A stretch of DNA of 64,000 nucleotides, taken from positions 62,001 to 126,000 of the forward strand of contig DAIDEE010000042.1 of assembly GCA_027308685.1 (NCBI GenBank). Direction: 5' to 3'. Position 1 is the first letter of the stretch. Each line of letters starts with the position of its first letter. The DNA comes from Acidocella sp. Its GTDB lineage: Bacteria > Pseudomonadota > Alphaproteobacteria > Acetobacterales > Acetobacteraceae. Below are positions 1 through 64,000 of the stretch, piece by piece. The notes under the pieces were generated by a model, which was not told where the DNA came from, made no database searches, and worked only from the letters and a program-made list of their open reading frames with translations. A program made the position numbers and the translations under genes.

Positions 1-110
1 TTTCGGCCAGCCGTCGCCTCAGTCTTGACGCGAAGGAAAGAGGACAACCAGCGAGCACCTTGCCAGAGCCTTTGTTGCGGCGGTGGGAAATTCATTGCAT
101 TCGTCAGGAA

Positions 111-2255
111 TTAATTAACAAGTACAATAGTAGAATTTGCGGTACTGCTGCCACCTGACGAACCAGTAACGGTTTCAGTAACCGAAACATTTCCGCTTCC
201 AGAATCATTTATGGAGCCAACCTCCAGCCCCGGAACGTTCGTCGAAGAAATCGTCAACGAACCAGCGCCTGAAAGGGTAAGTGGCGCACCAGCGGCATAG
301 ATGCCGCCATTAAATGTACCAGCAGCGCCCTCATTCACTGTATCCGCTGCTGTATTATTTGCTTCCTGATAGATCACAATGCCGCAAATTCCTTGCCCGT
401 TAGTGCCGTCATACGGTGATGTGGATTGGTATTGCGGGACCGGATATACATTTGTACCCTTACCGACGGGCTGAACACAGTTCGTGGTGGGAGCCGAGAG
501 GCTGATCGTGGCGCCACCATTGATGATGAACGCAGCACCGGTGGACCCAGAGCCTTCCAAAACAAAGGTTACGCCAGTCCCAGTCACTGTTGGCCCTGAG
601 CCAATGGTCAGATTACCGTTTCGGATATAATAAATGCCAGGGTTAAAAACCACGCTTGAGGCGCCACCGCTGATCGTAAGGCCGCCGTCAAAATAATAAG
701 TTGCCGGTGCTGGTGCCGAGCCATCAGTAGGCGGCGTATTGCCGAACACATAGGTACCTTGCCCTGCATAAAAAGCGCCTGTTGAACCGCAATAATAAAT
801 TCCGCAGGCGGAGTTGGAGTTACCTGCATAGTCCGAAAGTTCATAGAGGCCGGAGCTTAGTGATACTTTCGGGCTGCCATTGGTAATGCCGATGCCGCCG
901 TTCACATAATAGGTCGATCCATCCAAAGAAACGGTCGAGGAAATATTGGTCGATAAACCCCAACCCGTGTATGAACTACCCGATTTTGCGCCGTTAAAAT
1001 AATACGTGCCTGGATACATCGTGGCATTGCCGTTCGTGAGGTATGTTCCTCCGTTGACGACCATGGTCATCGCGGCGGTGCTGCTGCCAATGGTTAGGGA
1101 AGTGTCGGATGCGTAATTCATCCCACCGTTGATGTAGTAGTCATTGCCGTTCATCACCGTTGTTGTATTTGACTGGCCTGAGAACCCGCCAGTGATGAAC
1201 GTGGTGCCGGAGGCCGTACCCTCATTCAACAATAATGAATTAACGCCGATATTGGTCATCCCAGTCAGGTAATTAGGGTATAGTTCGCACTTGGCATTGT
1301 AGGCTCCACCTACCAAACAATCTCCCACGCCGGATTGGTTCCATTTATTGTAACCCAAATTTGGCGTGACGGCTCCGCCACTCTCTGTCGGGGCTGATGG
1401 AACAGTCCACCCCGGGTTCCAAGGTGCCGTATTGTCCTTATTGAACCCGGCCATCGGGTCTGGCGAAACTGAATCAGTTGTAACTGTAGAAGTGGAACCT
1501 GGTGGCGTTGCCGATTGGTTGGTGCCGATGTAACCGGAATATTGTGGTGCCGAAACACATGGGCCGGCAGCTCCGACCTGAGTACCAATGATCTCCCCAC
1601 TGCCGCTCACCGACATTGAGCACCCGTTTGTACCCGGCACGGACGTGCCCTGTGCCGCCGTGCCATTCGCTGTTACCGGGCAATTTTTGCCATCAATTTT
1701 ACCACCGCCTGAGACCACGATCGAGCCGTTCGCGAACACGCATCCCTGAGGGGCGGCGCCCGGAAGAACATCGGCAGACCCGGAAGCCCCCTGGTGTCCT
1801 GCGGCTATGCCAAACATGCCTGGCCCGTTCGCAGCGGAGAAAAAACTGGCGCGTGGAATTTGGACAGAAGCGGTCCATTGCGTGCTGGCCGTTCCGTTCA
1901 CCGTAATTGCCACCGGCGTCACCGTTACCGACGAGGCGGTTAGCGAGAACTGGTCATTCGTTGCCTTATTGGCAGCAATCACAGCAAAATTTTGTGCAAT
2001 AGGTGTAAAAGCCGAAGCGCTCGCAGTAGATGGATTATACTTGGTGTAGGCCACCGCAGCCGCAATCGCACCGGCATCAGCGGCCGACTGAACACTCTCC
2101 TCCTGCTGGTACCAATAGCCGGCGTCAACCGCAAAACCAGCTAGTCCAATAAGAACCGGGGTCATCAACCCTACAATTAAGGCGATGGCCGCCCTGCGGC
2201 TGGAGAACTGCCGCAGCCGATTTATCAGAGGTTGAAAATCATGACTATACAGCAA
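111..2255 (-). CDS. TadG-like Flp pilus assembly protein with repetitive C-terminus
   Basis: 714 residues. The N-terminus (about residues 15-70) has a basic RR pair, one hydrophobic segment and an AADAGAIAAA motif. This is the pattern of the TadG N-terminal domain (Flp/Tad pilus biogenesis; inner-membrane anchored, periplasmic body). The remaining ~600 residues are Gly/Ser/Thr/Asn rich. They carry recurrent short motifs of the type YYxNGG or YYFDGG (YYINGG, YYFNGA, YYVNGG, YYFDGG, YYIRNG) that look like rungs of a beta-helix. The start is a TTG preceded by a purine-rich AAGAGAG; no ATG exists before the membrane segment. No other tad gene is in the window, so this is a stand-alone tadG-like gene. 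The family call is firm for the N-terminus only; the function of the repeat body is unknown. Confidence 0.75.
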   Translation of the reverse strand: MLYSHDFQPLINRLRQFSSRRAAIALIVGLMTPVLIGLAGFAVDAGYWYQQEESVQSAADAGAIAAAVAYTKYNPSTASASAFTPIAQNFAVIAANKATNDQFSLTASSVTVTPVAITVNGTASTQWTASVQIPRASFFSAANGPGMFGIAAGHQGASGSADVLPGAAPQGCVFANGSIVVSGGGKIDGKNCPVTANGTAAQGTSVPGTNGCSMSVSGSGEIIGTQVGAAGPCVSAPQYSGYIGTNQSATPPGSTSTVTTDSVSPDPMAGFNKDNTAPWNPGWTVPSAPTESGGAVTPNLGYNKWNQSGVGDCLVGGAYNAKCELYPNYLTGMTNIGVNSLLLNEGTASGTTFITGGFSGQSNTTTVMNGNDYYINGGMNYASDTSLTIGSSTAAMTMVVNGGTYLTNGNATMYPGTYYFNGAKSGSSYTGWGLSTNISSTVSLDGSTYYVNGGIGITNGSPKVSLSSGLYELSDYAGNSNSACGIYYCGSTGAFYAGQGTYVFGNTPPTDGSAPAPATYYFDGGLTISGGASSVVFNPGIYYIRNGNLTIGSGPTVTGTGVTFVLEGSGSTGAAFIINGGATISLSAPTTNCVQPVGKGTNVYPVPQYQSTSPYDGTNGQGICGIVIYQEANNTAADTVNEGAAGTFNGGIYAAGAPLTLSGAGSLTISSTNVPGLEVGSINDSGSGNVSVTETVTGSSGGSSTANSTIVLVN

Positions 2256-2520
2256 GCTCTGCTCTCTTCACTGCTATGTATGATTGCACTACTCTGTTTC
2301 CGATATTCTATCAATAACAAATGTTTATTGACACAAAACTGGTACGGCCCTGCCAAAAGCCTGGCGGCCCCGTAACGCTGCGACATTCAAGCCTTCCTCA
2401 ACCATAAGTTAATCAAAGTTAATTATTTGCAGACCGTGTGACACAAAATTTCGCCTGATAATTAAATCTTCTGCAAGCATTTGTTGTATGTTGGCGGCCT
2501 TACTCGACAAAGGCGCAGCA

Positions 2521-2548
2521 TTGACACTATCCAGAATACTGATAATTT
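2521..2548 (+). promoter_or_regulatory. sigma70 promoter of the ligJ operon
   Basis: TTGACA at 2521-2526 and TAATTT at 2543-2548 with a 16-bp spacer. This is a near-consensus promoter about 75 bp upstream of the ligJ start. The same -35 and -10 hexamers occur before the tctC/porin operon at 23118-23146. It lies in the 367-bp gap between the divergent TadG-like gene and ligJ. The rest of that gap (2256-2520) is AT-rich and shows nothing else I can name. Confidence 0.65.
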
Positions 2549-2560
2549 TTCGATACAAAC

Positions 2561-2575
2561 GTTCGTTAATCGAAC
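2561..2575. promoter_or_regulatory. IclR-type operator, site 1
   Basis: The palindrome GTTCGTTAATCGAAC has perfect 5-bp arms GTTCG/CGAAC around TTAAT. It lies 12 bp after the -10 box of the ligJ promoter, over the expected start of transcription, which suggests repression. Related 15-mers occur at 10409, 18320 and 23160. It resembles, from memory, the PcaR box of Pseudomonas (GTTCGATAATCGCAC). Confidence 0.65.
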
Positions 2576-2622
2576 ATTTTTGAGGGCGGGGCCAATATGA
2601 CAATTTCGAGCAAGGGCAGCAC

Positions 2623-3645
2623 ATGATTATCGATATTCACGGCCACTACACCACTGAACCGCAAGCCCTCTTTCAGTTTCGCGACAAACAGTTGGCAGGT
2701 CTAGCCGACCCTGCCCGGCGGCCTGCCAGCACCGATCTTGGGATTACGGACGAGCAACTCGTGAAAAGCGTGGAACGGCAGTTGGCATTCCAGAAGGAGC
2801 GCGGCAGCGATCTTACCATTTTCTCGCCACGTGCTTCGGGTATGGCGCACCACGTGGGCACTGAGGCTGTAAGTCATGAATGGACGCGGATTTCCAACGA
2901 CCTCATTCATCGCATTTGCACTTTGTTGCCTGATAATTTTGTGCCGGTGGGGCAATTGCCGCAATTTCCGGGTGTTTCGCCGAAAAACTGCATCCCGGAG
3001 ATGGAGCGGTTGGTGAAAGACGGCTTCGTTGGGGTAAATTTGAACCCTGACCCTTCCGGCGGCTATTGGAGTGACCCGCCGCTAACCGACAAATACTGGT
3101 ACCCGATTTACGAGGCCTTGGTGGCGCTGGAATTGCCGGCGATGATCCATGTGACCTCATCGTGCAATCCGAATTTTCATGCCACTGGTGCGCACTATAT
3201 CAATGCCGACACCACGGCGTTCATGCAGTTGCTGCAGGGCAATCTTTTCAAGGATTTCCCCGATCTGAAATTCGTCATCCCGCACGGCGGCGGCGCGGTA
3301 CCGTTCCATTGGGGCCGCTATCGCGGGCTGGGGCTGATGATGAAGAAGCCACCGCTTTCCGAGCACCTGCTAAACAACGTGTTCTTTGACACTTGTGTGT
3401 ATCATTACCCTGGTATCCGCTTGATGAAGGAAGTGATCCCGGCTGATAATATTTTGTTTGCCTCGGAGATGATCGGCGCGGTGCAGGGCATCGACCCCGA
3501 AACCGGTCATTATTTTGATGATACCAAACGCTATGTGGATGAATTACCCGACTTGAGCGACGTGGATCGCGCCAAGATTTTTGAAGGTAATGCCCGCAAG
3601 GTCTATCCACGTTTGGATAAAATGCTGAAGGCCAAGGGTCTGTAA
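2623..3645 (+). CDS. ligJ: 4-oxalomesaconate hydratase (LigJ-type amidohydrolase)
   Basis: 340 residues, the usual length of LigJ. It hydrates 4-oxalomesaconate to 4-carboxy-4-hydroxy-2-oxoadipate in the protocatechuate/gallate meta-cleavage pathway (cytosol). Resemblance to Sphingobium LigJ is strong throughout: the IDxHGHY start (metal ligands H6, H8), TIFSPRASxMA at about 65-75, NLNPDP, H176 in PAMIHV, IPHGGGAVPxHWGR at about 219-231, and E282 in SEMIGAV, which matches the catalytic/metal Glu of LigJ. It is first in a three-gene operon with an aldolase and an alpha/beta hydrolase. The start ATG follows AAGGG. Neither ligAB, ligC nor ligI is in the window, so the upstream pathway must differ or lie elsewhere. 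Confidence 0.9.
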   Translation: MIIDIHGHYTTEPQALFQFRDKQLAGLADPARRPASTDLGITDEQLVKSVERQLAFQKERGSDLTIFSPRASGMAHHVGTEAVSHEWTRISNDLIHRICTLLPDNFVPVGQLPQFPGVSPKNCIPEMERLVKDGFVGVNLNPDPSGGYWSDPPLTDKYWYPIYEALVALELPAMIHVTSSCNPNFHATGAHYINADTTAFMQLLQGNLFKDFPDLKFVIPHGGGAVPFHWGRYRGLGLMMKKPPLSEHLLNNVFFDTCVYHYPGIRLMKEVIPADNILFASEMIGAVQGIDPETGHYFDDTKRYVDELPDLSDVDRAKIFEGNARKVYPRLDKMLKAKGL

Positions 3646-3656
3646 GGGAACGTATT

Positions 3657-4511
3657 ATGAGCGCACGTTTGAATGGTTGGATTCGTGCTTTAGAGTCCGG
3701 CAAGAATGCTTTTGCTTTGTTTGCACCGTTTGAGGTGGATGTGGCGGTATCACTGCAAACATCAAAATATGATGGTGTAATTTTTGAAGGCGAGCATGTG
3801 GGCTGGGATATTCGGGCGTTGCGCAACGCCATGCAGTTTTTGCTCAATCGCGGCCAGATTTTAGCCACGGGCACGCCGGCGCCGCACATTACACCAATCG
3901 CGCGTATTCCGGCCAATGGCATTGAGATGAACCAGTTCTTCGCCAAGCAGGCGTTGGATTTAGGCTGCTACGGCATTATGTGGCCGCATATTTCTACGGT
4001 CGAGGAAGCCTATAACGCGGTGGCCGCCTGCCGTTACCCGCGTTTGAAGAATAAGCCTCTGTACGAACCGGCTGGTATCCGTGGTGATGGTCCGGCACAG
4101 GCAGTGCGCTATTGGGGCATTTCTCAGGATGAATATTACGCCCGTGCCGATGTGTGGCCGTTGGCATCGCATGGCGAGATTATGAGCATCATCCAAATCG
4201 AGGATACCGCAGGCATCAGCAATCTGCGTGATATGCTCAAGAACGTTCCTGGTATCGGTGCCGTGGTCATCGGTGAGGGCGATCTTTCGCAAGAACTCGG
4301 CTACCCGCGCCAGACTGAACACCCGGTGGTGCTGGAGGCGATGGCGGAAATTGTGGCGATTTGTAAGGAACATAAGGTCATTGTTGGCCACCCGCACGCC
4401 GACAAAAAAAACTTCGCGCGGATTGTCGAAGAAGGCTATCAGCTTTTCATGTGTGGTGCGCCGCGCAGCTTTGCGACGCTTGATGCATTACGCGATTTGT
4501 CAGGCCGCTAA
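3657..4511 (+). CDS. HpcH/HpaI-family aldolase
   Basis: 284 residues; class II pyruvate aldolase of the HpcH/HpaI/citrate-lyase-beta family (TIM barrel, metal dependent). Recognisable elements are FEGEHVGWD near 42-50 (base/metal region), ITPIARIPAN near 80-89, a central GCYGIMWPHI strand and IIQIEDTAGISNL near 180-192 with the metal Glu/Asp. It starts 11 bp after ligJ and ends 2 bp before the hydrolase, so the three are co-transcribed. Next to ligJ, the simplest role is cleavage of 4-carboxy-4-hydroxy-2-oxoadipate (or a related hydroxy-oxo acid) to pyruvate plus oxaloacetate. In known pathways that step uses an RraA-type aldolase, so the substrate is inference. Confidence 0.75.
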   Translation: MSARLNGWIRALESGKNAFALFAPFEVDVAVSLQTSKYDGVIFEGEHVGWDIRALRNAMQFLLNRGQILATGTPAPHITPIARIPANGIEMNQFFAKQALDLGCYGIMWPHISTVEEAYNAVAACRYPRLKNKPLYEPAGIRGDGPAQAVRYWGISQDEYYARADVWPLASHGEIMSIIQIEDTAGISNLRDMLKNVPGIGAVVIGEGDLSQELGYPRQTEHPVVLEAMAEIVAICKEHKVIVGHPHADKKNFARIVEEGYQLFMCGAPRSFATLDALRDLSGR

Positions 4512-4513
4512 TC

Positions 4514-5359
4514 ATGCCGATTGCAATTCTTGATGGGATCAGCACGCGTTACGAAGTGATGGGTGAAGGCCCGCCTTTGTTGATGTTCTCACCAGGTGGC
4601 TTTGATGCGACGGTGGAGAAATGGTCGTCGCTTGGTATTTACGCCAAGGTGAAGCCGCTTGATCATCTGTCAAAGCATTTCAAATGCATCATGTTCGACC
4701 GCCGCGAATGCGGGCAATCTGGTGGCCGGGTTGAACGCGTGACGCTGGGGCATTTTGTTAGACAGGCGAAGGCACTGCTGGATCATTTAGGAATTGAGCG
4801 CGCGCATCTGATGGGCGGTTGTATGGGGTGCAGCCCGGTGGCAGCCTTTGCGCTGGCACACCCGGAGATGGTGCTGAAGATGGTGCTGTATTGGCCTGTC
4901 GGCGGTGTGAAATACCGCATGAGCGGTCAGTTACGCTTTGCCGAGCATCTGGGCTTTGTCACTCGCCACGGTATGCAGGCGGTGGTGGATTTGGTGAAGG
5001 AATCTGGCAAGCCATTCGGCGGTGACCCGCGTGGCGGCCCGTGGGCATCGGTAATCAAAAGCGATGCGGTATTTGCACAGACCTATGCCACGCTGGATGT
5101 CGAGCGTTATAAAGTTACGGTTGTTGGCATGCAGCAATCACTGCTGGACCGCGACACAGTCCCTGGATTGGTTCCGGAAGATTTGCTGCTATGTGATATC
5201 CCGGCCTTCATCGTGCCGGGCAACGACGGTTCGCACGCTACATCTGCGGCCCGTTACTTCCACGAATGTCTGCCGAAATCCGAATATTGGGACGTGGCGA
5301 TCGACAACCAGACTGAGGCTGCCACAGCCGGAAAACTAATAACTTTCCTGCAGGCCTAA
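4514..5359 (+). CDS. alpha/beta hydrolase with cysteine nucleophile
   Basis: 281 residues with an alpha/beta-hydrolase fold: SPGGFD oxyanion region at 26-31, FDRRECGQSG at 61-70, and a nucleophile elbow GGCMG at 101-105. The nucleophile position is Cys103 (codon TGT), not Ser. A D..GSHAT segment near 240-245 and a late acidic strand may complete the triad. Cys-type elbows are known in dienelactone hydrolases, so a lactone or ring-cleavage-product hydrolase is plausible. It is the third gene of the ligJ operon, and its 3' end overlaps the convergent decarboxylase-like gene by 4 bp. The substrate cannot be read from the sequence. Confidence 0.7.
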   Translation: MPIAILDGISTRYEVMGEGPPLLMFSPGGFDATVEKWSSLGIYAKVKPLDHLSKHFKCIMFDRRECGQSGGRVERVTLGHFVRQAKALLDHLGIERAHLMGGCMGCSPVAAFALAHPEMVLKMVLYWPVGGVKYRMSGQLRFAEHLGFVTRHGMQAVVDLVKESGKPFGGDPRGGPWASVIKSDAVFAQTYATLDVERYKVTVVGMQQSLLDRDTVPGLVPEDLLLCDIPAFIVPGNDGSHATSAARYFHECLPKSEYWDVAIDNQTEAATAGKLITFLQA

Positions 5360-6300
5360 CCTACAAGCTTGCGAGTCTCGGGAATGAACAATTCATCCAC
5401 GCTGATTTTTTGCGTGACGATGCCTTGCATGATGGCGTTTTCTATCAACTCTTCAATCATGGCGCGGCTCGTATCAATGCCGTAGGGCAGGGGGTCAGGC
5501 ATCACCTCCATGATCTTTAAATGCAACTTATCGGCGGCATCCAGCTTTTCAATCCGCCCCGCCTTCAAGGCCGCTATATATTTCTGCTTGGACTCTGCAA
5601 AAGCATTGAACACGTCGGTCGCCAAGCCCGGATTAGCCTGCCACAACTCGTCCTTAACCACCACCAGATGGTTGATCGGGTAATAGCCATGGTCACGCAG
5701 TGCCGCGAGGCCAGTTTCTGTACCGTTGGGCAGCAAGGGCGCGATATCCGGGTGGTCAGTTTCAACGCCAATTGCCGCCGCCAAATCACCTGAGGCGAGA
5801 TGCTCGGCCATCGTGTTGCTCTTATCCATCGGCACCACATTGCCCGGCGCTTTATATTCAGCCACGTGCTCGTCACCTGAAAGAACCCAGGTGACCTTCG
5901 AGAGATCAACCCCATGCTCGCGTTGCAGCACGCTACGCGCCCACACGCCGGTGGTAACCGTGTAGCCGCGATTCACGCCAACACGCTTGCCTTCTAAATC
6001 CTTCGGCGTTTTGATGCCGACCTTGGTATTCACCATAATTGCGCCATGGTGGAAGCCACGCACCAGGAACACCGGAATGGCGGTGAATTTTTTGCCATAA
6101 GCCTTGGCGGTGATGTAGGTGGTGATTGCCATTTCGCAGATGTCAAAGCGATGTTCGCGCACCATGATGCGGAACGCATCCACCAGCACTGGAAATTCGG
6201 TAAAATCAAACTCGAACGTTTTTGGTTTCACCTCACCGGTTTTCAGCGCCCGGTTATTGCCTTGGGTGCGGGTTACAGAATTATATTTTGGCAGAGACAT
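5356..6300 (-). CDS. 4,5-dihydroxyphthalate decarboxylase-like protein A
   Basis: 314 residues from the ATG at 6300, which has a good GAGGAT ribosome-binding site; the longer TTG frame is not needed. It belongs to the Pht5/OphC-like family, which shares the periplasmic-binding-protein (NMT1/THI5) fold. Features include FDICEMAITTYI near 60, FLVRGFHHGAIMV near 85-97, DLEGKRVGVNRGYTVTTGVWAR near 108-130 and DPLPYGID near 280. There is no signal peptide, so it is cytosolic and likely an enzyme rather than a transporter subunit. It is the last gene of the minus-strand operon tctA-ADH-small gene-B-A. The N-terminal region diverges from paralogues B and C. The exact substrate is unknown. Confidence 0.7.
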   Translation of the reverse strand: MSLPKYNSVTRTQGNNRALKTGEVKPKTFEFDFTEFPVLVDAFRIMVREHRFDICEMAITTYITAKAYGKKFTAIPVFLVRGFHHGAIMVNTKVGIKTPKDLEGKRVGVNRGYTVTTGVWARSVLQREHGVDLSKVTWVLSGDEHVAEYKAPGNVVPMDKSNTMAEHLASGDLAAAIGVETDHPDIAPLLPNGTETGLAALRDHGYYPINHLVVVKDELWQANPGLATDVFNAFAESKQKYIAALKAGRIEKLDAADKLHLKIMEVMPDPLPYGIDTSRAMIEELIENAIMQGIVTQKISVDELFIPETRKLVG

Positions 6301-6310
6301 CGCGTAATCC

Positions 6311-7273
6311 TCAGATTTTTTTTGGGTCAAAGAAAATTTTCTCCACCGGCATCATCTCGGGGATGAGCTTCTGTTTCCAGGCGGCAAGTTGCAGCGCGTC
6401 AATGGTGGCGCGGTTGGGCGCCATGCCGTAAGGCAGCGGGTCTGGGCCGACAATTTTGGAGAGCTTCTGATATTTTTGGTCGCCGTCGGTCGTGGTGCCC
6501 AGTGTTTTTAGCCACTCGGTCTTGGCCTGAGCAAAGGCGTTGTAGAGCGACTTCGCCACCCACGGGTGTTCAACTAGCACGGCATCTTTTACCACAATCG
6601 TCGCATGCATCGGGTAGATACCGGTACGGCGATACCATTCAGCCTCCAGCTCAGCCGCGTTAGGGAACATATCCGGATAGGCAGACGTATCTTCAGTCTT
6701 CCATCCACCACCAGGCGCACCAGAGCGGCCAATACCTGCATTCGCAGCAAAGCCAGCCGAAATTTCACCGCTTTGCATCATGGAAAATAGTGATTGGCCA
6801 GGCTTGGTATATTCCACATTCGGTGGCAGCTTGAGTTGCGTGACATGCTCTTCGTCATCTACCACCCAAGTCACCTTCGAAGAATCCATGTCGAATTCTT
6901 CCGTGAATATAACGCGCGACCAAACACCGGTGGTAACCGAATAGGCACGCACCCCAACTTTTTTACCTTCCAAATCCTTCGGCGAGCGAATACCAGCATC
7001 AGGGCGCACCAGTAACCCGCCATGGTGAAAATGACGTGTGACGAAAATTGGCAGCCCGACAAAATTCGCTCCTAAGGCGCGGGCAATGATGTAGGTGGTG
7101 GGTGCTAGTTCGCACACATCGAACTCTTCCTGCCGTACCATGCGCCGATAGGCGGCAATCTGTGGCACGATGGTGATGAACTCCGGGTCCACGCCCTCAA
7201 TGGGGATACTACCATTCTTGATGGCAATGGTGTGGGGGTAATCCGCGATGGCGATTTTAAGCTTCAGCAGCAT
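6311..7273 (-). CDS. 4,5-dihydroxyphthalate decarboxylase-like protein B
   Basis: 320 residues starting MLLKLKIAIADYPHT. It is the same family as the neighbouring A protein: FDVCELAPTTYIIARA, VTRHFHHGGLLVRP, DLEGKKVGVRAYSVTTGVWSR and DPLPYGMAPNR. There is no signal peptide. ATG 7273 is preferred to TTG 7279 because it is the first ATG and keeps the family N-terminus; it overlaps the upstream 65-residue gene by 10 bp, suggesting translational coupling. A and B adjacent could be two subunits or two decarboxylases of different specificity. In phthalate degraders the family removes one carboxylate from 4,5-dihydroxyphthalate to give protocatechuate. Confidence 0.7.
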   Translation of the reverse strand: MLLKLKIAIADYPHTIAIKNGSIPIEGVDPEFITIVPQIAAYRRMVRQEEFDVCELAPTTYIIARALGANFVGLPIFVTRHFHHGGLLVRPDAGIRSPKDLEGKKVGVRAYSVTTGVWSRVIFTEEFDMDSSKVTWVVDDEEHVTQLKLPPNVEYTKPGQSLFSMMQSGEISAGFAANAGIGRSGAPGGGWKTEDTSAYPDMFPNAAELEAEWYRRTGIYPMHATIVVKDAVLVEHPWVAKSLYNAFAQAKTEWLKTLGTTTDGDQKYQKLSKIVGPDPLPYGMAPNRATIDALQLAAWKQKLIPEMMPVEKIFFDPKKI

Positions 7274-7461
7274 TCGCAATCAATCCAATCTGGAACGATC
7301 AAGGCGTCTTTCATCCACCAGGGTGGCAGGTCAGCCTCGCCCACCTCAGTGGCGGGTTTGAAGATTTTAAATTGGCGGCGCTGCCCATCCTCTGGCCAAA
7401 AGGCGAATACGGTTTCAACCGGGGGGCAGCCCGGCATGGTGCAGGCTAATTCTGTCACCAT
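7264..7461 (-). CDS. small Cys-motif protein, unknown function
   Basis: 65 residues from ATG 7461, chosen because AGAGGAAG lies 8 bp upstream; longer TTG/ATG frames to 7575 have no ribosome-binding site. The protein has an N-terminal ACTMPGCPP motif, a central FWPEDGQRRQFKIFKP strand-rich stretch, DLPPWWMKDAL, and a C-terminal DCECC. The CxxxxC and CxCC pairs could bind metal. It is nested between the alcohol dehydrogenase and decarboxylase-like B, overlapping B by 10 bp, so it is probably an accessory factor of that step. I do not recognise a named family. Confidence 0.6.
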   Translation of the reverse strand: MVTELACTMPGCPPVETVFAFWPEDGQRRQFKIFKPATEVGEADLPPWWMKDALIVPDWIDCECC

Positions 7462-7578
7462 GATAATCGCTTCCTCTGAGAGTCTGAAACGTTCAGAGGT
7501 TTGTTGCTTCAAACGACGAACCGCCGCCTGATTGGCCATTCGAAAGAAGGGCGAAACCGAAGCAGGGGCGCCCAAGTG

Positions 7579-8688
7579 TCACAACCAGGGCATCAAGGAG
7601 GCGTGGATCACATCCTTCACGCCTGCGTTGCCAACCGAGCGGATAGCCAAATCAACCTCATTCAATCCAAAGCGATGGGTGGTGATTTGGTCAAGGTTAA
7701 ACCGGCGCGATGCCAATTGCTGCAACGCCAATTCGCAGGAACGGTAGCTATGCCCGCGCGCAGAATGCATTGTGATAAATTTCACTGTCATCTTCCCAAT
7801 CGGGAAGTTCGGAAACTCTGGCATTTCGCCTTGTACCACCATGGTTCCGCCTTTGCGTTTCAACGCCTCAATACCAAGCGTGATGGGGATGGTTCCGGCA
7901 CCAGCTGTGCAATCCAGCACTACATCAACACCTTCGCCACCCGTAATGTCTTTAATGCGTTGTAGAGGGTCTTCTGCATTCACGTCGATCACGTAATCAG
8001 CGCCAAGCGATTTCGCCACGTCCAAACGTGCCCTGTCCTTGGAGGTACCCGTAACAATGACCAATGATGCGCCAGCTTGTTTACAGATCACCGTCTGCGA
8101 AAGACCCTGTTGACCCGGCCCTTGAATGAGAACCTTACTGTTGTAGCCAACGCCACCATCAAACAGCGACCATTCAACGCCATTTGCCATCGGCGTAACA
8201 AGGCCAGCAAGTTCCGGGGAAACGCCGACGGGGACTTTATGTACCACCGAGTTCCAGGGCAGATATACAAATTGCGCGAAGCCGCCCCACAAATGCGGCG
8301 CTCGCTCACATGATGTGTAGCCATAGCGCAGACCTTCTGGATTATAGCGCCAGTCGGTCATTTCACAGTGGCGGTACTCGCCCTTGTGGCACCATTCGCA
8401 TTTGCCGCACATGACGTAATGCTCAACGAACACCAGGTCGCCTTCTTTAAAGCCTTTGCGGCGGGTAAATTCACGACCAGCCTTGGCGATGTAGCCGATA
8501 TTTTCGTGCCCCATGATCACCGGTGCGCTAGTCGGTGGAGACTTGTAAAGTTTGACGTCTGTACCGCAAATCCCAGCCACTACCATCTTCAATAGTGCCG
8601 AATCTTCGCCGATCTCTGGCATCGGGAATTCACGAATTTCGGTGGTGCTTGGTGCCGTCCGAACAGCGGCAAGAACTTTTTGGGTCAT
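7579..8688 (-). CDS. zinc-dependent alcohol dehydrogenase (MDR family)
   Basis: 369 residues. Catalytic zinc ligands are C41, H61 and E62 (GICGTD, MGHENIG). The structural zinc loop is C94-x2-C97-x2-C100-x7-C108. A Rossmann GPGQQG motif lies near residue 170, and VVLDCTAGAGT follows later. NAD(P)-dependent oxidation of an alcohol, or the reverse. It lies 33 bp after tctA, and its stop precedes the small Cys protein; the ribosome-binding site GAAGG is 5 bp from ATG. In the cluster it may oxidise a hydroxymethyl or hydroxy-acid intermediate, or a cis-dihydrodiol-derived alcohol. The substrate is not determinable. Confidence 0.85.
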   Translation of the reverse strand: MTQKVLAAVRTAPSTTEIREFPMPEIGEDSALLKMVVAGICGTDVKLYKSPPTSAPVIMGHENIGYIAKAGREFTRRKGFKEGDLVFVEHYVMCGKCEWCHKGEYRHCEMTDWRYNPEGLRYGYTSCERAPHLWGGFAQFVYLPWNSVVHKVPVGVSPELAGLVTPMANGVEWSLFDGGVGYNSKVLIQGPGQQGLSQTVICKQAGASLVIVTGTSKDRARLDVAKSLGADYVIDVNAEDPLQRIKDITGGEGVDVVLDCTAGAGTIPITLGIEALKRKGGTMVVQGEMPEFPNFPIGKMTVKFITMHSARGHSYRSCELALQQLASRRFNLDQITTHRFGLNEVDLAIRSVGNAGVKDVIHASLMPWL

Positions 8689-8721
8689 GGTACCTTCAGT
8701 GATTAGTTAAGTGAAACGGGA

Positions 8722-10236
8722 TTAAACGGTGCCAGGTAGTTGTTTCGTGCGCCCCAATAGTCGCTTGACGATGAAGGCGACTGGTAAATAGAGGACCGCA
8801 ATAACGATCATGGCCAGCAGAAACATCGATACTGGATCTTCGATAAAAATTCTTGGGGTTCCACCTGAGATCATGATACTCTGGTCGTAATAACGCTCAA
8901 TCTCCCCACCAAGAATAAGCGAGATCACTAAAGGCAGACGCGGGTAATCGATGACGGTAATGATAAAGCCAATGGCCGCAAACGCCAGTGACACGACAAT
9001 ATTACCAATGTTTTGATTAACCGCCCAACTGCCGAGTACAGATATACTTATTACTAAGGGTACCAATACATTGGCGCGAATAACAGTAACTTTCGCCAGA
9101 TACTTGGCCAGCAAAATGCCCGCAATGGAGGCGAATACGCAAGCCGCAACCAGTGCCCAGATCAACTCATAAATTAAATCCTGGTGTTCAATCATCAAGA
9201 GTGGGCCGGGATCGACGCCATGCAAAATCAAAATTGCGAGAAACACAGCCATCTCGGCACTGCCAGGTATTCCAAAGGCCAGTGTCGGTATCAGCGTACT
9301 GCAATCCTTGGCGTTGATAGCAGCCTCAGGAGCAATCACGCCTTTTATGTTGCCATGACCGTAAGTTTCCCGATCATTACCTGTTTGCGAGATAATCGAG
9401 TACGAAGCAAAAGCAGCAACCACGCCGCCAACACCGGGAATGGCACCGATCAATGTACCCACGAGAGATCCGCTCAGAACAACTTTCCAATTCCTGATAG
9501 TAGATTTAACTCCCTCAAAGGTCTCGGAAAATTTAAAGGCATTCGCGGTCTTGGCAATGGTGCCTCCTGAGACGAACAAGCGGATCATCTGGGTCAAAGG
9601 AAATAGACCAATGAGCGCGGGAATCAGCGGAATACCATTCCATAAGTATGGTACGTTAAATGCGTATCGAATATCGCCGGTCACAGCGTCGTAGCCGATC
9701 GTCGAAATCATCAAGCCGAACATGCCCACCAGCAAACCCTCCAGTAGTTTGCCGCTAGAGGTGAGAGAGACAATAACCAAACCAAATACGCACATGAGGA
9801 AAAATTGTGGAGGACCAAATGACAGGACAATGTTGCGTGCAATCGGAATAATCAGCAACAACGCAAATGTACCGATGATACCGCCCATGGCATTGGCACT
9901 GGCCGCGGCACCAATGGCTAGTCCGCCTTTGCCCTTTTGTGCCAGGGGGAACCCGTCGAGACAGGTTGCGGCGTTGGGGGCTGACCCTGGCGAATTGATT
10001 AAAATAGCTGAAATTGAACCTCCCATCGGTACGCCGCCCATCACACCGGCCGACAGCGCGATCGACGTCGCGGTATCGAGGCCAAAGGTCAACGGTATCA
10101 GCAAGGTTAGGCCAGTTGTTCCACCAAGGCCTGGCACCAGACCAAAAAACATTCCAAAACCAACGCCAGCAATCAAGTATAAAATATCTTTTAAAACAAA
10201 CAGACTCTCGAAACCGCTCATCCAAACACTGAACAT
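8722..10236 (-). CDS. tctA: tripartite tricarboxylate transporter large permease TctA
   Basis: 504 residues from the ATG at 10236, preceded by GGGAAGAG. The 82 residues upstream in the longest frame are basic, low-complexity and outside the family. The N-terminus has the TctA hallmark VGFGMFFGLVPGLGGTTGLTLLIPLTF (about 25-50, split by helices), and the middle has GAIPGVGGVVAAFASY and FGIPGSAEMAVFLAIL. About 12 membrane helices. It moves a carboxylated substrate with cation coupling, together with TctB (27044) and periplasmic TctC. It is first in the minus-strand operon; its partners are in another operon 13-20 kb away. Confidence 0.9.
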   Translation of the reverse strand: MFSVWMSGFESLFVLKDILYLIAGVGFGMFFGLVPGLGGTTGLTLLIPLTFGLDTATSIALSAGVMGGVPMGGSISAILINSPGSAPNAATCLDGFPLAQKGKGGLAIGAAASANAMGGIIGTFALLLIIPIARNIVLSFGPPQFFLMCVFGLVIVSLTSSGKLLEGLLVGMFGLMISTIGYDAVTGDIRYAFNVPYLWNGIPLIPALIGLFPLTQMIRLFVSGGTIAKTANAFKFSETFEGVKSTIRNWKVVLSGSLVGTLIGAIPGVGGVVAAFASYSIISQTGNDRETYGHGNIKGVIAPEAAINAKDCSTLIPTLAFGIPGSAEMAVFLAILILHGVDPGPLLMIEHQDLIYELIWALVAACVFASIAGILLAKYLAKVTVIRANVLVPLVISISVLGSWAVNQNIGNIVVSLAFAAIGFIITVIDYPRLPLVISLILGGEIERYYDQSIMISGGTPRIFIEDPVSMFLLAMIVIAVLYLPVAFIVKRLLGRTKQLPGTV

Positions 10237-10695
10237 TTTTTCTCTTCCCGCTTCAGGCTGGCCTAACGCCATTTTGGTACACTTTAACGCCCTCTCTCTG
10301 GAAAACATACTACACAATGTAGCCCGGGACGGCAGGACGCCTAGACCTCTTGTGCGATAATACGAATTTCTCCCTAACTTCCCCCGACGACGACATATAA
10401 AGCGTATTGTGCGTATTGCGAACCTTTGTCGCATAATACGGCTGTACAATAATTCGTCAAGACGTGAAAGATGGTACAACTTCGCCTTGAGTCGCCAGTC
10501 GTGTTAAAAATCTCGATCTTTAGAACTTTGCGGCTACAGCAGCAAACTTTAATCTGTTGGCCGTTTGAGCGCCTGAGGCATTTAAAGCTAACTCAACGGT
10601 TCAACGTATCCCTTCATGATCGAGGCGTGTCGAAAATTGTCTTGACGGCAGCGATGCAGCATCATATGTTCCGCATAAAGGAGTTATATTCCTCT
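10237..10695. promoter_or_regulatory. divergent control region between tctA and the IclR gene
   Basis: 459 bp without a convincing gene; open frames through it have no ribosome-binding site. It holds repeated short elements of the type CGCA(T)AATACG: 10352-10365 and 10429-10441 on the plus strand, with inverted copies at 10403-10413 and 10412-10423. A TACAAT at 10445-10450 could be the -10 box of the plus-strand promoter. AAGGAG at 10678-10683 is the ribosome-binding site of the IclR gene, 12 bp from its ATG. Confidence 0.5.
10409..10423. promoter_or_regulatory. IclR-type operator, site 2
   Basis: GTGCGTATTGCGAAC: arms GTGCG and CGAAC around a 5-bp centre, matching the other cluster sites at 9 of 10 arm positions. 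It lies between the divergent tctA and IclR genes and could control both. It is embedded in the repeated CGCA-ATACG elements. Confidence 0.5.
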
Positions 10696-11502
10696 ATGCA
10701 GAACAACAAAAAAGATGGAAGGTTGTCTTCAGTAGCCACAGCCATGCTGTTGTTGAAGAGTTTTTCTGATGAACAAAGTGAATTGGGTATTGGTGCCTTA
10801 TCGCGGCAACTTGGCCTTGCTAAAAGCACAGTGCATCGCCTTGCTTCGACTCTTCTTGACGCCGGTATGCTCGACCAGAACAAAGAAACTGGGAAATATC
10901 GGCTTGGATTAACGGTTTTTGAGTTGGGTATGTTGGCTCGCCGGAAAATGGATATTTATAACGAAGCTAAAATTTTTCTCAGGGAGTTGCGCGAAAAAAC
11001 ACAAGAGACGGTCAATCTTGCGATTATGCGCGATGATAGTTTGATATATTTAAATAGTCTCGAAGGTCCAAGCGCCATAAAAGTTCGGTCTCATATGGGT
11101 CTGCGTTTATCGGCGCATTGCTCTGCTGAGGGCAAGGTTTTGTTGGCCTTTGGCGCACCGAATGATCGAGCAAAAATCATAGCTCAAGGGTTGGTCGCCC
11201 AAACGCTCAATACCATTACCGACCCTACTGCGTTTTCCGAAGAGATGAAATTAGTTGAAAGTCGCGGTTACGCTACCGACTATGAAGAAAGTGAAATCGG
11301 CGTACGGTCAATTGCTGTCCCAGTTTTTTCAGGAGAAAATGATATTGCCGCGGCGGTCGGAATTTCTGGCCCAGTGCAACGCCTTACGAAACGCACACTA
11401 GCTTTATATTTGCCGACACTAACCAAAGCAGCCGATGCAATATCAGTCAAACTAGGTGCTGGCACGCGATATTCATCGCAGGCCCTGCGGATAGTAAAAT
11501 AA
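10696..11502 (+). CDS. IclR-family transcriptional regulator 1
   Basis: 268 residues from ATG 10696 (MQNNKKDGRL). The longest frame adds 75 residues outside the family, so the shorter start is used. It has an N-terminal winged helix-turn-helix (about 15-75; LGIGALSRQLGLAKSTVHRL) and a C-terminal effector domain (about 90-260) with HCSAEGKVLLAF and GVRSIAVPVF signatures. It is likely the local sensor of the cluster substrate. It is transcribed away from tctA and its stop overlaps the start of the first EutA-like gene (TAATG), so it is co-transcribed with the reactivase/bicupin array. Whether it represses or activates is not visible. Confidence 0.85.
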   Translation: MQNNKKDGRLSSVATAMLLLKSFSDEQSELGIGALSRQLGLAKSTVHRLASTLLDAGMLDQNKETGKYRLGLTVFELGMLARRKMDIYNEAKIFLRELREKTQETVNLAIMRDDSLIYLNSLEGPSAIKVRSHMGLRLSAHCSAEGKVLLAFGAPNDRAKIIAQGLVAQTLNTITDPTAFSEEMKLVESRGYATDYEESEIGVRSIAVPVFSGENDIAAAVGISGPVQRLTKRTLALYLPTLTKAADAISVKLGAGTRYSSQALRIVK

Positions 11503-13154
11503 TGAGCTTATGTTCAGATCGACGGTTAGTACCCAGTGTAACTATAATGCACGAACGGGACCAGGATCATTATCATGACGATGATGATTTTTCGCTTGAT
11601 CATAACCTGCAAGAAGATGGTCTTTGGCAATCTGACCATGTAGAACTAACTAGTGTAGGCATTGATATTGGATCATCCGGTACCCAAGTCGTGTTTTCGC
11701 GTATCATGTTACAGCGCGGTGGCGACCAGTTATCAAGCCGCTACTTTGTTGTTTCGCGCCAACAGCTTTACCAATCGCCTGTATCCCTCACTCCCTATAC
11801 GGCTAACTTATTGATCGATAAATCTGCTTTAGGCGCCATAATTGATGATGCGTATAACGCGGCAACTCTTGCTCCATCGCAGGTCGACACAGGGGCAGTT
11901 ATCCTTACGGGTGAAGCGTTAAGGCGTGAAAATGCACATAATATTGCTGATATTTTAGCGGCTCACGGCGGTGACTTTGTTTGCACAATGGCCGGGCATC
12001 ATATCGAAGCTATGCTTGCCGCCTATGGATCGGGCGCAGCATGGGTATCGAATGAGCAGCGTAAGCGCGTCCTCAATATTGATATCGGCGGCGGCACCAC
12101 AAAATTCGCGGTCCTCGATGCTGGTCGTGTTGTGGCAACCGCTGCGATTCATATTGGCGGGCGCTTGCATGTTTATGATTCTACTCAAAGCCTAACGCGC
12201 CTTGAACCTGCCGGCCGGGCGCTTGCAGCATCTGCCGGATGTAACTGGCAGCTTAATGGTCAAGTACCTCTCAATGAGAAAGTTGCCGTTGCAGCATGGA
12301 TGGCCCGCGCCATCATCGCAGCCGTGACTGAAGGAGAGAATGCGTCTCATTTAGAGGCATTTTGGCTTACTGAAAAATTACCTAGTCTTGTCGGTATTGA
12401 AGCTGTGATGTTTTCCGGTGGCGTCTCCGAGTTTGTGTATGGCCATGAGGACCGTGACTTTGATGATATGGGTAAATTGATCGGCACAAAACTAAGTCAG
12501 ATGCTTGCGAATAATGAGTTGCCATGGGCCGCACTGCCTGCTGGCGCGGGAATTCGGGCTACCGCTCTGGGACTATCTGAATATTCAGTACAGTTAAGCG
12601 GTAATACAATTTATGTTCCATACCCAGAAGCCGTTCTGCCGCGTCGTAATTTGAGGGTGATGCAACCGGCATACGAGTTTTATGAAATTGTTGATTCCGA
12701 TGCTATAGCGCTAGCAATTATCGATTGTTTGAATAAATATGATGTCCGTCACGGTGAAGACGATTTTGTTCTGGCCTTTCATTGGTCAGGCACACCGCGC
12801 TACGAACGGATTGCTGCCTTTGCAAAAGGTTTAGCTATGGGAATGCCATACGCGATGCAATCCAGCCAACCGGTTTATGTGGTGATAGATGGCGATATTG
12901 CGCGAACCCTAGGACGGATTTTGCAGCACGAACTGCACGTCCGCGCGCCATTGTTGATTGTGGATGGCGTTAACCTGGCAGATTTTGATTACATTGATTT
13001 CGGTACAGTGCGAATTCCGTCCAACACAGTTCCAGTCACCATTAAATCCCTGTTATTCGTGAAGGATCCAAGAATAACGCACGAGCATAATCATATTCTT
13101 CCACATGAACATGAACATGAACATGAACATGAACACGACCATCGTTGCACGTAA
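11502..13154 (+). CDS. EutA-like reactivase, copy 1, with His-rich ends
   Basis: 550 residues. Clear EutA-family ASKHA ATPase: LTSVGIDIGSSGTQVVFSR at about 49-67 (phosphate 1), DTGAVILTGEALRRENA near 129-145, NIDIGGGTTKFAV near 192-204 (phosphate 2), FSGGVSEFVYGH and PVTIKSLLF near the end. EutA normally uses ATP to swap damaged cobalamin out of ethanolamine ammonia-lyase. Unusual here: a His/Asp-rich N-terminal tail and a C-terminal (HE)n tail encoded by a hexamer repeat, suggesting metal binding. The start overlaps the IclR stop; an internal ATG at 11547 gives an N-terminus more like copy 2 and may be the true one. No B12 enzyme is adjacent; a bicupin gene follows. Confidence 0.85.
   Translation: MSLCSDRRLVPSVTIMHERDQDHYHDDDDFSLDHNLQEDGLWQSDHVELTSVGIDIGSSGTQVVFSRIMLQRGGDQLSSRYFVVSRQQLYQSPVSLTPYTANLLIDKSALGAIIDDAYNAATLAPSQVDTGAVILTGEALRRENAHNIADILAAHGGDFVCTMAGHHIEAMLAAYGSGAAWVSNEQRKRVLNIDIGGGTTKFAVLDAGRVVATAAIHIGGRLHVYDSTQSLTRLEPAGRALAASAGCNWQLNGQVPLNEKVAVAAWMARAIIAAVTEGENASHLEAFWLTEKLPSLVGIEAVMFSGGVSEFVYGHEDRDFDDMGKLIGTKLSQMLANNELPWAALPAGAGIRATALGLSEYSVQLSGNTIYVPYPEAVLPRRNLRVMQPAYEFYEIVDSDAIALAIIDCLNKYDVRHGEDDFVLAFHWSGTPRYERIAAFAKGLAMGMPYAMQSSQPVYVVIDGDIARTLGRILQHELHVRAPLLIVDGVNLADFDYIDFGTVRIPSNTVPVTIKSLLFVKDPRITHEHNHILPHEHEHEHEHEHDHRCT
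13104..13133 (+). repeat. CATGAA hexamer tandem repeat (x5)
   Basis: Five perfect copies of CATGAA, followed by a degenerate copy, inside the 3' end of the first EutA-like gene. They encode alternating His-Glu residues. Copy number could vary by slippage without shifting the frame. Confidence 0.9.
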
Positions 13155-13213
13155 GATCACACAGATTCATACTAAAACTCTAACGTTCACGATCCTTATG
13201 GAGGACAGCAGAC

Positions 13214-14347
13214 ATGGCTAAAGACGCTATGGTTTCCGAAGACCTGGCCAAGAAATTCGCCACGGAAAAAGATACGCCATATAACCGTTGGGTTGCAGCT
13301 GAAGGTCTTGACATCATCAGCGCTCACTACATCCCTGATCTCAATGACGTTGAGTTGAAGCCATGGGCTCGCCGCGGCGGCCGTGGCGTGTATATTAACC
13401 ATGAAGCGTCGCGCACTTCAAATGATTGCTACGTGCTGGAAATCCCGCCCGGTGGTGAAATAGCGCCGCAACGCCAATTATTTGAAGAAATGGTATATGT
13501 CCTGAGCGGCACTGGATCGACCAGCGTATGGAATGATGCCGGCAATAAAATGACATTCGAATGGGGCAAGGGTTCACTATTTGCGATTCCACTGAATTGC
13601 TGGCATCAGCATTTCAACGGTAGTGGTCAAACGCCGGCCCGTTTTGTGTCAGTCACTAACAGCCCGGGTATTATCAATCTTTACGAAGATGTTAGTTTTA
13701 TATTTAATACCGAACATGATTTTAAAAATCGCTTCAATGGCGAGCCTGACTACTTTGCCAACCGCGGCACGCAAAAAGGCCTGCTGCTGGAGACAAATTT
13801 TGTGGCGGATGCGGATAACCTTCCCCTAATCAGCGCTAAAGAACGCGGTGCTGGTGGCGGTCATATCCGTTTTAATCTTGCCAAGGGGTCTATGAATTGT
13901 CATATCTCGCAGTTTCCCGTTGCCACGTATAAAAAAGCCCATTGCCATGGTCCCGGAGCACACGTGATTATTATGAGCGGTGAAGGCTATTCAATGATGT
14001 GGCCGGAAGGTGCTGAACCGAAGCGTTATGATTGGAAAGTTGGTTCAATGATTGTGCCACCAAATTTGTGGTTCCATCAGCATTTTAATACTGGCACCAC
14101 ACCTGGCCGCTATCTTGCTTTCAAACATGAAGTTGTCTCCATTCGCAACACGCAGGGCGTGCCCAAAGCTTGGATCAGCCGCCGCGTTGGTGGTGACCAA
14201 ATCGATTATGCTGATGAGCCGGCAATTGTACGCACCACGTTCGCTCAGGCGCTCAAGGCAAAAGGTTTAGAACCGAAGATGACAGAGGCTTACGAATTTG
14301 AGTTGGCCGAATTCGCCAAGCAGGCGGAAATGGCATTAGCCAAGTAA
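13214..14347 (+). CDS. bicupin protein 1
   Basis: 377 residues with two cupin domains. In the C-terminal domain H243-C-H245, with PGAH following, and W-F-H288-Q-H290 form a plausible Fe/Mn site. In the N-terminal domain (about 73-145) the HxH pair is replaced by APQRQ with E91/E92, and only WHQHF (130-134) remains, so this half is probably structural. The layout recalls gentisate-type ring-cleavage dioxygenases, but the sequence is distant. It has a strong ribosome-binding site GGAGG. It lies between the two EutA-like genes. It may be the dioxygenase or an isomerase of the pathway, or the client of the neighbouring reactivases; function unproven. Confidence 0.75.
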   Translation: MAKDAMVSEDLAKKFATEKDTPYNRWVAAEGLDIISAHYIPDLNDVELKPWARRGGRGVYINHEASRTSNDCYVLEIPPGGEIAPQRQLFEEMVYVLSGTGSTSVWNDAGNKMTFEWGKGSLFAIPLNCWHQHFNGSGQTPARFVSVTNSPGIINLYEDVSFIFNTEHDFKNRFNGEPDYFANRGTQKGLLLETNFVADADNLPLISAKERGAGGGHIRFNLAKGSMNCHISQFPVATYKKAHCHGPGAHVIIMSGEGYSMMWPEGAEPKRYDWKVGSMIVPPNLWFHQHFNTGTTPGRYLAFKHEVVSIRNTQGVPKAWISRRVGGDQIDYADEPAIVRTTFAQALKAKGLEPKMTEAYEFELAEFAKQAEMALAK

Positions 14348-14420
14348 AATCGGCCGGGAATGGTATCGGGGACTATGCTCACATGGCCCCTGTTGCCGTT
14401 TATTATGAGGAGTTTGCAGA

Positions 14421-15920
14421 ATGCATGACGCGGCATTTGGGCATGAGCATCGAGATCTTTATGAAAAGGCAACCGATATTGAAGGGATCGAGCAGCTGAC
14501 GTTAACGAGCGTTGGTATCGATATTGGTTCCTCTACGTCACATCTGCTGTTTTCTCGCCTCACGCTACGCCGCGAGGGGGCAGGGCACTCTGCGCAGTAT
14601 AAAGTCACTGACCGTGAAGTGCTCTGGTCATCACCAATTTTGCTGACCCCCTATCTCTCAAAAACATTGATGAATTTTGACAAGATCAAGGGTTTTATTC
14701 ATGATTGTTATCACAGCGCAGATTTGCAGCCACATGATATCGACACTGGTGCGGTAGTCATCACGGGTGAGGCTTTGAAGAAGGAAAATGCCCAGCCGAT
14801 TAGCGAGCATTTTATGCACTCATCGGGTAAATTTATTTGCGCTTCAGCTGGTCCGCATCACGAAGCGTTGTTGGCAGCTTTCGGTAGCGGCTCGGTTCAG
14901 ATGTCCAAGGCCAGCCAAAGCCGGATCCTTAATGTTGACATGGGCGGCGGGACAACTAAATTTTCACTCATTGCAAACGGTAAAATCATTAGCACAGCAG
15001 CAATCAATATTGGTGCCCGGCTCATTGCGTTTGACAAAGACAACCGCATCACCCGCATGGAAGATGCTGGCAGCATCTTCTCGCTTGAGGCTGGTCAAAA
15101 GCGAGCGGTTGACGATATCATCCGAGACGACGAAAAGCAAAAAATTGGTTCTCTGATGGGACAGGTGCTGATTGATGTTTTGAAACACGGCGACGCGATG
15201 AGCCTGTTTGCCCGTCGTTTGATGATCACTCCGGCCTTAGAAAATTTTAGCGGGTTGGACAACGTTGACTATATTATCTTTTCTGGCGGTGTTGCTGAAT
15301 ATATATATCACCACACCGAAAATACATACGGCGACCTCGGCCCATTCTTGGGTGGTACATTGTGCGATTATCTTGATACGTTACCACGCGGCACATTGAT
15401 GAAACCAACCCAGGGGATTCGTGCCACCGTGATTGGTGCTAGCGAGTACACTGTGCAGGTCAGCGGAGCGACCAGCTTTTTTACTTCGACATCCAATTTA
15501 CCTGCCTATGGTTTGAAGGCGGTGTATGTCAGCCATATCGTTGGTACTTCATTTTCAGAATCGCTCCAAAGGGCTTTTATTAAATATGATATTTATGAAT
15601 TTAGGGCGGGCCTAGCAATATCAGTTTCAATTGATGGCAATCTAAACTATGCGTCTCTTAAAGAGATCGCTGCTGGTCTTGTTGAAGCGGTTAAAAAATC
15701 ACCAGAAATTCCAGTGATTCTGACTATAGAACAGGATGTTGCTTGCTCACTAGGATCAATTTTGAAAAATGAACTAAAATTAGCTAACGAGTTGATTTCG
15801 ATAGATGGTATTTCCGTTGGTATGCTTGATTATATTGATATCGGTAAACCAGTAAGCATGCTGGAGTTGTTTCCGGTGACCGTTAAGTCATTACTTTTTT
15901 CATCCGAACCGCTACTCTGA
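14421..15920 (+). CDS. EutA-like reactivase, copy 2
   Basis: 499 residues, a paralogue of copy 1: LTSVGIDIGSSTSHLLFSR at about 29-45, DTGAVVITGEALKKENA near 108-124, NVDMGGGTTKFSL near 171-183, FSGGVAEYIYHH and PVTVKSLLF at the end. The nucleotide-binding loops look intact. The N-terminus has only a weak His/Glu stretch (GHEHRD) and there is no His-rich C-terminus. The ribosome-binding site is GAGGAG. It is placed between bicupin 1 and bicupin 2, so the array reads reactivase-bicupin twice. The duplication of the pair suggests a functional EutA:bicupin partnership, for example two different client enzymes. The role is inference; the family call is firm. Confidence 0.85.
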   Translation: MHDAAFGHEHRDLYEKATDIEGIEQLTLTSVGIDIGSSTSHLLFSRLTLRREGAGHSAQYKVTDREVLWSSPILLTPYLSKTLMNFDKIKGFIHDCYHSADLQPHDIDTGAVVITGEALKKENAQPISEHFMHSSGKFICASAGPHHEALLAAFGSGSVQMSKASQSRILNVDMGGGTTKFSLIANGKIISTAAINIGARLIAFDKDNRITRMEDAGSIFSLEAGQKRAVDDIIRDDEKQKIGSLMGQVLIDVLKHGDAMSLFARRLMITPALENFSGLDNVDYIIFSGGVAEYIYHHTENTYGDLGPFLGGTLCDYLDTLPRGTLMKPTQGIRATVIGASEYTVQVSGATSFFTSTSNLPAYGLKAVYVSHIVGTSFSESLQRAFIKYDIYEFRAGLAISVSIDGNLNYASLKEIAAGLVEAVKKSPEIPVILTIEQDVACSLGSILKNELKLANELISIDGISVGMLDYIDIGKPVSMLELFPVTVKSLLFSSEPLL

Positions 15921-15966
15921 GAAAAGTGGCATATAATATTTTATCACTTTTAGCGAGGAGTAGTCT

Positions 15967-17127
15967 ATGTCGAAGGAAGCCAGTAAAGCGACGCAACGTC
16001 TATGGACAAAAAAATTTAGTTACGATTACTGGATGGAAGATCAGAATATTCCCATTCACAAAGGTTATTACATCGCTGACCTTCGCACGGTCGAATTGGA
16101 ATATTGGGAATTCGCCAAATGTCGTGCTGCCTTCGTGCAGTTGGTCGGTCAGGAGGGTGTAACTTCCACCCGTATTCTCGAAATCCCGCCCGGCGAAACT
16201 TTGAAGATGCCAAAAGCGGCGTTCGATGAAATCGTCTATGCCTTGAATGGTAACGGCCTCACCACGCATATATTGCCAGGTGGCGGTAAGCGTACCTTTG
16301 AATGGCAGCCTCACAGCATGTTCACCATGCCGCGTCATGGTGCCTACGAACTTTCAAACACTGATGGTAATAGGCCGGTACGCTTGCTGTTCTTCAACTA
16401 TCTACCAATGGCGATGTCCACTGTGCCGGATCCTGAATTTTATTTCAACAACTCCGGTACACCGCCCCATGCGACAGAATCAGATTTCTACTCTGAGGCC
16501 AAGATGGTCAAGCCGAGCGACGCCGGTGACGCCTATTTGGGCAAGCGCATTTATTGGTATGGTAATTTTTTCCCAAACATGCAAGCCTGGGACAAAATGA
16601 ACGATAACACCCATCGTGGTGCGGGCAGCACCAGTGTTTATTGCCAGTTTCCAGACACCGAGCTCTCCGCCCATATGTCTGAGTTTGGCGCCCGCACCTA
16701 TAAGAAGGCTCATCGTCACGGACCAGGTCGTGCGATTATTATCCCGGTCGGCGAGGGCTATTCGATCATGTGGGAAGAGGGCAAGGAGAAGGTCTTCATC
16801 CCTTGGCAGGAATGCAGCCTGTTCGTGCCGCCAAATCGTTGGTTTCACCAGCATTTTAACGTTGGCACCGTACCGGCACGCTATCTGGCGATGCACCCGC
16901 CCATGCAGTTCCATGGCCATGCAGAAAAAGTCACTGATCGTGCGAAGGATCAAATTGAATATGTTGACGAAGACCCGTTGGTTCGGGAACGCTTTGAGGC
17001 TGAACTTGCCAAGAGGGGAACAACATCGCTGATGGACCCAAAGGCTTATACGACCCGCGACTTTGACTGGACGAAATTTGCCGCCAATGTTCATGGCAGC
17101 GAGGGTATTCCAAGCATTATTGGCTAA
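15967..17127 (+). CDS. bicupin protein 2
   Basis: 386 residues, same architecture as bicupin 1. The C-terminal cupin has KKAH249-R-H251-GPG, a GEGYSIMWEEG strand pair and WFH294-Q-H296-FN. The N-terminal cupin lacks HxH (EIPPGETLKMPKAAFDE) and keeps only acidic residues near 87-88. It shares the KAHxHGPG and VPPNxWFHQHFN signatures with bicupin 1, but the N-terminal halves differ considerably. ATG follows GAGGAG. It is the last member of the reactivase/bicupin array, 63 bp upstream of the decarboxylase-like C gene. Candidate metal-dependent oxygenase or isomerase acting on the pathway substrate. Confidence 0.75.
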   Translation: MSKEASKATQRLWTKKFSYDYWMEDQNIPIHKGYYIADLRTVELEYWEFAKCRAAFVQLVGQEGVTSTRILEIPPGETLKMPKAAFDEIVYALNGNGLTTHILPGGGKRTFEWQPHSMFTMPRHGAYELSNTDGNRPVRLLFFNYLPMAMSTVPDPEFYFNNSGTPPHATESDFYSEAKMVKPSDAGDAYLGKRIYWYGNFFPNMQAWDKMNDNTHRGAGSTSVYCQFPDTELSAHMSEFGARTYKKAHRHGPGRAIIIPVGEGYSIMWEEGKEKVFIPWQECSLFVPPNRWFHQHFNVGTVPARYLAMHPPMQFHGHAEKVTDRAKDQIEYVDEDPLVRERFEAELAKRGTTSLMDPKAYTTRDFDWTKFAANVHGSEGIPSIIG

Positions 17128-17190
17128 GTGGATCGGGCTTTCTCGAAAAAAACGGATTGTTCGGTCCAACCTCCTAGAATAGGGAATCCG

Positions 17191-18180
17191 ATGAAAAAGC
17201 TGCCGCTAACTCTAGCGTGTTGGGATTACGACCGAACTCGTGCTTTGGCCGACGGACGGGTTGTGATTGATGGTGTTGATCTCAATTATGTTTCGTTGCC
17301 TGTCGAAGAAACATTCTTTCGTATGTTGCGTTTCCGTGAGTTTGATGCGGCGGAGCTTTCATTGTCCTCGTACGCGGTTTCGCTATTGCGCGAGGACCCG
17401 GCGTTTATAGCCATTCCAGTGTTTCCATCGCGGTTTTTTCGCCATTCCTGCATCTTTATTGCGGCCAAAAGTGGCATTGAAACGGCGGCTGATCTGATCG
17501 GTAAACGTGTGGGTGTTCCCGAATATCAAATGACAGCGCCTGTGTGGATTCGAGGAATTCTACAAGATGAATATGGCATCGACCCGGCTTGCATAACCCA
17601 CCACACGGGCGGCGAAGAAGAACCTGGGCGGATAGAAAAGCTGAAGCTGGAACTGCCCGAAAAATTTAAGCTCAGCTCACTCGGCCCCACCCAGACGCTC
17701 TCACAAATGATTGTTGATGGCGAAATCGATGCATTATTCACTGCCCGTGCGCCCAGTACGTTTTACACTCATCCCGATAAGGTAAAGCGCTTATTTCCTA
17801 ACACTGAAACTGAGAGGGCCTATTTCAAAAAGACCAATATATTTCCCATTATGCATGTCATCGTTCTACGGCGTGACGTGTATCAGGCTAATAAATGGGT
17901 AGCTCAATCACTTTACAAAGCATTTGAAGAAGCCAAAAAAATCACTTACGATGATTTGCGTATTACTGCTGCCCTAAAAACCTCACTGCCCTGGCAGATA
18001 TCGGCTGTTGAAGACGTTGTCGGTTTGATGGGTCAAGATTGGTGGTCGTATGGCTTCGCCAATAATCGCCATGTGCTCGATGTTTTCCTACGCTATCACC
18101 ACGAACAAGGCCTCTCGCCGCGCCGGCTGCATCCAGAAGAATTGTTCGCGCCGGAAACCTTGGAGGCCTTCAAAATTTGA
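17191..18180 (+). CDS. 4,5-dihydroxyphthalate decarboxylase-like protein C
   Basis: 329 residues from ATG 17191, with AGGGAA 6 bp upstream. The longer GTG frame starting at 17128 only adds a non-family leader. Third family member of the cluster: LTLACWDYDRTRAL start, FDAAELSLSSYAVSL near 55-70, FPSRFFRHSCIFI near 88-100, DLIGKRVGVPEYQMTAPVWIRG near 110-132 and SYGFANNRHVLD near 288. No signal peptide. It differs from A and B in the central motif (MTAPVWIRG against VTTGVW), so it probably acts on another substrate. It closes the reactivase/bicupin operon before an internal promoter. Confidence 0.7.
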   Translation: MKKLPLTLACWDYDRTRALADGRVVIDGVDLNYVSLPVEETFFRMLRFREFDAAELSLSSYAVSLLREDPAFIAIPVFPSRFFRHSCIFIAAKSGIETAADLIGKRVGVPEYQMTAPVWIRGILQDEYGIDPACITHHTGGEEEPGRIEKLKLELPEKFKLSSLGPTQTLSQMIVDGEIDALFTARAPSTFYTHPDKVKRLFPNTETERAYFKKTNIFPIMHVIVLRRDVYQANKWVAQSLYKAFEEAKKITYDDLRITAALKTSLPWQISAVEDVVGLMGQDWWSYGFANNRHVLDVFLRYHHEQGLSPRRLHPEELFAPETLEAFKI

Positions 18181-18283
18181 GGTTTGCCCCCATCATAGTT
18201 GCGGGTAATGTTATTGTCGCCCGCCTGTGGTGAAAGGCAAAAATTTCTAAAGCGCAGAGTCGTGCGATACAGGAAGGGCTTGA

Positions 18284-18312
18284 TTGACCGCAACGCGACA
18301 GCCATGTATTAT
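18284..18312 (+). promoter_or_regulatory. sigma70 promoter of the Rieske oxygenase genes
   Basis: TTGACC at 18284-18289 and TATTAT at 18307-18312 with a 17-bp spacer, in the 209-bp gap after decarboxylase-like C. It would give the ferredoxin-reductase-oxygenase genes their own promoter inside the larger operon. Confidence 0.6.
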
Positions 18313-18319
18313 AACATTT

Positions 18320-18334
18320 GTCCGGAGAGCGAAC
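18320..18334. promoter_or_regulatory. IclR-type operator, site 3
   Basis: GTCCGGAGAGCGAAC: arms GTCCG and CGAAC around five bases, within a wider TTTGT...ACAAA symmetry. It lies 7 bp after the -10 box of the Rieske promoter, the same layout as sites 1 and 4. One arm has a mismatch to GTTCG. Confidence 0.45.
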
Positions 18335-18389
18335 AAAAAAATTCCCCGGCTTGGTTATCACATTGTTACTAATGAGGAAGTGGCACTTT

Positions 18390-18731
18390 ATGAGCGAGGC
18401 AGCAAATTTTATCAAGCTTTGCGCGGTAGGCGATGTCAGCCAGGACCTGCCGTTTAGAGCACAGCTTGAGGGAACCGACCTCGCGGTCTTCCAGATTGAT
18501 GATGCGTATTACGTGACACAGGACCTTTGCACCCATGGGCCTGGCTCGTTGTGCGAGGGTTATGTGGACGGCGATGAAATCGAATGTCCGTTCCATCAAG
18601 GTAAGTTCAACATCATCACAGGCAAACCCACGGCGGCCCCTTGCACAGAGGCGTTAAAAATATGGAACGTGATGGTCAAGGATAATAAAATCATGATCGA
18701 CCCTGCTTCAGGTCATGTCGCTACACCATGA
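18390..18731 (+). CDS. Rieske [2Fe-2S] ferredoxin
   Basis: 113 residues from ATG 18390, which has GAGGAAG 9 bp upstream; an in-frame ATG at 18318 would add an unconserved leader. The Rieske cluster ligands are C47-T-H49 and C66-P-F-H69. The length fits the soluble ferredoxins of naphthalene/biphenyl-type three-component dioxygenases. It carries electrons from the adjacent reductase to the oxygenase. Its stop overlaps the reductase start (ATGA), indicating coupling. Confidence 0.9.
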   Translation: MSEAANFIKLCAVGDVSQDLPFRAQLEGTDLAVFQIDDAYYVTQDLCTHGPGSLCEGYVDGDEIECPFHQGKFNIITGKPTAAPCTEALKIWNVMVKDNKIMIDPASGHVATP

Positions 18732-20032
18732 GTCAGCCTGTCTCCACTTTGCCGTTATGTGAGGCCCGTGTAGCGGCACTAGTTGCTGGCGTAGTTGTGA
18801 TTGGAGCTGGGCAGGCGGGCGGGCGGGCGGTTGAAACGTTACGCGCGCAGGGTTTTTCTGGCGCCATCACCCTTATTGGTGATGAGCCAGACCCTCCCTA
18901 TGAGCGTCCCTCCTTATCCAAGGAAATGCTGCATGTTACCGACCAGGAAACCATCGCTTGGGTACAGAAGCCGGAGTTTTATGCAGCCAATAAAATTGAT
19001 TTCCGGCCAGGCACGCGCGTGGCAGCCATCAATCGTGGTCAGCACAGCGTCACGCTCGAGGGCGGCGATGAGATCAAGTACGGTGCGCTTATCATCGCGA
19101 CCGGGGCCCGGGTTCGGCATCTTAATCTGCCGGGGGCGAGCCTGCAGAACAGTCACTACATTCGCACCCTGGCTGACAGCCGGGCGTTGCGCCAGCGTCT
19201 GGTCGCAGGTAGCCGCGTGGTGGTGATTGGAGCGGGCTTCATAGGCCTTGAAGCTGCTGCGGCGGCGGTGACGCGTGGATGTGCGGTGAGTGTGATCGAG
19301 ATTGGATCGCAGCCGCTCGGCCGGGTCGTGCCTGCCCAGGTTGGCGCCTACTATGAGGCCCTGCACGCATCTCATGGAGTTAAGTTCTATTTTAACACCA
19401 GTCTTGCTCGCTTTCACCAGCGTGATGAAACGGTGATCGTGGAAACGGGTACTGGAGACATGATTCCAGCAGAAACCGTAATTGTGGGCATTGGCGTGAT
19501 CCCCAATGCCGAGCTTGCTGGCAATGCCGGCCTACCAGTTGAGCGTGGCATTATTGTTGATGAATACGGCTGTACGGCGGACAAGTTCATATTTGCAGTT
19601 GGCGATGTGGCTTATCATTTCAACCCGCTTTTTGACCGGCATATTTTATTGGAAAGTTGGCAGAACGCGCAGAACCAGGCGATCACCATCGCCAAAAATC
19701 TGACAAGTTTGGCCGGGGCCGTACCATACGCCGAACTGCCGTGGTTCTGGAGCGATCAGTACGACGTGAATTTACAGATGTTCGGTCTCGCTGAGCCAGA
19801 AGCTGATTGCATTATTCGCGGTAACCCGAAAACGAAATCTTGGATCCTGTTCCAACTTAAAAGTAACCGCATGATCTGCGCCATCGGTATGAACGCGGCC
19901 CGTGACCTTCGTCCGGCGCGAGATCTGATCACGATGGGTGCAGTCCTAAAGTCTGAGGAACTAGCTGATATCAGCGTACCGATGGCCGAAATACTGCGTC
20001 GTGAAAAGCGCGAACGTGCGTTGGTTGGTTAA
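18728..20032 (+). CDS. FAD-dependent ferredoxin reductase
   Basis: 434 residues; NAD(P)H:ferredoxin reductase of the BphA4/rubredoxin-reductase type. FAD motif VVIGAGQAGGRA near 22-33, PPYERPSLSKEML near 57-69, a second dinucleotide motif VVVIGAGFIGLEAAA near 159-173, and the FAD C-terminal motif FAVGDVA near 296-302. The C-terminus has the reductase domain with PWFWSDQYD. It starts inside the ferredoxin stop codon. It supplies electrons to the Rieske oxygenase that follows 41 bp downstream. Confidence 0.9.
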   Translation: MSQPVSTLPLCEARVAALVAGVVVIGAGQAGGRAVETLRAQGFSGAITLIGDEPDPPYERPSLSKEMLHVTDQETIAWVQKPEFYAANKIDFRPGTRVAAINRGQHSVTLEGGDEIKYGALIIATGARVRHLNLPGASLQNSHYIRTLADSRALRQRLVAGSRVVVIGAGFIGLEAAAAAVTRGCAVSVIEIGSQPLGRVVPAQVGAYYEALHASHGVKFYFNTSLARFHQRDETVIVETGTGDMIPAETVIVGIGVIPNAELAGNAGLPVERGIIVDEYGCTADKFIFAVGDVAYHFNPLFDRHILLESWQNAQNQAITIAKNLTSLAGAVPYAELPWFWSDQYDVNLQMFGLAEPEADCIIRGNPKTKSWILFQLKSNRMICAIGMNAARDLRPARDLITMGAVLKSEELADISVPMAEILRREKRERALVG

Positions 20033-20073
20033 AATAATAATTGTCATCATCTAACCATCGATAAGGTGAAATC

Positions 20074-21360
20074 ATGTTAAGGGCTGAACAAAACGAACTC
20101 GTGACACGAACTGGTCCCGGAACGCCGATGGGTGAGATGTTCCGTCGTTACTGGTTACCGGCGTTGCTTGCAGAGGAATTGCCGGAAAACGACTGCCCAC
20201 CAGTACGGGTAAAGCTGTTGTCTGAACGCTTGCTGGCAGTACGCGATACCGAGGGTAAATATGGTTTGATTGATGAATTTTGCGCGCACCGTGGTGTCTC
20301 GCTGTGGTTTGGCCGCAATGAGGAATGTGGGATTCGTTGCCCTTACCACGGCTGGAAATACGGGGTGAACGGTGAGTGTCTTGATGTACCTTCTGAGCCT
20401 GAGGAAAGTGGTTACCGGCAGAAAATCAAACTAAAGGCTTATCCGTTGGTTGAGCGAGGTGGCATTTTGTGGACCTACATGGGCCCACCTGAATTACAGC
20501 CTGCACCGCCAGAGTGGGAGTTTATCATGGTGCCGCTCGAGCAGACTTTCTCGTCAAAACGGCTGCAGGAAAACAATTGGTTGCAGGCTATGGAAGGCGG
20601 TATCGATAGCGCGCATGTCTCGTTTTTGCATCGCGGCAACCTGAATTCAGACCCGCTGTTCAAGGGCGCGCGTGGTAATCAGTACAACCTGAATGACTCG
20701 CAACCATTTTTTGAAGTGGTTGATGCGCCGGCTGGTCTGTATATCGGTGCGCGCCGCCGCGCGGAAAACCAAACCTATTATTGGCGCATCACGCCATGGG
20801 TTATGCCCTGCTTTACTATGGTGCCACCGCGCGGCGACCATCCAATTCATGGTCATTTCTGGGTTCCGATTGACGATGAGAATTGCTGGGCCTGGAGTTT
20901 TGATTACCACCCGACACGTAAACTTTCAGAAACTGAAGTGGCAGCCATGAAGGATGGAAAGGGGATCCACGTGAAATACGTGCCAGGTACCTACCGGCCG
21001 CTGGCCAATAAGGACAACGACTATTTGATGAACCGTGCCGCTCAAAAGGCCGGCACAACTTATAGTGGTGTTGAGGGTATCGGTATGCAGGACGCCTCAT
21101 TGCAGGAGAGTATGGGCCCGATTGTTGACCGTACCAAGGAAAACCTCACGACCACCGACAATGGTATAATCATGGCGCGCTTAAAGTTGATTCGTGCGGC
21201 GCGTGCTCTGGCCGACAAAGGCACTCTGCCGCCCGGCCGTTTGCCCGAGGAACAACAAATCCGCTCAGCAGCCGTGGTGCTTGAAGCCGAGAAAAACTTC
21301 CTCGATGGCGGTGCCACTTGGTTGCAGGTAAAAGCTGGTAAACCATTTGCCTCTGTTTGA
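20074..21360 (+). CDS. Rieske oxygenase alpha subunit, phthalate 4,5-dioxygenase-like
   Basis: 428 residues. Rieske ligands C70-x-H72 and C89-x2-H92, and a mononuclear iron site with D178, H181 and H186 in GGIDSAHVSFLH. The start (NELVTRTGPGTPMGEMFRRYWLPALL) and the C-terminal layout are those of the phthalate 4,5-dioxygenase (Pht3/OphA2)-like homotrimeric oxygenases, which have no beta subunit. Here the partners are a Rieske ferredoxin and a BphA4-type reductase, not the fused phthalate dioxygenase reductase. The likely reaction is ring hydroxylation or O-demethylation of an aromatic carboxylate. The substrate is not readable from sequence. Confidence 0.85.
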   Translation: MLRAEQNELVTRTGPGTPMGEMFRRYWLPALLAEELPENDCPPVRVKLLSERLLAVRDTEGKYGLIDEFCAHRGVSLWFGRNEECGIRCPYHGWKYGVNGECLDVPSEPEESGYRQKIKLKAYPLVERGGILWTYMGPPELQPAPPEWEFIMVPLEQTFSSKRLQENNWLQAMEGGIDSAHVSFLHRGNLNSDPLFKGARGNQYNLNDSQPFFEVVDAPAGLYIGARRRAENQTYYWRITPWVMPCFTMVPPRGDHPIHGHFWVPIDDENCWAWSFDYHPTRKLSETEVAAMKDGKGIHVKYVPGTYRPLANKDNDYLMNRAAQKAGTTYSGVEGIGMQDASLQESMGPIVDRTKENLTTTDNGIIMARLKLIRAARALADKGTLPPGRLPEEQQIRSAAVVLEAEKNFLDGGATWLQVKAGKPFASV

Positions 21361-21380
21361 TTTCTGATTGATGTGATCTC

Positions 21381-21842
21381 ATGAAAAATAAAACTAGCAC
21401 CGTACATATAAGTGCCGCAGCCGAACAGGCCAGGTTCCGCGTACAATCTCCAAATTCATCACCAAGGGAAATTTTGGTGGTCCCGCTCGGTGAACAATCA
21501 AACCACGTACTGGAAGAAGTGGCCGCACAAACGTACCGTAATGCTAAATTCGTACCTTACACGACATCAGGTGAGCCTTGGCGCAGTATCATCATGGATT
21601 GCCAACTCGATTTGGTGGTGATGGTCGGGCATGTCGGCGAGCATCTTGCACAGGTCATCTCTATAGGTGAAACCTGTATGTCTCGACAGGTTAAAATATC
21701 TGGTGTTCTCATCCACAAAAATGCCAATCAGGTTGCCGCTTTATCCAGCGCCCTACGCAGCGTTCGGCCCTGGACCCAAACGCTCGCAGTGGTCTCGCAA
21801 GCAGATTACCTGCCAGGTTTGTTGCACGCTCTTGGAGCATGA
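21381..21842 (+). CDS. unknown protein of the Rieske/ChrA operon
   Basis: 153 residues, no recognised family. It looks like a small alternating alpha/beta domain: strands ILVVPLGE near 32-39, DLVVMVGHVGEH near 75-86, ISGVLIHKN and TLAVVSQADYLPGLLHALG at the end. It has no signal peptide or membrane segment. It begins 20 bp after the oxygenase and overlaps the first chrA gene by 4 bp (ATGA), so it belongs to the operon. There is no strong ribosome-binding site, so it may be translated by coupling. Confidence 0.6.
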   Translation: MKNKTSTVHISAAAEQARFRVQSPNSSPREILVVPLGEQSNHVLEEVAAQTYRNAKFVPYTTSGEPWRSIIMDCQLDLVVMVGHVGEHLAQVISIGETCMSRQVKISGVLIHKNANQVAALSSALRSVRPWTQTLAVVSQADYLPGLLHALGA

Positions 21843-22420
21843 GCGACATAAAGACTGCAGCGGCGAGCACGGTTCCAGAGGAGCCTCTCGTTCGGCCTCG
21901 TCTCAGCGCAATATTTGGTTGCTTTTTCCTTATTGGGTCGCAAAGCTTCGGCGGGGGCACCACCGCATGGTTGCGCCGCGAAGTTGTTATCAAACGCGGT
22001 TGGCTGACCGACAAACAATTCCTGGCATCGCTGGCCATTTGTCAGATCACCCCCGGCCCAAATCCATTGAATATGTCAGTTTTTTTAGGCAGCGTGCTGG
22101 GCGGCACCTTGGGAGCATTGGCAGGCTTTGCCGGCATGATGGCGTTTCCCACGCTCCTATGCCTCGCTCTGGGCGCTTTGTATTTCACCTATAATCAAGT
22201 TCCAGGACTTGAAATTCTGCTGGGGGGGGTAGGCGCCGTTGCTATTGGCATGAATCTCGCCAACGCGATCCGCCTCACTCGTAAAAATATTCATAAGTTC
22301 CGACAATTAGCCGTCATCGTCCTGGTGTCAGTTGCTGTGGGCATTTGTCATTTTCCGTTGTTGTACGTGCTGGTTGTTTCGGTCCCCCTTAATCTATTGG
22401 TCGAAATCTGTCAGCCATGA
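21839..22420 (+). CDS. ChrA-family transporter, N-terminal half protein
   Basis: 193 residues, about five to six membrane helices, PF02417-type chromate-ion-transporter half. Signatures: FFLIGSQSFGGGTTAWLRRE near 24-43, GWLTDKQFLASLAICQITPGPNPLNMSVFLG near 48-78. It overlaps its neighbours at both ends by 4 bp. Short ChrA proteins work as pairs with opposite membrane topology. In this catabolic operon, anion movement linked to the aromatic acid seems likelier than chromate resistance; that is inference. Confidence 0.8.
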   Translation: MSDIKTAAASTVPEEPLVRPRLSAIFGCFFLIGSQSFGGGTTAWLRREVVIKRGWLTDKQFLASLAICQITPGPNPLNMSVFLGSVLGGTLGALAGFAGMMAFPTLLCLALGALYFTYNQVPGLEILLGGVGAVAIGMNLANAIRLTRKNIHKFRQLAVIVLVSVAVGICHFPLLYVLVVSVPLNLLVEICQP

Positions 22421-22944
22421 TCCTTCAGCTCACAGCGCTGATCAAGGTTTTTGGTGGCCTATCATTACTGGCTATCGGGGGCGGCAACGCCCTGATTCCA
22501 GACATGCAGCGGGTGGTGGTGGACCAATACCACTGGCTTACCGCCCGCGAATTTCTCGACCTGTTCGCCATCACGCGGGCCACACCCGGGCCAGGCAGCA
22601 CAATCGTCCTTTTGATTGGCCAAAAAGTAGCAGGCTTACCAGGTGCGTTCATCGGGGCACTCGCCATGTTCGTACCGTCCTCGCTACTTGTATTCATTCT
22701 ATCTTGTCTCTGGCATCGTACCCGGCACTCTAAGTCTATCAAGGTCATTGAAAATACCCTTGGGCCGATCGCAATCGGTTTGATTTTTGCAAGTGCGATG
22801 GTGCTGATTGAGGCCACCGAGCACCATTTTCTAGCTTGGGCCATCACGCTGTTCGCCACGGTGGTCCTCGCAATCACCGAGATGAATCCAATGATTATTC
22901 TGGCCGCGGGCGCAGGTATCTCTTTAGCGATATCGCTTCTCTAG
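22417..22944 (+). CDS. ChrA-family transporter, second half protein
   Basis: 175 residues, partner of the preceding half. Signatures: FGGLSLLAIGGGNALIPDM near 11-29 and FLDLFAITRATPGPGSTIVLLIG near 45-67, matching the conserved FGGG and TPGP motifs of ChrA. About five helices. It is the last gene of the Rieske operon; the following 249 bp hold the promoter and operator of the next operon and no gene. Confidence 0.8.
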   Translation: MILQLTALIKVFGGLSLLAIGGGNALIPDMQRVVVDQYHWLTAREFLDLFAITRATPGPGSTIVLLIGQKVAGLPGAFIGALAMFVPSSLLVFILSCLWHRTRHSKSIKVIENTLGPIAIGLIFASAMVLIEATEHHFLAWAITLFATVVLAITEMNPMIILAAGAGISLAISLL

Positions 22945-23117
22945 GCGGTTTTGCACGCGGTTGCACATTTACATCGCCCACGACGTTGGAAAAAGAATTT
23001 ATGTTGCATTGCAAAACTTCATTATGCTGGTCATTGCCAGGACCTGTTTGCAATTCGTGGCATTTCTACAACACTTAAAACCAACTTGATGGTGGTCAAA
23101 ATTCTGTCACGAAAGCG

Positions 23118-23146
23118 TTGACAGATCGCCTCACACGTTCTAATTT
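23118..23146 (+). promoter_or_regulatory. sigma70 promoter of the tctC-porin operon
   Basis: TTGACA at 23118-23123 and TAATTT at 23141-23146 with a 17-bp spacer, 48 bp before the tctC start. Both hexamers equal those of the ligJ promoter. Confidence 0.7.
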
Positions 23147-23159
23147 TTATGGAACAAAA

Positions 23160-23174
23160 GTTCGCTTAACGAAC
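23160..23174. promoter_or_regulatory. IclR-type operator, site 4
   Basis: GTTCGCTTAACGAAC: perfect arms GTTCG/CGAAC around CTTAA, 13 bp after the -10 box. Same spacing and position as site 1, over the expected transcription start. Confidence 0.65.
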
Positions 23175-23193
23175 GTCTTGGGAAGGATATTTA

Positions 23194-24162
23194 ATGTCTA
23201 ATAGTGTTATGAAGCGCCGTTCCCTATTTCCGATGGTAGCTGCGTTTGGCGCGGCGGCAACCATGGGCATCCGTTCAGCCCAGGCGGCTAGTTATCCTAG
23301 CCAGACGATCAACTTCATAATCCCCTATGGTCCAGGCGGTGGGTTCGACGCTTACGGTCGTAAATTTTCAGAGTTGATGGCGGGTTTCTACGGCAATAAG
23401 ATAAATATTGAGCCGATAAACATGCCGGGTGCCGCAGGCCGTGAGGCGATATTCAATTTAAGCCATGACGCTCCCGACGGCTACAACATCAGTTTGGCAA
23501 ACGTACCGGGACTTTTCTTGCAAAAGTCTGGCGGTGGTCTCGATTTGATGAAAATGAGCTGGATCGCCAATTTGGGCCGCGACTCCTACGGTGTTGCTGT
23601 AAGCGCCAAGGGTAACATTAAAGACCTTGCTGGCCTGCAGGCGCTATCAGCACAACGGTCTGTTGGCTTTTCATCAACTGGTGCCGGCTCCACGGATTAC
23701 TTCGCAACGAAAGTCCTTGCTGCATCCCTGGGCCTCAAAATCAACATTGTTTCGGGCTACAAGGGTTCCATGAGCTCTGCGGTTGCTGTGGCGCGCGGCG
23801 ATGTCGATGTTGTCGTTCATTCTCTAACGACGTTGGAAAAATTACAAAAATCAGGTTTGGTTCGGATTATATTTGTCTTCCAGGAAAAATCACCGCTGCC
23901 GGGTGTTGAAGATGCAACGAGCATCAATAAGCCGGATTTAGGAAAGATATTTCAGTGGCGGCCTGTTGTAGCCCCTCCCGGTCTTCCGCCGGCGATATTG
24001 ACCAATCTATCAACGGCCTTGGTTTCGGTTGCTAAATCCCCAGATGCTTCGGCCTGGGCTAAAAAAATTCATACAACCCTTCATCCGCTGGCCCACGATG
24101 AAACTCTCGATATGATTAAGACCCAAAAAGCTCTGGTTGATAAATGGCGCACCGTTATCTGA
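23194..24162 (+). CDS. tctC: TctC-type solute receptor 1
   Basis: 322 residues. Signal sequence with KRRS, then a hydrophobic stretch ending AQAAS near 31. The mature part is a Bug/TctC periplasmic receptor: PSQTINFIIPYGPGGGFDAYGR near 33-54, NMPGAAGREAIFN, PDGYNISLANVPG, and a SFSSTGAGSTDY-like phosphate/carboxylate loop near 160. It binds a carboxylic acid and delivers it to TctA/TctB. It heads the porin-cupin-tctB-molybdenum hydroxylase operon. A second receptor (30330) in the same operon is clearly related. Confidence 0.88.
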   Translation: MSNSVMKRRSLFPMVAAFGAAATMGIRSAQAASYPSQTINFIIPYGPGGGFDAYGRKFSELMAGFYGNKINIEPINMPGAAGREAIFNLSHDAPDGYNISLANVPGLFLQKSGGGLDLMKMSWIANLGRDSYGVAVSAKGNIKDLAGLQALSAQRSVGFSSTGAGSTDYFATKVLAASLGLKINIVSGYKGSMSSAVAVARGDVDVVVHSLTTLEKLQKSGLVRIIFVFQEKSPLPGVEDATSINKPDLGKIFQWRPVVAPPGLPPAILTNLSTALVSVAKSPDASAWAKKIHTTLHPLAHDETLDMIKTQKALVDKWRTVI

Positions 24163-24226
24163 TCGTCATCATTTTACGTTCCGAACTCGTTAATAATTAA
24201 AATGAAACTTAAGGAGGCTTTTCTAA

Positions 24227-25669
24227 ATGTCTAAAAACAAATCTTTTAGTCGCGTCTCGCTAATCGCCCTCGCGGCGGTGACTATGTTAACGGTGCGGCC
24301 AAGCTTTGCTCATGCTACCGCTACCACCGCTCAGCTGCAAGCTGAGATCAATGAATTACAAGCGCAGATCAACGCGTTGAGCAATCAGCAAAGTGCGGTC
24401 ACGGCACAGGTTTCTGATAACGCAATCGCGGTGAAGAAGCTGGGTTCATCTAAGCCAAAGGTTGGTAATTGGGGTGCGGTTTCCAAAGGTAACGTGTTGC
24501 CGGATTTTGTGTCAGACGATGGGAAAAGTTCGTTTAAAATCATCGGCCGATTACAGGGCGACCTAACGATGCGGCAGGTTCCTGGCGCATCGCCAAAAAA
24601 TGGTCCTGCTGCGTCTCTGAATGGCAAAGGTACGTCACTTAATGAGAGCTTTCGCCGGGTACGCTTGGGCATTGAAGGTCAATATGATAAATACTGGATC
24701 TATAAACTTCAATATGACTTCCTTGGCACGGCTCCGGCTGATGGTATTACCGATGCATATTTCGGCTATCATAGAAAATATGGCAAGGTTGGCAATGAAT
24801 TCCTGGTTGGCAATCAGTTCGTAGCCTTTGGTCAGCATACCCCGTCGAACTACAGTACGTTCATGGAAAATAGTCTTGATACAAGTGCGTTTCGTCCGGG
24901 TCGCCAACTCGGTGTTTCCGGTCGTGAATTTTCCAAGTACTGGAATGTTTGGTATAGCTTAACCGATGGTCGTAATGCAGCAGGTTCTGGGTCTGGTACC
25001 TTGGCCTTGTCGGGTCAAATTGGCGTTAATTTAATTAACACCGGCAATGTTGTCGTTCATCTTGGAAATTCATTTCTGTATAATCGTTTTGGTGGCGGTG
25101 CCAGCCCGGGTACATCCTTCAAGACCGTGCCTGAAGCACATTTCTATGGCGCAGATTTGATTTCGACGCCACCTCTTTCAGATGTACGAAGCAACTTTGT
25201 TTATTCGCCATCACTTGTTGTCAAATATGGTCCAGCCTCTTTCCGCGCCAATTATTATATGGAAAATTCAATGGACCACTCTAACACGGGCATGGCTTTG
25301 GCTGTTGAGCAGGCACAAGCCAAATTCTCTGGCTGGGCTGTCCAAGGCGATTATATCCTGACAGGCGAAACCCGGCCTTTCAGCGATAAAAACGGTGCCT
25401 TCGTTGGTATCAAGCCTTTGCATCCAGTCACTGATGGCGGCTGGGGCGCGTTCCAGGTTGCGGCCCGTGTTGACTCGGCCAATCTGAACGATGTTCATCA
25501 TGGTGTACGGGGCGGGCGCGAAACCAACGTTACAATCGCGCTTAACTGGTTCCCGACATCGTACACCCGTGTCGATCTTGACTACATTAAGGTTCTAAAA
25601 ATTGTCGGTGGTGCATACGACGGATACGATCCAAGCATCGTCGCAGCGCGCATGCAGTTCGTTTTCTAA
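24227..25669 (+). CDS. outer-membrane porin (OprP/OprO-like)
   Basis: 480 residues. Signal peptide of about 28 residues ending SFAHA. A short coiled coil follows (TAQLQAEINELQAQINAL, about 33-50), then a beta-barrel rich in alternating Tyr/Phe/Gly that begins SFKIIGRLQGD and ends ARMQFVF with a C-terminal aromatic, typical of trimeric phosphate-selective-type porins. AAGGAGG is a strong ribosome-binding site. It probably lets the aromatic acid pass the outer membrane before capture by TctC. Confidence 0.85.
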   Translation: MSKNKSFSRVSLIALAAVTMLTVRPSFAHATATTAQLQAEINELQAQINALSNQQSAVTAQVSDNAIAVKKLGSSKPKVGNWGAVSKGNVLPDFVSDDGKSSFKIIGRLQGDLTMRQVPGASPKNGPAASLNGKGTSLNESFRRVRLGIEGQYDKYWIYKLQYDFLGTAPADGITDAYFGYHRKYGKVGNEFLVGNQFVAFGQHTPSNYSTFMENSLDTSAFRPGRQLGVSGREFSKYWNVWYSLTDGRNAAGSGSGTLALSGQIGVNLINTGNVVVHLGNSFLYNRFGGGASPGTSFKTVPEAHFYGADLISTPPLSDVRSNFVYSPSLVVKYGPASFRANYYMENSMDHSNTGMALAVEQAQAKFSGWAVQGDYILTGETRPFSDKNGAFVGIKPLHPVTDGGWGAFQVAARVDSANLNDVHHGVRGGRETNVTIALNWFPTSYTRVDLDYIKVLKIVGGAYDGYDPSIVAARMQFVF

Positions 25670-25687
25670 GCACTTATCGGTTTCTAC

Positions 25688-25727
25688 CCAACTGGCGGGT
25701 CGAGTTGCGGCTTGCCAGTTGGTTTGT
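25688..25727 (+). terminator. hairpin after the porin gene
   Basis: A 9-bp perfect inverted repeat, CCAACTGGC at 25688-25696 and GCCAGTTGG at 25714-25722, with a 17-nt loop, followed by TTTGTATC. It may be a partial terminator or processing stem limiting expression of the downstream genes; the T-run is short. Confidence 0.4.
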
Positions 25728-25773
25728 ATCTAATTTCGCATAAAACTAAATTTCATTTTGGGAGTGTATGTAA

Positions 25774-26409
25774 GTGACCGGCCTTTACGACAGGAATACG
25801 GCAAATAACTCTCCTGAAACCGCCGCTCACGATCACGCGCACGACCACGATCATCCGCACGCCCACGAAGGCCATAACCTACCCCCAGGCGATGGTGCCA
25901 AATGGGACCGTTGGGCCAAAGAACGCGTGTTCGTTCGTGCCCTTAAGGGTACCTACAGCAATTTATATGAGCAACTTGTTGACCAGCCACGCGTCTATAA
26001 GTCACGCGATGAAGCCTGGAAGGGCGGCCCTGGTTTGTATGGCAAGCACATCATAAGCCCACAACATGCCAGCGTCACGCAATCCATCGAAACTCACATC
26101 GAAGCATACGCGCCAGGCGCTTACGGCCAAAAGCATGGACATCTGAACAGCGCTGTATTCTATGTTCTCGAAGGCCGTGGTCATGACGTGCATGACGGCC
26201 GCCGCATTGACTGGCAGGCCGGCGATGTCATGATCGTGGAAAATGGCTGCGTACATCAACATTTTAACGATGACCCAGACAACCGCGCCGTGCTGTTGGT
26301 ATTCAAGGCCAAGCCGCTGTTCCACTTTATGCATCTTATTTTTCAAAAAATCGTTTCCTTCCCACCGAGTACCGGAAATGAGGACTTCCGTCCGCCGTCA
26401 GACCTTTAA
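25774..26409 (+). CDS. single-domain cupin with His-rich N-terminus
   Basis: 211 residues starting at GTG 25774 (GGGAG 9 bp upstream). The N-terminal tail is an Asp/His repeat (AHDHAHDHDHPHAHEGH, about 18-34), similar in kind to the tails of the first EutA-like protein. The cupin core lies near 110-175: KHGHLNSAVFYVLEGRG, a WQAGDVMIVE turn and CVHQHFN. The HxH...E/H set suggests a bound metal. No signal peptide. It is in the operon between the porin and a second cupin. Function unknown; a small dioxygenase, isomerase or metal-delivery partner is possible. Confidence 0.7.
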   Translation: MTGLYDRNTANNSPETAAHDHAHDHDHPHAHEGHNLPPGDGAKWDRWAKERVFVRALKGTYSNLYEQLVDQPRVYKSRDEAWKGGPGLYGKHIISPQHASVTQSIETHIEAYAPGAYGQKHGHLNSAVFYVLEGRGHDVHDGRRIDWQAGDVMIVENGCVHQHFNDDPDNRAVLLVFKAKPLFHFMHLIFQKIVSFPPSTGNEDFRPPSDL

Positions 26410-26442
26410 TTGCGGTCGGAAACATTGAAATTGGAGTCGAAT

Positions 26443-26988
26443 ATGTCGGTGTTAAACGAAAAAGACTTTGCCCATCTGCACGCTGCCGAAGTTGACTTCC
26501 GCGCCGTGGAAATTGCTGCTTCAAAAATGTTTCGTGCCGAATATGTCACCCGTCCGGATGTTGTGCATGCCGAGGATATGCCGATCGAACACTCAGCGGA
26601 TGGACTGATCAAGCATCTGGTGCATCGCAATCTCAATACCAAGGAATGTTGCGTGGAGGCTTACATGCAGTTCCTCAAATCAGGTGAGCGCTCTGGCAAA
26701 CATCGCCATATGTGGGAGGAAGTTGTATTCGTTGTCGAAGGCGCTGGCTATGATTTACATTGGGACCTGGATTTTGACTGCAAGGATCAGTTTGAATGGT
26801 CATGGAAAGCAGAGCCCAAAAAATTCACCTGGGAGCGCGGTGATTTCATCTATATCCCGCCGTTCACTGAGCACCAACATTTTAATGACGGCGAGAACGA
26901 GGCGCGCTTTATTGTCATGAGCAACCGGATTGTGAAGGACATGGGCTTTAACTGGTTCGACCAACTCGAAAACGCTCCGGGATACTAA
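26443..26988 (+). CDS. single-domain cupin
   Basis: 181 residues from ATG 26443 (TTGGAG upstream); the longer frame from 26410 is not supported. Cupin core: SGKHRHMWEEVVFVVEGAGYDLH near 84-107, with an HxH-x3-E pattern, then WERGDFIYIPPFTEHQHFN near 135-155. An acidic insert (DLDFDCKDQFEW) separates the two motifs. It has the complete metal-binding set of a mononuclear iron/manganese cupin. It forms a pair with the preceding His-tailed cupin. Its job in the pathway is not known. Confidence 0.72.
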   Translation: MSVLNEKDFAHLHAAEVDFRAVEIAASKMFRAEYVTRPDVVHAEDMPIEHSADGLIKHLVHRNLNTKECCVEAYMQFLKSGERSGKHRHMWEEVVFVVEGAGYDLHWDLDFDCKDQFEWSWKAEPKKFTWERGDFIYIPPFTEHQHFNDGENEARFIVMSNRIVKDMGFNWFDQLENAPGY

Positions 26989-27043
26989 AAAATACAACGT
27001 CTGGACTTAAAATTGGTTCAGTCAGTTGAAAGAGGAGGAAAGT

Positions 27044-27529
27044 ATGGACCTAAGGAGCAAGCTGCACTGGAACCCAAAGCGGCTGGTCCCGCCGATGGTT
27101 TTAGCAGTTTTAGCTATCGGCTATTTAACCCAAGCGAGCACTTTCGGTGACAATACCTCAGCCGAAGCCCCTGAACTATATGGCAGTGTTTTGCTGGGTC
27201 TTTCCTTCATTGTTTTTTTATTTGCACTTCTTCCCAGTGCCAAAGCCCGAGAGAATCACAGCCTCATTGTCCATGATGATTTTCCACTCGATTGGAAAAT
27301 CACCTCTAAAATTTTCGGTATGACCGGCGCATTTGTTGCCTTGGTATTCATCACCGGATTTTATTTTGCGATTCCGTTTTTTCTCGTTTTATTTTTGAAG
27401 TTCGTGTCGCGAATGTCGTTTATATCGTCAACATTACTCGCAGCTACGGCTCTCGGCCTTACCTGGTTTCTGTTCAGTTATGTTCTCAATTTGGAAGTGT
27501 TTACTGGCTATATCGCTGATTATTTTTAA
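27044..27529 (+). CDS. tctB: tripartite tricarboxylate transporter small subunit TctB
   Basis: 161 residues from ATG 27044, which has a strong AGGAGG; the TTG 18 bp upstream is less likely. Four predicted membrane segments (about 17-32, 48-65, 95-120, 130-160), with the typical long cytosolic stretch between helices 2 and 3. Small subunits of this transporter are poorly conserved, so the call rests on size, topology and context with tctC on both sides. It would pair with TctA encoded at 8722-10236. Confidence 0.75.
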   Translation: MDLRSKLHWNPKRLVPPMVLAVLAIGYLTQASTFGDNTSAEAPELYGSVLLGLSFIVFLFALLPSAKARENHSLIVHDDFPLDWKITSKIFGMTGAFVALVFITGFYFAIPFFLVLFLKFVSRMSFISSTLLAATALGLTWFLFSYVLNLEVFTGYIADYF

Positions 27530-27550
27530 TCTGTTGTCAAAGGACAAGTC

Positions 27551-28018
27551 ATGAGCAAGCATATAAACCTAAAAGTTGACGGCAAGCCGTTTGATCTCGA
27601 CTTGGCCGATCCAACAACACCATTGCTTTACTTGCTGCGTGATGAACTTGGGCTGAATAATCCGCATTTTGGTTGTGGCCTGTCGCAGTGCGGCGCCTGC
27701 ACGGTGTTAGTCAACGGCACACCTATGCGCTCGTGTGTATTGCCCGCAACGGCTGCGAACGATACCAAAATAACAACATTGGCTGGTCTCGGTTCGCCCG
27801 AACATCCGCACCCGGTGCAGCAAGCCCTTATCGATGAACAAGCTTTCTTCTGCGGCTACTGTATGAATGGCTGGGTAATGACGGCGGTGGCGCTGGTGCG
27901 CGACAAGCCGCGCGCTACCGATGCTGAAATTCGGCAAGCATTCTCCGGTCTGAAATGCCGGTGCGGTTCGCATATGTCTATTATTCGCGCAGTCAAGCGC
28001 TTGATGGAGGCAGCATAA
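27551..28018 (+). CDS. [2Fe-2S] subunit of a molybdenum hydroxylase (IorA/NicA-like)
   Basis: 155 residues. First cluster ligands C42, C47, C50 and C62 (GCGLSQCGAC), second cluster C101, C104, C136 and C138 (FFCGYCMNGW, KCRCG). It is the xanthine-oxidase-family iron-sulfur subunit. The stop overlaps the start of the large subunit (TAATG). Such pairs oxidise N-heterocycles (isoquinoline, nicotinate) or aldehydes. No FAD subunit gene is adjacent, which matches the IorAB type that uses another electron acceptor. Confidence 0.9.
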   Translation: MSKHINLKVDGKPFDLDLADPTTPLLYLLRDELGLNNPHFGCGLSQCGACTVLVNGTPMRSCVLPATAANDTKITTLAGLGSPEHPHPVQQALIDEQAFFCGYCMNGWVMTAVALVRDKPRATDAEIRQAFSGLKCRCGSHMSIIRAVKRLMEAA

Positions 28019-30300
28019 TGTTCGCGTTCAACCAACTCATGCTATCGCGCCGGCGGGCTTTGTGTGCGGGCGGTGCGCTATTTGTCTCGTTTGCTACCAC
28101 GTCATGTTCATCATCTGAAACCACAACGGCAATCAGTACAGGCAGTGCTACCAAGCCTGCCTTGACGCCGCCGGAACTTGACTCCTGGATCGCCGTGAAG
28201 CGCGATAATTCTGTGATCGGCTATTTCGGCAAGGTCGATGTCGGGCTCGGAATCCAGGTGGCGATCGCTCAGATTATTGCTGATGAACTAGACGTAGATT
28301 TCAATCAGGTCAGCGTGGTGATGGGTGATACTGCCTTGACTGTCAATCAGGGCGGCGCCAGCGGCAGCACTGGCCTCGAACGGGGCGGGGTCTCGGTTCG
28401 TAACGCGGCGGCGCAGGCGCGCGCCGAGTTGCTGGCCATGGCATCCGCGAAGCTCGGTGTCTCCGTTGAAAATCTTGCCGTCCAACATGGCATCGTTTCG
28501 GTGTCGGGCGACCCCGCCAAAGCAGTCTCCTACGGTGATTTAATCGGAGGACGATATTTCGACTATGAACTCACCTGGAATCACAAAATTGGAAATGAAC
28601 TTCTGGTTCAGGGTACCGCACCGCTAAAGAAGCACGCCGATTATCAGGTTGTTGGCAAATCCATTCCGCGGGCCGATATTGCTAATAAATTATTTGGCAA
28701 CGAGGTTTTTAATACCGATGTGCGCGTGCCCGGAATGCTGCATGGCCGCATGGTCCGTCCACCAGTTGCCGGTGCTACAGTCGTGAAGGTGCACCCTGAA
28801 TCGGTGCAGCACCTGCCCGATGTCCAGTTGGTTGTGCATAATAATTTAGTGGGTGTGGTAGCCCCAAAGGAATGGACAGCCGTCAAAGCGGCAAAACTAC
28901 TGAAGATCGACTGGTCCGCGCCGACCCCGGCGTTTCCGTCGCAGGCTGATATTTACAAAGCCATCCAAGCCGCCAAACCAGCCGGCAAGGGCGGTCCCAA
29001 GCCAACAGGCGATGTCAAAGCCACCATGGCAACCGCCGCCAATACCATTGAGGCAACCTATTTTTGGCCCTTCCAGTCGCATGCCAGCATGGGGCCAGCC
29101 TGTACGATCGTTGATGTGCAGGCCGATCACGCTACCATCTGGACCGGCGATCAGAAGCCGCATTACGTGCGCGATGGTGTGGCCAAGTTGCTTGGCATGC
29201 CTGCAGCGAAAGTTCATGCTATCTGGCTGCGCGGACCAGGCTCCTACGGCCGCAATGACGGCGGCGATTCCGCAATGGACGCGGCAGTGCTTTCCAAAGC
29301 TGTCGGTAAGCCCGTGCGCCTGCAGTACATGCGGGTTGACGCCACCGCCTGGGACCCCAAAGGTCCAGCCTCGGTGCACCAAGCCGCAGCGGGCATCGAT
29401 GCCAAAGGTAATGTGGTGGCCTATCACTATCGCAGTATCGGCTTCTCGCGTGAAAACATCGCCTCTCACCCGGACGACCCGGCGCAAAGCCTGGCCGGCC
29501 AGTTTATGGGTATGCCGGTCAGTTCCAAACAATTGTTCGACGTGCCCGGTGAAACCTATGATTTTGGAGTTCACCAACTCGATTGGGAGGTTGTTCCAAC
29601 CTTACTTGACCGGGCCTCCCCGTTGCGCACATCGCACCTGCGTGACCCTATAGGCCCGCAAATAAACTTCGCCAGCGAATGTTTCGTTGATGAAATGGCG
29701 CTCGCAACAAATACCGATCCCGTGGCCTTCCGGCTCAAATATCTCAATGACAAACGTGGAACAATGGTCATTGAAGCCGCCGCCAAAGCGGCAAACTGGC
29801 AGCCTCAGGTTGGGCATCCAGGCCAGCCGCAGGGCGCTTTGCTCAAGGGCCGTGGCATGGCATTCGCGCGCCGTAAGGAAACCCGGGTTGCGGTGATCGT
29901 GGATGTTGAAGTGGACCGCCACACTGGCCGGGTCTGGCCGCGGCATTGGTTTGTCGCCCATGATTGCGGGTTGATCGTTAACCCCGATACATTACGGCGC
30001 GTTATCGAAGGTAACATTGTGCATGCCACCAGCCGCGCTTTGTTTGAGGAAGTGGCCTTCAACCAGCACATGGTCACCAGTGTCGATTGGTTGAGCTATC
30101 CGATTCTCGATATCAAGGACGCACCGGAAAGCATCGATATAACGTTGATCAACCATAAGGATGAGTTGCCACTGGGTGCCGGCGAACCTTCATCGCGCCC
30201 GGTAGCCTCAGCCATCGCCAACGCGGTGTTCAACGCCACAGGTATCCGTTTCCGTCAGGCACCCCTTACCAAAGCCCGTGTCAAAGCCGCGTTTATTTAA
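28018..30300 (+). CDS. molybdopterin subunit of a molybdenum hydroxylase (IorB-like)
   Basis: 760 residues from ATG 28018. The N-terminus has SRRRALCAGGALFVSFATTSC, a twin-arginine signal with a possible lipobox, so the enzyme is probably exported folded and membrane-attached. The body has the IorB/aldehyde-oxidase layout: GKVDVGLGIQVAIAQIIADEL near 70-90, GASGSTGLERGG near 115, RGPGSYGRNDGGDSAMDAA near 400, LRDPIGPQINFASECFVDE near 540, and a final LGAGEPSSRPVASAIANAV with the molybdenum-site Glu. It hydroxylates a heteroaromatic ring or oxidises an aldehyde. No maturation gene (xdhC type) is nearby. Confidence 0.88.
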   Translation: MFAFNQLMLSRRRALCAGGALFVSFATTSCSSSETTTAISTGSATKPALTPPELDSWIAVKRDNSVIGYFGKVDVGLGIQVAIAQIIADELDVDFNQVSVVMGDTALTVNQGGASGSTGLERGGVSVRNAAAQARAELLAMASAKLGVSVENLAVQHGIVSVSGDPAKAVSYGDLIGGRYFDYELTWNHKIGNELLVQGTAPLKKHADYQVVGKSIPRADIANKLFGNEVFNTDVRVPGMLHGRMVRPPVAGATVVKVHPESVQHLPDVQLVVHNNLVGVVAPKEWTAVKAAKLLKIDWSAPTPAFPSQADIYKAIQAAKPAGKGGPKPTGDVKATMATAANTIEATYFWPFQSHASMGPACTIVDVQADHATIWTGDQKPHYVRDGVAKLLGMPAAKVHAIWLRGPGSYGRNDGGDSAMDAAVLSKAVGKPVRLQYMRVDATAWDPKGPASVHQAAAGIDAKGNVVAYHYRSIGFSRENIASHPDDPAQSLAGQFMGMPVSSKQLFDVPGETYDFGVHQLDWEVVPTLLDRASPLRTSHLRDPIGPQINFASECFVDEMALATNTDPVAFRLKYLNDKRGTMVIEAAAKAANWQPQVGHPGQPQGALLKGRGMAFARRKETRVAVIVDVEVDRHTGRVWPRHWFVAHDCGLIVNPDTLRRVIEGNIVHATSRALFEEVAFNQHMVTSVDWLSYPILDIKDAPESIDITLINHKDELPLGAGEPSSRPVASAIANAVFNATGIRFRQAPLTKARVKAAFI

Positions 30301-30329
30301 CGTAGTTTACAGAACAAAAGGTAATGTCC

Positions 30330-31316
30330 ATGTCAAAAACTTCGCAGATTTCGCGCCGCCATCTCTTGCAAGCTGGCTCCGCCATCGCTGCTGGCTCGTG
30401 CTTGCGGCCACATTTTGCCGCGGCGGATACCTTCCCAGACAAAACCATTAGCTTTGTAGTGCCTGATAGCGGTGGCGGCAGTTTCGATGCCTATATACGC
30501 AAATTCGCAGAATACATGCCGCAATATTTGCCGCATAAAGTGAATGTTGAACCGCTGCCAATTCCGGGTGCCGGTGGCCAGGCAGCCGCCTTTAAAATTC
30601 AGAATGCGCCGCCCGATGGATATTTTATCGGCATGTTGAACGTGCCGGGAATTCTCACGGCCAAGTTCGGTAAAAAGCCCCCCAAGACCAACCTCGATAG
30701 CTTGACCTGGGTGGCCAATCTCGGGCGCGAAGGCTATGGGCTGGCGGTTTCCAAGGACAGCCCGATCAAAAATATTGCCGACATGCAGAAAATTTCGGCA
30801 ACCCGGCCCATTAGTTTCTCATCAACGGGCGTTGGCTCCACTGATAATTTTGCCACGCGGATATTTTCGGCATCCCTGGGCATCAAATTCAGAATCGTCA
30901 CGGGCTATACCGGTTCGGCCCCCACCATGGTGGCGGTGGCGCGCGGCGATGTCGATGCTACCGTGCATTCCCTTCCTACCCTGCAATCAATGGCTAAAAC
31001 CGGCCTTATCCGTATAATTTTCTCGTTTCAACCCAATAGTGGTATCGCCGGGATCGATGACGCCATGTCCGTCGGGGCGCCAACCCTATCCGAGATTTAT
31101 CAGTGGCGCCCGGTTGTTGCCCCGCCCAACCTACCGCAGCCGATTTTGCAGGCCCTGTCGGACGCTCTGATCGGCACAGCTTCAGTGCCGGAGGTAAAAA
31201 ATTGGGCTAAGGCAGCCGGCACCAGCCTGTTCCCACTCGATTATCGTGGCGTCAAGACGATGATCGATCAGCAAAAAGCTATGATTGATCAGTGGAAATC
31301 AGTGCTTAAAGCCTGA
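30330..31316 (+). CDS. tctC: TctC-type solute receptor 2
   Basis: 328 residues from ATG 30330, which has AAAGG 8 bp upstream; the ATG at 30324 is also possible. Tat-like signal SRRHLLQAGSAIAAGS, with likely cleavage near the AAADT at 34-36. The mature protein closely parallels receptor 1: FVVPDSGGGSFDAYIRKF, PIPGAGGQAAAF, PDGYFIGMLNVPG, SFSSTGVGSTDNFATRIF and YQWRPVVAPPNLP. It is the last structural gene of the operon. Two receptors for one TctAB suggest two related substrates. Confidence 0.88.
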   Translation: MSKTSQISRRHLLQAGSAIAAGSCLRPHFAAADTFPDKTISFVVPDSGGGSFDAYIRKFAEYMPQYLPHKVNVEPLPIPGAGGQAAAFKIQNAPPDGYFIGMLNVPGILTAKFGKKPPKTNLDSLTWVANLGREGYGLAVSKDSPIKNIADMQKISATRPISFSSTGVGSTDNFATRIFSASLGIKFRIVTGYTGSAPTMVAVARGDVDATVHSLPTLQSMAKTGLIRIIFSFQPNSGIAGIDDAMSVGAPTLSEIYQWRPVVAPPNLPQPILQALSDALIGTASVPEVKNWAKAAGTSLFPLDYRGVKTMIDQQKAMIDQWKSVLKA

Positions 31317-31466
31317 TTCCGTTAAAATTTAACTGGTTACGGCTTTTGCTGCGGCGCATGGATTTAGGCGAAGTTATAAGTTTTCGCGTATTGGGTTAAT
31401 TTCCCTGTATGGCTATGATTGCGTGATAGGCGGGGAATAGGCAATGAAAGTTCCTCTCTCGGGTGC

Positions 31467-31481
31467 CCCTGATTGTCAGGG
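31467..31481. promoter_or_regulatory. palindrome upstream of the PcaR-like regulator
   Basis: CCCTGATTGTCAGGG, 6-bp perfect arms around TTG, 30 bp before the regulator start. It could be an autoregulatory site or a small RNA stem; no strong promoter hexamers were recognised around it. Confidence 0.35.
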
Positions 31482-31510
31482 ATATTGTGATAAAAGGTCT
31501 TTAAAGTCAT

Positions 31511-32338
31511 ATGGTGAGCCGTAAAATCGTTAAAATAGCATCGCCTGAACTCCAGGCCGCTGACGGGCCGTTGGACCCGGCGGCGGATAACAACTACATT
31601 GCAGCCCTGGCGCGTGGCTTGGCTGTAATGCGGGCCTTCGCCGGCCAGCGCAACCAACTCACCATGGCTGAAATTGCCAAGCTGGTCGGGCTGCCTCGGG
31701 CCACAGTGCGGCGTTGCCTGATAACCCTCACCGCGCTCGGCTATATCGATACCAATGGTAAATACTACCGCTTAACTCCCCAGGTACTTACGCTTTCACA
31801 ATCCTATTTCTCATCGAACCCGCTGCCGCGCGTCGCACAGCCCTTCATTGAGCAGGTGAGCGAGGCGGTCGGGGAGTCTTGTTCGGTCTCTGTCCTTACG
31901 GGCGATGAGGTCATCTATGTTGCCCGTTCCACCCGCAAGCGGGCGGCCTCGGTTCATCGAGATGTCGGCCAGAACTTGCCGGCTTATTGCACCTCCATGG
32001 GCCGGGTGTTGCTCGCGCATCTCGAACCGGACCAGCTCGACGCCTATTTCAATCGGGTCACCCTGAAAAAATTCACGCACGAGACGATCACAGACGAGGC
32101 ATCCCTGCGTGCCTTGCTTGACCAGGTTCGGCGCCGTGAATTTTGCCTGATCGATGGCGAACTGGAGCATAATCTGCGAGCCGTAGCGGTGCCGGTCCGG
32201 GACCAGTCCGGCCGCGTTATCGCAGCAGCCCATATCAGCTCCGAAGCTGATCGGACGCCAAAAGAGAAGATGCGCAATGATTTTCTGCCGGTTTTGCGCT
32301 CGGCGGTCTCCCAGATGCGCTCGATGCTGATCGGCTGA
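31511..32338 (+). CDS. IclR-family regulator 2, PcaR/PobR-type
   Basis: 275 residues. A short leader is followed by NNYIAALARGLAVMRAF near 27-43, the entry motif typical of PcaR/PcaU/PobR regulators. The helix-turn-helix is TMAEIAKLVGLPRATVRRCL near 51-70, and the effector domain (about 90-270) has LPAYCTSMGRVLLA and LRAVAVPVRDQSG. PcaR-type proteins respond to protocatechuate-pathway metabolites such as beta-ketoadipate or p-hydroxybenzoate. The four GTTCG-N5-CGAAC-like sites in the cluster resemble the PcaR box, making this gene the best candidate for their binder. It lies 194 bp after tctC 2. Confidence 0.85.
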   Translation: MVSRKIVKIASPELQAADGPLDPAADNNYIAALARGLAVMRAFAGQRNQLTMAEIAKLVGLPRATVRRCLITLTALGYIDTNGKYYRLTPQVLTLSQSYFSSNPLPRVAQPFIEQVSEAVGESCSVSVLTGDEVIYVARSTRKRAASVHRDVGQNLPAYCTSMGRVLLAHLEPDQLDAYFNRVTLKKFTHETITDEASLRALLDQVRRREFCLIDGELEHNLRAVAVPVRDQSGRVIAAAHISSEADRTPKEKMRNDFLPVLRSAVSQMRSMLIG

Positions 32339-32430
32339 AGGCCGATAAATCTTTCTTTGGGTTTGACGCTTATCAAGGTGGTATGGGCATAGCTCTGCCA
32401 TCATATATGCCTTGAACGAAGGAGGATGAC

Positions 32431-33129
32431 ATGATCGTCTCTGATCTGATGACTACAAAATGTATTTCGGTCCAGCCCGGTACAAGCCTTGCCGACGCTG
32501 CGCGCATCATGCTGGATCAGCATGTCAGTGGGTTACCGGTTGTTGACGGTACGGGTAAATTGGTTGGTGTGGTGACTGAGGGTGATTTGTTGCGCCGCAC
32601 CGAACTTGGAACCGCCGGTCACCAGGCGGGCTGGCTTAAGACCTTTTTTCTACCCGATAGTTTGGCCGCCGACTATGTGAAAACCCATGGCCGTCATGTC
32701 TCCGAGGTGATGACCCCAGACCCGATTTTCGTGACGCCGCAAACCAGCCTGACCGAAGCGGCAACCTTGATGGTCAACAAGCATATCAAACGGTTACCGG
32801 TGGTGGATGACCACGCATTGGTCGGCGTTATCAGCCGCACCGATCTGCTGCGCGTACTGGTTCGCAAGCTGATTGAAATCCAAGCCAACAAGCCGTCGGA
32901 TGTTGAAATAGCCGAGCATATCAAAGCCAGCCTTGAGCATGAGAACTGGACCCCAAAGGCTGGAATCCATATCGAGGTGAAAGACAGCATTGTTTATCTC
33001 AAGGGCATTATCATGAGCGATGCCGAGAAGCAGGCGGTGAACGTGATCGCCGAGAACGCGCCTGGGGTGAAGGACGTTGTGGATGAGCTGGTGTTCGTCG
33101 ACCCCGCCACCGGGATGGCGTTTCAGTAG
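32431..33129 (+). CDS. CBS-pair and BON domain protein
   Basis: 232 residues. Two CBS motifs: MTTKCISVQPGTSLADAARIML at about 7-28 through VGVVTEGDLLRR near 50, and MTPDPIFVTPQTSLTEAATLM near 95-115 through VGVISRTDLLRVL near 135. A BON domain covers about 155-225 (VEVKDSIVYLKGIIMSDAEKQAV). CBS pairs sense adenosine nucleotides; BON binds membrane or phospholipid surfaces. Ribosome-binding site GAAGGAGG. It is monocistronic and convergent with recQ. Likely a general stress or energy-sensing protein unrelated to the catabolic cluster. Confidence 0.9.
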   Translation: MIVSDLMTTKCISVQPGTSLADAARIMLDQHVSGLPVVDGTGKLVGVVTEGDLLRRTELGTAGHQAGWLKTFFLPDSLAADYVKTHGRHVSEVMTPDPIFVTPQTSLTEAATLMVNKHIKRLPVVDDHALVGVISRTDLLRVLVRKLIEIQANKPSDVEIAEHIKASLEHENWTPKAGIHIEVKDSIVYLKGIIMSDAEKQAVNVIAENAPGVKDVVDELVFVDPATGMAFQ

Positions 33130-33136
33130 GCTGGTG

Positions 33137-34963
33137 TCACGGCGCTGCCTGTACCACGGCAATCACGGTCGCGCCGTAACGCTCAATCTTGGTCGTGCCC
33201 ATTCCGGGAATTTCGCCCAGCGCGCTTAAGCTGCGCGGTCGTAAGGTAGCGACAGCGGCGAGCGTGGCGTCGTGGAAAATGACATAGGCCGGGACATTTT
33301 GCTCCTTTGCCAGTCGCGAACGCTCGGCGCGCAACGCCTCAAACAGCGCCGCAGCATTGCCGGTCAATTCGGTCCGGGCAGTCTTGGTTTTCATCACCGT
33401 AGCAGATGAAGTGGGTGTGCGCTCACGCCGGAAATTCACCGTCTCAACAGCTTTAAGCACCGGCTCGGCCAACGCGGTGAGCCGTAGGGCGCCGAACTGA
33501 TCATGGTCAACCTCAATCAACCCGCGCACGATCATCTGCCGAAACACCGACCCCCAGCCTTTACGGTCCAATTCGGTTCCTACGCCAAACGTCGGTAACT
33601 GGTCGTGGTTGAACTTCAAAATCTTTTCGGTTTTCACCCCCAGCAACACATCCACCAGATGCCCGCTGCCGAAGCGCTGGCCGGTGCGCAGCATGGCGGA
33701 GAGCGCCTTGCGGCAAGCGGTCGTGGCATCCCAGGTCTCAGCGGGGTTCAGACAGGTATCGCAATTTCTGCAACCCTGCGCCATGGTTTCACCGAAATGC
33801 GCCAATATCGCCTGGCGGCGGCACGAAGCGGTTTCGCAAATCCCCAGCAGCGCGTCGAGCTTGCTGCGCTCCACCCGTTTGATGTCATCTGGCGAGCCGC
33901 TTTGGTCGATCATATTGCGCCGGAACACGATGTCCTGCGTGCCATAAAGCAACAGGGTTTCAGCTGGCATGCCATCGCGTCCTGCCCGTCCGGTCTCCTG
34001 GTAAAACGCCTCCAAACTGCCCGGCAAATCCAGATGCACCACAAACCGCACATCAGGCTTATCAATCCCCATCCCAAACGCGATGGTCGCCACCAGCACC
34101 AAACCTTCCTCGGCGAGAAACGCATCCTGATGGCGCGAGCGTACCGCCGGGTCGAGCCTGGCATGATAGGGCAGGGCGTTAATCCCCGCGGCCTTCAGCG
34201 CTGCAGCGGTTTCATCCACTGTGTTGCGGCTCAGGCAATAAACGATCCCGCTCTCTCCCTCATGGGCTTTCAAAAACGTCAGTAGTTGCTTCAAAGGCGC
34301 GGCTTTCGGCACTACCGCGTAGCGAATATTAGGCCGGTCGAAGCTTGCCAGAAACAGCCGCGCGTCATCAAGGTTCAGCCGCCGCCGAATTTCCTCGCGT
34401 GACTGCATATCCGCCGTGGCGGTCAGCGCAATCCTGGGCACACCCGGAAACAGCCGCCCTAGTGCCGCCAGTTGTAAATATTCCGGCCGGAAATCATGCC
34501 CCCATTGGCTAACGCAATGTGCCTCATCGATGGCAAACAGCGCAATTCTGGCCTCGTCCAGCATCTCTAAAAAATCCGGCTGCATTAGCCGCTCCGGCGC
34601 CACATACAGCATATCCAGCGTTCCGGCCCGCAAATCCGCCCGCACCTGAGTGCGTTCGGCTGGTGTCATGCTGGAATTGATCGCCGCCGCTTTCACGCCC
34701 AACTGGCGCATCGCCGCCACCTGGTTGCGCATCAGCGCGATTAACGGCGAGACCACCACCCCCACCCCAGGGCGGCATAATGAGGGCAACTGGTAACAAA
34801 GCGACTTACCGCCGCCAGTCGGCATCAACACGATCGCATCGCCACCGTTCATCACATGCGAGATAACCGCCTGCTGCTCGCCCCTGAATCCTGGCAGGCC
34901 GAATACGCTGTGCAGAACTCTATCAGGGTCGGCGGCAAACGAATCGGCCTGATGCATATCCAT
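33137..34963 (-). CDS. recQ: ATP-dependent DNA helicase RecQ
   Basis: 608 residues from ATG 34963; the 16 residues upstream in the longest frame are basic and not family-like. Superfamily 2 motifs: [11 protein letters not shown] (Walker A) near 50, [17 protein letters not shown] near 145, SATAD-like LTATAD near 180, and [10 protein letters not shown] near 325. The RQC zinc-binding cysteines lie around 380-405 (CR..CR NCDTC), and a C-terminal HRDC domain near 530-600. It unwinds recombination intermediates and stalled forks. It is divergent from selO with an 85-bp gap. No clear ribosome-binding site was seen. Confidence 0.95.
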
Positions 34964-35048
34964 GCATCGTGGGTACAATTTCCGCCCGCGCCGACGCAAC
35001 CGCGCCGGCACTCTATCAACCTGGCACAGTGAACCTTATATCTGTGTG

Positions 35049-36524
35049 ATGGCCGATTACCCGCTCTCTGAAGATCTGTCCCCAAACATTGGGTCGTTTT
35101 CCAACAGCTACGCGCGGTTGCCCGCGGCGTTTTATGCGCATGCCGTACCTGCTAAAGTGACAGAACCTCGTCTCATTAAGTTCAATGAAGCCCTTGCGGC
35201 CGAGCTGGGTTTAACGCCGCCACCTCAACAGCGCGCGGCAATTTTCGCTGGCAACCTGATCCCCGCAGGGGCCGAGCCACTGGCTATGGCGTATGCCGGC
35301 CACCAATTCGGCGGTTTCGTGCCGCAACTGGGCGATGGCCGGGCCATTTTGCTGGGCGAGATGATCGACACACACGGCCAGCGCCGTGACATCCAGCTTA
35401 AAGGCGCGGGCCGCACGCCGTTCTCACGCCGGGGCGATGGCCGCGCCGCCCTGGGCCCCGTATTACGCGAATATCTCATCAGCGAGGCGATGAACGCGCT
35501 CGGCATCCCCACCACCCGCGCTTTAGCCGCCGTCACCACGGGCGAGCAAATTTTACGCGAGGAAGGCTTGGTTCCTGGCGCCGTCTTCACAAGAGTGGCG
35601 GCCAGTCATGTGCGGGTTGGCACATTTCAGTATTTTGCCGCCCGCGGTGATGTATCGTCTCTCCGGCAACTGGCCGATTACGTCATCAATCGGCACTATC
35701 CACAGGCTAAAAACGCCAAGCGCCCGTATTTCGCTTTGCTGCAAATGGTGGCGCACGCACAGGCAGAACTTATCGCGCACTGGCTCCGCGTCGGCTTCAT
35801 CCACGGGGTCATGAACACCGACAATATGGCGATCGCCGGGCAGACTATCGACTTCGGCCCTTGCGCCTTCATGGATGCCTACGACCCCGCCACCGTCTTT
35901 AGCTCAATCGATTATTATGGCCGCTACGCTTATGCGAACCAGCCCCGCCTCGCCAACTGGAATCTCGCCCGTTTCGCGGAAACCATTTTACCGTTGCTAG
36001 ATGATAACCAGGAGGCCGCCGTTGCCCTTGGTACCGAGGTGATCGAGGGGTTCCAGGCGCGCTACGCAGCCTTCTGGCTGGAAACCGCGCGCGCCAAACT
36101 GGGGCTGTTCACCGCGGAAGACGGCGATGAGGCTCTGATGAACGACCTGCTGGATATTATGCACAAAAACCAGGCCGATTTCACGCTGACCTTCCGGCAT
36201 CTGAACGACGACGCAAGATCGCAATTCATTGACCCCACCGCCTTTGATCATTGGGCGCAAGGCTGGCGCACCCGTCTCAACCACGAGACGCATACCCCCG
36301 AAGAGCGCTCCGCCAAAATGCAGGCGGTCAACCCGGCCTTCATTCCGCGCAACCACCGGGTCGAGCAAGCTTTGCAAGCCGCGGTTCAACACGCCGACTT
36401 CACTTTGTTCGATGAACTTCTCACAGTCTTGGCGAATCCCTACCAAGACCAGCCGAACTTCGCCCACTACACCACGCCGCCTGAACAAAGCGAGCGAGTG
36501 TTACATACTTTCTGCGGGACTTAA
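35049..36524 (+). CDS. selO: protein adenylyltransferase SelO (YdiU family)
   Basis: 491 residues from ATG 35049. Conserved SelO pseudokinase motifs: YAGHQFGGFVPQLGDGRAILLGE near 80-102, QLKGAGRTPFSRRGDGRAALGPVLREYLISEAM near 115-148, GAVFTRVAASHVRVGTFQYF near 177-196, HGVMNTDNM near 252-260 and DFGPCAFMD near 268-276. It transfers AMP to Ser/Thr/Tyr of target proteins in redox stress. Its 3' end is 4 bp from the convergent pyk. Confidence 0.93.
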   Translation: MADYPLSEDLSPNIGSFSNSYARLPAAFYAHAVPAKVTEPRLIKFNEALAAELGLTPPPQQRAAIFAGNLIPAGAEPLAMAYAGHQFGGFVPQLGDGRAILLGEMIDTHGQRRDIQLKGAGRTPFSRRGDGRAALGPVLREYLISEAMNALGIPTTRALAAVTTGEQILREEGLVPGAVFTRVAASHVRVGTFQYFAARGDVSSLRQLADYVINRHYPQAKNAKRPYFALLQMVAHAQAELIAHWLRVGFIHGVMNTDNMAIAGQTIDFGPCAFMDAYDPATVFSSIDYYGRYAYANQPRLANWNLARFAETILPLLDDNQEAAVALGTEVIEGFQARYAAFWLETARAKLGLFTAEDGDEALMNDLLDIMHKNQADFTLTFRHLNDDARSQFIDPTAFDHWAQGWRTRLNHETHTPEERSAKMQAVNPAFIPRNHRVEQALQAAVQHADFTLFDELLTVLANPYQDQPNFAHYTTPPEQSERVLHTFCGT

Positions 36525-36528
36525 GTTC

Positions 36529-37953
36529 TTAAACCCGCGCCACCCGCAGCGCATTGGTGGTGCCGGGCTGGCCAAATGGCACGCCGGCAACCACCACAAT
36601 CTCATCGCCTTTTTTAGCGAAGCCTTCTAGCCGCGCCATGTGAACCGCATTGGCCGTGGCCTCAGTCATGGAATGCACTTCCTTGGTGAGCGAGGCATGA
36701 ACACCCCAAACCGCCGCCATCCGGCGTGCCACAGTCATGCTGGTGGTGAGCCCGATCACCGGACAATCGGGCCGGTCCCGCGCCACCCGGAGCGCCGTGG
36801 ACCCTGAAGCGGTTAGCGCCACAATTGCCTTAGCCCCGATGGTATGTGCCACCTGACAAGCGGCAGCAGCAATCGCGTCAGCCGATGATTTCTCGGGTTC
36901 AGGGCGCTTGGCATCAATGCCGCGCCGCCAATCCTCATCGCGCTCCACCCGGGTAATAATCCGGTCCATCATATTCACGGACTCCCTCGGATATTGCCCG
37001 GCAGCCGACTCGGCAGACAGCATCACCGCATCGGCGCCGTCAAACACCGCCGACGCCACGTCTGATGCTTCGGCCCGGGTGGGCGCAGGGGCAGTGATCA
37101 TGCTCTCAAGCATCTGGGTGGCCACTACTACCGGCAGGCCTCGCAGCTGCGCGGCCCGGATGATGCGTTTTTGCGCCAGAGGCACGTCCTCGGGCGGCAA
37201 TTCCACGCCCAAATCACCACGCGCCACCATCACCGCATCCGAGAGTGCCAGAATTTCATCAAGATTATCCAAGGCCTGCGGCTTTTCAAGCTTGGTCATC
37301 ACCAGCGCCCGCCCATCCGCCAGTGCCTTGGCTTGCGCCACGTCCTCAGCCCGCTGCACAAACGATAAGCCGATGTAATCAATCCCCAGCGGCAGCACGA
37401 ACTCCAGATCGCTCAGGTCCTTTTTGGTCAGCGCTGGAATCGGCAGCACCACATCCGGGATATTCACACCTTTACGGTCTGAAAGCACGCCGCCGTTCAT
37501 AATCTCAGTAATTAGATGATCCGCCATTTTGCGCACCACCCGCAACCGCAGCTTGCCATCATCGAGCAACAAGGTGGCACCAACCGATGCAGCCTCCATA
37601 ATTTCAGGGTGCGGCAGACAAACCCGGCGCGTATCGCCAGGGGCGGGGTTCATATCCAGCGTAAAACTCTGTCCCGCCTGCAACTGCACGCGACCTGATT
37701 GAAACTGCCCAACCCGCAATTTTGGTCCCTGCACGTCGGCGAGAATCCCAATCGGGCGGCTGTATTTTTTCTCCAGCGCCCGGATCATCTCGATGCGGGA
37801 CGCGTGATCGGCATGGGTGCCGTGCGAGAAATTCAGCCGGAATACATCAGCCCCCGCCAGAAACAACTGTGCCATCATCTCAAGGGTCGAGCTTGCTGGG
37901 CCAAGGGTCGCAATAATTTTGGTCCGCCGGTGGCGCCGTAATCGCTCAGTCAT
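36529..37953 (-). CDS. pyk: pyruvate kinase
   Basis: 474 residues. N-terminal RRTKIIATLGPASS near 9-22, RLNFSHGTHADH near 38-49, the catalytic-Lys region VMTKLEKPQALDNLDEIL near 230-247, MVARGDLGVELPPEDVP near 255-272, MLESMI near 294-299 and AEASDVASAVFDGADAVMLSAESA near 308-331. The C-terminal allosteric domain is present. It converts phosphoenolpyruvate and ADP to pyruvate and ATP. AGGA lies 7 bp upstream of the ATG. The 270-bp gap to fhs contains no gene I can support. Confidence 0.96.
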   Translation of the reverse strand: MTERLRRHRRTKIIATLGPASSTLEMMAQLFLAGADVFRLNFSHGTHADHASRIEMIRALEKKYSRPIGILADVQGPKLRVGQFQSGRVQLQAGQSFTLDMNPAPGDTRRVCLPHPEIMEAASVGATLLLDDGKLRLRVVRKMADHLITEIMNGGVLSDRKGVNIPDVVLPIPALTKKDLSDLEFVLPLGIDYIGLSFVQRAEDVAQAKALADGRALVMTKLEKPQALDNLDEILALSDAVMVARGDLGVELPPEDVPLAQKRIIRAAQLRGLPVVVATQMLESMITAPAPTRAEASDVASAVFDGADAVMLSAESAAGQYPRESVNMMDRIITRVERDEDWRRGIDAKRPEPEKSSADAIAAAACQVAHTIGAKAIVALTASGSTALRVARDRPDCPVIGLTTSMTVARRMAAVWGVHASLTKEVHSMTEATANAVHMARLEGFAKKGDEIVVVAGVPFGQPGTTNALRVARV

Positions 37954-38223
37954 ATTTTATTCCTATTTCCTGCGTCCGTCCCAATCCGGCCAAATACCCG
38001 GCTGCGCGGTTATAGGCTCAGGCCGCGCCGCCGTCATACCCGGTGGGAGTTAATGTTTTAAAAAATAGCCGTAATTTTAGCCGTTAGCGCCGCGCTTAGA
38101 AAGCTTAGGTAAGTAAATCTCTTCCGGCAAAGGCGCAACGCGAGCAATAAAAACCGCCCCGGCAATGGAGACAGGCATAAATCCCGGATTGAACAGACCA
38201 TTCGCCCGCGCTACGCCACACTC

Positions 38224-39921
38224 ATGAATGTACCCCGCGCCATCGACCCCACCAGTGACATTGCCATCGCCCAGGCGATCCAATTGCGGCCTATCCAGGA
38301 GGTAGCAGCCGACCTTGCCATCCCGCCGGAGGCGCTATTCCGTTACGGGCCATTCAAAGGCAAAATTTCATTGCCGTTTACCGCCCAGGTGGCGGCAAAT
38401 CAGACGCGCGGAAACCTTATTCTGGTCACTGCCATTAGTCCCACGCCGGCGGGGGAAGGCAAAACCACCACCACCATCGGGCTTGGTGACGCGCTGCGCC
38501 AGCGGGGCGTTAAAACCGCCATATGTTTACGTGAGCCAAGTCTTGGCCCCTGCTTCGGCTCCAAGGGGGGCGCCACGGGCGGCGGCCATGCCCAAGTCGC
38601 CCCCATGGAAGACATCAACCTGCATTTCACGGGCGACCTTCACGCCATCAGTGCCGCGCATAATCTGCTGGCTGCCCTGATCGATAATCATATTTTCTGG
38701 GGCAATAAGCTCGAGTTAGACCCTCGCCGCGTCACCTGGCGGCGGGTGGTGGATTTGAACGATCGCTCGCTCCGCAAAATCATCACTGGGCTCGGCGGTC
38801 CCGCCAACGGCTATCCGCGCGAAACCGGCTTCGACATCACCGTCGCCAGCGAAGTCATGGCGATCTTCTGTCTGGCGCACTCCCTGCAGGACCTTGCCGA
38901 TCGTTTAGCGGATATTGTGATTGGCCGAGATACGCATAAAAATCTGGTGCGGGCTGGTCAATTAGGTGTGGCCGGTGCCATGGCCGCTTTATTAAAGGAT
39001 GCCCTGGCGCCGAATTTGGTTCAAACGCTGGAAGGCACCCCCGCCTTCATTCATGGCGGGCCGTTCGCCAACATCGCCCATGGCTGCAATTCGGTCCTGG
39101 CCACTGAAACCGCGCTCGGTTTGGCTGATTACGTTGTCACTGAAGCCGGGTTTGGTGCCGACCTCGGTGCCGAAAAATTCCTCAACATCAAATGTCGCAA
39201 AGCCGGGCTGGCGCCAGCCGCCGCTGTGGTGGTGGCCACTGTGCGGGCGCTGAAAATGCACGGCGGCGTGGCGCTCAAGCAGGTCGGGCAGGAGAATGTC
39301 GCCGCCGTCGTGGCTGGATGCAGTAACCTGATGCGCCATGTCAGGAACTGTCAGAAATTTGGCCTGCCTGTGCTGGTCGCCATTAACCGTTTTACCACCG
39401 ATACCGCAGCCGAATTGCAAGCCATTATGGATGCCTGCGCATCAGTTGGCGTTGAGGCGATTGCCTGTAACCATTGGGCTGAGGGCGGGCAGGGCGCACT
39501 GGACCTCGCGGATGCTGTACGCCGTGTCACAGCCGCACCGACATCGGCATTTCAACTGCTCTACCCCGATGCGATGCCGCTGGCCGATAAAATTCGCCGG
39601 GTCGCAACCGAGATTTACGGAGCGGCGGATGTGGCTTTTGAAGCCGTGGCAGCTGCCCAATTGGCTGGTTTCGAATTGGCCGGTTTCGGCCATTTGCCGG
39701 TTTGTATGGCCAAAACCCAGTATAGTTTTTCCACCGACCCTACCCTGAAGGGGGCCCCCACCGGCTTTACCTTGCCGGTGCGCGAGGTGCGGCTGGCGGC
39801 AGGGGCTGGGTTTATCGTGGTCCTGTGCGGCGAAATTCTCACCATGCCAGGTCTGCCGCGCCATCCGGCAGCGGAGGACATATTCCTCGACTCCGAGGGA
39901 GACATCGGCGGCTTGACTTAA
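38224..39921 (+). CDS. fhs: formate--tetrahydrofolate ligase
   Basis: 565 residues, usual length for Fhs. ATP-binding loop [21 protein letters not shown]-type motif near 75-95 ([15 protein letters not shown]), [31 protein letters not shown] near 105-135, and [20 protein letters not shown] near 310-330. It makes 10-formyl-tetrahydrofolate from formate for one-carbon metabolism, for example for formate released in O-demethylation. No Shine-Dalgarno sequence precedes the ATG. A strong bidirectional terminator follows. Confidence 0.95.
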
Positions 39922-39940
39922 CACCGACAGCGGCAGGCAC

Positions 39941-39976
39941 AAAAAACCCGGCGGAGCCTGAGGCTCGCCGGGTTTT
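39941..39976. terminator. bidirectional intrinsic terminator between fhs and lactate permease 1
   Basis: AAAAAACCCGGCG-GAGCC, a TGA-like loop, then GGCTCGCCGGGTTTTT: a GC-rich stem of about 11 bp with one bulge, flanked by A-run and T-run. It serves both convergent genes. Confidence 0.9.
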
Positions 39977-39993
39977 TGTGGGAGACATTAAAG

Positions 39994-41604
39994 TTAGTGT
40001 GTAGGAATCACCCCTGGAACAACAAATTGTTCCACAATCACGATCACCACCAACATTAACGTCAGAATAATGCTGTGAATGAATGTCCGGGCGAAGACCT
40101 TGCCTTCCTGTCCCGACATTCCGGTTACCGACACACCGGTTGAGATATTCTGTGGTGAGATCAACTTGCCGAATACGCCGCCGGAAGCGTTGGTAGCCGC
40201 AAACAAGGTTGGGCTCAGGTTAAGTTGAGTGGCCGCCACAACCTGCAAATTGCCAAACAGCGCATTGCCGGATGTAACGCTACCCGACAATGTAACCGCC
40301 AGCCAGCCGAGGAACGGTGATAGCAATATGAAGAATTGTCCCGTTGAAGCCACACCATGCCCGAGCGTGTAGGCCAGGCCGGAATAGTTCATCAGATAAG
40401 CCAACCCCACAATCAGCATCACCGTTACCACCGCCAGCCACATTTGCTTGATCGTCAGCACTGCACATTGCAGCAGGGCGGATGACGAGAGCCGAACGAT
40501 ATCGGCGGTTATGAACGCTGCGATCAAAATTGCGGTGCCGGTTGCAAGCGGCTGAAACAGCCACACAGCAGGGTAGGGTTTATCGTGATTCAATGTAATT
40601 GAGATCGCGTTATCCAAGCCTGGCCAATGAATGGCCTGTGCGCCAACGGTAAATACCTGGAACTGGGTCCAGCCGATAACGACGACCGAGACGATGACCC
40701 AAGGCAACCAGCCTTTCCAGCTCGGGATTTTTGATCCCGCCCCGGCAGAACTCATCGTAGCTGCCTTGATCATAAACATCGGGTCAGGGGCCGGGCGCCA
40801 GACCTGCAGGAATAAAATCGTGATGATCAGCGACCCCAGCGAGGCCAGCACGTCGGTCAGCGAGTAGTTGATGAAATTTGCGGTCACAAACTGCATACCC
40901 GCAAAGCTGATGCCTGCAACCAGCAGCACTGGGAACGTGGCGCGGATGGATTTGAAGCCACCAAACAAGCCAATCACGTAAAACGGTAGAATAATCGCAA
41001 TGATGGGTAATTGGCGGCCCACCATGGCGCCCAGTTCATTGGCGGGCAGACCAGTCACGGCGCCGAGCACCGTTATGGGCACACCCAGAGCGCCAAACGC
41101 CACCGGGGCGGAGTTGAAGATCAAGGCGTAAACCAAGGCTTCAAGCGGCGCGAACCCGACGATGATCAGCAATGAGCTAACAATCGCGATCGGCACGCCA
41201 AATCCGGCCACACCCTCAAGCAAACAGCCAAAACAGAAGCCGATCACCACCAGCACCACCCGGCGGTCGTTCGGTAAATTTTGGATGATCCAGTCGCGGA
41301 AAGCGTCAAAATAGCCGGAGCGAACCGTAATATTATACAGGAAAATCGCGTTTACCACGATCCACATGACCGGCCACATGGCGAATACCGCGCCGTTAGC
41401 AACTGAGTCCAAGGCCAATGACACCGGCATTTGCCAAGGACCAACGGCGATGATTAACGCAACGATCAGCCCGGCCAAGGCTGCCTGCCAAGCCGCCCGC
41501 CGGAATATGCCAAGCATGATGAGCAGCACCAGCACTGGTAAAATGGCAACCATGAAAGACAAGCCAAGGCTGCCCCCAATTGGTGTAATGAGTTGCTTGA
41601 ACAA
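39994..41604 (-). CDS. lctP: L-lactate permease, copy 1
   Basis: 536 residues, 12-14 membrane helices, LctP family: proton-coupled uptake of lactate or glycolate. Conserved stretches: MWPVMWIVVNAIFLYNITVRSGYFD near 76-100, GFCFGCLLEGVAGFGVPIAIV near 121-141, and SGSVTSGNALFGNLQVVAATQLN near 440-462, then ASGGVFGKLISPQNISTG. The start is TTG, preceded by GGGGGGAA; no ATG fits the conserved MFKQLITP start. It is adjacent to a highly similar paralogue and to lutABC. Confidence 0.92.
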   Translation of the reverse strand: MFKQLITPIGGSLGLSFMVAILPVLVLLIMLGIFRRAAWQAALAGLIVALIIAVGPWQMPVSLALDSVANGAVFAMWPVMWIVVNAIFLYNITVRSGYFDAFRDWIIQNLPNDRRVVLVVIGFCFGCLLEGVAGFGVPIAIVSSLLIIVGFAPLEALVYALIFNSAPVAFGALGVPITVLGAVTGLPANELGAMVGRQLPIIAIILPFYVIGLFGGFKSIRATFPVLLVAGISFAGMQFVTANFINYSLTDVLASLGSLIITILFLQVWRPAPDPMFMIKAATMSSAGAGSKIPSWKGWLPWVIVSVVVIGWTQFQVFTVGAQAIHWPGLDNAISITLNHDKPYPAVWLFQPLATGTAILIAAFITADIVRLSSSALLQCAVLTIKQMWLAVVTVMLIVGLAYLMNYSGLAYTLGHGVASTGQFFILLSPFLGWLAVTLSGSVTSGNALFGNLQVVAATQLNLSPTLFAATNASGGVFGKLISPQNISTGVSVTGMSGQEGKVFARTFIHSIILTLMLVVIVIVEQFVVPGVIPTH

Positions 41605-41808
41605 TATTCCCCCCTGCCTAATCTCAGTTGCGGCCGCGACCCACCCAGGACGCTAAACGACAAGACAAATCGTTACCATAATAATTGATACAACCTAGTA
41701 TGGTGCAAAACAAATCATTGGTGCAACAGCCCTTCTGTTAAAAATGCTGCGTGCTGTATAACTATCTGAATTATTTGATCGCCAACCTGGCTAACAGTCG
41801 CATGATGC

Positions 41809-41841
41809 AAAAAACCCCACCGAAATGGTGGGGTTTTTTTT
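41809..41841 (-). terminator. intrinsic terminator after lactate permease 2
   Basis: AAAAAACCCCACC-GAAA-TGGTGGGGTTTTTTTT: a 7-bp stem of CCCCACC/GGTGGGG with runs of A and T on both sides, 28 bp downstream of the minus-strand stop. It separates the two permease genes, so copy 1 needs its own promoter. Confidence 0.9.
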
Positions 41842-41868
41842 ATGTGTCAGTAGATGTGCCGCTTTATC

Positions 41869-43488
41869 TCAGGGGCTGACAATCGGGATAATACCTGGAA
41901 TGACGAATTGCTGGATGACCACCAACACGGCCAGGATCAATGTCAGAATGACAGAGTGGATAAAGGTACGCGCGAAAACCTTGCCCTCTTGACCCACCAT
42001 GCCCACGACTGACACCCCGGTTGAGATGTTCTGCGGCGAGATCATCTTGCCCATGACGCCGCCCGATGAATTGGTGGCGGCGAATAGAATCGGGTTCAGG
42101 TTAAGCTGCTTGGCGGCCACCACCTGCAAATTACCGAATAGGGCATTACCCGAGGTATCACTGCCCGAGAGCATAACCGCAATCCATCCGAGGAACGGCG
42201 AGAGCAGCACAAAGAACTGGCCGGTCGAAGCGACGCCGTCACCCAGTGTGAACGCAAGGCCGGAGTAGTTCATCAGGTAAGCCAGGCCGATAATCAGCAT
42301 AACGGTCACCACGGCCACCCAAACCTGGGAAATGGTCTGAGCCACGCACTGAAAGAATGTCGTTACCGAGGTTTTAACGAGGATAGCGGTGATCAGCGCC
42401 GCGACCAGAATGGCGGTTCCGGTTGCCAACGGCTGGAAAACCCAAACCGCTGCATAAGGTTTACCATGATACAGGGTAATTGAAATGGCGTTATGAAGTG
42501 CCGGCCAGTGGATCGCCATCTGGTCAATGGCAAATACTTTATACTCCGTCCAAATAATCACCACTGCCGAAACGATGACCCAAGGCATCCAGCCCTGCCA
42601 CGCCGGCACGTGGCTGGCATTGGCGGCGGCATGATCCAAAACTTCCGGCCGGATCGCAAATTCCTCGTCCTTTGCAGGCCGCCAAAATTGCAGGAATGTC
42701 ACCGTGATGATCAACGAACCTAACGAAGCCAGGACGTCGGTCAGCGCGTAGTTAATGAAGTTCGAGGTGGTGAACTGCATGAACGCGAAGCTGCCACCAG
42801 CAACCAGCAACAGCGGCCACAGCGCCTTGAGGGAGCGCTTACCGCCGTAGAGGAACATGACATAAAACGGCAACATCAGCGCCATTTCAGGCAACTGACG
42901 GCCAATCATCTGGCCAAGCTGCAGAGCCGGCAGACCCGTCACCTGGCTCAAAACCGTTACCGGCACGCCGAGGGCGCCGAACGCCACAGGAGCGGTGTCA
43001 AAAATCAGGCAGTAAACCAGCGCTTCAAGCGGCGGGAAGCCCACCATGATGAGCAGCGCGCTGACGATGGCAACAGGTGTTCCGAACCCGGCGATGCCTT
43101 CAAGCAGGGCGCCGAAACAGAACGCCATCACGATCAGAACCACCCGGCGGTCATTGGGCAAATGCCCGATAATCCAGTCACGGAACGCATCAAAATGGCC
43201 GGACCTCACTGTAATATTGTAAAGCAGAATGGCGTTGACCACGATCCACATGATCGGCCACAGCGCAAAAACCGCGCCATTGGCGACTGAATCCAGAGCC
43301 AAACCGACCGGCATCTGCCAAACGAACACGGAAATAATAAGGGCAACAATCAAGCCGACCAAAGCGGCTTGCCAAGCGGCCCGGCGGAGCACGCCCAGCA
43401 TAATCAGAACGGTCAGAACCGGTAAAACGGCCACGATAAAGGACAAGCCGAGGCTATCCCCTACCGGCGTGATAAGCTGCTTAAACAT
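41869..43488 (-). CDS. lctP: L-lactate permease, copy 2
   Basis: 539 residues from ATG 43488 with GGGGAAG upstream; the frame extends 18 codons further but lacks family support. Same family and layout as copy 1: LWPIMWIVVNAILLYNITVRSGHFD, AFCFGALLEGIAGFGTPVAIV, SGSDTSGNALFGNLQVVAAKQLN, SSGGVMGKMISPQNISTG. It differs in the GSD/GSV motif and in loop regions, so specificity may differ (L-lactate, D-lactate or glycolate). It lies downstream of lutC and is probably expressed with the lut operon. Confidence 0.92.
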   Translation of the reverse strand: MFKQLITPVGDSLGLSFIVAVLPVLTVLIMLGVLRRAAWQAALVGLIVALIISVFVWQMPVGLALDSVANGAVFALWPIMWIVVNAILLYNITVRSGHFDAFRDWIIGHLPNDRRVVLIVMAFCFGALLEGIAGFGTPVAIVSALLIMVGFPPLEALVYCLIFDTAPVAFGALGVPVTVLSQVTGLPALQLGQMIGRQLPEMALMLPFYVMFLYGGKRSLKALWPLLLVAGGSFAFMQFTTSNFINYALTDVLASLGSLIITVTFLQFWRPAKDEEFAIRPEVLDHAAANASHVPAWQGWMPWVIVSAVVIIWTEYKVFAIDQMAIHWPALHNAISITLYHGKPYAAVWVFQPLATGTAILVAALITAILVKTSVTTFFQCVAQTISQVWVAVVTVMLIIGLAYLMNYSGLAFTLGDGVASTGQFFVLLSPFLGWIAVMLSGSDTSGNALFGNLQVVAAKQLNLNPILFAATNSSGGVMGKMISPQNISTGVSVVGMVGQEGKVFARTFIHSVILTLILAVLVVIQQFVIPGIIPIVSP

Positions 43489-43646
43489 CAATGCTTCCCC
43501 AAGGCTATTAAAAACGCACGTCAGGGTGGAGCGAAGATACACTTACGCAAACAGCCTAAACACGATGTCTCGATAAGTTGCTTCGATGAGAAAAGCCAGA
43601 GCCGATCAGAAATAAATTCGCCAAGCCCCCCGTGGGTCCAGGCGAA

Positions 43647-44303
43647 TTATTGCGCCGCCGCCCCCACAACAACGATATGCAACCATCCGGGACCATGAGC
43701 GCCTCGGACCAAAGCGCCCTCAATATCGGTCGTGCCGCTGGCGCCTGTCACAAAATTTACATTGCGCGGTGGCGATTTTCCATCAAACGAGGCGACATAA
43801 TCTTCCATCCAGGACCAGATATTTTTATACGGTACCGCAACGACATGATGCAGCGGTAAAAACGCGAATAAGGTTGGCGATTGCGGAGAGGAATGAAATA
43901 TCAGAGTCCCCGTCTCGGCAATACCGCCCAGAGCCAGCCCGACGGCAAGTGTTTCGTCGGTGTGAATATGGTCGTGGGTCTGGCAGCCGCCCCAATTCAG
44001 CGCTTCCAAATCAGGGTGCGGTTGCAGGGCGATATTTGGCGCCAGATGATGCTGTTCTGCATACCGCATGACTACTGCAGGAAATTCATCCCATGAGATG
44101 ATTCGCTCAGCCGTGGCGGCAACGCCGGGAGACTGCACGCGGTCCAGAAACACCTCGTCCGGCGGGCCCGAAACGCGGTCCGGCCTGGTGGCGGTAACCC
44201 GTGCCCGCAGTTGGGTAAGCTCAGCGGCGATGGTCGGCGCCGATGCAGGCGCGGGCAGGGCTTTGCGGATCGCGGCAAAAATAGCTTTTTTGGCGTTGCT
44301 CAT
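43647..44303 (-). CDS. lutC: L-lactate utilization protein LutC
   Basis: 218 residues, LUD domain. Family elements include THDHIHTDETLAVGLALGGIAETGTLIF near 105-133, AFLPLHHVVAVPY near 145-157 and NFVTGASGTTDIEGALVRGAHGPG near 182-205. It is the third subunit of the LutABC iron-sulfur complex that oxidises L-lactate to pyruvate. Its start overlaps the lutB stop by 4 bp. Confidence 0.93.
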   Translation of the reverse strand: MSNAKKAIFAAIRKALPAPASAPTIAAELTQLRARVTATRPDRVSGPPDEVFLDRVQSPGVAATAERIISWDEFPAVVMRYAEQHHLAPNIALQPHPDLEALNWGGCQTHDHIHTDETLAVGLALGGIAETGTLIFHSSPQSPTLFAFLPLHHVVAVPYKNIWSWMEDYVASFDGKSPPRNVNFVTGASGTTDIEGALVRGAHGPGWLHIVVVGAAAQ

Positions 44304-45697
44304 TTGGCAGCCTGATGCTTTTTATATTGTGCGAGAAAAGTTCCACCTTGCGGTTTCGGCATGTCCCGGTAACGGGTCCAGCCGCCGGCGAGCGGCATTT
44401 TTGAAATCCAGCCGCCTTTGGCAAATACCGGCATTATCCGCAGCGCCATATTGCTGGCAAGCTGATAGAGCACCGGCCGAACCGCCAAAAACTCCCATAT
44501 CCGCAGTGCCCAGGCGGTATGCAAAGGCTCGTAACCTTGCACCCAGGCTTTCGTGCGCCAGCCGCGGATGAGCTTGGGGAGCGGTATCGCCACCGGGCAA
44601 ACCTCCTGGCATTGGCCGTTCAGGGTGCAGGCTCGTGGTAGATCCTGGGATTTTTCCAGACCATCCAAACTTGGCGTAATCACGGAGCCCATGGGGCCGG
44701 GATAGGTGGCACCATAGGCGTGGCCGCCGATCTGGCGGTACACCACGCAATGATTCATGCAGGCGCCGCAGCGCAAGCAGCGCAGCATTTCCGCCAGCCC
44801 TTCGGCCAGCATTGTGGTGCGCCCGGCATCCACCAGCACGATATGAAATTCCTCTGGCCCATCAACATCGCCAGCCCGCTTCGGCCCGGTATGAAACGTT
44901 GTGTACTGCGTGAGCTCAGCGCCGGTGGCGGAACGTACCAGCAAGCGCAGCATGGTCATGGCTTCCACCATGCTGGGCACCAGCTTCTCAATCCCCGCCG
45001 TTACAATATGCACGCGCGGCGGCGTGGTGGTCAGCTCGGCATTGCCTTCATTGGTTACCGTGCAGATGGCGCCAGTATCGGCAATTAAAAAATTAGCACC
45101 CGAGATTCCAACGTCAGCCGCCATGAATTTTTCGCGCAAGTTCCGCCGCGCCGAATTCACCATCTGCTCGACGGTTTCCAGTGCGCCGGGGTCGGTATGG
45201 TGGGCCTTGAACAATTCGCCCACTTGCTCGCGGGTTTTATGCAGAGCCGGCCAGATAATATGCGAGGGCGCCTCCCCGGCGAGCTGAATAATATGTTCGG
45301 CCAGGTCGGTCTCCACCCGCTCAATTCCTGCCGCCTCCAGCGCGTGCGGCAGGCCAATTTCCTCGCCTAGCATCGATTTGGAGCGGGTAACCGATTTAGC
45401 GTTGGCGGCCTTGCAAATACCCACCACAATTTCACAGGCTTCCTGGCCGGTGCGCGCCCAATGAATTTTCGCGCCGGTCTTTTTCGCGTTGGTCTCGAAC
45501 TGGTTGAGGTAATATTCCATGTTGGCGATAACATGGTCTTTAATGTCACGGCCCAATTCACGCGCTTTGGCAAATTCCGGCCAGGCGGCAATGGCGGCGG
45601 TGCGTTTGCTGCGCGCGGTGTTGGTGGTGCGGTCAATAGCGATTTTTAAGGTGGCGTCCGCAAGTGCCGCCGTAACCCGGCCTTGAAACGCATTCAT
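44300..45697 (-). CDS. lutB: L-lactate utilization iron-sulfur protein LutB
   Basis: 465 residues: an N-terminal LUD domain (about 60-300; GISGANFLIADTGAICTVTNEGNA) and two [4Fe-4S] ferredoxin motifs, CLRCGACMNHC near 310-320 and CTLNGQCQEVCP near 360-371. The C-terminal DUF3390-like tail has basic residues. It is the central subunit of the lactate oxidation complex and overlaps both lutC and lutA by 4 bp. Confidence 0.95.
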   Translation of the reverse strand: MNAFQGRVTAALADATLKIAIDRTTNTARSKRTAAIAAWPEFAKARELGRDIKDHVIANMEYYLNQFETNAKKTGAKIHWARTGQEACEIVVGICKAANAKSVTRSKSMLGEEIGLPHALEAAGIERVETDLAEHIIQLAGEAPSHIIWPALHKTREQVGELFKAHHTDPGALETVEQMVNSARRNLREKFMAADVGISGANFLIADTGAICTVTNEGNAELTTTPPRVHIVTAGIEKLVPSMVEAMTMLRLLVRSATGAELTQYTTFHTGPKRAGDVDGPEEFHIVLVDAGRTTMLAEGLAEMLRCLRCGACMNHCVVYRQIGGHAYGATYPGPMGSVITPSLDGLEKSQDLPRACTLNGQCQEVCPVAIPLPKLIRGWRTKAWVQGYEPLHTAWALRIWEFLAVRPVLYQLASNMALRIMPVFAKGGWISKMPLAGGWTRYRDMPKPQGGTFLAQYKKHQAAK

Positions 45698-46458
45698 GCG
45701 GTTTCTCCAATGGCGGGGCCATCACCCATTCCGGCCAGAATTTCGGCGGTATGAAAGGCCCGTACCTTTGAGCCGTCGCGGTGTAACTTGCCTGCCATAT
45801 TCATCAGGCAACCTAAATCGCCACCTAGCAGCAATGCGGCACCGGTGGCGTTAATGGCGGCGGCTTTTTCACCCACAATGGCGTTTGAGATATCGGGATA
45901 TTTCACGCAGAATGTGCCGCCAAATCCGCAACAAACATTTGCCCCTTCCAGCGGCAGCAGCTCCAAACCCGTCACGTCGGCCAGCATTTTCCGCGGCTGT
46001 GCCTGAACGTTCAAACTGCGCAAGCCGCTGCAGCTATCATGATACGTGGCGGTCGTCGCATAGCTGACATCTTTCGGACGCCATCCCCATAGGTCGCTCA
46101 TGTAGCTCAGTAGCTCGTATGTCCGGTTTGCGAGGTCAACCGCCTTGGCGTGCCAGACCGGATCGGCTTCGAATAAATCCGGATAGTCTTTTTTGATGGT
46201 CGCGGCACACGACCCGGAAGGCACCACCACATGGTCGAACCCGGCCAATAATTTGATATTCTGCTTGGCTATCTTGCGCGTACCATCCTGGTCGCCGGAA
46301 TTAAGTGCCGGTTGGCCGCAGCAGGTCTGCCCCATCGGCACTTCCACGACGCAATTGACCTGTTCCAGCAAAGCCAAAGCAGCAAAGCCAATCTGCGGCC
46401 GCATCGCATCAACCAGGCAGGTGGCAAACAGCGCAACGCGCGGCGGATTATTTTTCAT
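45694..46458 (-). CDS. lutA: L-lactate utilization protein LutA
   Basis: 254 residues with two CCG domains: CLVDAMRPQIG with GQTCCGQPALNSGD (about 14-55) and CSGLRSLNVQ with NVCCGFGGTFC (about 140-185). These cysteine-rich domains bind clusters in heterodisulfide-reductase-like proteins. First subunit of LutABC. It overlaps the MFS gene stop upstream by 11 bp and the lutB start by 4 bp. Confidence 0.95.
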   Translation of the reverse strand: MKNNPPRVALFATCLVDAMRPQIGFAALALLEQVNCVVEVPMGQTCCGQPALNSGDQDGTRKIAKQNIKLLAGFDHVVVPSGSCAATIKKDYPDLFEADPVWHAKAVDLANRTYELLSYMSDLWGWRPKDVSYATTATYHDSCSGLRSLNVQAQPRKMLADVTGLELLPLEGANVCCGFGGTFCVKYPDISNAIVGEKAAAINATGAALLLGGDLGCLMNMAGKLHRDGSKVRAFHTAEILAGMGDGPAIGETA

Positions 46459-47686
46459 AGGCTTCCAATCGCTCCATGTCCCGCAAACTGGGAAATAATT
46501 TCATCCATAATAGCGCTACGGCCATACTGCCAATACCGCCCAATACCACGGCGGGCACAGCGCCCAGCAGGGCTGCCGTAAAGCCGCTTTCAAACTCGCC
46601 CAAATTATTTGAAGCGCCAATGAACAGGTAATTCACAGCACCCACTCGGCCGCGCATAGCGTCGGGCGTCTGCAACTGCACCAGCGAGGTCCGGATGATC
46701 ACGCTGACCGTGTCGGAGGCACCCATAATGAACAACGCCGCCAGCGAGAGCACGAAATAGTGCGAAACGCCAAAAATCGTAGTCGCCAGGCCAAATATCA
46801 TCACCGCCTGAAACATCCGCAGTCCCACCCGGTGCTCCATGGCGTGACGCGCGACCCAGATGGTCATCAGTAATGAGCCAATGGCAGGTGCGCCGCGCAA
46901 AATGCCCAATCCCCAAGGGCCGGTGTGCAAAATATCGCGGGCATAAATTGGCAGCAAAGCAGTGGCGCCCCCCAGCAGCACCGCAAATAAATCGAGCGAA
47001 ATGGTCCCGAGAATTGCCGGGTTCTTCCACACAAACCCTACGCCTGCGAAAAGGGAAGCAAAGGTAGGCGGCTCTTTTGCAACGGCCGGCCGGTCCATTA
47101 GGATCAAGCCATTCAACACGGTGGCCAGCAGCCAAAGGGCAGCCATCAGCGCATAAGGCAATACCGGGCTCATGGCATAGGCGAAACCGCCGATGGCGGG
47201 GCCTATAATGGTGGCAGTCTGGAACGCCCCGTTGGAGATGGCCGTGCCTTTTTGCAGCATTCCCTGGGGTACCACGCCCGGAAGCAATGCCGCGCTGGCC
47301 GGGCTGCCAAAGGCGCGTGACCCTCCGAGCACCACAACCGCCGCGAAAATCTCACCAACGGTCAACCAGCCGGCAAACGTACCCCAGGCCAGGAATATCG
47401 CGGCCATCGCTTCGGCAATCTGGCATAATTGCAAAACCAATTTACGCTCATAACGGTCCACGGCGTGGCCGCCGATGAAGGTAAGTGCCGCCATGGGGAT
47501 GAATTGTGCAACGCCGATCAAGCCCAAATCTAAGGCGCTGCTGGTCATGGCATAGATCTGCCACCCCATTGCAACGGCGCCCATTTGAAAGGCCATCGAG
47601 GAAAAGCCACGCCCAAGGGCGAGATAAACAAACGGGGTGTGGCGGAGCAGGGTGCGGGCGCTACCAGCGATGATCTCAGAGGGCAT
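46448..47686 (-). CDS. MFS transporter (EntS-like exporter family)
   Basis: 412 residues, about 11-12 membrane helices. MFS loop GGHAVDRYERKLVLQ near 72-86 and ALGRGFSSMAFQMGAVAMGWQIY near 22-45, resembling the enterobactin exporter/DHA3 group. It overlaps lutA by 11 bp, so it heads the lut transcription unit. The physiological link to lactate utilisation is unclear; it may export an acid or simply share the promoter. The start ATG 47686 is the only good one. Confidence 0.85.
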   Translation of the reverse strand: MPSEIIAGSARTLLRHTPFVYLALGRGFSSMAFQMGAVAMGWQIYAMTSSALDLGLIGVAQFIPMAALTFIGGHAVDRYERKLVLQLCQIAEAMAAIFLAWGTFAGWLTVGEIFAAVVVLGGSRAFGSPASAALLPGVVPQGMLQKGTAISNGAFQTATIIGPAIGGFAYAMSPVLPYALMAALWLLATVLNGLILMDRPAVAKEPPTFASLFAGVGFVWKNPAILGTISLDLFAVLLGGATALLPIYARDILHTGPWGLGILRGAPAIGSLLMTIWVARHAMEHRVGLRMFQAVMIFGLATTIFGVSHYFVLSLAALFIMGASDTVSVIIRTSLVQLQTPDAMRGRVGAVNYLFIGASNNLGEFESGFTAALLGAVPAVVLGGIGSMAVALLWMKLFPSLRDMERLEAYEK

Positions 47687-47811
47687 GAACCCGGCTATAG
47701 CATGCTCAACGTAAACCGCCGCAAGGGCTCGCCCGGAAACCGGCCATGCCTGTCATGGCGCTGAAATGGCCGGTCCCTGTCAGTCGGCCGGCTTACCGGC
47801 CGTTAGGCGGA

Positions 47812-48090
47812 TCAATCCTCGTCATCTTCGTCGTGGCGATCGTGGTGATAATACCCGTTATCGTAATACGAGGGGCGTGGGTAATAGGACTGCTGGGGCG
47901 CATAATATACCGGCGGCGGTGGCGGGCGATAATAAACCGGCGGGGGTGCATAATACGCCGGGGGGGCGATGCCGATTGTAAACCCAAACCCGCCGCGGCC
48001 GTAGTCGTCGTCATCGGCTTTCGCGGTATGGCCGAGGCCAAGCGTGACACCCGCAAGCACCGCAGCATAAACAACATATTTGAAGCGCAT
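47812..48090 (-). CDS. small secreted Pro/Tyr-rich protein
   Basis: 92 residues from ATG 48090 (GGAGAG upstream); the longer frame adds 24 non-signal residues. Signal peptide of about 25 residues ending HTAKA. The mature part has a DDDD stretch, then PPAYYAPPPVYYRPPPPPVYYAP repeats (broken here by definition) and an acidic/His tail. It looks like a small cell-envelope protein. A 7-bp GC hairpin lies just after the stop (47785-47802). Function unknown. Confidence 0.7.
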   Translation of the reverse strand: MRFKYVVYAAVLAGVTLGLGHTAKADDDDYGRGGFGFTIGIAPPAYYAPPPVYYRPPPPPVYYAPQQSYYPRPSYYDNGYYHHDRHDEDDED

Positions 48091-48302
48091 ATAAAACTCT
48101 CCATCACAACGTGCCCGGGGCTGGTTGGTAGGGGCCCACAGTCGTTGAATGAAATCTAGCACCGGAAGATGGCAATTTTAGGGGGCAAGGGAGATGGGAA
48201 TTTTATATAAAATCAAGCTATATCAATATGTTTCAAGAATATCCGCCATAATGGCGCCGCAAATGCCATCTTCACGCGCTGCGCCAAAGTTCAAACTATT
48301 TG

Positions 48303-49058
48303 TCAGTCGATGGCCAAGGCTTGTGCGATCGGCGCTGCCAGCAAGGCTTCCTCCTTCAAGTCAACGCCCGTCAGTTTGCGGCGCAATGACTCCCGCATCA
48401 GCCAGGCTAGCGTATCGGCAGCAACCTCGTAGGATAGTCCGCCTTTGCCGTGGATGTTGGAGATACAGTTACGCGCTGAGTCCCTGGTGCCGCGCTTGGG
48501 ATTGTAGGTGAGATAAATTCCCAGGCTTTCCGCCACACTCAACCCCGGCCGCTCACCGATCAACATAACGCATAGCTTTGCCCCCAGCCGTTCTCCGATA
48601 TCATCGCCAATCGCCACCCGTCCTTGCGTGGCAATCACTACCGGGGCGATTTTCAGATCATGCAGCCGGGTCAATGCCGCTTTCAGCATCGGCACGGCAT
48701 TCAGTGAAACCGCCGTGGCCGACAGCCCATCGGCGATCACAAACACCGCGTCATAATCCCCCGGCTCCAGCAATGCCTCACAATCCAGGTGCAATTGCCG
48801 CCCCAAGTCAGGCCGACGCAGGTAAATCTCTCTCGAGTCTGCGGCACTTCGCACCTCGATCACCTCGCCCTGAATGGCAGCCTTCAGGGGCGCGGTATCC
48901 AACCTGGTATGCACGGCGTCGCGTGCTTTGGCGTGTGCCAGTTGGAATTCCAGCACATCCTTGATCGGCATGGCATCACCCACCCGCCCTAGGCCAATGC
49001 GGGCGCGTGTCGTGGCTCGCAGTTTTGACCAGGGGTCGAGTTCAGGCGGCAGCGGCAC
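48303..49058 (-). CDS. eutC: ethanolamine ammonia-lyase light chain EutC
   Basis: 251 residues starting at GTG 49058, overlapping eutB by 17 bp. Conserved parts: EVRSAADSREIYLRRPDLGRQL near 68-89, VFVIADGLSATAVSLNAVPML near 105-125, MLIGERPGLSVAESLGIYLTYNP near 165-187 and RNCISNIHGKGG near 197-208. It lacks the N-terminal encapsulation peptide of microcompartment versions. Subunit of the adenosylcobalamin-dependent enzyme that makes acetaldehyde and ammonia from ethanolamine. Confidence 0.95.
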   Translation of the reverse strand: MPLPPELDPWSKLRATTRARIGLGRVGDAMPIKDVLEFQLAHAKARDAVHTRLDTAPLKAAIQGEVIEVRSAADSREIYLRRPDLGRQLHLDCEALLEPGDYDAVFVIADGLSATAVSLNAVPMLKAALTRLHDLKIAPVVIATQGRVAIGDDIGERLGAKLCVMLIGERPGLSVAESLGIYLTYNPKRGTRDSARNCISNIHGKGGLSYEVAADTLAWLMRESLRRKLTGVDLKEEALLAAPIAQALAID

Positions 49059-50445
49059 TGATCAGCCTTTGTAACATCTTATTTTGTGGCCCGGCCATGC
49101 GCATCCGCCCGGCACGGTCCACCATGTCCATTTTTTCCAGCCAGATTTCAAATTCAGGTGCCGGTTTTACCCCGAAGGTCGAGCGTAGATACAGCAAATC
49201 ATGGTAGGAGAGGCTCTGGTAATTCAGCATCACATCATCGGCGCCCGGCACGGTGATGACGAAGGTTACGCCCGCCGCCGTGAGCAGCGTCATCAATGTG
49301 TCCATGTCATCCTGGTCGGCCTCGGCGTGGTTGGTGTAGCAAACGTCGCAGCCCATCGGCACGCCCAGCAGCTTGCCGCAAAAATGATCCTCCAGCCCGG
49401 CCCGAATGATCTGCTTGCCATCGTAGAGGTATTCCGGCCCGATGAACCCCACCACCGTATTGACCAGCAGCGGTTTGAACGCCCGCGCCACCGCGTAGGC
49501 CCGCGCCTCGATGGTCTGCTGGTCAATCCCGAAATGCGCCTCGGCGCTCAACGCCGCGCCTTGGCCGGTCTCAAAATACATCACATCCTGGCCGGCAGTT
49601 CCGCGCCCCAGCGCCAGCGCCGCCGCGCGGGCCTCCTGCAAGATGCCCAGGTTAATGCCGAATCCGGCGTTGGCAGCCTCAGACCCGGCGATCGACTGAA
49701 ACACCAAATCCATCGCCCCACCGCGGTTCATCACCTCGATGGCATTGGTCACATGGGTCAGTACGCAGGTTTGGGTGGGAATTTCATAGCGCTGCCGCAG
49801 GCCATCCAGCATCTCCAGCAGCGCCAGACAATTCGGCACATTATCCGTGGCGGGGTTAATGCCGATCACGGCATCGCCAGTCCCATAAAGTAGCCCATCG
49901 AGCGTGGAAGCCGCGATGCCGCGCAAATCATCGGTGGGGTGGTTGGGCTGCAACCTCGTAGCAAGCCGCCCCGGCAGCCCCAGCGTGTTACGAAACTTCG
50001 TTATCACCTCGCATTTGCGTGCCACCGCGATCAAATCCTGGTTGCGCATCAGCTTGCAAACCGCCGCCACCATCTCGGGCGTCAGCCCTGGGGCTAAAGC
50101 CCGCAAGGCCACCGAGTCCGCCTCATACCCCAGCAACCAATCCCTCAAGCCGCCCACCGTGAGGTGCGAAACCGGCGCAAACGCCTCAGCATCATGGCTG
50201 TCCAGAACCAGCCGCGTGACTTCATCGGCCTCGTAGGGGATCAGCGCCTCGTTCAGGAAGGTGGTCAGCGGCAAATCCGCCAGCACAGCCCGCGCCGCCA
50301 CCCGCTGTGCATCGCTCTCCGCCGCTAGCCCAGCCAGTTCATCGCCCGACCGCCGCGCCGAGGCGCAGGCCAGAACCGACTTTAAATCATCAAACCGGTA
50401 GGTCTCGCCCCCGAAACTCGTTGCATATCGTGCCATAGAAGCCAT
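49042..50445 (-). CDS. eutB: ethanolamine ammonia-lyase heavy chain EutB
   Basis: 467 residues from ATG 50445 (AAAGGG upstream). TIM-barrel active-site regions: GDAVIGINPATDNV near 190-203, GCVLTH-equivalent TCVLTHVTNAIE near 225-236, FETGQGAALSAEAHFGIDQQTIEAR near 295-319 and VNTVVGFIGPEYLYDGKQIIRAGLEDHFCGKL near 333-364. It binds cobalamin with EutC. No eutA, acetaldehyde dehydrogenase or shell protein is adjacent, so this is the simple, non-microcompartment form. It is divergent from trpB with an 85-bp gap. Confidence 0.96.
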   Translation of the reverse strand: MASMARYATSFGGETYRFDDLKSVLACASARRSGDELAGLAAESDAQRVAARAVLADLPLTTFLNEALIPYEADEVTRLVLDSHDAEAFAPVSHLTVGGLRDWLLGYEADSVALRALAPGLTPEMVAAVCKLMRNQDLIAVARKCEVITKFRNTLGLPGRLATRLQPNHPTDDLRGIAASTLDGLLYGTGDAVIGINPATDNVPNCLALLEMLDGLRQRYEIPTQTCVLTHVTNAIEVMNRGGAMDLVFQSIAGSEAANAGFGINLGILQEARAAALALGRGTAGQDVMYFETGQGAALSAEAHFGIDQQTIEARAYAVARAFKPLLVNTVVGFIGPEYLYDGKQIIRAGLEDHFCGKLLGVPMGCDVCYTNHAEADQDDMDTLMTLLTAAGVTFVITVPGADDVMLNYQSLSYHDLLYLRSTFGVKPAPEFEIWLEKMDMVDRAGRMRMAGPQNKMLQRLISAAAA

Positions 50446-50530
50446 TGAACATCGCCCTTTCCCGCGACGCAACATAAATTAGCGGCAAGAAGGTGAGATT
50501 GGCCTGACCAATGGCCTTTATCCCGCCGTT

Positions 50531-51769
50531 ATGCTGCGCTATGCCGAGGGGATGAATGAGATACTCAAAAACTCGCTGCGTTCCGGGCCGGATGGCCGGG
50601 GGCGTTTTGGCGAATTCGGTGGCCGGTTTGTGGCTGAAACTTTGATGCCACTGATTTTGGAGCTGGAGACGGCCTACGAGGCTGCCAAGGCTGACCCGAG
50701 CTTCCAGGCCGAGATCGACTATTATTTGAAGCACTATGTCGGGCGCCCCAGCGCCCTTTGGTTCGCTGAACGGCTGACCAGGCATCTGGGCGGCGCCAAA
50801 ATATATTTTAAGCGTGATGAGCTGAACCATACCGGCGCCCATAAAATCAATAATTGCATTGGTCAGATTTTACTGGCCCGCCGGATGGGAAAAACCCGCA
50901 TTATCGCCGAAACCGGCGCCGGCCAGCACGGCGTGGCAACCGCTACCGTCTGTGCACTGTTTGGCCTGCCTTGCACCATTTACATGGGCGCTGTGGATGT
51001 TGAGCGTCAGAAGCCCAACGTATTTCGCATGAAGCTGTTGGGGGCTGAAATTGTTCCGGTGAAATCCGGGGCAGGGACCCTTAAGGACGCGATGAACGAT
51101 GCGATGCGCGATTGGGTCGCCAACGTGCAGGACACGTTTTACATCATCGGCACGGCTGCGGGTCCGCACCCGTACCCGGCCATGGTGCGCGATTTCCAAT
51201 GCGTGATCGGCGAGGAAACCAAGTGGCAATTGCAGGAAGCTGAAGGCCGTTTGCCAGACATTTGCATAGCCGCCATCGGTGGCGGTTCCAATGCCATCGG
51301 GCTGTTCCATCCATTTCTCGATGATGCGTCGGTACGCTTGATCGGCGTGGAAGCGGCAGGACACGGGTTGGATTCTGGTGAACATGCGGCGTCACTCTCG
51401 CGAGGGCGGCCTGGCGTTCTGCATGGCAACCGTACCTATTTGTTGCAGAACGAGGATGGGCAAATCCTCGAAGCCCATTCAATTTCAGCCGGGTTGGATT
51501 ATCCTGGTATCGGACCAGAACATTCATGGCTGCATGATATCGGCCGGGTGGAATATGTCTCGATCACTGATGACGAAGCATTGACGGCGTTTCAGTTGTG
51601 TACACGCACTGAGGGTATTATTCCGGCCTTGGAGCCAGCCCACGCGCTGGCTTATGTCATGAAGCTGGCACCGACGCTACCTGTTGATAAAATTATCGTG
51701 ATGAATCTCTGTGGTCGCGGTGATAAGGATATTTTCACCGTCGCCGAACATCTTGGTTTCAAACTATGA
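50531..51769 (+). CDS. trpB: tryptophan synthase beta chain
   Basis: 412 residues. [21 protein letters not shown] near 26-46, the PLP lysine K105 in [10 protein letters not shown], and the phosphate loop GGGSNAIG near 252-259. It condenses indole with serine. ATG 50552 (MNEILKNSL) is also possible but its GAGGGG is too close; neither start has an ideal ribosome-binding site. It overlaps trpA by 4 bp. trpF, often upstream, is missing here. Confidence 0.96.
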
Positions 51770-52569
51770 GCCGTATTGCTGGCGTTTTTGAAAATTTACG
51801 GTCTCAGGGCCGCGCTGCCCTGATTCCTTTCGTGGAAGCCTTCGACCCGGACCGTGATACCTCGCTCGCCTTGCTTACCGGCATGGCGGCAAATGGCGCG
51901 GACATCATCGAAATCGGCGTCCCCTTCACCGACCCGATGGCCGATGGCCCCATCATCCAGGCGGCCGGTCGGCGGGCCTTGAATGCCGGTGCCAGCCTGC
52001 GCGGGGTGCTCGGGATTGTCCGTGAATTCCGCCACGGTAATGATAAAACCCCGCTGGTGTTGATGGGATATCTCAATCCTATCCTTTCATACGGTGTGGC
52101 AGCTTTCGCCCACGATGCGGCGCAAGCGGGTGTCGATGGTTTAATCGTGGTCGATTTACCTACCGAAGAAGCCGACCTACTGCTGCCGGAAGCCGCCGCG
52201 CATGGGTTGGATTTCATCCGGCTGATCGCGCCCACCACGTCGGACGAGCGTTTGCCGAAAGTTTTGGCCGGGTCATCAGGGTTTGTCTATTACGTCAGCA
52301 TCACCGGCATCACCGGCACCCGTACCGCGTCGGCGGAAGATTTAGCCCGCGATATCCCGCGCATCCGCCGCGCCACTGATCTGCCAATCGCGGTCGGCTT
52401 TGGCGTGCGCACCCCCGAGCAAGCCGCAACAGTCGCAAAATATGCCGATGCGGCGATCGTGGCATCGGTCTTGATCGAAAAGCTTACCAACACCAACATT
52501 GCCACAGTGCTCGCTGATGTTGCAGCCCTCGCCAGCGGGATTCACCACGCCACAAAAGCTGCTGCTTAA
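51766..52569 (+). CDS. trpA: tryptophan synthase alpha chain
   Basis: 267 residues. Catalytic E49 ([11 protein letters not shown]) and D60 ([10 protein letters not shown]) are present, and [18 protein letters not shown] lies near 168-185. It cleaves indole-3-glycerol phosphate and passes indole to TrpB. The N-terminal motif reads [12 protein letters not shown] where most homologues have an A-G-DP pattern, a small oddity near the active-site entrance. It overlaps trpB by 4 bp. Confidence 0.96.
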
Positions 52570-52584
52570 TTGAGGGGAGACTCA

Positions 52585-52617
52585 AGCTGATATCATGCCA
52601 GCTGCATGATATCAGCT
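52585..52617. terminator. 14-bp perfect hairpin after trpA
   Basis: AGCTGATATCATGC at 52585-52598 and GCATGATATCAGCT at 52604-52617 around a 5-nt loop. A smaller TTGAG/CTCAA hairpin lies immediately before it (52570-52585). It lies between convergent trpA and the lipoprotein gene. There is no T-run, so it may act as an mRNA-end stabiliser rather than a classical terminator. Confidence 0.55.
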
Positions 52618-52638
52618 CACGCTCGTTAAGTTGTGCTA

Positions 52639-52872
52639 TTATGGGTGGCTGTAGCCACCGCCGCCACCACCACCAGGGCCGTGGTCACTATCGCCATCAC
52701 CACCGCCATAGCCACCGGGGCCGCGGTCGCCACCATAGCCGGGCCCATGATCCGAATATCCGCCGCCACCACCGCCATTGTAATAGTCATGTCCGTAGTA
52801 ACCGGGGTAATAACAACCGGCGAGCGCCAGTGTGAAGATAGCCAGCGTAACTGGCACCAATATTTTTTTCAT
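52639..52872 (-). CDS. small Gly-rich lipoprotein
   Basis: 77 residues from ATG 52872 (AGGAG upstream). MKKILVPVTLAIFTLALAGC gives a lipoprotein signal peptide with lipobox LAGC at 17-20. The mature part is Gly/Tyr/Asp/His-rich (YGHDYYN, then several GG runs with SDHGPG repeats). Envelope-associated; function unknown. Composition is similar in spirit to the Pro/Tyr-rich protein at 47812. Confidence 0.75.
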   Translation of the reverse strand: MKKILVPVTLAIFTLALAGCYYPGYYGHDYYNGGGGGGYSDHGPGYGGDRGPGGYGGGDGDSDHGPGGGGGGGYSHP

Positions 52873-52982
52873 CTCGGAAACTCCTGAAACCAAGTATCCT
52901 CTACGTGGTGTGTCCAGCGAGCGCACCGCATGAAAAGCAGATTAAGCCTTGGTAACGAGCGTACGATCGTTTTTGGTTTATG

Positions 52983-53744
52983 CTAGCGCTTGCCCCAACA
53001 AACAAAATGCGGATTTTCAAATCCTGGTTTGCCATATTTCATCGGCGCCCCATCCATCGTAAGCACGCAGCCGCCAGCAGCTTCCAGTACCGCCTGCGGC
53101 GCGGCAGTGTCCCATTCCATCGTGCGGCCCAGGCGCGGATAAAAATCCGCTTTACCTTCCGCGAGATAACAAAATTTCAGTGCCGAACCGATATTTGTTA
53201 CGGAAGCAATATTAAATTGCGACAGATAAGCCGCCAACTCTGGATCATCTTTGTAATGACGCGATGCCATAATCGTCAGCCCTGCGGGCGGTGCCGCCCG
53301 GGCCGCAATCGGGTGTGTACCTTGCGGCGATTTCTTCCAGGCACCCACACCCACAATACCATAATAAACCTCGTGCGTGGCAGGCGAGGCCACTGCCGCC
53401 AGCACCACCTTGCCGTTCCGCACCAGCCCGATGTTCACCGCGTATTCGGGCCGCCCGGCAGCAAATTCGCGGGTGCCGTCCAGCTGGTCCACCAGCCAAT
53501 ACTCATCACCTGCATGAATGACTTTCCCCGCCGCAACCTCTTCCTCGGCAATCACCGGAATCTGTGGCGTGGTCGCCCGCAGCCCTTCGGTAATCACCCG
53601 CTCGGCCCGCATATCGGCCAGGGTGACGGGCGTGGTGTCGTCCTTGCTCTGTACGGTGAAGCCGGCATCCCGTACGGCGAGAATTTCAACAGCAGCGGCT
53701 TCCACCAGCCGAACCGCACGTTCAACGAGTATATGATTATCCAT
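52983..53744 (-). CDS. cysQ: 3'(2'),5'-bisphosphate nucleotidase CysQ
   Basis: 253 residues from ATG 53744; the extra 23 codons upstream are non-family. Inositol-monophosphatase fold: metal residues in AEEE near 66-69, WLVDQLDGTREF near 83-94 (D86, D89, with Gln where Pro is usual), and EWDTAAPQAVLEAAGG near 212-227. It removes the 3' phosphate of PAP/PAPS from sulfate assimilation. It is divergent from pepA with an 86-bp shared promoter region. Confidence 0.9.
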   Translation of the reverse strand: MDNHILVERAVRLVEAAAVEILAVRDAGFTVQSKDDTTPVTLADMRAERVITEGLRATTPQIPVIAEEEVAAGKVIHAGDEYWLVDQLDGTREFAAGRPEYAVNIGLVRNGKVVLAAVASPATHEVYYGIVGVGAWKKSPQGTHPIAARAAPPAGLTIMASRHYKDDPELAAYLSQFNIASVTNIGSALKFCYLAEGKADFYPRLGRTMEWDTAAPQAVLEAAGGCVLTMDGAPMKYGKPGFENPHFVCWGKR

Positions 53745-53830
53745 GCCAGGCAGATAGCCTTGGAACCCACCCCTCGCCAAGTGCCGCTGCCCTGTTATGG
53801 TGAGGCCAGCCAAACCAGATGGAGTTTTTG

Positions 53831-55342
53831 ATGTTGCAGATCGCCTTCGCCAAAGCCGTGTTGCCTAAATCCGGTGTGCTGGTCGTACCCGTCGCGGACG
53901 GCGGGGCGCTTGAGGGCCTGGCCGCAGCGCTTGATAAAGCGCTAGGCGGCGGTCTCGGCCGCGCCATGGAGGCGGCGAGCTTCACCGGCAAAAAAGGTCA
54001 GTCGGCCAGCTTGCTGGCTCCTGGTGCCGGGTTGAAGCGCGTGCTGCTGATGGGTATTGGCAAGGCTGACGGTTTCACTGCCAAACTGGCGGAAGAGTTC
54101 GGCGGCTCGGCACAGGCCGCTGTGGTGAAGGAAACTGAAGCCACGGTGCTGGCCGATAAACTTACTCCTGAACTGGCAGCGCATGTTGGTCTCGGAGCGC
54201 GGTTGCGCTCCTACCGGTTCGACAAATACCGCACCACCGAGAAGGAAGACGAAAAGCCCAAATTAGCCAGCTTTAAAATCCTTGGCGCCTCGGCGGTAAA
54301 GTCTGAAGCTGCTTACGCACCCTTGGCGGCGGTGGCCGAAGGCGTGGAGCTAACCCGCAATCTGGTCACCGAGCCCGCCAATGAGCTTTACCCGGAGGAA
54401 TTTGCCAAACGAACAGAGGCACTGAAAAAACTCGGTATCAAGGTGGAGATATTCGACAAAAAGGACCTCGAAAAGCTCGGCTTCGGCTCGCTGCTCTGTG
54501 TTGGCTGGGGCAGTGCCCGGGAGTCCCGCATGGTGGTGATGCAGTGGTTTGGCGCCTCGGGCAGCAGCAATACCGAAAGCAAAAAAACCAAGAAGCTGAA
54601 AGACCCGATCGCCTTCATCGGCAAGGGCGTGACCTTTGACACCGGCGGCATTTCCATCAAGCCCGCCGCCGGCATGGAAGACATGAAATGGGACATGGCA
54701 GGTGCCGGCACCGTCACCGGCTTGATGGCGGCTTTAGCTGGACGCAAGGCCAAGGTGGATGCGGTGGGGCTGATCGGGTTGGTCGAAAACATGCCCTCCG
54801 GCACCGCCATCCGGCCAGGCGATGTGGTGAAGTCATACTCGGGCCAGACGATTGAGGTGCTGAACACCGACGCCGAAGGTCGTTTGGTGCTGGCCGATGT
54901 GCTGTATTATGCGCAGGAACGTTTTGCACCGAAATACATGGTGAATTTGGCCACCCTGACCGGCGCCATCATCGTCGGGCTGGGTCATGAATATGCCGGA
55001 CTGTTCAGCAACAACGATGAATTGGTGGAGAAATTGCTAGCCGCAGGCAAAGCTACCGGTGAGGGGCTTTGGCGGATGCCGCTGGCCCCCTTGGGCGAGA
55101 GCTATGACAAAAACCTCAATTCTGACATCGCTGACGTGAAAAACATTGGCGGCGGCCGGGCAGGTGGTTCGATTACCGCCGCGCAATTCCTGCAGCGCTT
55201 TGTCAACGGCAAGCCATGGGCGCATCTGGACATCGCCGGCATGGCCTGGGCCGGTAAGGACACCGCCACCACGCCTAAAGGTGCCACCGCCTTTGGCGTG
55301 CGGTTGTTGGACCAACTGGTCCGCGATAATTTCGAGGTTTGA
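53831..55342 (+). CDS. pepA: leucyl aminopeptidase (M17)
   Basis: 503 residues from ATG 53831, which has GGAG 7 bp upstream. C-terminal catalytic domain with VTFDTGGISIKPAAGMEDMKWDMAGA near 264-290 (Lys/Asp metal and substrate residues) and the M17 signature NTDAEGRLVLADVL near 343-356. Cytosolic two-zinc or manganese hexamer removing N-terminal residues. The N-terminal domain is as in PepA. Its stop lies 8 bp before the next gene. Confidence 0.95.
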   Translation: MLQIAFAKAVLPKSGVLVVPVADGGALEGLAAALDKALGGGLGRAMEAASFTGKKGQSASLLAPGAGLKRVLLMGIGKADGFTAKLAEEFGGSAQAAVVKETEATVLADKLTPELAAHVGLGARLRSYRFDKYRTTEKEDEKPKLASFKILGASAVKSEAAYAPLAAVAEGVELTRNLVTEPANELYPEEFAKRTEALKKLGIKVEIFDKKDLEKLGFGSLLCVGWGSARESRMVVMQWFGASGSSNTESKKTKKLKDPIAFIGKGVTFDTGGISIKPAAGMEDMKWDMAGAGTVTGLMAALAGRKAKVDAVGLIGLVENMPSGTAIRPGDVVKSYSGQTIEVLNTDAEGRLVLADVLYYAQERFAPKYMVNLATLTGAIIVGLGHEYAGLFSNNDELVEKLLAAGKATGEGLWRMPLAPLGESYDKNLNSDIADVKNIGGGRAGGSITAAQFLQRFVNGKPWAHLDIAGMAWAGKDTATTPKGATAFGVRLLDQLVRDNFEV

Positions 55343-55350
55343 AGCCGCTA

Positions 55351-56313
55351 ATGTTGGATACATACGGTGGATTTTGTCTGGCCATTCATGGCGGGGCGGG
55401 CACTGTCCCCGTCGCCGCACTGAAGGGAGCGGCCGCTGAGGCATATCATGCGGCATTGAGAACCGCGCTCAAGGCGGGATGGACGGTGTTGAACCAAGGT
55501 GGCCCGGCGGTTGACGCCGTGGCTGCCGCCGTGGTGGAGCTTGAAAACGACGCGCTGTTCAATGCCGCGCGTGGTGCGGTATTCACCAGCGCTGGCCAGC
55601 TCGAAATGGATGCCGCCATTATGAATGGCGCCGACCGAGCCGCCGGGGCCCTGGCTGGAATTTGTGGTCCAAAGAATCCGATACTGGCAGCCCGCGCGGT
55701 GATGGAAAAATCTGGCACGGTGTTCATGATCGGCACCGCGGCCGAAGCTTTTTTGCGGACCGAAAACATTCAATTCATGCCAACTGATTATTTCGTCACC
55801 CCCCGGCGGTTGGAGGCGCTACACCTGGAGCTTACCCGCCGTGCGGCCGGTATGCCGGATACCCGCTCTGACGCTGACCGGCATGGCACGGTAGGGGCGG
55901 TGGCGCGCGATGCCGCCGGAAACGTGGCCGCCGGCACCTCAACCGGCGGCATGACCGCCAAGCGCCCAGGCCGGGTGGGCGATACGCCCGTAATCGGGGC
56001 GGGCACTTTTGCCGATAACGCCACCTGTGCAGTCTCCACCACTGGCACGGGCGAAGTGTTTATCCGCTTCACCGCCGCCGCCGACATTGCCGCGCGGATT
56101 CGTTATGCCGGGCAGAATCTGGAGCAGGCCGCAGGCGATGTGATCGCCGAGTTATCCGCCCATGGCGGCGACGGCGGGCTGATCGCCGTCGGGGCTACGG
56201 GCGCGCCAGTGCTGCCATTCAATTCATCGGGAATGTATCGCGGCTTTGTTGGTGTGGATGGGGTGCTGAGCACCGCCATCCACCGCGAGGCTTTCAGGCA
56301 GGTTTGCCAGTGA
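55351..56313 (+). CDS. iaaA: isoaspartyl peptidase/L-asparaginase
   Basis: 320 residues from ATG 55351 (GAAG upstream); a TTG 12 bp earlier is less likely. N-terminal nucleophile hydrolase of the plant-type asparaginase family: LAIHGGAGTV near 10-19, FNAARGAVFT near 70-79, and the self-cleavage site before T180 in DRHGTVGAVA; GTSTGGMTAK follows. It hydrolyses beta-aspartyl peptides. It forms an operon with pepA. Its last 20 bp overlap the convergent enoyl-CoA hydratase gene. Confidence 0.9.
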   Translation: MLDTYGGFCLAIHGGAGTVPVAALKGAAAEAYHAALRTALKAGWTVLNQGGPAVDAVAAAVVELENDALFNAARGAVFTSAGQLEMDAAIMNGADRAAGALAGICGPKNPILAARAVMEKSGTVFMIGTAAEAFLRTENIQFMPTDYFVTPRRLEALHLELTRRAAGMPDTRSDADRHGTVGAVARDAAGNVAAGTSTGGMTAKRPGRVGDTPVIGAGTFADNATCAVSTTGTGEVFIRFTAAADIAARIRYAGQNLEQAAGDVIAELSAHGGDGGLIAVGATGAPVLPFNSSGMYRGFVGVDGVLSTAIHREAFRQVCQ

Positions 56314-57079
56314 ACACCGCCGGGCGCTTTTCGACGAAGGCTTTTACCCCTTCGGCAAAATCGGGCGTATAGCCCATTTTACGCTGTAAATCGCGCTCCA
56401 GGTCGAGTTGCGCATCGAGCGTGTTGTTGGCCGAGGCGTTGAACGCGGCCTTCATCGCAGCCAGAGCTTGCGTAGGCTTGGCGGCCAGGGCAGCAGCCAG
56501 GGCCAGCGCGTCCTCGGCAAAACTGGCATCCTCAAATAATTTATAAACCAGGCCAAACTTCTCAGCCTCCGCGGCGGTGAGCGTCTCGCCCAGCATCGCC
56601 ATGGCGCGGGCACGGGTGTCGCCAATCAGGCGTGGCAGGAAATAAGTGCCCCCGGCGTCGGGCATCAGGCCAATCCGAATGAACCCCTGAGCGAACGTGG
56701 CGGATTTGGCGGCGACGATAATGTCGCCAGCGAGCGCTAAATTCATGCCGGCACCGGTGGCGATGCCGTTTACGGCGCAGACAATCGGCTTCGGGCAGGC
56801 CCGCATCCGGCGCACCAGTGGGTTGTAATCCGCATCAATACTTGCGCCGAGGTCACGCATCCCCCCCGCTAGCCCTTGCATCAAGTCCGCCCCGGCACAG
56901 AAGCCCCGGCCAGCGCCGGTCAGCAGTACGGCGCGAATACCATCGTCGGCCTCGATCTTGCTAAAAGCCTGGCGCAACCCCTCGTGAATGTCACCATTCA
57001 GGGCATTCAGACGTTCAGGGCGGTTGAGCGTGATGATACCAACAGCACTTTTGACTTCGAATAATACAGCTTCGGACAT
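56294..57079 (-). CDS. enoyl-CoA hydratase/isomerase (PaaG-like)
   Basis: 261 residues, crotonase fold. ITLNRPERLNALN near 16-28, GAGRGFCAGADL near 55-66 (oxyanion), NGIATGAGMNLALAGDIIVAA near 104-124 and FIRIGLMPDAGGTYFLPRLIG near 132-152. The GLMPDAGGTYFLPR stretch is typical of PaaG, which isomerises the ring-epoxide of phenylacetyl-CoA. No other paa gene is nearby, so a generic enoyl-CoA isomerase or hydratase is also possible. AAAGGAA precedes the ATG. Confidence 0.85.
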   Translation of the reverse strand: MSEAVLFEVKSAVGIITLNRPERLNALNGDIHEGLRQAFSKIEADDGIRAVLLTGAGRGFCAGADLMQGLAGGMRDLGASIDADYNPLVRRMRACPKPIVCAVNGIATGAGMNLALAGDIIVAAKSATFAQGFIRIGLMPDAGGTYFLPRLIGDTRARAMAMLGETLTAAEAEKFGLVYKLFEDASFAEDALALAAALAAKPTQALAAMKAAFNASANNTLDAQLDLERDLQRKMGYTPDFAEGVKAFVEKRPAVFTGKPA

Positions 57080-57216
57080 TTCCCGGTTCCTTTAACGTTT
57101 ACGTCAACCTGCCAGAGGGTTGGTGCTTTAGCAAGGCAGGATTGGCCCTAACCCGCTTGCGGCATAGTGCATTTGGCTCTACCCGGAGCATCCTTTATAT
57201 TTTTGGAGTTGTTGCC

Positions 57217-58248
57217 ATGTCGTTCAGGGTTGCGGTTGTCGGTGCCACGGGTGCAGTGGGACGCGAGATCCTGAAAACACTCTCAGAGCGTAACTTCCCG
57301 ATCTCCGAGATCGCGGCTGTGGCGTCTGGCCGTTCAGCCGGCTCCCAGGTGTCGTTTGGCGAGGACCGCGTGCTGACCGTCAGGAATCTCGACAAATTCG
57401 ATTTCACCGGCTGGGACATCGCCTTGTTTTCACCAGGTGCTTCGGTCTCGGCCGTCCACGCTCCGCGTGCGGCGGCGGCTGGTTGCGTGGTGATCGACAA
57501 TACCTCGCATTTCCGCATGGACCCTGAAATTCCGCTGGTGGTGCCGGAAGTCAACCCCGAGGCGCTGAAGGGTTTTGCCAAGCGCAACATCATTGCTAAT
57601 CCAAATTGTTCAACCATTCAAATGGTGGTGGCATTGAAGCCATTGCACGATAAATTCAGAGTTAAACGGGTGGTGGTTTCAACCTATCAGTCAGTCTCCG
57701 GTGCCGGCAAGGAAGGCATGGATGAACTATTGGCGAACACCAAAGTGCATTATGTTCACGATAAAAACCCGCCGCAGATTTTCCAAAAGGACATCGCCTT
57801 CAACGTGATCCCGCAGATCGACGTGTTCATGGAAGATGGTGCCACCAAGGAAGAATGGAAAATGGCGGTTGAGACCAAAAAAATTCTCGACCCCAGCATC
57901 GCGGTGATGGCCACCTGCGTGCGCGTGCCGGTGTTCATCGGCCATGCTGAGGCCGTGCATGTGGAGTTTGAAAATCCGATCACTGTAAATGAGGCTCGCG
58001 CGGCACTGCGCCATGCGCCAGGCGTGACTGTGCATGATACGCGCGAAGACGGTGGCTATATCACCCCCGCTGAGTCCCAGGGCGAGGATGCGGTGTATGT
58101 CTCGCGCATTCGGGTTGACCACACCGTGCCGCATGGTCTGGCTTTTTGGTGCGTCTCAGACAATCTCCGCAAAGGCGCGGCACTGAATGCAGTGCAGATC
58201 GCCGAAGTGCTGGTGGCGCAAAATCTGTTGGCCAAACAGGCGGCTTAA
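57217..58248 (+). CDS. asd: aspartate-semialdehyde dehydrogenase
   Basis: 343 residues from ATG 57217 (TTGGAG upstream); 25 upstream codons in the open frame are non-family. NADP loop VAVVGATGAVGREIL near 5-19, active-site C131 in ANPNCSTIQMV, and a His/Arg set in RVPVFIGHAEAVHVEF near 233-248. It makes aspartate semialdehyde for lysine, threonine and methionine synthesis. Its stop overlaps the convergent flgN-like gene by 4 bp. Confidence 0.96.
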   Translation: MSFRVAVVGATGAVGREILKTLSERNFPISEIAAVASGRSAGSQVSFGEDRVLTVRNLDKFDFTGWDIALFSPGASVSAVHAPRAAAAGCVVIDNTSHFRMDPEIPLVVPEVNPEALKGFAKRNIIANPNCSTIQMVVALKPLHDKFRVKRVVVSTYQSVSGAGKEGMDELLANTKVHYVHDKNPPQIFQKDIAFNVIPQIDVFMEDGATKEEWKMAVETKKILDPSIAVMATCVRVPVFIGHAEAVHVEFENPITVNEARAALRHAPGVTVHDTREDGGYITPAESQGEDAVYVSRIRVDHTVPHGLAFWCVSDNLRKGAALNAVQIAEVLVAQNLLAKQAA

Positions 58249-58709
58249 GCCTCGGCGATCAGACGGCCGTTTTCCTGAATTCCCAGTGATTGCAGGGATT
58301 TCAGGGCGTTATTAATGCCGCGGTTCAGTTGCACAGCGCGGCGGTTGGCATCCACTGATCGCTTGGCGAAGCGCGCGAGAGCATGGCGCAATGAATCCAC
58401 CAAGGAAGCCGCGTCGTCTTGTTCAGCCATCCGCAGTTGTGCGGCCGCGGCTTGCAAGGTTCCGGCGCCGAGTGACTCCACGGCTTTGGTAATGTCGGCG
58501 AAGGCCGGCGAGGCGGCTTTTAAAGCAGTTTCGATGGCGTTGGCGGCGTCGGCAATCTCGTGGGGTTTGCCGGTGAGCATCAGATCATTGAGAGCTTGCA
58601 GTTTCTGGCTGATGTCCTCGACGATTCCAAGCCCATATCCCAACGTTTTAGTAACTTTCTGACTATCCTGAGCTGATAGCACGCGGATCCACTGTGCGTC
58701 CTCGCTCAT
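58245..58709 (-). CDS. flgN: probable flagellar chaperone FlgN
   Basis: 154 residues, almost wholly alpha-helical, with heptad-like hydrophobic spacing (SQKLQALNDLMLTGK near 34-48, and a C-terminal ALARFAKRSVDANRRAVQLNRGINNALKSL). FlgN proteins are poorly conserved. The call rests on helix content, size and its place directly after flgM, with a 4-bp overlap. FlgN guards the hook-filament junction proteins in the cytosol. Confidence 0.55.
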   Translation of the reverse strand: MSEDAQWIRVLSAQDSQKVTKTLGYGLGIVEDISQKLQALNDLMLTGKPHEIADAANAIETALKAASPAFADITKAVESLGAGTLQAAAAQLRMAEQDDAASLVDSLRHALARFAKRSVDANRRAVQLNRGINNALKSLQSLGIQENGRLIAEA

Positions 58710-59020
58710 GAGGTTTTATCCTTGAGTGCTGCGGCCATAGCGTTGGCGAGATTTTCTGGCGTGATATTATAAGTACCGTTCTGGATGCTACTACGTATTT
58801 GCATCACAGCCGCTGTGTTCACCCCTGTCGCCGTGCGGGCGGCACCAAGCAATTGGGTGGTGATTTGCGCACCGGCGCTTACGGTCACCGCCTCGCTGGT
58901 TGCCGCCAACTGGCCGGTGTTGGGTGCGGTGGCTGGGCGGCCGTTATTGGCAGTATTCGTGCTCACTGGCGCGTTGCTGATCGCTTGGTTGGACAAGCCG
59001 GTATTAATAACATTTGTCAT
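58706..59020 (-). CDS. flgM: anti-sigma-28 factor FlgM
   Basis: 104 residues. The C-terminal part, VMQIRSSIQNGTYNITPENLANAMAAAL (about 71-98, split into two helices), has the FlgM pattern of a helix, a GTY turn and a final helix that holds the flagellar sigma factor. The N-terminal half is Asn/Thr/Ala-rich and likely disordered. It overlaps fliS and flgN-like by 4 bp each. Confidence 0.75.
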   Translation of the reverse strand: MTNVINTGLSNQAISNAPVSTNTANNGRPATAPNTGQLAATSEAVTVSAGAQITTQLLGAARTATGVNTAAVMQIRSSIQNGTYNITPENLANAMAAALKDKTS

Positions 59021-59406
59021 GCGGCCCGTTCACTCTCAAGGCTCTGCAGCATCTGGCGATCCAGTGCGGCCAAAGCAACGTCATATTCATCAAGTGCTAC
59101 CAGATCATCGTTGATATTAGCGCGCAACAAGGTCTCGCGCAGTGCCGCGTAAATGGACATCAACGCCGGGCCAAGGGTGCTGCCTTCGTTGGTTTCCAAA
59201 ATACCAGTCAGCAAAGTCAGTAATTCATCGGCCCGGCGGATCATCTCGGCCTTTTCCAAAAAATTTCCATCAACGATCGCAATTTTTGCTTTGCGCCCAT
59301 AGAGGCGAAGGCCGCGCCAACCGGGGCGGAGCCAATTCACGCCAGGCAAGCCGTCAAACATGCTGGCATGGTAACCTACTAACATCGGCACGCTCATGAC
59401 ATTCAT
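59017..59406 (-). CDS. fliS: flagellin export chaperone FliS-like
   Basis: 129 residues. After an unusual leader, the helical body LRLYGRKAKIAIVDGNFLEKAEMIRRADELLTLLTGIL (about 33-70, given in part) and a following LMSIYAALRETLLRANINDDLVALDEYDVALAALD region match FliS, including the conserved position between fliD and flgM. It binds newly made flagellin C-terminus. Start ATG overlaps the fliD stop (ATGA); ATG 59397 is an alternative. Confidence 0.75.
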   Translation of the reverse strand: MNVMSVPMLVGYHASMFDGLPGVNWLRPGWRGLRLYGRKAKIAIVDGNFLEKAEMIRRADELLTLLTGILETNEGSTLGPALMSIYAALRETLLRANINDDLVALDEYDVALAALDRQMLQSLESERAA

Positions 59407-60806
59407 CCTTTGCTCGTGCTGCCGGAGCTGCTGAAGATACTCAAATAGGCTTGTGTTGTTGAGGCTGTCGTTGCGGCGGCTTCCGCGGCTGCATATTGCT
59501 GAATGAGAATTTGTAGCTCGTTATTATTCGTCAGAGCAATCTGGCTGGCCTCACTGGTAAGTGATGTCACCTGATTTTGTAGTGACGTGGTTTGAGCGCT
59601 GATGCTGCCTTTGTTCGAGCCAGCAGCGGTGCCGGTGCTGGTACTTGCGCCGCTGCCAATCGCGCTGGTCGTCACGATGTTGAGAGCTTTGTATATCTGC
59701 GTGACCAAAGCAGCCACCCCTTTCGGGTTGGCGGCATAGGCGGTGGCGAATGTGCCGCTGTTAAATGCCACTGCACCAGTACTGCTAACCGTAAGGCCAA
59801 CAGAGTTGGAAGTAACACCACTGGCAGCAGCACCGGTTACCGCCGTGAGCAATTGGTTTGAAAGGTCGGAAGCTGCAAAATTACCAAGCAGTGGGCCGGC
59901 TTTGGCTGAGGAGGCTGTTGCAGCGTTGGCAGACGACGCCGCCACGTAAGCCGTTTGCTTGGCGATGGCAGCGATGGCGGTATTCAGACTGGTGGCCACT
60001 GAATCCAACGCGCCCGCCACGCCGCCAGGCGACGAACCTACGGTTACTTTGGTACTGCCAGATGCCGCAAGATTGATGGTGACACCTGAAACTGCGGTGG
60101 TCAGGGTGTTGGTGGCGTTGGAAACCGGCACGCCGTTGATTTTTAGCGTCGCACTGCTGGCGGCCTGGGCCAGCGTGAAGTTACCGCTGGTTGTTGAACT
60201 TGCAGGTGAATAGCTAAATTTCGTTAAGCCTCCGGTTCCTGCCACCGTGAAGGACTGGCTACCCCCGGTGGCGCTGCTCTGCAGGACCAGCCGTGAACCG
60301 CCGGTGCCACCGATGATGCTGGCTTTGACGCCCCCTGCGAGTTTATTGATCGCCTGCGCAATGCCATTGAGTGAAGCGCTACCGACAGCCACCGGTACCT
60401 GCTCGGTCTTTCCTGATTTGAGCGTAATGGTCAGCGAGCCACCCGCGCTCAACAGCGATGAGGCCGAAGTCTGCGCCGCGGAATATATTTCCTGCTGTTT
60501 GGCCAGCGTTATGTTGGTAAGATTATACTGCCCGGTCTGCGATGTATTGGTGGCCGTAGCGGTTGCGATTGTAGTGGCAGAACTGGTGGCGGAGCGATTG
60601 GTGATGCTTGCTACATCCTTGATACCCGCCAGTGAGCTGGACAGCGACGATACGGTTCCCTGAATGGTGCTCCAAGCCGATATGCTGGTTTTTTCAGCGT
60701 TAACTTGCGCTTGCAACTGCGTAATCGGCTTTTGCAGGCGTGCTTGCACCGCTGCCAATTGCGAGTTGATCTGACTGGAGCCGAGGGAGGAGACTGTGCC
60801 GCTCAT
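59403..60806 (-). CDS. fliD: flagellar cap protein FliD
   Basis: 467 residues. N-terminal helical region (LAAVQARLQKPITQLQAQ near 18-35; SAWSTIQGTVSSL near 43-55), a Ser/Thr/Ala-rich middle with SLNGIAQAINKLAGGVKASIIG near 142-165, and a C-terminal coiled coil (TSLQNQVTSLTSEASQI). It caps the filament and folds flagellin. Codon use is Gly/Ala/Ser rich like fliC. A terminator lies upstream between fliC and fliD, so fliD probably has its own start of transcription. Confidence 0.85.
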   Translation of the reverse strand: MSGTVSSLGSSQINSQLAAVQARLQKPITQLQAQVNAEKTSISAWSTIQGTVSSLSSSLAGIKDVASITNRSATSSATTIATATATNTSQTGQYNLTNITLAKQQEIYSAAQTSASSLLSAGGSLTITLKSGKTEQVPVAVGSASLNGIAQAINKLAGGVKASIIGGTGGSRLVLQSSATGGSQSFTVAGTGGLTKFSYSPASSTTSGNFTLAQAASSATLKINGVPVSNATNTLTTAVSGVTINLAASGSTKVTVGSSPGGVAGALDSVATSLNTAIAAIAKQTAYVAASSANAATASSAKAGPLLGNFAASDLSNQLLTAVTGAAASGVTSNSVGLTVSSTGAVAFNSGTFATAYAANPKGVAALVTQIYKALNIVTTSAIGSGASTSTGTAAGSNKGSISAQTTSLQNQVTSLTSEASQIALTNNNELQILIQQYAAAEAAATTASTTQAYLSIFSSSGSTSKG

Positions 60807-60836
60807 GGTAAAGCCCGTTCAAAAATAAAGGGAAAG

Positions 60837-60864
60837 CACCGGCCAGGAGGAACCCTGGCCGGTG
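60837..60864 (-). terminator. intrinsic terminator after fliC
   Basis: An 11-bp perfect stem, CACCGGCCAGG at 60837-60847 and CCTGGCCGGTG at 60854-60864, loop of 6. On the minus strand it is followed by CTTTCCCTTTATTTTTG. It lies 12 bp after the fliC stop. Confidence 0.8.
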
Positions 60865-60875
60865 ATAGGCACGAA

Positions 60876-62333
60876 TTATGGCAGCAGTGAGAGGAACGAT
60901 TGTTGCAAGGTGGTGGAGCTTTTTAACGCCGCCACACCTGCCTGCGCCTGAATTTGCGCCTGGGTAAGCTGGTTGCTCACCTGTGGAATGTTGGCATCCT
61001 GCACCACGCCCAGCGCATTGGTGATATTCTGGCTGGTGGTGTTCAGGTTGTTGATGTTGGCCTGTAACCGTTGCTGGACCGCACCCAACTGGCCGCCTTG
61101 GTTGTTCAGGCCTTGCAGCGCGAACTTCACCACATTGATGGCGGTATTAGCGCCGGCAACAGTGCTGACATTGATGGCCGACAGTGAGGTGAGGGTGGAA
61201 GCGTTGTTGAGGCCGATATTGGCCGTGCCGCCCACACTGAAGGCAGCGCTGGATTGCAACTGCACCTGACCCTGCACAACACCCGAGGCCGCACCAGTTT
61301 TAAGAACCTGTGGCGTGGTGCCTCCGGTTGCCAGAGAGCCGGACGACACGCCGGTAATGCTGATGTTATTGCCCTGAGACTGGGTCAACGTCACTTTCGT
61401 GCCGGCTGAGTTCAACGTAGCGGTAATGCCGCTGGTGGCGGTGTTACCGTTGATCTGCGAGGCGAGCGCCGCCGCGCTCTGGGCATTGATAGTTTGCGAA
61501 TTGCCACTGCCCTGCAGGGCAAACTGGAAGCCACCGCCGGTACCTGCGGTCAGCGACAACGTAATTGACGTGCTGGCCTGAGCTGCCACGCCGGTGCTGC
61601 CGGTGGAGAGATTAACTGCCGCCGCGATGGATTTCGCCGACTCCGCCGCTGTGATAGTAGCACTGCCGGTATTGCCGCTGTTGCTGGTCACTTTTAATGC
61701 GCCGGCCGTGTAAGCCGTCGCAGCTGTACCAACGGTTAGCGCGCCGCTGGCCGCCGAGGCATTGTTGGCGGAATTGAACACGCCGGTGGTGCCGAATTTA
61801 GCAGTCGAGGCGTTCAATCCGATGGCGCCGGCACCAGTATTTCCGATGGAAAGATTGATAGTCTGGCCTTCATTGGCGCCCACCTGGAACTGCACGCCAC
61901 TGAATGAGCCATTGAGCAGGTTAATGTTGTTGAACTGGGTTTGGTTGGCGATGGTAGAAACCTGGCCGGTTAACTGACTAACCACGTTTTGCAGAGACTG
62001 CGCTTCCTGCGGGGTTTGCGTGCCGTTGGCCGCCTGCACCGCAATTGAGTTGAGCTGCTGCACCACGCCGATCTGCTGCTGTAGCGCGCCCTGGGCGGTC
62101 TGTAACAGGCTAACACCCTGATTAGCGTTGGAGATGGCTTGCGTAAGGCCGTTCAACTGAGACGTGAAGCCCTGAGCGGTGATGTAACCAGCCGGATTGT
62201 CAGCCGGGGAGTTGATCGACAGACCACTGGAAAGCTGTGACTGCAACGAACTATTGGTACGCGACGTGTTGCTGATGGATTGCAGAGCGCTAAGAGCGCC
62301 TTGGTTGGTAAGAATAGAACCGACGGCTGACAT
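60876..62333 (-). CDS. fliC: flagellin
   Basis: 485 residues from ATG 62333, with AAGGAG 7 bp upstream. N-terminal D0/D1 (SILTNQGALSALQSISNTSRTNSSLQSQLSSGLSINSPADNPAGY near 6-50, given in part) and C-terminal D1/D0 (LGVVQDANIPQVSNQLTQAQIQAQAGVAAL) are conserved. The central domain (about 185-400) is Thr/Ser/Ala-rich and variable. It is the main filament subunit. No clear sigma28 box was found in the 100 bp upstream. Confidence 0.95.
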   Translation of the reverse strand: MSAVGSILTNQGALSALQSISNTSRTNSSLQSQLSSGLSINSPADNPAGYITAQGFTSQLNGLTQAISNANQGVSLLQTAQGALQQQIGVVQQLNSIAVQAANGTQTPQEAQSLQNVVSQLTGQVSTIANQTQFNNINLLNGSFSGVQFQVGANEGQTINLSIGNTGAGAIGLNASTAKFGTTGVFNSANNASAASGALTVGTAATAYTAGALKVTSNSGNTGSATITAAESAKSIAAAVNLSTGSTGVAAQASTSITLSLTAGTGGGFQFALQGSGNSQTINAQSAAALASQINGNTATSGITATLNSAGTKVTLTQSQGNNISITGVSSGSLATGGTTPQVLKTGAASGVVQGQVQLQSSAAFSVGGTANIGLNNASTLTSLSAINVSTVAGANTAINVVKFALQGLNNQGGQLGAVQQRLQANINNLNTTSQNITNALGVVQDANIPQVSNQLTQAQIQAQAGVAALKSSTTLQQSFLSLLP

Positions 62334-62433
62334 ATGAAACTCCTTGGTTGAGGTTGCCGTACCCATTCATTCGCTTTTTCAGGCCAAAGTTTTCCTGCTG
62401 AGCTCAGTTTTTTGTTTTTATTTTTTGGAAGCC

Positions 62434-63105
62434 CTAAAAAGCCAAGTTGACCACTGGGCCAGATGGCGTCACCAAAGCCGGAAAATGCTTGCCGGTACTC
62501 GGGTTGGTGAGCAATATCGTATCTCCCACCCGGCCCGCCTGGGTGGCGATGGCGGTGAGAGACACCTGTACATTGCCGCTTATGATATTGACGGCCACGG
62601 CCTGTCCGGCATGAACGATGACGGGCTGCGCGATATTTCCGGTGGTTAAAATAGTCCCGGCTGGTAAATTCATCATGGCCGTCGCGCCGGTCAAAGCCTC
62701 AGCGGTATAAAAAATTTGCCGCCCGGCGTATGATAAAACCGGCTCAGACTGCATTTGAATATCAGCTGGTAGCAAGGTTTGGCCGGCTGCTATAACCCGG
62801 GCCGTAACCGCAATCGTGGCGTACTCTGAAACCGTGACCGCGACATACAAAGTCCAGACCGGCGAGGAACAATGCACGGCCGCTTGTTCAAATGGTGCCA
62901 GGCCCGTGACACTCACGGTCAATGTTTCCGCGCAGGATTGCATGAATGCGGCACCCTCAACCGGGCCGAGGGTAATGGTGCTGTTGCCAGTGCTAGCCAA
63001 TGCCTGCCGGATTGCGCTTGCAACGGCGTTTGGGTCTTGTGGTGTTGCATGGGCGGGCGTCGATGCAAGCAGCAGACCAACCAGCGATGCCCAGATAATC
63101 CTCAT
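62434..63105 (-). CDS. flgA: flagellar P-ring chaperone FlgA
   Basis: 223 residues from ATG 63105; its start overlaps the upstream gene stop by 4 bp. Signal peptide MRIIWASLVGLLLASTPAHA. The C-terminal SAF-like part shows TARVIAAGQTLLPADIQMQ near 118-136, AVNIISGNVQVSLTAIATQAGRVGDTILLTNPSTGK near 170-207 (in part), typical of FlgA. It helps assemble the P ring in the periplasm. Confidence 0.88.
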   Translation of the reverse strand: MRIIWASLVGLLLASTPAHATPQDPNAVASAIRQALASTGNSTITLGPVEGAAFMQSCAETLTVSVTGLAPFEQAAVHCSSPVWTLYVAVTVSEYATIAVTARVIAAGQTLLPADIQMQSEPVLSYAGRQIFYTAEALTGATAMMNLPAGTILTTGNIAQPVIVHAGQAVAVNIISGNVQVSLTAIATQAGRVGDTILLTNPSTGKHFPALVTPSGPVVNLAF

Positions 63106-64000
63106 TCGGCGGCGCGGATCACCGCTTGTGTCGCCAGCATCGTCAGCCACCCGGGTGTTTCGGCTTCCACCGCCGGGAGCGCCAAAGCTGCATGTCTCGT
63201 GAGAGCACCATGCTCCAATGTTTCTTGCAAATTACCGGCAGCGGATTGAATGGCACGCTGCCACGCCGCGATTCGGTTCGGCAAACGAATGGCTTTCAGG
63301 GTCGCAGGCATATCAAACCGCTCATCAATCAGCAGTTGGCACCCAGATGCCGCCGCCAGGAGCGCCTTGTAATGGTCGGCATCGGCGTTGGTATCAGTGG
63401 GCCGGACAAATATATGCGGGGCCAGCGCCGCAAGGTCCCGCGCCCAGCCTTGTTCATCAGCCGGCGGCTCCAAGGTAGCAATTGCACCGGCGTAGTTGAT
63501 GCTGTCTCGCCTCACAATAATCCAGGAGAGCGTGCTTTGTGTTTGGTTGATCACCTCCTGCCACCAGGCGGGAGCCAGACCCTCATCGATCCATAAAATC
63601 CGGGGCATAGTGTTCAGCCCATTGGCCATGGGAAGCTCTTTCCAGATTGGCGTCGACAAGGCAGGCCGCCAGAGGCCGACCGCCGTACGGGGGGAACATA
63701 ATCTGCGCACCTTGGCAACCAGAGCAGGTGACGTTGCAAATACAAATTGCGCTGCTTCAATGGTCGCTTTGGCGTTAGCTGCCGGGGCTGCGGTAAACAC
63801 GGCGTTATAGGGTACGCTGTGCGCCGGTGCAGCAGATTGTGGGTTGATCCGCACCCATGGCGTGGGTGCGCGGCGGCCAATTTCAGCCGCCAGCAGATGA
63901 TCCCCAACCCAGGTCGCTTCAATGCTACCGGCAGCCCGCATCGCCCGGGCAGCGTTGAGAAGAGCCGCGCCGGCATCAGCCGGACCACTCAACAGCAACG
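63102..64000 (-). CDS. unknown protein of the flagellar locus, incomplete at the window edge
   Basis: At least 298 residues; the frame is open to the right edge, so the start lies outside the window. The visible part alternates helices and strands (PRILWIDEGLAPAWW, LSWIIVRRDS, HIFVRPTDTNADADHYKALLAAASGCQLLIDERFD). A glycosyltransferase-like C-terminal half is possible: a D..N.D..HYKALLAAASGCQLLID segment resembles the donor-binding end of GT-B enzymes. It is coupled to flgA by a 4-bp overlap. It could act on flagellin but I cannot prove it. Confidence 0.45.
   Translation of the reverse strand, partial: LLLSGPADAGAALLNAARAMRAAGSIEATWVGDHLLAAEIGRRAPTPWVRINPQSAAPAHSVPYNAVFTAAPAANAKATIEAAQFVFATSPALVAKVRRLCSPRTAVGLWRPALSTPIWKELPMANGLNTMPRILWIDEGLAPAWWQEVINQTQSTLSWIIVRRDSINYAGAIATLEPPADEQGWARDLAALAPHIFVRPTDTNADADHYKALLAAASGCQLLIDERFDMPATLKAIRLPNRIAAWQRAIQSAAGNLQETLEHGALTRHAALALPAVEAETPGWLTMLATQAVIRAAE

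Follow-up and report, generated by a model that had tools for sequence, protein, structure and literature searches.

Which enzyme is served by two EutA-family ATPases that alternate with two bicupin proteins in an aromatic-acid cluster of Acidocella sp.? EutA is known as the reactivator of the B12 enzyme ethanolamine ammonia-lyase (EAL). The four genes lie on the plus strand of the window, the 64,000-nt stretch of DNA that was analysed, in the order EutA1 (11502–13154), CupA (13214–14347), EutA2 (14421–15920) and CupB (15967–17127), separated by 59, 73 and 46 nt. Open reading frames and Pfam matches confirm the alternation given in a preliminary description of this DNA, i.e., two EutAs with intact nucleotide loops and two bicupins within an aromatic-acid cluster.

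The first gene of the operon encodes an IclR-family regulator (10471–11502, plus strand; PF01614/PF09339), whose true start is probably downstream of 10471; EutA1 may likewise start further in, at the ATG at 11547. CupB is abutted by a binding-protein-like protein (17128–18180, plus strand) with relatives in other EutA loci. This protein has no Pfam match and a weak SsuA_fam match below cut-off, and it may resemble 4,5-dihydroxyphthalate decarboxylase. Domain matches identify a Rieske ferredoxin, a ferredoxin reductase and a LigXa-type Rieske oxygenase with a LigXa_C domain (18318–21360, plus strand), and assign to this catabolic cluster three further enzymes, namely an amidohydrolase, an HpcH/HpaI aldolase and an alpha/beta hydrolase (2623–5359, plus strand). 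TctA and an ADH are encoded there as well.

Both ATPases are full-length members of the EutA family (PF06277, positions 2–474 of 475), scoring 374 bits (EutA1, E 1.6e-111) and 373 bits (EutA2, E 2.5e-111) against a cut-off of 27. Their nucleotide loops read GIDIGSSG, DIGGGTTK and SGGV in EutA1, and GIDIGSST, DMGGGTTK and SGGV in EutA2. Besides EutA, the Pfam search returned only weak matches to BcrAD_BadFG, MreB_Mbl and Hydantoinase_A, and no P-loop GTPase/ATPase domain. The window proteins share with classical EutA the full-length family match, the nucleotide loops and the length; they differ in having a bicupin partner and no eutBC partner, and in lying across one branch of the EutA tree (see below).

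The two bicupins belong to one family, as indicated by a family alignment (A1) and a profile search in which CupB, itself a row of A1, scores 444 bits. The Cupin_2 match is clear for CupA (E 1e-11) and below cut-off for CupB (9e-4); it reaches E ≤0.001 in 22 of the 23 A1 members. Putative metal ligands are found in the C-terminal barrel, where CupA carries H243-x-H245 and H288-Q-H290 (13940–14083, plus strand). The histidines corresponding to H288 and H290 are present in all 48 aligned bicupins, and the HxH pair in 39, being lost in nine. CupB also keeps both HxH and HQH at this site, while its N-terminal cupin is devoid of His ligands. Searches of PDB sequences gave nothing at E 0.01 for CupA or EutA2, and for CupB only matches at E ≥0.1; the best solved-structure match of the bicupin family profile is a weak one, to 3bu7, a gentisate dioxygenase (40 residues matched, E 4e-5). 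Since the structure models of CupA (pLDDT 47.9) and EutA2 (pLDDT 44.8), both built on shallow alignments, were poor, fold evidence was not used. Like gentisate 1,2-dioxygenase and the 5-aminosalicylate dioxygenase MabB, the window bicupins have two cupin domains, His ligands and a place in an aromatic-acid cluster. However, the similarity to MabB is partial, with CupA reaching 41.7 of the 650 bits of the equivalog cut-off over residues 80–155 only and CupB giving no match. We take the bicupins to be metal-dependent aromatic-acid enzymes, most likely of the ring-cleavage dioxygenase type.

The association of the two families extends well beyond this locus. Among 288 alphaproteobacterial genomes, EutA occurs in eight and the bicupin family, searched with a profile made from bicupins of EutA loci, in exactly the same eight (p = 9.4e-16 assuming independent genomes, the eight falling in four family codes). 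In a phylum sample of 397 genomes, the bicupin is present only in the genome of the window, and the other five EutA genomes have EutB adjoining EutA. A further test covered 30 genomes, drawn from 26 with bicupin-type EutA (G651, G653, G655 and G665 being left out) and from relatives without it. Bicupins were found in 22/22 EutA-positive genomes and were absent from seven of the eight EutA-negative ones, these eight being taken from 40; a bicupin with no EutA detected was present in G654, which is 71% complete. Nine of the 22 genomes have exactly one EutA and one bicupin, and in several others the bicupins are in excess (15 against 2 in G101, 7 against 4 in G270).

At the level of single loci, 66 EutA genes have no linkage to eutBC, and 49 of them have a bicupin gene on the same strand within 182 nt (range 0–182 nt). 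The preliminary description had asked whether a bicupin is always adjacent, and would have been refuted by a lack of conserved adjacency; the adjacency is widely conserved, but not always present. Indeed, 12 of the 66 genes, which we call type II, follow UbiD and have a single cupin instead of a bicupin. The five other exceptions comprise two orphans, both of type III (L026, L068), two genes for which the contig stops on the relevant side (L055, L072), and one with a convergent cupin (L032). The bicupin tree requires 4 changes to explain the EutA types, the lowest number possible, and a value as low as this was reached in 0/200 shuffles; the bicupin groups mirror the EutA groups. Taken together, these data support the assignment of the EutA-like proteins to bicupins and not to a B12 ammonia-lyase, and make it nearly certain that ATPase and bicupin are functional partners.

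Nearly every pair also carries a short His motif on one partner. At the N-terminus it reads MHERDQDHYH in EutA1 (11547–11576, plus strand) and MHDAAFGHEH in EutA2, and a loose version of the pattern is found in 41/41 non-type-III EutAs for which this end is available. In type III, the motif is carried by the bicupin instead (20 of 21 pairs), but on the trees this switch amounts to only a single event. EutA1, which is of type I, has in addition a His-rich C-terminal tail (13071–13151, plus strand). At least five histidines in the last 40 residues are found in 14 of the 15 type I EutAs, the fifteenth being cut by a contig end, and in 0/52 ORF entries of other types. The seven eutBC-linked EutAs have neither the motif (0/7) nor the tail (0/7).

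By analogy with classical EutA, we propose, with a probability of about 0.6, that the EutA-like protein acts as a dedicated ATP-driven chaperone which loads metal into bicupin metalloenzymes or reactivates them. We infer that the partners come into physical contact and that the bicupin is activated in an ATP-dependent manner: the EutA-like protein would open its bicupin client, as EutA does with the ammonia-lyase, so that an inactive metal centre could be exchanged or the right metal loaded. This metal, possibly nickel or else cobalt or iron, would be handed over through the His motif, which is borne by one partner of nearly every pair. The two pairs of the window would serve a single pathway. 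Because bicupins outnumber EutAs in some genomes, a single ATPase could also serve clients encoded elsewhere.

Alternatively, the EutA-like ATPase and the bicupin could be subunits of one ATP-using enzyme, whose catalytic cycle, rather than any repair step, would consume the ATP. ASKHA subunits occur in hydantoinase/oxoprolinase and in acetone carboxylases, and EutA2 gives a weak Hydantoinase_A match (E 2e-4, below cut-off). The tightness of the pairing (spacing below 5 nt in 12/49 pairs), the one-to-one counts in nine genomes and the matching subtypes are consistent with such an enzyme. On the other hand, the excess of bicupins in G101 and G270 better fits a shared helper, and both EutAs match the EutA model end to end. 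We consider a single enzyme unlikely.

The type II loci raise the question of whether the bicupins merely travel along while the true client is the prenyl-FMN decarboxylase UbiD or some other enzyme encoded in the clusters. UbiD is encoded directly upstream of EutA in 11/12 type II loci, and 4/9 type IV loci have it no more than about 5 kb away; however, it has no match in the fetched type I and III loci nor in the cluster of the window, and it is the bicupin that accompanies EutA across genomes. This makes UbiD an improbable client.

The absence of a B12 enzyme beside the EutA genes was a further point of the preliminary description. As far as adjacency is concerned this is correct, but the earlier account was silent on eutC and eutB (PF05985 and PF06751), which are encoded in the same window, 31 kb downstream of the operon on the minus strand (48303–50475), with no adjoining EutA gene; this is the single EutB match of the genome. 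The window EutAs might thus be ordinary ammonia-lyase reactivases that were relocated and still serve this orphan eutBC. We regard this as very improbable, as EutB is missing in 7/7 tested genomes with bicupin-type EutA other than that of the window, and both proteins miss the NCBIfam EutA equivalog cut-offs (598–952 bits), with best scores of 301.8 and 309 bits. Furthermore, a EutA tree, which the preliminary description had suggested as a check, does not place the bicupin-associated EutAs inside ordinary EutA, the outcome that would have refuted its reading; it sets them (64 rows) apart from the eutBC-linked ones (7 rows) by one branch, with moderate support (SH-aLRT 92) in a quick tree where the eutBC-linked branches are long and flagged. 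In addition, an EAL of Acinetobacter is known to work independently of EutA (PMC9426561). Finally, an ATP-driven electron activator of a radical enzyme, similar to BcrA/D or HgdC, is barely credible: EutA1 has a weak BcrAD_BadFG match (E 9.7e-6, below cut-off), but no conserved Cys for a bridging [4Fe-4S] cluster is found in 32 aligned sequences, the best column having Cys in 15/32 rows, equal to 15/25 bicupin-type rows.

Returning to the proposed chaperone, the preliminary description had suggested metal or cofactor exchange at the bicupin. The His motifs and the nickel transporters at some loci give this circumstantial backing, and the exchange itself stays putative. In Phyllobacterium, NikR and a NixA-type transporter adjoin the EutA-bicupin pair, and NicO lies immediately 3′ of EutA in eight of the 12 type II loci. 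The tie between nickel and EutA is weak, since two type II loci are without NicO, G658 has NicO beside UbiD and away from EutA, and three examined Sinorhizobium regions gave no match to NikR/NixA. In the genome of the window, NikR/NixA are found at L080, away from any EutA, and urease and NiFe hydrogenase, other nickel enzymes, are also encoded. For these reasons nickel was held back as the sole explanation, and as the bicupin metal it is no more than a suggestion.

HypB, UreG and CooC are nickel-insertion NTPases with a P-loop fold. The EutA-like proteins resemble them as NTPases with His-rich ends, and some loci also encode nickel uptake functions close by; they differ in having the EutA/ASKHA fold, and nickel is putative here. 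It is possible, albeit doubtful, that the pairs represent a new, EutA-descended metallocentre assembly of the ASKHA fold, which would load nickel or cobalt into bicupins and reactivate them with the His motif on either partner. The cupin EutQ likewise shares an operon with EutA in classical eut operons; however, it is outside the bicupin family of the window, has only one cupin domain, which lacks the metal-binding His, and is encoded many genes apart from EutA (PMC3483176).

We found no description of a EutA-bicupin system in open-licence PubMed Central papers. The arrangement points to a system, so far undescribed, in which ATP would drive the activation of cupin enzymes that degrade aromatic acids. 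To our knowledge, no ATP-dependent helper of cupin metalloenzymes has been reported, and the reactivase principle would thereby extend to this class. Members of the EutA family bear the annotation of ethanolamine ammonia-lyase reactivating factor, even next to bicupins, as in Phyllobacterium. A whole alphaproteobacterial branch of the family appears to have a different class of clients, in which case such annotations would be wrong. Given the 15 bicupins of G101, a EutA-like helper may be required for a range of reactions yet to be mapped.

Rhizobial plasmids carry a version of the same cluster. Rieske oxygenase, ADH, amidohydrolase and hydrolase are common to the Acidocella and rhizobial clusters (62–80% identity), with values of 73–74% for the Rieske oxygenase and 79–80% for the amidohydrolase, and the rhizobial regulator is 44–45% identical to the window IclR. 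Both clusters have two EutA-bicupin pairs each, the pairs being of different subtypes.

As for the remaining features, a promoter and terminator scan of positions 10000–18400 gave counts near the shuffled expectation (18 against 12.0, s.d. 3.0, and 11 against 9.1, s.d. 2.9), and no tRNA gene was found in the window. We rejected the reading of 25774–26988 as a single bicupin split by a stop, as the second ORF has its own ATG at 26442. A scan of genome contigs returned Acidocella relatives only (3 loci). The genome of the window encodes a third EutA, on another contig (C49, L006 8395–9933), which also directly follows a bicupin.

The EutA-family ATPases EutA1 (11502-13154) and EutA2 (14421-15920) alternate with the bicupins CupA (13214-14347) and CupB (15967-17127) on the + strand, in the order EutA1-CupA-EutA2-CupB with short gaps between the genes, and the group is flanked by an IclR regulator on one side and a Rieske oxygenase set on the other. 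EutA1 and EutA2 match PF06277 over the full length of the Pfam model and retain their nucleotide loops; the loops and the gene order given in the preliminary description are thus both confirmed. The two proteins fall far short of the NCBIfam EutA equivalog cut-offs. CupA and CupB belong to a single bicupin family (profile A1), in which 22 of 23 members match Cupin_2. The source is an Acidocella-like alphaproteobacterium, the nearest relatives found being Acidocella MAGs (81–88% identity for EutA2). The identical arrangement occurs in three Acidocella MAGs, with CupB cut by the contig end in one (L011), and a third EutA in the window's genome likewise follows immediately after a bicupin.

A EutA tree of 71 rows was calculated, omitting three fragments of <380 residues. 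One branch (SH-aLRT 92) splits 64 bicupin-type rows from 7 rows linked to eutBC, the genes of the B12-dependent ethanolamine ammonia-lyase; the support is moderate, as the tree is a quick one with long branches on some of the eutBC-linked rows. From this tree and the neighbourhoods we labelled types for the present analysis, among them type I (His-rich tail), type II (with UbiD and a single cupin), and types III and IV, the last being the non-type-II portion of one 20-row clade. For 46 bicupins adjacent to EutA (three of <300 residues omitted), a tree explains the EutA groups with 4 changes, the fewest possible; 0 of 200 shuffles reached so low a value, although close relatives inflate this result. 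Type I, III, IV and window-type-2 bicupins are each set apart by a branch with support of 100.

Adjacency was counted for 66 EutA genes without eutBC linkage at 62 loci, including the window, L006, three Acidocella MAGs and rhizobial plasmids; short fragments from G651 and G659 were left out, and three Sinorhizobium pairs (L077–L079) are not part of the count. A bicupin does not always adjoin such a EutA: 49 genes have one on the same strand at a gap of 0 to 182 nt. The remaining 17 comprise 12 type II genes, with UbiD immediately upstream in 11 and a single-domain cupin near in 10, two orphans (L026, L068), two genes cut by a contig end on the relevant side (L055, L072) and one with a convergent cupin (L032). 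The orphans, type III EutAs at 8625-10187 of L026 and 5409-6902 of L068, are sisters on the tree (support 94); no bicupin match was found in their loci, and the L026 EutA is preceded by kdp-like genes. In L025, L027 and their relatives the order UbiD, EutA, NicO, single cupin, RidA-like, ornithine-cyclodeaminase-like, binding-protein-like is conserved, and VOC- and FAH-like genes lie near it. A 474-residue protein (L020, 5347-6771), which has no Pfam match, has relatives recurring near type III pairs, over six loci in all (L019, L020, L041, L042, L047, L049).

Across 288 genomes of the class, EutA (PF06277, E 1e-30 or better) is present in 8, and A1 (E 1e-20 or better) matches exactly these; they fall in four family codes (f1, f93, f101, f109), so that independent events are fewer than genomes. 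In a phylum sample of 397 genomes, EutA occurs in 6 and the bicupin in the window's genome only; in the five others EutB adjoins EutA. We collected 26 genomes with bicupin-type EutA and searched 22 of them for bicupins (leaving out G651, G653, G655 and G665), together with 8 of 40 EutA-negative genomes. All 22 carry bicupins, with 1 to 15 matches each, and in nine (G109, G661, G662, G664, G666, G667, G669, G671, G672) a single bicupin match goes with a single EutA. Bicupins were absent from 7 of the 8 EutA-negative genomes, the exception being G654 (2 matches, genome 71% complete). A1 was derived from bicupins of EutA loci and may favour such members; it also detects bicupins distant from any EutA, as in G101, with 15 against 2 EutAs. 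This 2.4 Mb genome carries its matches on contigs C17, C7 and C8, several as tandem runs.

Taken together, the EutA-like protein and the bicupin are almost certainly partners. The absence of a B12 enzyme beside them, as first described, is correct locally, but an orphan eutC-eutB lies in the same window (48303-50475, minus strand), with no EutA gene adjoining and the genome's only EutB match. An Acinetobacter ammonia-lyase is described as functioning without EutA (PMC9426561); a lone ammonia-lyase may do without a reactivase. EutB was found in none of the seven other bicupin-type genomes searched for it, and the loci of seven eutBC-linked EutAs (L015, L016, L035–L039) gave no bicupin match.

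As the best reading, we consider it somewhat probable (roughly 0.6) that the EutA-like protein acts as an ATP-driven chaperone for bicupins, in a reactivase or loading role. The proposal is modelled on the action of EutA on ammonia-lyase, where, according to PMC9426561, spent cobalamin is swapped for adenosylcobalamin; here, the ATPase would use ATP to load or repair the metal centre of the bicupin. Alternatively, ATPase and bicupin could form a two-subunit ATP-using enzyme, a serious rival that we nevertheless judge unlikely: several genomes have more bicupins than ATPase, which favours a helper over a fixed subunit. Searches of open-licence PubMed Central papers turned up no account of a EutA-bicupin system. 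EutQ, the known cupin of eut operons, differs in being a single cupin, described as lacking the metal-binding His (PMC3483176).

An N-terminal His motif of the HD..H.H kind is found on most bicupin-type EutAs and on 0 of 7 eutBC-linked ones; a loose pattern detects it in 41 of 41 EutAs outside type III whose N-terminal end is available, and in none of the 24 EutAs of type III. Type III bicupins carry the motif instead (MPHD..HWHEP or MAPHDGPDGHTHEW), in 18 of 21 by pattern and 20 of 21 when L040 (variant MHQD..HWHEP) and L044 are read by eye, L029 being the sole exception. Among the remaining types, 0 of 28 bicupins show the motif, L022 being truncated at its N-terminal end. The switch between EutA and bicupin occurs once on the trees, and is thus a striking single event, not a statistic. 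A His-rich C-terminal tail is carried by 14 of 15 type I EutAs, including EutA1; the fifteenth is cut short.

The C-terminal barrel of the bicupins has H288 and H290 in 48 of 48 members and H243-x-H245 in 39 of 48. That the metal is nickel is possible but rather doubtful. Genes for a NixA-type transporter and nikR adjoin a type III pair on a Phyllobacterium zundukense plasmid, and at 8 of 12 type II loci BLAST places a NicO-like gene after EutA, 7 of these confirmed by PF03824. In G189, G270, G656 and G657 it is the genome's only PF03824 match, and neither urease nor NiFe-hydrogenase was matched in these four (20 of 26 genomes tested). Counting against nickel, G652 has urease, three Sinorhizobium regions gave no NikR/NixA match, the L018 and L048 clusters have no NicO, the NicO of G658 adjoins UbiD, and 9 of the 26 genomes with EutA are without any PF03824 match; this family, moreover, takes in cobalt carriers too.

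A common core links the Acidocella cluster with the rhizobial plasmids, consisting of the Rieske oxygenase (73–74%), ADH (80%), amidohydrolase (79–80%), alpha/beta hydrolase (62–63%) and IclR (44–45%). Each version contains two EutA-bicupin pairs of differing subtypes (EutAs 37–42% and bicupins 26–39% identical), and what the pathway requires is apparently the module, not one specific ortholog. Pfam matched neither an extradiol nor an intradiol ring-cleavage family among the window-cluster genes scanned, while an HpcH/HpaI aldolase and a hydrolase were found, which makes the window bicupins natural candidates for ring cleavage. A chromate-transporter-family gene pair (21839-22944) lies in this aromatic cluster and recurs in its rhizobial plasmid counterpart (L013, L014). 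Finally, two adjacent single-cupin genes (25774-26988) have a TctB gene and molybdopterin hydroxylase genes as neighbours. Of these two cupins, the second is a distant relative of the bicupins; they look like two intact genes, not one broken bicupin.
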